Shown here: positions 1-18,378 of the stretch, piece after piece | Position numbering within the stretch: the first letter of the stretch is position 1 | Layout: each line of letters opens with the position of its first letter | NCBI GenBank assembly: GCA_026461645.1 | Contig: JAPJMP010000062.1 | Location: 1 to 18,378 of the forward strand | Source: Burkholderiales bacterium | GTDB taxonomy: Bacteria; Pseudomonadota; Gammaproteobacteria; Burkholderiales; UBA11063 | Direction of reading: 5' to 3' | DNA: 18,378 bases | Translations under genes and position numbers: made by a program | Notes under the pieces: generated by a model | What the model saw: only the letters and a program-made list of their open reading frames with translations | Databases searched by the model: none | What the model was told of the DNA's origin: nothing

Positions 1-168
1 ATCATGTTTTATATACATAATAAAATTTATCATGCGTAATAAATTTTTACATATTTTAACTAAGAAGCTATTTTAGCATAATAACGAGGCCTTAACTACC
101 TGAGCTTTTTTTATTAATTTAAATGTTACAAAACCGATAACCATTCACAAATTACAATGAGACTAAAT
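1..168. other. AT-rich non-coding lead-in
   Basis: No open reading frame or RNA gene is recognisable here. The sequence is very AT-rich. A T-run near 110-117 is not preceded by a convincing hairpin, so I do not call a terminator. A degenerate 16-bp direct repeat (18-33 and 37-52, 13 of 16 matching) is seen, but AT-richness makes chance likely. A promoter for the downstream small gene probably lies here, but no clear -35/-10 pair stands out. Confidence 0.5.
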
Positions 169-396
169 ATGGCGCAAGAACAAAAAACAACATCAATAAG
201 ATTAAAAATGGAGCATTACAAGTTTTTAAAAGAGTCAGCAGAGAAAAGTAATCGCACAATCAGCGGTCAAGCCAACTGGCTACTTGAAATAGTATGGCAT
301 TTAGAGGAAACCAATAATCAGGTATTCAATGAAATAGTAAGTGAGCTAACTGAGCCTGAATATCCGTTGCCTTCGGTCAAGGTTAGACGTAAGTAA
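169..396 (+). CDS. Small ribbon-helix-helix-like DNA-binding protein
   Basis: A 75-residue protein, or 79 if the upstream ATG at 157 is used. The segment TTSIRLKMEHYKFLKESAEK, followed by SNRTISGQANWLLE, matches the Arc/CopG pattern: a short basic beta strand, a helix, a turn with an Asn-Arg-Thr/Ser type motif, and a second helix. Such proteins dimerise and bind operators, often regulating transfer or partition genes or acting as antitoxins. No toxin gene adjoins it. It sits just upstream of the transfer cluster, so a role as cluster regulator is plausible but inferred. I prefer the ATG at 169 because a weak GAG lies at a suitable distance upstream, whereas 157 has nothing resembling a ribosome binding site. 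The C-terminal tail is short and basic. Confidence 0.6.
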   Translation: MAQEQKTTSIRLKMEHYKFLKESAEKSNRTISGQANWLLEIVWHLEETNNQVFNEIVSELTEPEYPLPSVKVRRK

Positions 397-539
397 TTTT
401 AATTGAAGGGAATCTTGTATGAGTATTAAAACATAGCAATTAGCGGTAATAGTGCAGGTCACTAGATAAAGTTCCTGTATCGGGTGTGATAGGAGCTATT
501 AAGTACTAAACTTGATAAATGATTAATAAGGAAAAAAAT
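397..539 (+). other. Intergenic gap with possible decayed coding sequence
   Basis: A good ribosome binding site (GAAGGGA, about 405-411) precedes an ATG at 419, but the frame stops after five codons (MSIKT). Reading on in another frame gives IAISGNSAGH, then a stop, and a third frame gives VPVSGVIGAIKY, also ending at a stop. Translatable patches scattered over three frames behind an intact start signal could be a decayed gene, a regulatory leader, or chance. The promoter of the transfer cluster may also be here, but I see no clear hexamers. Confidence 0.25.
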
Positions 540-938
540 ATGAAAAAAAATACTAGAAGCTGGATAAAGGCAATTGCTTTTGTAACATTGTTGTTTGGTG
601 CAAATTATGTATTTGCAAGCGATACCGTGAGTATTCAGGAGCTAAATCAAACTGCAACAGATGTTAAATCCAGTACTAATGCGTTTGCTCAAATAGGTGG
701 TATGTTGGCGATTATTATTGGTGGTTGCATTATTGGGTTTGGTAAGGCTAAGGGTGAGCTGGCCATAGTGCTTGGCAGTATTGCTATTATGGTTGGAGTG
801 GTAGCATTTGCATATGGTACTTACAAGCAGCGTATATCTGAGGGCTTCGACTTTTCACCTAAGAAACAAATAGCTATTAAATTTCAGCCAAAAGCTGATG
901 CTTTTAAATGTGGTTGGAAATCATGCAATCTAATCTAA
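540..938 (+). CDS. Conjugative prepilin, VirB2/TrbC-like
   Basis: A 132-residue prepilin, the presumed subunit of the conjugative pilus. Residues 1-26 form a signal peptide (MKKN start, hydrophobic core, cleavage near VFA|SD). Two hydrophobic helices follow: about 49-67, Gly-rich, ending GGCIIGFG, and 74-92, separated by a short polar loop (KAKGE), the classic VirB2/TrbC hairpin. A roughly 40-residue polar C-terminal tail holds two cysteines and may be removed during maturation, as the tail of RP4 TrbC is. A TraF-type peptidase encoded later in the cluster fits such processing. The ATG at 540 is chosen over 519 because AAGGA lies 7 nt upstream and the protein then begins with a standard signal peptide. 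It is first in the cluster and overlaps the VirB3 gene. The family assignment rests on topology, size and gene order rather than strong residue matches. Confidence 0.72.
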   Translation: MKKNTRSWIKAIAFVTLLFGANYVFASDTVSIQELNQTATDVKSSTNAFAQIGGMLAIIIGGCIIGFGKAKGELAIVLGSIAIMVGVVAFAYGTYKQRISEGFDFSPKKQIAIKFQPKADAFKCGWKSCNLI

Positions 939-1219
939 TCCCTTTACCAAAAGCAATATGGAAGCCAAAGTTAATTGGTGGTATTGAGACTGTTCCTTGG
1001 GTTTTTATCTTTATAACTTCGGCAGTAATTGGTTATTACGCTGATTCATGGTGGAGACTGTTAGGGGTTGCAAATTATGCATTTTTCCACGGGGTATGTG
1101 CGTACTGCAATGCGAAAGACCCATTATTCTTTAAAGGAATATGGCGTTTTTTAGATTATCAGGACTTTTACCCAAATACAGCGATGCATCCATCGACTAA
1201 TAGCATCAAGGAGTATTAA
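923..1219 (+). CDS. Type IV secretion inner-membrane protein VirB3/TrbD-like
   Basis: A 98-residue membrane protein. VirB3/TrbD proteins sit in the inner membrane, are small, and partner with VirB4, whose gene always follows closely, as here (3-nt gap). The N-terminal PLPKAIWKPKLIGGIETVPW resembles the family opening (a short polar lead, then a 'P-K..G' entry to the first membrane segment). One or two hydrophobic stretches lie at about residues 27-41 (VFIFITSAVIGYY) and 48-62. The C-terminal part is aromatic and polar (WRFLDYQDFY). The start at 923 is preferred over 908 because GGA precedes it and it leads directly into the conserved opening. It overlaps the pilin gene by 16 bp, suggesting translational coupling. 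Confidence 0.78.
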   Translation: MQSNLIPLPKAIWKPKLIGGIETVPWVFIFITSAVIGYYADSWWRLLGVANYAFFHGVCAYCNAKDPLFFKGIWRFLDYQDFYPNTAMHPSTNSIKEY

Positions 1220-1222
1220 TAA

Positions 1223-3766
1223 ATGCTTAATTTTATTAAAACTATTGCGCATAACTTTGCTTTTGAGATTAAAAGAGTATCAGTTAATCATCAGTATCAT
1301 CAAAAATCATTGGGGCTGTCTGACAGGTTGCCTTTTGGTAATTTTATAGACCCGGGTATTCTTCATAATAAAGATGAAAGCTTTACAACTATTTTTGCTA
1401 TTAAGCCCATGGACTTAGATGCGTCTACAGAAGATGAAAAGGCTTATGTTAGGGCGGTAATTCATAATGCATTTATTCAATTTGGTAATGGTTGGACTAT
1501 GCACTTTAATATGGATAAGGTTGAAAGTACTGGATATATTCCACAAGAGGACTGCCATTTTACAGATGCTACTACGTATACATTAGATCATGAGCGCAGA
1601 ATTCAATACGACCAAGAGCAAGCTCATTTTGAAGATGAGTATGTAATAGGCTTTACTTACAAACCATCATATGATGCAAAGTATTCTAAATTAGGTAAAT
1701 TCTTCATTACTGGCGAGGAAGTAGATAGTAAGGATAAAGTGAAAGGGCTTGATTTAACCCTTTATCTTAATATGTTCAAGGACAAAATACAGAATTTCAA
1801 GCGAATTTTGGGAGCTTCGCAGTTTCGTATTTATAGTATGAGCGATGATGACATCCTCTCTTACCTAGCATACTGCGTGAATGGGTTACGCCAAGTAATA
1901 AAAGTACCTAGCCCTAATTCTACTGAATTATGCCATGTTGTAAGCGCTAATGATTTACTGGTAGGCAGTTCGCCTAAAATTGGCGATATGCATATTAGAG
2001 CGGTATCAATGGGCGAAAGCTTCCCTTTAAATTCATGGCCGTTGTTGTTATCAGAGCTAAAAGCTTTGCAGTTTGAGTTTACTTGGTCATCAAGGTATAT
2101 ATTCATGAATAGGGCAGAAGAGGAAAAAACCCTTAAAAATATATCAGACTTTCACGAGCAAAGTACTAAAGATGCAGCTAAACATCTATCTGAAAAATAT
2201 GGCACAGGAGAAAGCGGGAAACTTAACCGGGCAGCAGCCAGATATGCCAATGAAACACAGGATGTATTAGAGGAAATAGAGCGTTATGGCAAGCGGGTCG
2301 GTAAATATACTTCAACTATAGTTATTTTTGATAAAAATCCGGCTGATTTGGAAGATAAAGCCAAAGCGGTTGCTGATGTTATCAGCCGTTGCAGTATGCT
2401 TGGCAAGATAGAGCGACATTTATGTGCTGATGCATATTTTTCTGCAATTCCGGGTATTGTTAGAGCCAATATTCGTAAATGGTATATGAAGTCAGATAAT
2501 TTCTCTGATTTATTACCGTCATCATCAATTTGGTCTGGATATAAGAAAAATCCCAGCAAGTACTATGCAAAAAATAATCCAGTCCTATTTTATGCAGCTA
2601 CCAGTGGCAATACCCCCTTTAGAGGCTGTTTACACGTTGAGGATGAAGGACACGCGTTAATAATTGGTGGCCGTGGCTCTAAAGTAATGAATTTTATGGC
2701 AGCACAGCAATGTAGGTATAAGAATAGCAATGTAATTATTTTTGACAGCAATCACTCTACATTGCCATTGGCTTATAGTATTCCAGATAGTGTGCATTAT
2801 GACTTAGGCTATGATGAAAGTATTACTTTTAAACCCTTAGAGCATCTGGATAACCACGAGGACTTTAGTTTTGCAGTCGAATGGTTGACAAAATTATGTG
2901 AAGTCAATGGCTTTATTATAAAACCAAAGCATGTAAATGTGATAACCGAAGCTCTTAAAATAGTAAGGGATGAAGCTAAATCATCTCAGCGGACTATGCA
3001 GTATTTTACATATCATACACAACCGAAAGGTGAGGATATGGCAGATTTAGCCGAACAGTTTAAGCCATATATTTCAACATCCGGCGGATTCCAAGGGCAA
3101 ATTTTCGACTCGAGGGAGGATAAACTTAATCTTAAGTCTTTTACTGTTTTTGAAATGAGCCACCTAATAAGGATGGGTGACACAACTTTAATACCCGCAG
3201 TACTATATTTGTTACATATGGTCGAAAGGCGATTAGATGGCTCGCCTACATCTATTTATATTCACGATGGGTTTACGATATTTAAACATGCTGCTTTTAG
3301 AGGTATTCTGGATGAATGGCTAAGGAAAATTGCAAGTAAAAATGTTCAAATAATAATCGGAGTAGATCAGCCCGCGGATATTATGAAATCAGATATTGCA
3401 GATATTTTTATGCAAACCTGCAAAACCAAAATATTTACAGCAAATTTAAATGCCAAAGGCTCGCAGCGTCCTAGTTATGAGCAGATGGGGCTTAACGAGA
3501 AGCAAATAGAGTTGATAAGTAATGCTTTAGTAAATTGCCAATATTATTTTACCAACCCATTAGGCAGCAGATTAATTGACTTTAATTTTGGTGACGTAGC
3601 TGAAACTTTTCTTACACCACCACAACTGGAAGAAATAAAAATCATCAAACAGCTTAAAGACGAGCATAAAGATTTATTTGGGCTTGAATGGATTAAGCAC
3701 AAAAAATTGTATCCTGAAATAGCTGAATTTTGGTTGACTAAACATGAGGAGCTTACAAATGCCTGA
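1223..3766 (+). CDS. VirB4/TrbE-family protein with degenerate ATPase motifs
   Basis: An 847-residue protein of normal VirB4/TrbE length. VirB4 is normally the cytoplasmic ATPase at the base of the secretion channel, needed for pilus assembly and substrate transfer. The family fold is recognisable: an N-terminal domain; a segment HALIIGGRGSKVMNFMAAQ (from residue 477) where TrbE has its P-loop; then IIFDSNHST, YEQMGLNEKQIELIS and other C-terminal VirB4 signatures. The Walker A consensus GxxxxGK[ST] is missing: the region reads GGRGSKVMN (from residue 482), about three residues short. The Walker B Asp-Glu pair reads IYIHDGF, with Asp682 kept but the catalytic Glu replaced by Gly683. The reading frame is intact, so this is divergence, not a frameshift. 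ATP hydrolysis is therefore doubtful and a structural role is inferred. AAGGAG lies 9 nt before the start. The next gene overlaps its end. Confidence 0.88.
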   Translation: MLNFIKTIAHNFAFEIKRVSVNHQYHQKSLGLSDRLPFGNFIDPGILHNKDESFTTIFAIKPMDLDASTEDEKAYVRAVIHNAFIQFGNGWTMHFNMDKVESTGYIPQEDCHFTDATTYTLDHERRIQYDQEQAHFEDEYVIGFTYKPSYDAKYSKLGKFFITGEEVDSKDKVKGLDLTLYLNMFKDKIQNFKRILGASQFRIYSMSDDDILSYLAYCVNGLRQVIKVPSPNSTELCHVVSANDLLVGSSPKIGDMHIRAVSMGESFPLNSWPLLLSELKALQFEFTWSSRYIFMNRAEEEKTLKNISDFHEQSTKDAAKHLSEKYGTGESGKLNRAAARYANETQDVLEEIERYGKRVGKYTSTIVIFDKNPADLEDKAKAVADVISRCSMLGKIERHLCADAYFSAIPGIVRANIRKWYMKSDNFSDLLPSSSIWSGYKKNPSKYYAKNNPVLFYAATSGNTPFRGCLHVEDEGHALIIGGRGSKVMNFMAAQQCRYKNSNVIIFDSNHSTLPLAYSIPDSVHYDLGYDESITFKPLEHLDNHEDFSFAVEWLTKLCEVNGFIIKPKHVNVITEALKIVRDEAKSSQRTMQYFTYHTQPKGEDMADLAEQFKPYISTSGGFQGQIFDSREDKLNLKSFTVFEMSHLIRMGDTTLIPAVLYLLHMVERRLDGSPTSIYIHDGFTIFKHAAFRGILDEWLRKIASKNVQIIIGVDQPADIMKSDIADIFMQTCKTKIFTANLNAKGSQRPSYEQMGLNEKQIELISNALVNCQYYFTNPLGSRLIDFNFGDVAETFLTPPQLEEIKIIKQLKDEHKDLFGLEWIKHKKLYPEIAEFWLTKHEELTNA

Positions 3767-4421
3767 ATTGAACATTAAAAAACTGGAACAAGCAAATCCC
3801 TATCTAAGTAGCCGTAAGGATTGGAACGAAACAACCGGATTATGGCGCGCAAATGCTGTTATGTGGCGCACCGTCGCTTTTATTATGATGGGGATAACAA
3901 CGTTAGCTGTACTTGGCATGATATATGCAGCCCAATTACCTGACGTAGTGCCACTTGTTTATCGTGAGGATGCATCTGGCGGGTTGATTATGGTTGGTAT
4001 TCCTAATCGGGCTTTAAAACCGGATTCTGGGGCATTAACTAATCAACTTAGTGGATATATCCGATCTATTAGGGAAGTACCATTATCTGAGGGATTACGC
4101 CAACGTAATATCAGGCTGGTAAAAAGGTTATCTACCAGTCAGTTATTTACAAATAATATTGCACCTATGATGCGTGATGAGTATGGCATTGTTGGTATGG
4201 GTGAGCAGTTAATAGATATTAGGTCGGCAATACCTCTCAATAATCATCTCTGGCAAATTGACTGGGAAGAGTATAAGAATAGCAAGCCAGTTGGAAGATT
4301 TAAAGCCAATATTGACTTTACTCTAACTAAGGGAGATTTTAAAGACCCGGAAGCTCGAATGTATAACCCATTTGGTATTGTAGTTAAAGATGTGGTTGTT
4401 AGTCAGGTTATGGGGAGTTAA
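3759..4421 (+). CDS. Type IV secretion protein VirB8/TrbF-like
   Basis: A 220-residue bitopic inner-membrane protein. VirB8/TrbF is a scaffold linking the inner-membrane platform to the periplasmic core. A cytoplasmic N-terminus with the TrbF-type NPYLSSRKDWNETTG stretch (residues about 13-27) is followed by a single membrane helix at about 38-58 (VAFIMMGITTLAVLGMIYAA). The periplasmic NTF2-like domain ends with the typical VirB8 strand pattern (WQIDWEEYKNSKPVG...ANIDFTL, then NPFGIVVKDV). The start is at 3759 because GAGGAG lies 7 nt upstream; the upstream ATG at 3744 lacks a comparable site. It overlaps the VirB4 gene by 8 bp, indicating coupled translation. Fold-family assignment is firm; the exact partner contacts are inferred from relatives. 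Confidence 0.85.
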   Translation: MPELNIKKLEQANPYLSSRKDWNETTGLWRANAVMWRTVAFIMMGITTLAVLGMIYAAQLPDVVPLVYREDASGGLIMVGIPNRALKPDSGALTNQLSGYIRSIREVPLSEGLRQRNIRLVKRLSTSQLFTNNIAPMMRDEYGIVGMGEQLIDIRSAIPLNNHLWQIDWEEYKNSKPVGRFKANIDFTLTKGDFKDPEARMYNPFGIVVKDVVVSQVMGS

Positions 4422-4424
4422 AAC

Positions 4425-5543
4425 ATGATTTCAGAAAAACCTAAATCACAAGGACTAAATAAAACCAGAGTATTACTAACGCTTATACTTTTGGGGTCAT
4501 TATCATTAGGAACAATTCTATATTTTGCTTTGCGTAATGATGAACCTGCAAAGCTAAATAATACGGTTGATAATTCACCTAATTATACAGCTCGCGATGG
4601 TTCTGATTATTCAAACATTTTGGATGCAGCAAAAAGGAATGCATCACAGGCAGTAAATGCTAGCAGTCCTACTGGTCGTATCATGGTTAAAACAGATAGC
4701 TCGTCCACTGTATCTGCTATGAGTCAAAATGAGATGGAAGCCTATCGTCAGGCAATGAGGGCATCCCTTCAAACTAACCAAGTTCAGAATAGAAATACTG
4801 AAATAAGTAGTACTGGGGCTAGTGGCAGCGCAGATAGTAAATCTAGTGATGACCCGTCATTACCGAAAGATGACCAAAATCAGCAAGCAGAAAAACGAGC
4901 TTTTATTAAGGCAAATTCAAAAGCAAATGTAGCAGTTAAAAATAGGATTGCCGAGAATGTTTTAGCTCTGGGTACCAAGATACCTGCGCAGGTAGATCAA
5001 GATATTAATTCTGACTTACCCGGGCAAATCTATGGACATACGACCCGTGACGTGTATGATTCTCGTACAAATTCAGTATTACTTATTCCCGCAGGCTCAA
5101 ATGTTGTTGGCACTTATGATTCTTCTGTGGCATATGGGCAGGAGCGTTTATTAGTAGCTTGGACTAGGGTTAATTTACCTAATGGGCAATTTATAGATTT
5201 ACCGGGCTTTGGTGGTGCTGATGCAAAAGGGGCAGGATTTGGAGATCAAGTTGATAACCATTACGACAAGATTTGGGGTGCAACCATCCTGACTTCAATT
5301 TTGGCAGCCGGAGCGCAACTTGCACAACCGCAACAATCTAATGCGCTACAGTCGCCGGGAGCCGGGCAGATACTTGGGCAAAGTGTTGGCACTCAAATTG
5401 CCCAGACTGGCACAACATTATTAAATAAAAATCTAAATTTACAACCTACATTACACATTAGGCCGGGATTTGAATTTACTATTGAAGTCAATAAAGATAT
5501 GGTATTTGCTAGTGCATATACTGGTAATGCTCGTAAGAATTAG
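4425..5543 (+). CDS. Type IV secretion core protein VirB10/TrbI
   Basis: A 372-residue protein spanning from inner to outer membrane. VirB10/TrbI forms the core complex ring and senses ATPase energy in studied systems. The order is: a short cytoplasmic segment; membrane helix at about residues 15-35 (VLLTLILLGSLSLGTILYFAL); a low-complexity Ser/Asn/Gln-rich periplasmic linker (about 40-155); then the conserved beta-barrel domain. Diagnostic stretches are SDLPGQIYGHTTRDVYDS, LLIPAGSNVVGTYDSSVAYG and QERLLVAWTRVNLPNG. The helical antenna region that forms the outer-membrane pore follows (about 285-305), with the strand RPGFEFTIEVNKDMVF at the end. GGGGAG lies 7 nt upstream of the start. It follows the VirB8 gene by 3 nt, as in IncP trb order in spirit though shuffled. 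Confidence 0.93.
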   Translation: MISEKPKSQGLNKTRVLLTLILLGSLSLGTILYFALRNDEPAKLNNTVDNSPNYTARDGSDYSNILDAAKRNASQAVNASSPTGRIMVKTDSSSTVSAMSQNEMEAYRQAMRASLQTNQVQNRNTEISSTGASGSADSKSSDDPSLPKDDQNQQAEKRAFIKANSKANVAVKNRIAENVLALGTKIPAQVDQDINSDLPGQIYGHTTRDVYDSRTNSVLLIPAGSNVVGTYDSSVAYGQERLLVAWTRVNLPNGQFIDLPGFGGADAKGAGFGDQVDNHYDKIWGATILTSILAAGAQLAQPQQSNALQSPGAGQILGQSVGTQIAQTGTTLLNKNLNLQPTLHIRPGFEFTIEVNKDMVFASAYTGNARKN

Positions 5544-5552
5544 GGGGCTATT

Positions 5553-5846
5553 ATGAATAGAATTAAGTTTATGCAAGGATATTGGGAGTTATCACCTTCC
5601 TGTAATAGTTTTAAGGAATATGATACGCAGGTTCTTGTTAGCCGGATGTTTTATACGTATGTTTTGGGGATGGATAATGAAGTGAAAATGTTGCATCCAT
5701 ATCAGATAGCAGAGGCCATTACAGATAAAAAGGCAGTTGAAGCTTATAAAAAAGCTTTATTTGATTTGGTACATGATTTATCGGCTAGTGATTGGGACAA
5801 AGTTTGCAAGCATTTAAACCTTAAGCATGAGAACAGCCATGTTTAA
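5553..5846 (+). CDS. Unknown 97-residue cytoplasmic protein
   Basis: I do not recognise this protein. It has no signal peptide or membrane helix, is mixed acidic/basic, and appears mostly helical in its C-terminal half (YQIAEAITDKKAVEAYKKAL and onward). A run of G (AGGGGG) lies just upstream and would serve as the ribosome binding site. It lies between the VirB10 and lytic transglycosylase genes and overlaps the latter, so it is translated with the transfer cluster. A cytosolic accessory role in transfer is possible only by position. Confidence 0.6.
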   Translation: MNRIKFMQGYWELSPSCNSFKEYDTQVLVSRMFYTYVLGMDNEVKMLHPYQIAEAITDKKAVEAYKKALFDLVHDLSASDWDKVCKHLNLKHENSHV

Positions 5847-6597
5847 GAAAATTATCTTTTTGAGCTTAGTGGCTGGTTACTGTTTTGCGGATAACGAGGT
5901 TTTATATGGCACACCTGATAATCCGCAGATAAACGGCGCTAGTTATGATGTACACCAAGTATATATTGAGCCGAATCAAGGTTATCAGCCCAAGATTGCA
6001 TCTAGGGAAGATAGCAGCGCGCCAAGCCTACAACAAAACCGGGTAATCATTAAGACACATACGACGCAAGCACCACAGGCAAAAGTTAATTTCAAATCTG
6101 ATAGTTGGGCAACTGATGCCAAGGTAGAAAAGGCTTTGAAAAAAGCTGCAAGTGATGGAAAACTAAGTTATGTGTTAGAGCAAGCAAATAAGTCTAATGT
6201 TCCAGTGTCCGTTGCGGTTGTGCCAATTGTGGAGAGTAATTATAACAAAAATGCTGTTTCTCCGAAGGGAGCCGGGGGAGCATGGCAGTTAATGCCCGGT
6301 ACAGCAAATGATTATGGATTAAGTTCAAGTGACAGGTTTGATTTTAATGTATCAACCCAAGCTGCAATACAGCTTTTAAATGACTTACATAATGAATTTG
6401 GCAATTGGGCATTAGCATTTGCTGCCTACAACTGTGGCAGTACTTGCGTTAAAAATGCATTAAAGAAAAATCCTAATGCAACCGATATTGATGATCTTAG
6501 CTTACCTCATGAGACAAAAGATTATGTACATAAAATTGTTCAGCTAAATCAGGTTATTGCTGGACTTGATAAAGAAACAAAAACGTCTATTAATTAA
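5839..6597 (+). CDS. Secreted lytic transglycosylase, MltD-like SLT domain (VirB1 role)
   Basis: A 252-residue periplasmic muramidase that would cleave peptidoglycan to let the secretion channel through the wall. Residues 1-18 form a signal peptide (MFKKIIFLSL... CFA|DN). A low-complexity Gln-rich linker runs to about 80. The SLT domain follows: catalytic Glu132 in PIVESNYN, the GGAWQLMPGTANDYG motif, and AFAAYNCGS with the usual Ala-Tyr-Asn-x-Gly. The wording around these motifs is closer to MltD-type enzymes than to classic VirB1. The start at 5839 gives a clean signal peptide; 5827 (MRTAM) is possible and overlaps the preceding gene further. Cys in the active-site region (NCGSTCVK) could form a disulphide. 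Its place between VirB10 and VirB9 genes supports the transfer role. Confidence 0.9.
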   Translation: MFKKIIFLSLVAGYCFADNEVLYGTPDNPQINGASYDVHQVYIEPNQGYQPKIASREDSSAPSLQQNRVIIKTHTTQAPQAKVNFKSDSWATDAKVEKALKKAASDGKLSYVLEQANKSNVPVSVAVVPIVESNYNKNAVSPKGAGGAWQLMPGTANDYGLSSSDRFDFNVSTQAAIQLLNDLHNEFGNWALAFAAYNCGSTCVKNALKKNPNATDIDDLSLPHETKDYVHKIVQLNQVIAGLDKETKTSIN

Positions 6598-6607
6598 GGA
6601 GTTTCAA

Positions 6608-7558
6608 TTGAAAAATTTACTTAACAAGCTATTACTGGGATTAGTTGCAGCCACTGTTATTGCATGTTCCAGTACGAATCGACCAAGCAGTACAGCCTAT
6701 AGCTCTACAACACAGGTAATTAAAGAACCTGCGCCAATTGTTATAGTTGATGATAAAAAGAGTAAAAACTATAAATTAGTTTATGGCAATGATAGGGCTG
6801 TAGAAGCTGCATTTAATGCATATGCGAAGACTGGTAAGGCAGACAATATTATTACCAAAGGCTTTACTAAGTTTGCATATTCTTCAATGCAGCAGCCAAT
6901 AATAAACTGTATGCCTTTTCAGCAAACAGTAATTACTTTAGAGGCTGGCGAAAAATTTACCTCAATTACATCGGGCGACCCATCTAATTTAAGTTATCTG
7001 GTTGCAGTATCCGGGGCTTCTACGGGGGTTGAAACTCAGCAGGTTTTAGTAAAACCAGCATCACCTAAAATGAGTACCAACCTCATCATAACTACAGATA
7101 AGCGAATCTATAACATTCTAATTGTAGTGGGTGGCCCAAAAGACAAAATTACTCGCAATGTGTCTTTCTGGTATCCAGATGATATGCTAAATAAAGTTAA
7201 TGATAATATCGAAAAACAAAATGATATAACAGCCAATGCTGAAAAGACTCCGCAGCTTAATTTGGCAGACGCTAACTTTAATTACAAAATAACTACTGAT
7301 GATGACCCATCGTGGACACCTGTTAGAGCATTTGATGATGGTAAGCGTACATGGATAGAGTTCCCGAATGGTGTTGATAGCAAGAACCTGCCTACTGTGT
7401 TAATTCAGAGTGATTCAGGCAATTTAGTTAAGTATAACGTTTCTTATTATTCTCCTTATTATGTAATTCAAGGGGTGTTTAGCCGTGCCAAATTGGTTGC
7501 TGGTGTTGGCGGTAATCAAGTATCAGTTGATGTTTATAATAAAAACTTTAAGCGTTAA
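6608..7558 (+). CDS. VirB9/TrbG-like core protein, predicted lipoprotein
   Basis: A 316-residue outer-membrane-associated core component. VirB9/TrbG contacts VirB10 and, classically, the lipoprotein VirB7. I choose a TTG start at 6608 because AAGGAG sits 6 nt before it, while the ATG at 6557 lies inside the previous gene with no such site. From that start the protein opens as a lipoprotein signal: basic residues, a hydrophobic stretch and the lipobox VIAC, with lipidated Cys20. The N-terminal TrbG domain (YKLVYGNDRAVEAAF; TVITLEAGEKFTSITSGDPS) and the C-terminal VirB9 domain (FDDGKRTWIEFP; NYKITTDDDPSWTPVRAF; VSYYSPYYVIQGVF) are clear. Having its own lipid anchor is unusual for VirB9 and could replace VirB7. 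Confidence 0.88.
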   Translation: MKNLLNKLLLGLVAATVIACSSTNRPSSTAYSSTTQVIKEPAPIVIVDDKKSKNYKLVYGNDRAVEAAFNAYAKTGKADNIITKGFTKFAYSSMQQPIINCMPFQQTVITLEAGEKFTSITSGDPSNLSYLVAVSGASTGVETQQVLVKPASPKMSTNLIITTDKRIYNILIVVGGPKDKITRNVSFWYPDDMLNKVNDNIEKQNDITANAEKTPQLNLADANFNYKITTDDDPSWTPVRAFDDGKRTWIEFPNGVDSKNLPTVLIQSDSGNLVKYNVSYYSPYYVIQGVFSRAKLVAGVGGNQVSVDVYNKNFKR

Positions 7559-7561
7559 ACC

Positions 7562-7963
7562 ATGAAAAAACTCTTATTAACAATGCTATTTACAAAGGTG
7601 GTACTAGCTGTACCATCTAATTGTGCTCCAATATCCCCAGACCCGGCTAGTGTCAAAGGATTAATAGTAACTGGCGAAGGTGCGTTAGCTACGATGACTG
7701 GTTTGATAAGCAGATTAGGTACAAATTCTATTCCCGGGCTTTGTGTTCCAGTCCCACCAACCGACCCAACGCAATTAGCTTTATGCTCTTCGATGATTGG
7801 CTCTTATGCTGCTGCGGTGGTAACTATTTCTGTACCGTGTACAGTAGACATGTCCTTAGAGCCATCGTATCTGGTTAATCCCTATGACCCATGCAAATTT
7901 GTAGTAAGTGGCATGGTAGGTGCTGGGGCATTTTGCCCGCTATCTGCATTTAAACCTTATTAA
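7562..7963 (+). CDS. Unknown secreted protein with six cysteines
   Basis: A 133-residue protein of unknown function. Residues 1-16 look like a signal peptide (MKKLLLTMLFTKVVLA|VP). The predicted mature part has six Cys (NCAP, GLCVP, ALCSS, VPCTV, DPCKF, FCPL), an even number that suggests disulphides in the periplasm. It is rich in Pro and small residues and has hydrophobic patches (YAAAVVTISV; VVSGMVGAGAF) that might insert in or lie against a membrane. It starts 3 nt after the VirB9 gene with no strong ribosome binding site, so coupled translation is likely. It could be a small core or pilus accessory, possibly filling the VirB7 slot, but no family is recognised. Confidence 0.65.
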   Translation: MKKLLLTMLFTKVVLAVPSNCAPISPDPASVKGLIVTGEGALATMTGLISRLGTNSIPGLCVPVPPTDPTQLALCSSMIGSYAAAVVTISVPCTVDMSLEPSYLVNPYDPCKFVVSGMVGAGAFCPLSAFKPY

Positions 7964-7981
7964 TTTATAACAGGAGACATC

Positions 7982-8155
7982 ATGGATAAATTTGAAAAAA
8001 GAAAGCTTATTAATGAGCTGGCCGACAGATACCTTGAAAATGCTCGTAGTTACAGTCAGGTCAATAATGAAATTAGAGAACAATTAAAGAAAATTGGGGT
8101 ATCTATATGCACACTATGGTTTATTGCACGTTTGAGAAATAAGGAGGAGCAATGA
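7982..8155 (+). CDS. Unknown 57-residue protein
   Basis: A short but well-signalled gene: AGGAGA lies just upstream of the ATG, and its stop overlaps the next start (ATGA at 8152-8155). The protein is highly charged and helical at the N-terminus (MDKFEKRKLINELADRYLEN) and ends with a hydrophobic patch (VSICTLWFIARL) and KEEQ. The pattern SYSQVNNEIREQLKKIGVS could be a helix-turn-helix, so a small DNA-binding or protein-binding adaptor is possible. No family is recognised. The position, between a secreted unknown and the VirB5 gene inside the transfer cluster, suggests it is expressed with them. Confidence 0.6.
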   Translation: MDKFEKRKLINELADRYLENARSYSQVNNEIREQLKKIGVSICTLWFIARLRNKEEQ

Positions 8156-8718
8156 AAAAATTATTTATTCCGTTATTTATCACTTACATGTCGGCTTTTG
8201 CAGTTGTACCAACTATTGACGTAAATCAGGAAGCACAGGATACAACAACTACTCTTAGTTATGCTGCGCAAATACCCGGCTACCTTAATCAAATGAATTC
8301 GGCAATGAATGCAGCCCAGCAAGTAACTGCTCTTAAAGGGCTGCAACAAGTGTCTGGTGCAGGCCAGACATTATGCCAGCTATGTGATGCCAAGCAATTG
8401 AACACTATGCAAAATTATGTAGACCAGGTTAATGGTGATCTTTGCAGTCAATTTTCTTATGCAATGTCAAATATTACTGGTAGTAATAAAGCTATTACAA
8501 GTTTACAAGGTGTAATGGCTGCCTTTGCTACAAACCCTAAGGCAGCAGCGCTGGCACTACAACAGGCCTCAGTTGCAACTCAATCTGCTACTCAAAATAC
8601 CTTGGCACAGATTCAAATGCTCGAGGCTCAAAAATCCCAAAAGCAATTAGCTGAGGATAGGTATGCTAAAGCAGCTCAAAGTAGTATGCAGGGCAGTGTT
8701 GCTGGTTCTAAGTGGTGA
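8152..8718 (+). CDS. VirB5/TrbJ-like minor pilus protein
   Basis: A 188-residue secreted helical protein. Residues 1-17 form a signal peptide (MKKLFIPLFITYMSAFA|VV). The mature part is Ala/Gln-rich and predicted to be long helices, with the middle carrying QTLCQLCDAKQ (a CxxC) and a third Cys in GDLCSQF. The C-terminal helix (LAQIQMLEAQKSQKQLAEDRYAK) resembles the end of TrbJ/VirB5 proteins. VirB5 sits at the pilus tip or base and assists recipient contact. Gene order directly before the VirB6/TrbL gene, as trbJ-K-L in IncP, supports the call. It is translationally coupled to the 57-residue gene through ATGA. Sequence identity in this family is low, so the call leans on topology and order. 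Confidence 0.7.
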   Translation: MKKLFIPLFITYMSAFAVVPTIDVNQEAQDTTTTLSYAAQIPGYLNQMNSAMNAAQQVTALKGLQQVSGAGQTLCQLCDAKQLNTMQNYVDQVNGDLCSQFSYAMSNITGSNKAITSLQGVMAAFATNPKAAALALQQASVATQSATQNTLAQIQMLEAQKSQKQLAEDRYAKAAQSSMQGSVAGSKW

Positions 8719-8722
8719 AATT

Positions 8723-9895
8723 ATGTCTAAACTAAAGTTTTTTTTAATCCTAATGGCTATAGTCGGGGTAAGTTATGCAGGAACTACGTGTAGCATGGTA
8801 CCGGGAGGTACATTAGACCAGTTTCAGCAGAATTTTTATAATTTATCGCGTAACTTTACAACCAATATTCTACCTAAAGTTCAGAAAATTTATTGGATGC
8901 TATGGGCGTTATGGGGAGGGTATGAGCTTGCGTTTGAAAAAATTGCCGGGCTTCGTATAGATAAATTATTAATCTGGTGGTTTGTAAGGCTCATAACAGC
9001 AACTATCATCTATCACATATTTTTGAATCCAAGTTTTTACATTGGAGTTATTAAGTTTGGGGCAAGTTTTGGTGCTTTAATGGGCGGTTTTACAATTGAC
9101 CCAAGTAGCGCATCGTTATTAGGCAATTTTACCCCTTCGGCAATAATGGGAATTAATAGCTGTGTAGCAACTGCGGTAGATAATGCTTCAAAAACGCTAG
9201 GTTCGTTTGAGGTTTTGCGACCTTTACAGTTATTAATTTTACAGATGTTATTCTATGTAATTACTACGGTTGCTGCTTTATATGTTTTATATTTATCAAT
9301 AAGAATGTGGCTATGTTTATTTGCCGGGTTCGTTAATACTATGTTTGCGGGTAGTCGTTGGACTATTGGTTGGTGGCAAGCTTATTTAGCTACAGTTATG
9401 AAGTATGCGCTTGAATTAATGTTTACCGCAGCATTATTTGGTACCGTGTATCAGCAAATGGATATGGTTGTAGCTAAGTTGAGCGCTGCTAGTGCTGATA
9501 TTTTAGCCAATTACGGTGATTACCTTGTGGCTCTGGCCAATACGGCCATTCTTACAGTATTGATGTTTATAATCCCTCAAAAATTAGCCAGCGACTTAGG
9601 AAGTGGTTTTGGCTCTACTGTAATTGATATTGGTGGTGAAATGGTTAAGGGGGCACAACGGATTATTTCATCTTCTGGTGGCGGGGGCGGTGGAGGAGGT
9701 AATAATACCCCAATGCCTATGCCACAAAATCCAAGTGGCGGAGGGGCTACAGGTGGGGGCGGTGTAGGTGGTGGTTCCGGTGGCGCTAATACCACGGTTA
9801 AATCCTCGGATTTGGCACAGACAGCAACTAAGGCTGCTGGAAACGCAGCAACAGGTCAAAATTGGAAAACAGCAGTTGATGCTGTCAAAAAGTAA
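8723..9895 (+). CDS. Polytopic inner-membrane protein VirB6/TrbL
   Basis: A 390-residue multi-span membrane protein of the inner-membrane platform through which substrates pass. Residues 1-17 are a signal-like helix, followed by a short periplasmic loop with one Cys and several membrane helices: about 55-70 (YWMLWALWGGYEL), 80-100, 104-125, 167-200, 198-218 and 270-287. Conserved VirB6-style features include the Trp-rich first span and the RMWLCLFAGFVNTMFAG stretch. After about residue 318 comes a Gly-run low-complexity tail (up to eight consecutive Gly, then PMPMPQNPSGGG), a trait also seen in TrbL proteins. The start at 8723 follows the VirB5 stop by 4 nt; an upstream ATG at 8663 lies inside that gene. 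Confidence 0.87.
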   Translation: MSKLKFFLILMAIVGVSYAGTTCSMVPGGTLDQFQQNFYNLSRNFTTNILPKVQKIYWMLWALWGGYELAFEKIAGLRIDKLLIWWFVRLITATIIYHIFLNPSFYIGVIKFGASFGALMGGFTIDPSSASLLGNFTPSAIMGINSCVATAVDNASKTLGSFEVLRPLQLLILQMLFYVITTVAALYVLYLSIRMWLCLFAGFVNTMFAGSRWTIGWWQAYLATVMKYALELMFTAALFGTVYQQMDMVVAKLSAASADILANYGDYLVALANTAILTVLMFIIPQKLASDLGSGFGSTVIDIGGEMVKGAQRIISSSGGGGGGGGNNTPMPMPQNPSGGGATGGGGVGGGSGGANTTVKSSDLAQTATKAAGNAATGQNWKTAVDAVKK

Positions 9896-9913
9896 AAAGA
9901 AGGAGAGTAAATC

Positions 9914-10252
9914 ATGAAAAAGCACTTATTAATTATATTAGCCGGAGTTGCATTATTTGGTTGTGAAAAATCAACCAGCACAAATCAATATGTAGGCACT
10001 TGGCGCAATGCCAACGCTACTGATCAAACTTTAACTATCACTAATAATGATGGTGGGGTTGGATACTCTGTTACCAGAGCACTACCAACACGGACTATAG
10101 AAACGTTCCCGGCTATCGCTGATGGTAATACCCTTGTGGTGAATCAACAAATAGCCAGCACTGTAATTCATATGCAAGGCGATAAGCTATTTGCAAAGCT
10201 TATACCGAATTGCTATCAGGAAAATTGTAACACTTGGACTAAAGTTAAATAA
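9914..10252 (+). CDS. Small predicted lipoprotein
   Basis: A 112-residue lipoprotein with a good ribosome binding site (AAGGAGAG). The signal ends in lipobox LFGC, giving lipidated Cys17. The mature domain (YVGTWRNANATDQTLTITNN; TVIHMQGDKLFAKL; CYQENCNTW) looks like a small beta-rich fold of the lipocalin-like/THAP4-like kind ('G.W......LTI....'), with two further Cys that may pair. In IncP-type clusters the gene beside trbL often encodes a lipoprotein (TrbH) or entry exclusion protein (TrbK lies near trbJ). Either a VirB7-like anchor or surface exclusion is possible; the sequence does not decide. Confidence 0.65.
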   Translation: MKKHLLIILAGVALFGCEKSTSTNQYVGTWRNANATDQTLTITNNDGGVGYSVTRALPTRTIETFPAIADGNTLVVNQQIASTVIHMQGDKLFAKLIPNCYQENCNTWTKVK

Positions 10253-10272
10253 ACTAAATTAGGAGAATCATC

Positions 10273-10644
10273 ATGCTAAAAAGTATTGTTTTAATTGGTA
10301 ATGCAAAAGAAGTACCAAATAGCGTCAAAGGTAATGAGGGCAAAGAGTTTGTGACGCTTGATCTCGCAGTAACTATTAAGTCCAAAGGTAAAGAGTCTAC
10401 AGATTGGATAGAGTTAATTTGTAATGGATTTTGGGCAGATTTTGCCAAAAAATATATTAAGGCTGGCAGTAGGTTATTTATTGATGGTACGCCTAAATTT
10501 GGTGCGTATCTGGCTAAGGATGGAACCGCCAAACCAGCAACCAAAGTATATGTTAGGGAAATGAGGTTACTCAACTGGATAGAAGGCAAAGATAATGAGC
10601 CTATTGATGTTGATACTAACGTTGATGAGGTACATAATGGCTAA
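10273..10644 (+). CDS. ssb: Single-stranded DNA-binding protein (plasmid SSB)
   Basis: A 123-residue OB-fold protein. The order of elements follows bacterial SSB: N-terminal strand LKSIVLIGNAKEVPNS, middle strands (FVTLDLAVTIKSK; TDWIELICNGFWADFAKKYI), then IKAGSRLFIDGTPKFGAYLA and VYVREMRLL. It would coat single-stranded plasmid DNA during transfer or replication, in donor or recipient. The C-terminal tail is acidic (NEPIDVDTNVDEV) but lacks the DDDIPF-like tip that recruits host repair proteins. IncP plasmids also carry ssb, but next to trfA; here it lies inside the mating-pair genes. AGGAG lies 7 nt upstream. The end overlaps the VirB11 gene by 8 bp. Confidence 0.85.
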   Translation: MLKSIVLIGNAKEVPNSVKGNEGKEFVTLDLAVTIKSKGKESTDWIELICNGFWADFAKKYIKAGSRLFIDGTPKFGAYLAKDGTAKPATKVYVREMRLLNWIEGKDNEPIDVDTNVDEVHNG

Positions 10645-12187
10645 GAAAGAAATGGATAGCGCCCAAATATTACGTCATCTTGAAGATGATATGGGCGACC
10701 TGTTGGGGTTATTTGATATTCCAGATGTTTACGAAATTATGCTAAATGCTTTTAGGCGGGCTGATGGCATGTATGAAGGGCATATTTGGTATGAACAGGC
10801 TGGCAAGGGGATGGTAAGGCTTATTAATACCGAAGAAGTAGGCTTAAGGAATTATCCAATACCAAACATTGGTGATAAGGTTTTTGTTAAGTATCTGGAC
10901 AAAGACTCAGAGCGTATAATATTAAATCATCATGTCATACCAGCTAACAACGAAGCTAGGTACAACAAGGAAGTTTGCGAAGCCGTAGGGATGCTTTTAA
11001 AGCATTCCTTGAATATCGACAGCGAAAACATTTTTTTGGAGCAGGAAGAGCATTACAGGTTGTGTGAATTTACAGATTACATATCAGAAGCCTGTTTTTA
11101 TGGTCATAAAGAACCTATACCAGAGGAAGATTTTAAAGATTTAAGTATTCTGATTGATAAGGTAAATAAGAAGTTATCACGCCTGATACATATTTACTTT
11201 AGGGTTGAGATTGTTACGATTACCAAAGAAAATATTATTAGCTACAGGCAGCCTAAACACTTGGTAGTTAAAGAGTTTGTCAAGATGACAGAGTCCAAGG
11301 CTCATCAAATAATGAATATATTGGCGGCGGCTAACAGTATGCATTTTCATGCTAAGGAGCCAAGATTAGAATGTGCAATACCATTTTATCACCACAGGTT
11401 TACCGGGCAAATCCCTCCATTTGTAAAATTTCCGTCTTTTACTATTCGTAAGCATAGCTCAAAAGTATTTACGCTTGATGAGTATGTTGCAGCTGGCATT
11501 ATGCCACAGGTTGTTGCTGATACGATAAGGGAACTAATGCAGCGTGGTTGTAATATTTTAATAGCTGGTGGGGTTGGTTCAGGCAAGACGACATTACTTA
11601 ATGCTTTACTGTGGGAGTTAGCGTGGATACACCCAGAAGCTTTAAACCGAGTCGGAATTATTGAGGATACACCGGAAGTACAAAACCCAATAGATAATGC
11701 TTTTGAATTTGCACAAACTAATGAGGTAGGTATGGACGATGCTTTAAAAAGTGGGCAAAGAAGTCGCCCCAATTCAATAATTGTTGGGGAAGTCCGGGGT
11801 AAAGAGGGTTATACATTATTTAAAGCTATGCTAACTGGGCAAAAAAACTGTATGGGTACTATACATGCCAATGGTGCGATTGAGGCTGCTTTTAGATTCG
11901 AGCAATGTATTAAAGAACATCAGGACTGTAGAGATATGCCTGTACAGAGAGATCAAATATCAATGGCACTTAATGCTGTAATATCAATTCAAAGAACTAC
12001 GGTTAGGATAACAAATAAAGCAGGGCATAATGAAAATGTCGTACGGCGCAAAGTTACCGCACTCATGGAAATAACGGGATATGACCCTAAGCATAATCTT
12101 TATGAATGGATTCCTTACTATCTTGATAAAGAAGCTATATTAGAACAGGCTACGCCAGCTATAGAAAAATTAAGCAAATATCAATGA
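10637..12187 (+). CDS. VirB11/TrbB secretion ATPase with N-terminal insertion
   Basis: A 516-residue hexameric traffic ATPase that switches the channel between pilus assembly and DNA transfer. The ATPase half is intact: Walker A GGVGSGKTT (Lys317), Asp box IIEDTPE, Walker B-like SIIVGEVRG (Glu385) and His box GTIHANG (His410). TrbB signatures FTIRKHSSKVFTLDEYVAAG precede the P-loop. VirB11/TrbB proteins are usually about 320-350 residues; here the opening LLGLFDIPDVYEIMLNA matches the TrbB N-terminus, but about 145 extra residues (roughly 70-215) separate it from the rest of the N-terminal domain. GAGG sits 6 nt before the chosen ATG; the ATG at 10595 lies inside ssb. The stop overlaps the TraF start (ATGA). 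Confidence 0.93.
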   Translation: MAKKEMDSAQILRHLEDDMGDLLGLFDIPDVYEIMLNAFRRADGMYEGHIWYEQAGKGMVRLINTEEVGLRNYPIPNIGDKVFVKYLDKDSERIILNHHVIPANNEARYNKEVCEAVGMLLKHSLNIDSENIFLEQEEHYRLCEFTDYISEACFYGHKEPIPEEDFKDLSILIDKVNKKLSRLIHIYFRVEIVTITKENIISYRQPKHLVVKEFVKMTESKAHQIMNILAAANSMHFHAKEPRLECAIPFYHHRFTGQIPPFVKFPSFTIRKHSSKVFTLDEYVAAGIMPQVVADTIRELMQRGCNILIAGGVGSGKTTLLNALLWELAWIHPEALNRVGIIEDTPEVQNPIDNAFEFAQTNEVGMDDALKSGQRSRPNSIIVGEVRGKEGYTLFKAMLTGQKNCMGTIHANGAIEAAFRFEQCIKEHQDCRDMPVQRDQISMALNAVISIQRTTVRITNKAGHNENVVRRKVTALMEITGYDPKHNLYEWIPYYLDKEAILEQATPAIEKLSKYQ

Positions 12188-12735
12188 TTAAATTTATAAA
12201 GTATGTAATTTTGCCATTATGGTTTACGTATATGATGGTTTTTATGCTTGAAAACATTGTGTACTATAACCCGAGTGTTTCAGAACCACTGGGATATTAT
12301 CTGGCTCTCCCGGGCTTAAAATACCAAAAAGGCGATGTTGTATTAATTTGTATCATAGATGATAAATATAAATTGGTTTTTAATCAGCTTGGGTTAATTG
12401 ATGATGGAAGTTGTGATAATGGGCTTCCTCATATATTAAAAACGATTGCAGCCAGTAAAGGAGACGTTATCCGGGTTGCTGAGTCTGGTATTTTTATAAA
12501 TGATAAATACCAGCGCAATAGCGCCCAATTCCAAGAGGGTAATGGAGTTAATTTGTACCCTTTGCCTGTTGGATGGTCACATAAATTAAAAGCTGATGAA
12601 TTCTTTTTGCTTGGGAATAGCTTGCATTCAGTCGATTCCAGATATTTCGGAATTGTGACCCGGAAGAACGTTTACCGCCGGGCTATTTTTATTTTCAGTA
12701 ACAACAAAAACCTTAGTGTCAGGGAGGCATTATGA
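12184..12735 (+). CDS. traF: TraF-type S26 peptidase (pilin maturation)
   Basis: A 183-residue membrane-anchored signal peptidase-like enzyme. In RP4, TraF trims and cyclises the TrbC pilin. Here a single N-terminal membrane helix (about 7-27) precedes the box YNPSVSEPLGYY with predicted nucleophile Ser33. The general base is Lys86 in HILKTIAASKGDVI, and the family box D is FFLLGNSLHSVDSRYFGIV. The S-x-P-x-G-Y-Y wording is that of TraF rather than the host LepB (which has SM at this spot). Two Cys (56 and 77) occur between the catalytic residues. The gene is coupled by ATGA at both ends, to VirB11 before and to the next gene after. Confidence 0.87.
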   Translation: MIKFIKYVILPLWFTYMMVFMLENIVYYNPSVSEPLGYYLALPGLKYQKGDVVLICIIDDKYKLVFNQLGLIDDGSCDNGLPHILKTIAASKGDVIRVAESGIFINDKYQRNSAQFQEGNGVNLYPLPVGWSHKLKADEFFLLGNSLHSVDSRYFGIVTRKNVYRRAIFIFSNNKNLSVREAL

Positions 12736-13487
12736 AAAAAATACTAATTCTAATAATTGCGGGGCTTTCAACAAGTGCTTATGCAGTAAAAGCTAGAATA
12801 AGTCCGGGTATTACTGTCAATAACACTGTAAATGGAGTTGTTGAATCAGGAAATTGGTTTAATATGAAATTACAGGATGATATTACTCCGCAGATTGGAG
12901 CTCAGGAATATACGGCAAAGATTGTAGCCCCAATATTTGATAAGACACAAACTCAAGTATTAATACCCGCTAATTCAATAGTAAAAGGTAAGTATGTTAA
13001 TGATGGTAATAGTTGCTATTTTACGGCGGATACCATCAATTTTAAAGACACCCAGATAGATTTAAAATCTGGTGCATATACAGCTATTGATGCTGCACTG
13101 CCAAATTTACCAGAATGTAGCGCAAATACGAGCTATTTTAGTGGGCAATTATTAATATTTCAGTCCAAAGTGGCGATACCAAACCTAAATATAGTTCAGA
13201 GAATGAAGCCAGAACACTTTAAGGTTTCGGCAGATTCTTATGTACAGGCGGTTAAAACAAATGATTACTCAATCTCTAATTTAACTAAGTACGTTAATGG
13301 TTTTGTACAGGCAACCATCAAAATCAATAGTGACGGGTTAGATATAAGTAAATTAGTACCTATCTATTATGATGATTATGGAATTCCTCATAATCTTAAT
13401 TACGTAGCAATACCAGTAGCGAGAGACGTTTACGAATACCGCATGTATTCTAGCAGCGATAATTTTGGGTTTGGAGTAATGGAGTAA
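12732..13487 (+). CDS. Secreted protein with VirB10-like beta domain
   Basis: A 251-residue predicted periplasmic protein. Residues 1-18 are a signal peptide (MKKILILIIAGLSTSAYA|VK). The middle region (EYTAKIVAPIFDKTQT followed by VLIPANSIVKGKYV) resembles the conserved VirB10/TrbI strand pair 'V.D.....LIPAGS.V.G.Y' seen in the true VirB10 of this window. The transmembrane anchor and the helical pore-forming antenna are not seen. Two Cys (SCYF, PECS) may pair. The C-terminal half (residues about 150-251) is beta-rich and unrecognised. It may be an accessory that interacts with the core ring or a diverged VirB10 remnant. It is coupled to TraF by ATGA and followed 4 nt later by the coupling protein. 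Confidence 0.6.
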   Translation: MKKILILIIAGLSTSAYAVKARISPGITVNNTVNGVVESGNWFNMKLQDDITPQIGAQEYTAKIVAPIFDKTQTQVLIPANSIVKGKYVNDGNSCYFTADTINFKDTQIDLKSGAYTAIDAALPNLPECSANTSYFSGQLLIFQSKVAIPNLNIVQRMKPEHFKVSADSYVQAVKTNDYSISNLTKYVNGFVQATIKINSDGLDISKLVPIYYDDYGIPHNLNYVAIPVARDVYEYRMYSSSDNFGFGVME

Positions 13488-13491
13488 CGTT

Positions 13492-15684
13492 ATGCTATCA
13501 AATTCTAAATTACCGCCGTTTAAATGGGCAATTGTCTATATCAATAGATTTATTCCGCTATTGCTATTGTTTGCTATCTTCATGCAGTTATTAGTGCCTG
13601 CTTTTGGTGAGGGCGGTAAGCATATAAGAAACTTAGTTAGTTATTTGTTAGTGGTTTTAGTCAGTTTTGGGATTAAAGAAATACTTTATCAAGGCAGGGA
13701 ACAGATTTATAAACTGGGTGAGAGCCGATTTTTTCTATATATAGCTATATTCTATTTTTCATGGTTATTAAATATATTTTTCCTCCATGATTTTAATGTT
13801 AGGCCTGCTGACATAGGGGTTAAAGCAATATTGGATAATGTTGTCAGTTATAGCGTAACTCAATACATGGATTTAGGGCTACTGGTTTTTAGTCCTGCAT
13901 TGGCTACCATTTGGTATATCTGCGATGTAGAATTAGACCGTGCTAAACGCCGGGATATGGACATCAAGGCGTTACTTATTAATTCTGATGATATAAAGCA
14001 TTGGAAACAGCCTCTTGTTGAGATTGCATCATACTTCTTTATCTTCGTTATAAGCTTTTACTATATACCTCTAGGCATTTTTTGCCTTGTGAGTTTCTTA
14101 ATTTTAAGTTTAATGCCTAAGTTATATCGCCAATGGGCAAATTTAGCTATTGGTATAGTATTACTGGCATTAGGAATGAAATTTGATCTAAATGTTATAA
14201 ATTCTGCGTATGCATGGCTCAGTTTTGGGAAGCATAACGGCTGGTTAATTATGCTAAAAAAAGAGTTTATGTTGGCTCCGATAGGTCATGGCATTACATT
14301 AGTCGCTTCATTTTACTATTTAATAGCCGCATTTGCAGAAATCAGGCTGTCACAATTAGATTTAAGAAATATGGACAAAGTATCTGCCAAGCAAGCTATT
14401 AATAAATCTCATGATGGGGAGATTGAGTTTGGCTTTAGGGAAGATACAGGGCGACCAATCTACTTAACTGATGATGAATATAACTATCATGCCTTATATT
14501 TGGGTACAACCGGAGCAGGGAAAACAACCGCTATCCTAAACAATATTGAACATTGTGCAAAGTTAGGGATACCCTGTATCGAACTTGATGGTAAGGGTAG
14601 TCCAGACTTGCCGGAAAAGATTAAGCAAATAGCGGATAAGTATGGTCGTACATTTAAACTATTTACGTTAAAACCTGAATCAATAAGAGGCGAACTAGCT
14701 AAATGCCTGGCTGCTTATCATCCATTCTCAACGGGAACATTTACCGAATTTAAAAATCGCATTATGAGCCTGTTTAGTGCTGCGGAAGGGCGAGGGCAGC
14801 AGCATTATGTAATTGGTGAGGAGAATGCAATTAATACTGTTCTAGCAGTACTACAGAAGTCTGGTAAAGATTTTGATTTATATACGCTGTATGAAGTTAT
14901 TCAAGATATAGATATATTAAAAGCATTGGCTAACGAAACAGGTGACAGACTATTAATGAATGAAGTCGAGCTACTTGATGATGAGAAGATTGGAGATGTT
15001 GGAAAAATCCTTAAGCTATTCATTTTAAGCAGCTTCGGGCACCTATTTAATACTAAAGCATGTTCGGAGGTGATTAAGCTACAGGAAAGTATCATAAATA
15101 ATGAAATAGTGTTATTTATGTTCGATAGCTCAACGTATAAGGAAGATACTAAGAAAATAGCCAAGCTTGTTATTAATGATATTAATAGTGCTTTTTCTAC
15201 TATGATGGACAGCACCGGGGTGATCAAGAAGTGCTATTGCATTTTTGATGAGTTTGCCAGTTATGCAAGTAGTAATTTAAGCGATACCCTGACATTGCAC
15301 AGGTCAAATGGTATGCACGCTATCGTAGGCACTCAGGGATTAGAAACAGTATCTCTGGCCAACTCGGAAAGTGCTAGGGTAGCTGAGGAGCTGGTAGCAT
15401 GTTGTGGTACATTTTTAATATTACAGTTGCAACATGAGAAAGATATTGAAAGAGTGGCTAATCTGATGGGCACTCGCGAAACATATGAAGTTACTCGACA
15501 AATAGACATATCGGAAGGGCAGGGTGCAACAGGAATGGGAAGCTCTAAAGTTGTGAATGAATATGTTGTACACCCATCTGAAATAAGGAAACTAAAAGGG
15601 CGTGATGGCTCAGGGATTTTGTACCGTAAATCATTTGGACAAGACCCTTTTAAAATCATAATTAGACGGATTAAATTTGAATAA
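13492..15684 (+). CDS. VirD4/TraG-like coupling ATPase with polytopic membrane domain
   Basis: A 730-residue coupling protein that would recruit the relaxase-DNA complex and pump it into the channel. The ATPase domain is intact: Walker A GTTGAGKTT (Lys344), a following IELDGKGSPDLPEK stretch, Walker B CIFDEFASYA (Asp586-Glu587) and the motif HAIVGTQGLE. The first 320 residues hold about seven or eight hydrophobic segments (near 12-36, 47-65, 79-98, 124-143, 178-209, 218-232, 263-285). VirD4, TraD and TrwB usually have two. The start at 13492 has GGAG about 9 nt upstream. It is the last gene of the transfer cluster; a rep promoter follows in the short gap. Confidence 0.92.
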   Translation: MLSNSKLPPFKWAIVYINRFIPLLLLFAIFMQLLVPAFGEGGKHIRNLVSYLLVVLVSFGIKEILYQGREQIYKLGESRFFLYIAIFYFSWLLNIFFLHDFNVRPADIGVKAILDNVVSYSVTQYMDLGLLVFSPALATIWYICDVELDRAKRRDMDIKALLINSDDIKHWKQPLVEIASYFFIFVISFYYIPLGIFCLVSFLILSLMPKLYRQWANLAIGIVLLALGMKFDLNVINSAYAWLSFGKHNGWLIMLKKEFMLAPIGHGITLVASFYYLIAAFAEIRLSQLDLRNMDKVSAKQAINKSHDGEIEFGFREDTGRPIYLTDDEYNYHALYLGTTGAGKTTAILNNIEHCAKLGIPCIELDGKGSPDLPEKIKQIADKYGRTFKLFTLKPESIRGELAKCLAAYHPFSTGTFTEFKNRIMSLFSAAEGRGQQHYVIGEENAINTVLAVLQKSGKDFDLYTLYEVIQDIDILKALANETGDRLLMNEVELLDDEKIGDVGKILKLFILSSFGHLFNTKACSEVIKLQESIINNEIVLFMFDSSTYKEDTKKIAKLVINDINSAFSTMMDSTGVIKKCYCIFDEFASYASSNLSDTLTLHRSNGMHAIVGTQGLETVSLANSESARVAEELVACCGTFLILQLQHEKDIERVANLMGTRETYEVTRQIDISEGQGATGMGSSKVVNEYVVHPSEIRKLKGRDGSGILYRKSFGQDPFKIIIRRIKFE

Positions 15685-15708
15685 TATTAACCTAAATAAC
15701 CAAAATAA

Positions 15709-15724
15709 TGCTATACTGCGGAGG
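15709..15724 (+). promoter_or_regulatory. Rep gene extended -10 promoter and ribosome binding site
   Basis: TGCTATACT (15709-15717) matches an extended -10 (TG-N-TATACT). No good -35 lies at the usual spacing, which is tolerated with an extended -10. The GGAGG at 15720-15724 is the ribosome binding site, 5 nt before the start. The transcript would start in or just before the SD, so a very short or leaderless message is also possible, which weakens the promoter call. The TATACTG here also occurs at the head of two oriV iterons, so Rep might bind and repress; this is inference. Confidence 0.35.
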
Positions 15725-15729
15725 TAACA

Positions 15730-16788
15730 ATGCAAGGGTATGAGAATATGGAAATAACGCAATTAGTAAGCGAATTAAATAAGCTCAATGATGAGGATTT
15801 TCGGCTTATTATTAAGAGTTTGGATGTTGCACAACTACGAGAAGCAATGCCTTTAATTGCTATTGAAAAAGGTTTGAGAGTAGTACAGGAATTAAACCTT
15901 AGAAAAGAAACTAAGAGCTTAGAAATAGCCAATAACATACCTGTACAATTACAACTTGCTTTAACTTCAGATGAGATTGCCCCAGCTCCTAATTTATTGC
16001 TCAGGAGCAACCTATTTTCGGCTAGTAAAACACATGGGGCTCATGACGACCCAGTAAGAGATTTTGTGATAACAACTTATGGAGAAAAAGCCGAAGTATC
16101 ATTAACTGCATTCAGGCAATTTAATCAATTAGATCTTGATTTATTATTAGAATTAATTAAGTTTCAACAAGAACAAAATATACCGCTTGTTAAAGTAAGC
16201 TTATATGAAATAGTAAAGAATACAAAAGGCAGTGGAGAAGGCAAAGCTCAGTATACTCAAATTAAGGAACAGTTAGAGCTATTACAGAATGCTAGTATTA
16301 AAATTAAATATGGACGCTATAGCTTTGTTGGCGGTATATTAAGCAATGTCTACTTTGATGACGTAGAGCATGTTTATGTAATGCAATTTAATCAACATCT
16401 ACAGCCATTATTTTCAAATACAAACTGGACAGGAATAGATACAAATATTCGTAAACAATTAAAGACAAATCTAGCAAAATGGTTACATGGGTTTTATAGT
16501 ACACATTTAAATAGTCATCTACCAATTAAGTTAGAAACACTATATAAATTAAGTGGTGCTACTGATAAAGATATGGCTCGTTGGATTCGTGTAAGGGTAG
16601 CAAATGCATTAAGTAACTTACAAGAGGTTTTTGCTAATAATGGAAAAAGGTTTACATACCAAATTGAGGATGGTAATTTGTATGTTAATAAATCTCAAAC
16701 ATTAAGTCAAAATCGTAGTATTAAAAATAAAATAGTAGCTGGCAGCAGAAAGAAAAAACCAGTACAACCACAATTAAAACTGAGCTAA
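15730..16788 (+). CDS. Plasmid replication initiator, TrfA family
   Basis: A 352-residue initiator that would bind the iterons downstream and load host replication proteins. TrfA-family traits visible: APAPNLLLRSNLFSASK near the start of the domain (residue about 86), ITTYGEKAEVSLTAFRQFNQ with LDLDLLLELIKF, YEIVKNTKGSGEGKAQYTQI, then NTNWTGIDTNIRKQL, LAKWLHGFYSTHL and PIKLETLYKLSGA. The fold is two winged helices. The N-terminal 80 residues are polar and helical and not recognised. GGAGG is 5 nt upstream of the ATG; an internal Met (MEITQ, codon 8) is less well placed. Its stop codon lies in the loop of the following terminator. Confidence 0.87.
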   Translation: MQGYENMEITQLVSELNKLNDEDFRLIIKSLDVAQLREAMPLIAIEKGLRVVQELNLRKETKSLEIANNIPVQLQLALTSDEIAPAPNLLLRSNLFSASKTHGAHDDPVRDFVITTYGEKAEVSLTAFRQFNQLDLDLLLELIKFQQEQNIPLVKVSLYEIVKNTKGSGEGKAQYTQIKEQLELLQNASIKIKYGRYSFVGGILSNVYFDDVEHVYVMQFNQHLQPLFSNTNWTGIDTNIRKQLKTNLAKWLHGFYSTHLNSHLPIKLETLYKLSGATDKDMARWIRVRVANALSNLQEVFANNGKRFTYQIEDGNLYVNKSQTLSQNRSIKNKIVAGSRKKKPVQPQLKLS

Positions 16789-16804
16789 TCTGCTCAGTTT
16801 TTTT
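16777..16804 (+). terminator. Intrinsic terminator of the rep gene
   Basis: A 9-bp perfect stem (AAACTGAGC / GCTCAGTTT) with a 6-nt loop is followed by an unbroken T-run to 16804. The rep TAA at 16786-16788 sits in the loop, so the last codons are in the stem. The upstream A-rich side could also let it work weakly in reverse. Confidence 0.88.
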
Positions 16805-16842
16805 ATATCTTACTTTAAGTTATTGATTTGCGATGATTTCGA

Positions 16843-16945
16843 TACTGTAAATAAGGCGTTTTTATACTGTAAATAAAGCTTTGTGGTACTGTAAATAAGG
16901 CTCCACTCTACTGTAAATAAGGCGTTTTTATACTGTAAATAAGGC
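16843..16945 (+). repeat. Five 22-bp-period iterons (oriV)
   Basis: The 15-bp unit TACTGTAAATAAGGC starts at 16843, 16865, 16887, 16909 and 16931, an exact 22-bp period. Unit 2 differs by one base (AAAGC instead of AAGGC). Spacers are 7 bp: units 1-2 and 4-5 share the spacer GTTTTTA, so a 37-bp block is repeated 66 bp away. Two-turn helical spacing places initiator molecules on one face of DNA, as expected for an iteron-type origin next to its Rep gene. The AT-rich stretch after the last unit could melt. No DnaA box consensus (TTATNCACA) was found by eye. Confidence 0.92.
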
Positions 16946-17285
16946 TTTCCGTAAGCTGCACAACATTTTGTTATATATAAGTATTTTGCCAAATTATTAA
17001 GGCTATAATCTTTAGATAATCTCTTTTAATCCAAAAAGTATAGGTCTAAGGCTACGCCCGACCTATAAAGTTATTCGCTATGCTCATAATTAAAATTAAA
17101 GATTATGCTAAAGCATAATATAAAAATAATTCGCTACTGCTCATGATAATTGTAATGCCCTTACAGGGCTCAATATAGCACCGTTAACGTTATAATCAAG
17201 CCTACCTAATACAAATCCCTTAACTATATCAAAATAATGCTTCTACGATAAGCACATGCTTAAATAAAAAAGGAATGGTTAATAG
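16946..17285. repeat. Non-coding region with small palindromes right of oriV
   Basis: No gene is supported here. Seen: an AT-rich run (about 16960-17035) that may be the origin's melting region; a stem ATAGGTC...GACCTAT (17040-17046 and 17060-17066); an 8-bp-arm palindrome ATTATGCT-AA-AGCATAAT (17102-17119); a GCCC-TTACA-GGGC stem (17157-17169); and CGTTAACG (17182-17189). A degenerate direct repeat beginning TTCGCTA-TGCTCAT occurs at about 17074-17092 and 17130-17151. Roles in replication control or protein binding are possible but unproved. Confidence 0.5.
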
Positions 17286-17397
17286 AACGCGAGGGGCATT
17301 TTCTGGGAAAAGGCGTTAAACCGCGATACTAGACTATCTTAACTGAGTATGGTTGGTAAACATGGGGATTCGACGAGCTCACCCCCATACCCCCATA
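17286..17397. other. Candidate origin of transfer block
   Basis: This block stands out as GC-richer than its surroundings. It holds an inverted repeat AACGC (17286-17290) / GCGTT (17313-17317), a second pair ATGGGG (17362-17367) / CCCCAT (17383-17388) with a 15-nt loop, the palindrome GAGCTC, and a perfect tandem repeat CCCCCATA CCCCCATA (17382-17397). Short inverted repeats beside a strand-biased C-run, next to a MobC/replication-relaxation-like gene, are what an oriT/nic region looks like. I cannot match a known nic consensus, so the call is tentative. Confidence 0.3.
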
Positions 17398-17494
17398 AAT
17401 TATTAGCTACAGAGCTAATTTAAGCTATAATATCTACATAAGATGTGTATAATTTATATATAATTAGCTTATAGCTTTTATTATAGGCTTATAT

Positions 17495-17699
17495 TTCCGC
17501 CATCTACCAGTTAAATACTTGTTATAATATCTAATTAACTTCAAATTTTTGTCCGCCCCTTAAAAGTTTTGCAAACTTTTCCAGCCGTGACCTCTGCATT
17601 TTAACGTCGTTGACTTATAAATTACAGAGGTCACGGCTGACGGGGCGGAAATTTGAAGGTATTATGTAAGATAATGCAAGTAAGTGGTGGGTGGCGGAA
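17495..17699. repeat. Nested 205-bp imperfect inverted repeat with internal hairpin
   Basis: The ends are TTCCGCCA (17495-17502) and TGGCGGAA (17692-17699). Inside are TACTTG (17516-17521) / CAAGTA (17677-17682), CTTCAAATTT (17539-17548) / AAATTTGAAG (17649-17658), CCGCCCC (17553-17559) / GGGGCGG (17642-17648), and a perfect 15-bp pair CAGCCGTGACCTCTG (17582-17596) / CAGAGGTCACGGCTG (17625-17639) around a 28-nt loop. A side hairpin AAAAGTTT-TGC-AAACTTTT (17562-17580) lies only in the left arm, so the whole would fold as a three-way junction. No T-run follows, so it is not a typical terminator. A single-strand replication or transfer structure, or a MITE-like element, are candidates. Confidence 0.8.
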
Positions 17700-17803
17700 G
17701 TTTAATTAGAATAAACTAAAAATAGAAATAAAGTTAGGTAAGAAAAAGAGAACAGGAATAAAAGAAAGATGAGAACAAAGTTTAAGTTTTTTGGGGTGAT
17801 GGT

Positions 17804-18378
17804 ATGGCTAAACATAAAATAGTAATAACTGAGAGAGATGAGAAAATATTATTACTTTTAAAAAAATTTGGATGTGTTCGAGAGGATTTATTAGCTAACT
17901 ATTTAGGCATGGATTATTCTTTAGCTAGCTCAAAAACTATATTTCATTTATTAGCAGGAAGATTAAAAAAACATAATATTGTTAATAGAGCTAAAATAAT
18001 TGTTGGGAAATCTTTTTACTGGTCGCTTGCAAAAGCTGGTGCAGACTTAATTGACACAGAAATTCTTAAAAAAATATCATTAATTACTTTAAACCATAAT
18101 GATTTAGTTGCTCAATTAGCAATAGATTTACTGACTAAAAATCCTGACATTAATTTAAAAACAGAGTTTGAAATTAAACAAGAACTATATGGACGTGAAG
18201 CGAAAGAAAAGAAAATACCTGATTTAGTTTTAGATAATAAAACTGCAATTGAAGTTGAATTATCCAAGAAAAATAATAAAAAATTAAATAGCATTGTTTC
18301 TAATTATTTACGCAGCGATTATGAAGAAATAATATATTATTGTGATTCCAAAAGTGTCGCAAATACATTGCATAAAAT
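17804..18378 (+). CDS. Replication-relaxation / MobC-like protein (3' end outside window)
   Basis: The first 191 codons of a gene that runs off the window. The N-terminal 90 residues form a winged helix (ITERDEKILLLLKKFGCVRE... LAGRLKKHNIVNRAK...YWSLAKAGADLI), typical of the replication-relaxation family. The second part has a PD-(D/E)xK-like nuclease fold pattern (KKIPDLVLDN...AIEVELSKKNNKKL, then Y-rich strand EEIIYYC). Relatives include MobC-type proteins beside relaxase genes, which help recognise or open oriT. GGGGTGAT ends 4 nt before the ATG. An alternative start at 17799 stops after seven codons. An AT-rich, purine-biased leader (about 17714-17780) precedes it. The relaxase would be expected next, beyond 18378. 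Confidence 0.7.
   Translation, partial: MAKHKIVITERDEKILLLLKKFGCVREDLLANYLGMDYSLASSKTIFHLLAGRLKKHNIVNRAKIIVGKSFYWSLAKAGADLIDTEILKKISLITLNHNDLVAQLAIDLLTKNPDINLKTEFEIKQELYGREAKEKKIPDLVLDNKTAIEVELSKKNNKKLNSIVSNYLRSDYEEIIYYCDSKSVANTLHK

Follow-up and report, generated by a model that had tools for sequence, protein, structure and literature searches.

The DNA analysed here (hereafter the window) comprises the whole of contig C209 (18,378 bases) of G000, a metagenome-assembled genome (MAG) whose 242 contigs total 1.52 Mb and whose completeness is 88.75%. A single strand carries a cluster of type IV secretion system (T4SS) genes in the order virB2-virB3-virB4-virB8-virB10-orf-virB1-virB9-orf-(virB5)-virB6-orf-ssb-virB11-S26 peptidase-orf-virD4, followed by a Rep3 initiator and 22-bp iterons, and on the strength of this arrangement we read the contig as a plasmid. 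It is not closed: no overlap links its two ends, and one open reading frame is truncated by the contig edge. The annotated features were as follows:

519..938, + strand: virB2/trbC pilin gene (Pfam TrbC, E 3.7e-05, below the gathering score)
908..1219, + strand: virB3/trbD gene (Pfam VirB3, E 1.2e-04, just below the gathering score)
1223..3766, + strand: virB4/trbE gene, 847 aa, with the full-length VirB4 fold and no ATPase motifs (NCBIfam, alignments, AlphaFold model)
2666..2692, + strand: former Walker A loop, GGRGSKVMN, residues 482-490, conserved Lys absent (multiple and profile alignments)
3257..3271, + strand: former Walker B, Y-I-H-D-G, conserved in the clade (alignments and model)
3744..4421, + strand: virB8/trbF gene (profile matches; TrbF model)
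4425..5543, + strand: virB10/trbI gene (profile matches; TrbI model)
5827..6597, + strand: virB1-like lytic transglycosylase gene (Pfam SLT, E 2.4e-23)
6557..7558, + strand: virB9/trbG gene (profile matches; TrbG model)
8152..8718, + strand: 188-aa gene occupying the virB5 position (assigned by location and conservation, without a Pfam match)
8663..9895, + strand: virB6/trbL gene (profile matches; TrbL model)
10595..12187, + strand: virB11/trbB ATPase gene with extended N-terminus (Walker A GGVGSGKTT and Walker B IIVGEVR intact)
12184..12735, + strand: S26 (TraF-like) peptidase gene (profile match)
13492..15684, + strand: virD4/traD-like coupling protein gene (Walker A GTTGAGKTT and Walker B, DE in FDEF, intact)
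15730..16788, + strand: Rep3 plasmid replication initiator gene (profile match)
16842..16948, no strand assigned: 22-bp iterons, a plasmid replication origin by position

Homologues of VirB2, VirB3, VirB6, VirB8, VirB9, VirB10, VirB11 and VirD4 in one cluster identify a P-type (Trb/VirB) T4SS, an assignment in which VirB2 and VirB3 score just under their Pfam gathering thresholds and VirB5 is placed by position. The neighbours of virB4 match the TrbB, TrbF, TrbG, TrbI and TrbL models below curated cut-offs. No relaxase was found on the unclosed window contig, nor in a search of G000 with PF03432. An inverted repeat at window positions 17582-17639 (22-nt arms, 91% complementary, with a 14-nt loop) lies after the iterons and before the last open reading frame and is a candidate oriT or terminator.

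The VirB4 protein and its nucleotide site

The original prediction described a full-length, in-frame VirB4 homologue in which neither Walker motif is functional, and the protein is indeed complete: its 847 residues contain no internal stop, and the best NCBIfam model, TrbE of Trb-type conjugation, aligns over residues 23-829 (E 4.5e-145), with a score of 484.6 bits that lies below the curated family cut-off of 1020. Full-length homology in sequence and fold, together with a position between virB3 and virB8, places it in the VirB4/TrbE family, but it differs from TrbE in its missing Walker A and B motifs as well as in that low score.

At the site of the P-loop, where intact relatives read GxxxxGKSxxxN, the window protein is three residues short and lacks GK[ST], as first noticed; alignments, pattern search and structural model all agree on this. 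In the AlphaFold model built from 43 sequences (pLDDT 84.9, pTM 0.79), which supersedes an earlier one from 15 rows (pLDDT 66.5), the strand at 478-481 and the helix at 486-496 have just four residues, 482-485, between them. The Asp-Glu pair of Walker B is likewise absent, whichever register is adopted. Profile-profile and multiple alignments place H681-D682 (window 3263-3268) on the pair, with Asp replaced by His, Glu by Asp and a Gly following, and the model agrees in ending its strand at H681; pairwise phmmer against TrwK disagrees, opening a one-residue gap and setting D682-G683 on Asp-Glu. The loss of Walker B thus stands, but its first description as Asp-Gly probably needs correcting by one residue, to His-Asp. 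Both the P-loop and Asp-Glu are intact in TrwK, the VirB4 of R388 (7o41, 8rtb, 8rtd), and both are missing from the window protein.

Neither way of explaining the loss away held up: a sequencing error or frameshift was rejected because of the same lost motif in proteins from other sources, and a P-loop elsewhere in the protein because of the pattern search, which found G....GK[ST] nowhere in the 847 residues, even with a spacer one residue shorter or longer. Two candidate markers of the motif-less state were also considered. A shifted Gln motif (GVxQ) was rejected, as intact L002 and L031 read ASTQ and ASHQ; a missing Pfam P-loop_TraG match is no clean marker, as three proteins of a motif-less clade (P0099-P0101) still match that model.

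Conservation and repeated loss of the motifs

A search of 5.8 billion proteins, with 7,996 candidates scored, returned 19 relatives at E <= 1e-30. By alignment columns, Lys and Glu were both absent in 15 of these and both present in the other four. Fourteen of the 15 (P0001-P0012, P0015 and P0016) share the pattern of the window, three residues short with IHDG or LHDG, INDG, IYDG or IHNG, which answers the question posed at the outset of whether relatives keep the lost motif; the fifteenth, P0013, shows a different type of loss. Thirteen of the 14 join G009:C179 and the window in a single clade (support 100/100), P0015 being a 564-aa piece left out of the tree. The first tree omitted L004, L007, L015, L017 and P0015, with L001 kept as WIN. 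P0015 is labelled as coming from a Rickettsiaceae MAG, which could mean that these elements move between classes or that the MAG is misbinned.

Across 14 aligned rows, the loop at 483-489 is variable (identity 0.416) and its flanks are strongly kept, as is the Walker B region at 671-692 (0.797), with G482, N490, F491, Q495, Q496, Y679 and G683 invariant. The 25-residue segment starting at 671, around the former Walker B, ranks 34th of 823 in conservation, and degradation has gone no further in the ATPase half than in the N-terminal one (identity 0.61 versus 0.563). Between the window and G009:C198, codon-position differences in the ATPase domain were 0.274, 0.167 and 0.553. From the conserved former site, the undegraded ATPase half and these codon-position differences, we conclude that purifying selection acts on the gene, and for a role different from canonical ATP hydrolysis. 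A gene that is decaying or artefactual could also have lost its motifs, and the G009:C198/C149 element has a possibly split VirB11, but we regard this account of the window gene as very improbable, given the same loss in proteins from other sources at 43-98% identity, the lack of stops, the codon-position evidence and a setting among other T4SS genes.

Two further clades show similar losses. Clade B (G002:C80 and P0013) reads GNGDQTK, with DE changed to AQ, and is sister to the intact C150 (G000) and P0014. Clade C (G022:C2 and P0097-P0102) reads GPTG-GDV, GPSG-GLEV and similar, with DE changed to KD or YD, and groups with the intact G021:C133 and with P0103. Within clade C, P0101 lacks the Lys and keeps the Glu, and the sequence of P0102 ends at the site and is absent from the tree. 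P0103, which keeps the Lys, with GKD instead of GKS/T and Asn-Glu in Walker B, is judging by its sequence a possible half-way state of clade C. With the motif columns removed, the motif-less state required three changes on a tree of 43 rows chosen from 90 aligned rows (P0103 counted as intact; P0001, P0007, P0015 and P0102 among those excluded), and 200 bootstrap trees gave a 5-95% range of 3-3 changes, none with a single origin. In principle, an equal count could come from loss followed by regain or from elements recombining with one another; regain of both motifs seems unlikely.

These three clades bear on whether nucleotide is still bound and used through a non-canonical site. The N-terminal half of CagE is described as ATPase-active without a known motif (PMC4643968), the former Walker B region is among the most conserved parts of the window protein, and in its clade the Glu position is occupied by Asp, or in P0002 by Asn. 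Against this, the phosphate loop is down to four residues in the model, with no conserved basic residue, and the other two clades lost their sites in different ways, which leaves such a site quite unlikely.

Among fetched loci (84 ORFs giving 49 unique genomic VirB4 proteins, one without the domain), 43 of the 48 with the domain had both Lys and Glu and five had neither. All five belong to the 19 from the host genus, as assigned by genome handles, and none to the other 29; the comparison genomes included 49 further families of the host's order. L090 and L091 looked odd at the first pattern check and were found intact. Searches with alignment A1, which scored two candidates in each genome of samples drawn from larger groups, matched only the window's own genome at E <= 1e-190 among 369 class and 398 phylum genomes, and 39 of 399 order genomes at E <= 1e-60. 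In genome contigs, A1 retrieved three loci, attributed to G009 (two) and G001, and a single-protein query retrieved none; viral contigs gave no match, and in the plasmid collection all records among the best 5,000 were below 60% identity.

Partners of the motif-less VirB4

The motif-less VirB4 lies amid other T4SS genes in the window, G009:C198, G009:C179, G002:C80 and G022:C2, and plasmid Rep genes occur on the window contig and on G009:C179. From gene order, C149 would be the remainder of the C198 element and C73 that of C80. The original observation that VirB11 and VirD4 of the window cluster are intact was upheld, and it extends to relatives. VirB11 with an intact Walker A shares a contig with the motif-less VirB4 in the window, C179 and G022:C2, and such proteins (P0028, P0024 and P0040) appear, from contigs of equal length, to be linked to P0010, P0011 and P0016. 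The P-loop Lys and the Asp-Glu of VirD4 are kept in the clusters, or presumed continuations, of the window, C149, C179, C73 and G022. Only the window and C149, of these five, have strict GxxxxGK[ST]; the others read APTGGGKG (C179, G002:C73) or STTGTGKS (G022), GKG being usual for VirD4/TraG. The coupling proteins are of two types, TraD-like without a T4SS-DNA_transf match (window 13492-15684; C149, L113 3090-5285) and T4SS-DNA_transf-type (C179, L034 1520-3385; C73, L114 7278-9179; G022, L109 1028-3172).

The window VirB11, whose nearest relative is P0020 (99%), carries about 200 extra residues before its TrbB profile match, a feature common in the group. This extension was rejected as a compensating change, since frames of 480 and 505 aa also accompany intact VirB4 (G012:C9, G003:C70). 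In G009, VirB11 appears as two ORFs of 203 and 314 aa on C198 and C149 (L032 102-713, L113 111-1055), contigs without an exact overlap at their ends. The cause may be a split gene, an insertion or a break in the assembly; the two frames would be consistent with damage to that system.

Several other genes were observed in these neighbourhoods. Very large N6-methylase/SNF2-helicase proteins (1788 aa, L037 2594-7960; at least 1577 aa, L034 5910-10640) lie near T4SS clusters, and a 468-aa ankyrin-repeat protein, possibly cargo or a host-interaction protein, lies near virD4 in G002:C73 (L114 9584-10990). On the contig of the motif-less VirB4 in G022, a weak relaxase match (G022:C2:65980-66081, E 0.0245) falls in a frame of 1857 aa.

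A second VirB4 elsewhere that supplies the activity, as first suggested, is possible in this genome. G000 has two intact P-type VirB4s (C150 and C71; 44% and 33% identical) plus an F-type TraC (C175), and G009 has one intact P-type VirB4 (C43). The arrangement is not general, as in G022 (99% complete) only the motif-less copy was found, other matches to the VirB4 model having E >= 5e-4, and in G002 (87% complete, 6% contamination) only TraC-like proteins and no intact P-type copy; either assembly (about 50 and 320 contigs, respectively) could lack a plasmid. The F-type TraC of G000 (C175) reads AASGSGKS, and C25, the one checked of the TraC-like proteins in G002, reads ADSGAGKS; both have DEAW and are intact.

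These distributions matter for a mixed ring, in which the motif-less VirB4 would occupy outside positions of a hexamer of dimers and an intact VirB4 from elsewhere in the cell the central catalytic ones. Central and outside subunits of R388 VirB4 are reported to have different partners (PMC9259494), RvhB4-II is described as coexisting with an intact RvhB4-I (PMC2653234), and G000 and G009 contain intact copies. Those copies, however, belong to different clades, which leaves no constant partner, and their clusters have virB3 and virB8 genes of their own; with G022 and G002 also lacking one in their assemblies, we consider a mixed ring possible but doubtful.

A probable scaffold with other motors

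The structural pseudo-ATPase of the original prediction is the best-supported reading, with motif loss common to a deep clade and similar losses in two others. We think it probable that the window protein is a VirB4 pseudo-ATPase, an inner-membrane scaffold without usual ATP binding or hydrolysis, powered by VirB11 and VirD4. The full-length protein would build the inner-membrane complex, holding VirB3, VirB8 and VirB10, and form a ring as a docking site for VirB11; it would neither hydrolyse ATP nor bind it in the usual way, and its remodelled site may keep the subunit fixed in a single state. VirB11 docked under this ring, together with VirD4, would energise pilin handling and substrate passage. 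The retained fold, the shortened loop without Lys, the replaced Walker B acids, purifying selection, three losses and the key residues kept in VirB11 and VirD4 of the same clusters support this scheme; from them we infer the absence of ATP binding and hydrolysis, the assembly of the ring and the source of energy.

Published work on normal VirB4 underlies the division into scaffold and motors. Structures describe twelve VirB4 subunits, six central and six outside, that hold VirB3 and VirB8, touch VirB10 and dock VirB11; the pKM101 inner-membrane complex is reported as not seen without VirB4, and active-site mutants are described as retaining some assembly functions (PMC2653234, PMC4643968). A Walker A mutation of normal VirB4 is reported to affect substrate translocation and not pilus biogenesis (PMC4643968), so transfer by a scaffold should need a compensating change, and none was found: the extended VirB11, which looked like a candidate, also accompanies intact VirB4. 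The two intact P-type VirB4s of G000 could also help in trans, and the missing part of the unclosed window contig could carry a second virB4.

That same mutant phenotype would suit a pilus- or contact-making machine whose substrate no longer passes through VirB4-dependent steps, as would the want of a relaxase on the window contig. Yet VirD4, which pili are described as not needing (PMC12857230), retains Lys and Asp-Glu in the five clusters or presumed continuations in which it was found, and Rep genes accompany the system on two contigs; we regard this explanation as unlikely.

For the group at large, we lean towards T4SSs without any VirB4 ATPase, in which a conserved scaffold VirB4 arose at least three times within one Burkholderiales genus and its plasmids. 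Its dead site would be remodelled and sequence-specific, as YIHDG is in the clade of the window, with all power coming from VirB11 and VirD4.

The closest precedent, by analogy, is RvhB4-II (VirB4b), and its citation in the original prediction as a degenerate Rickettsiales copy beside an intact one was correct on the published description: it has substitutions in the NTP-binding cleft, is kept over its lineage, and its proposed role is to stabilise the channel, not to power it (PMC2653234). Both are lineage-conserved VirB4 homologues with damaged nucleotide sites. RvhB4-II is described as having an intact copy in the genome and as lying apart from other vir genes, whereas the window copy has no second VirB4 beside it in its contiguous cluster on an unclosed plasmid, the intact G000 copies lying on other contigs amid their own cluster genes. 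The window protein also differs in its loop, three residues short, in being plasmid-borne and in a loss that recurred three times, in what is taken as another order. Searches of open-access literature listed no report of a motif-less VirB4 as the sole VirB4 of its system.

Conserved, recurrent losses suggest machines in which VirB4 serves as a scaffold and other motors provide the power; if so, a natural experiment has separated the scaffold role of VirB4 from its motor role, and systems whose sole VirB4 is motor-dead would allow the first to be studied apart from the second. Annotation by family model alone labels such proteins as ATPases. Natural controls with similar gene order and an intact VirB4 are at hand in G021:C133, beside G022:C2, and in G000:C150, beside G002:C80.
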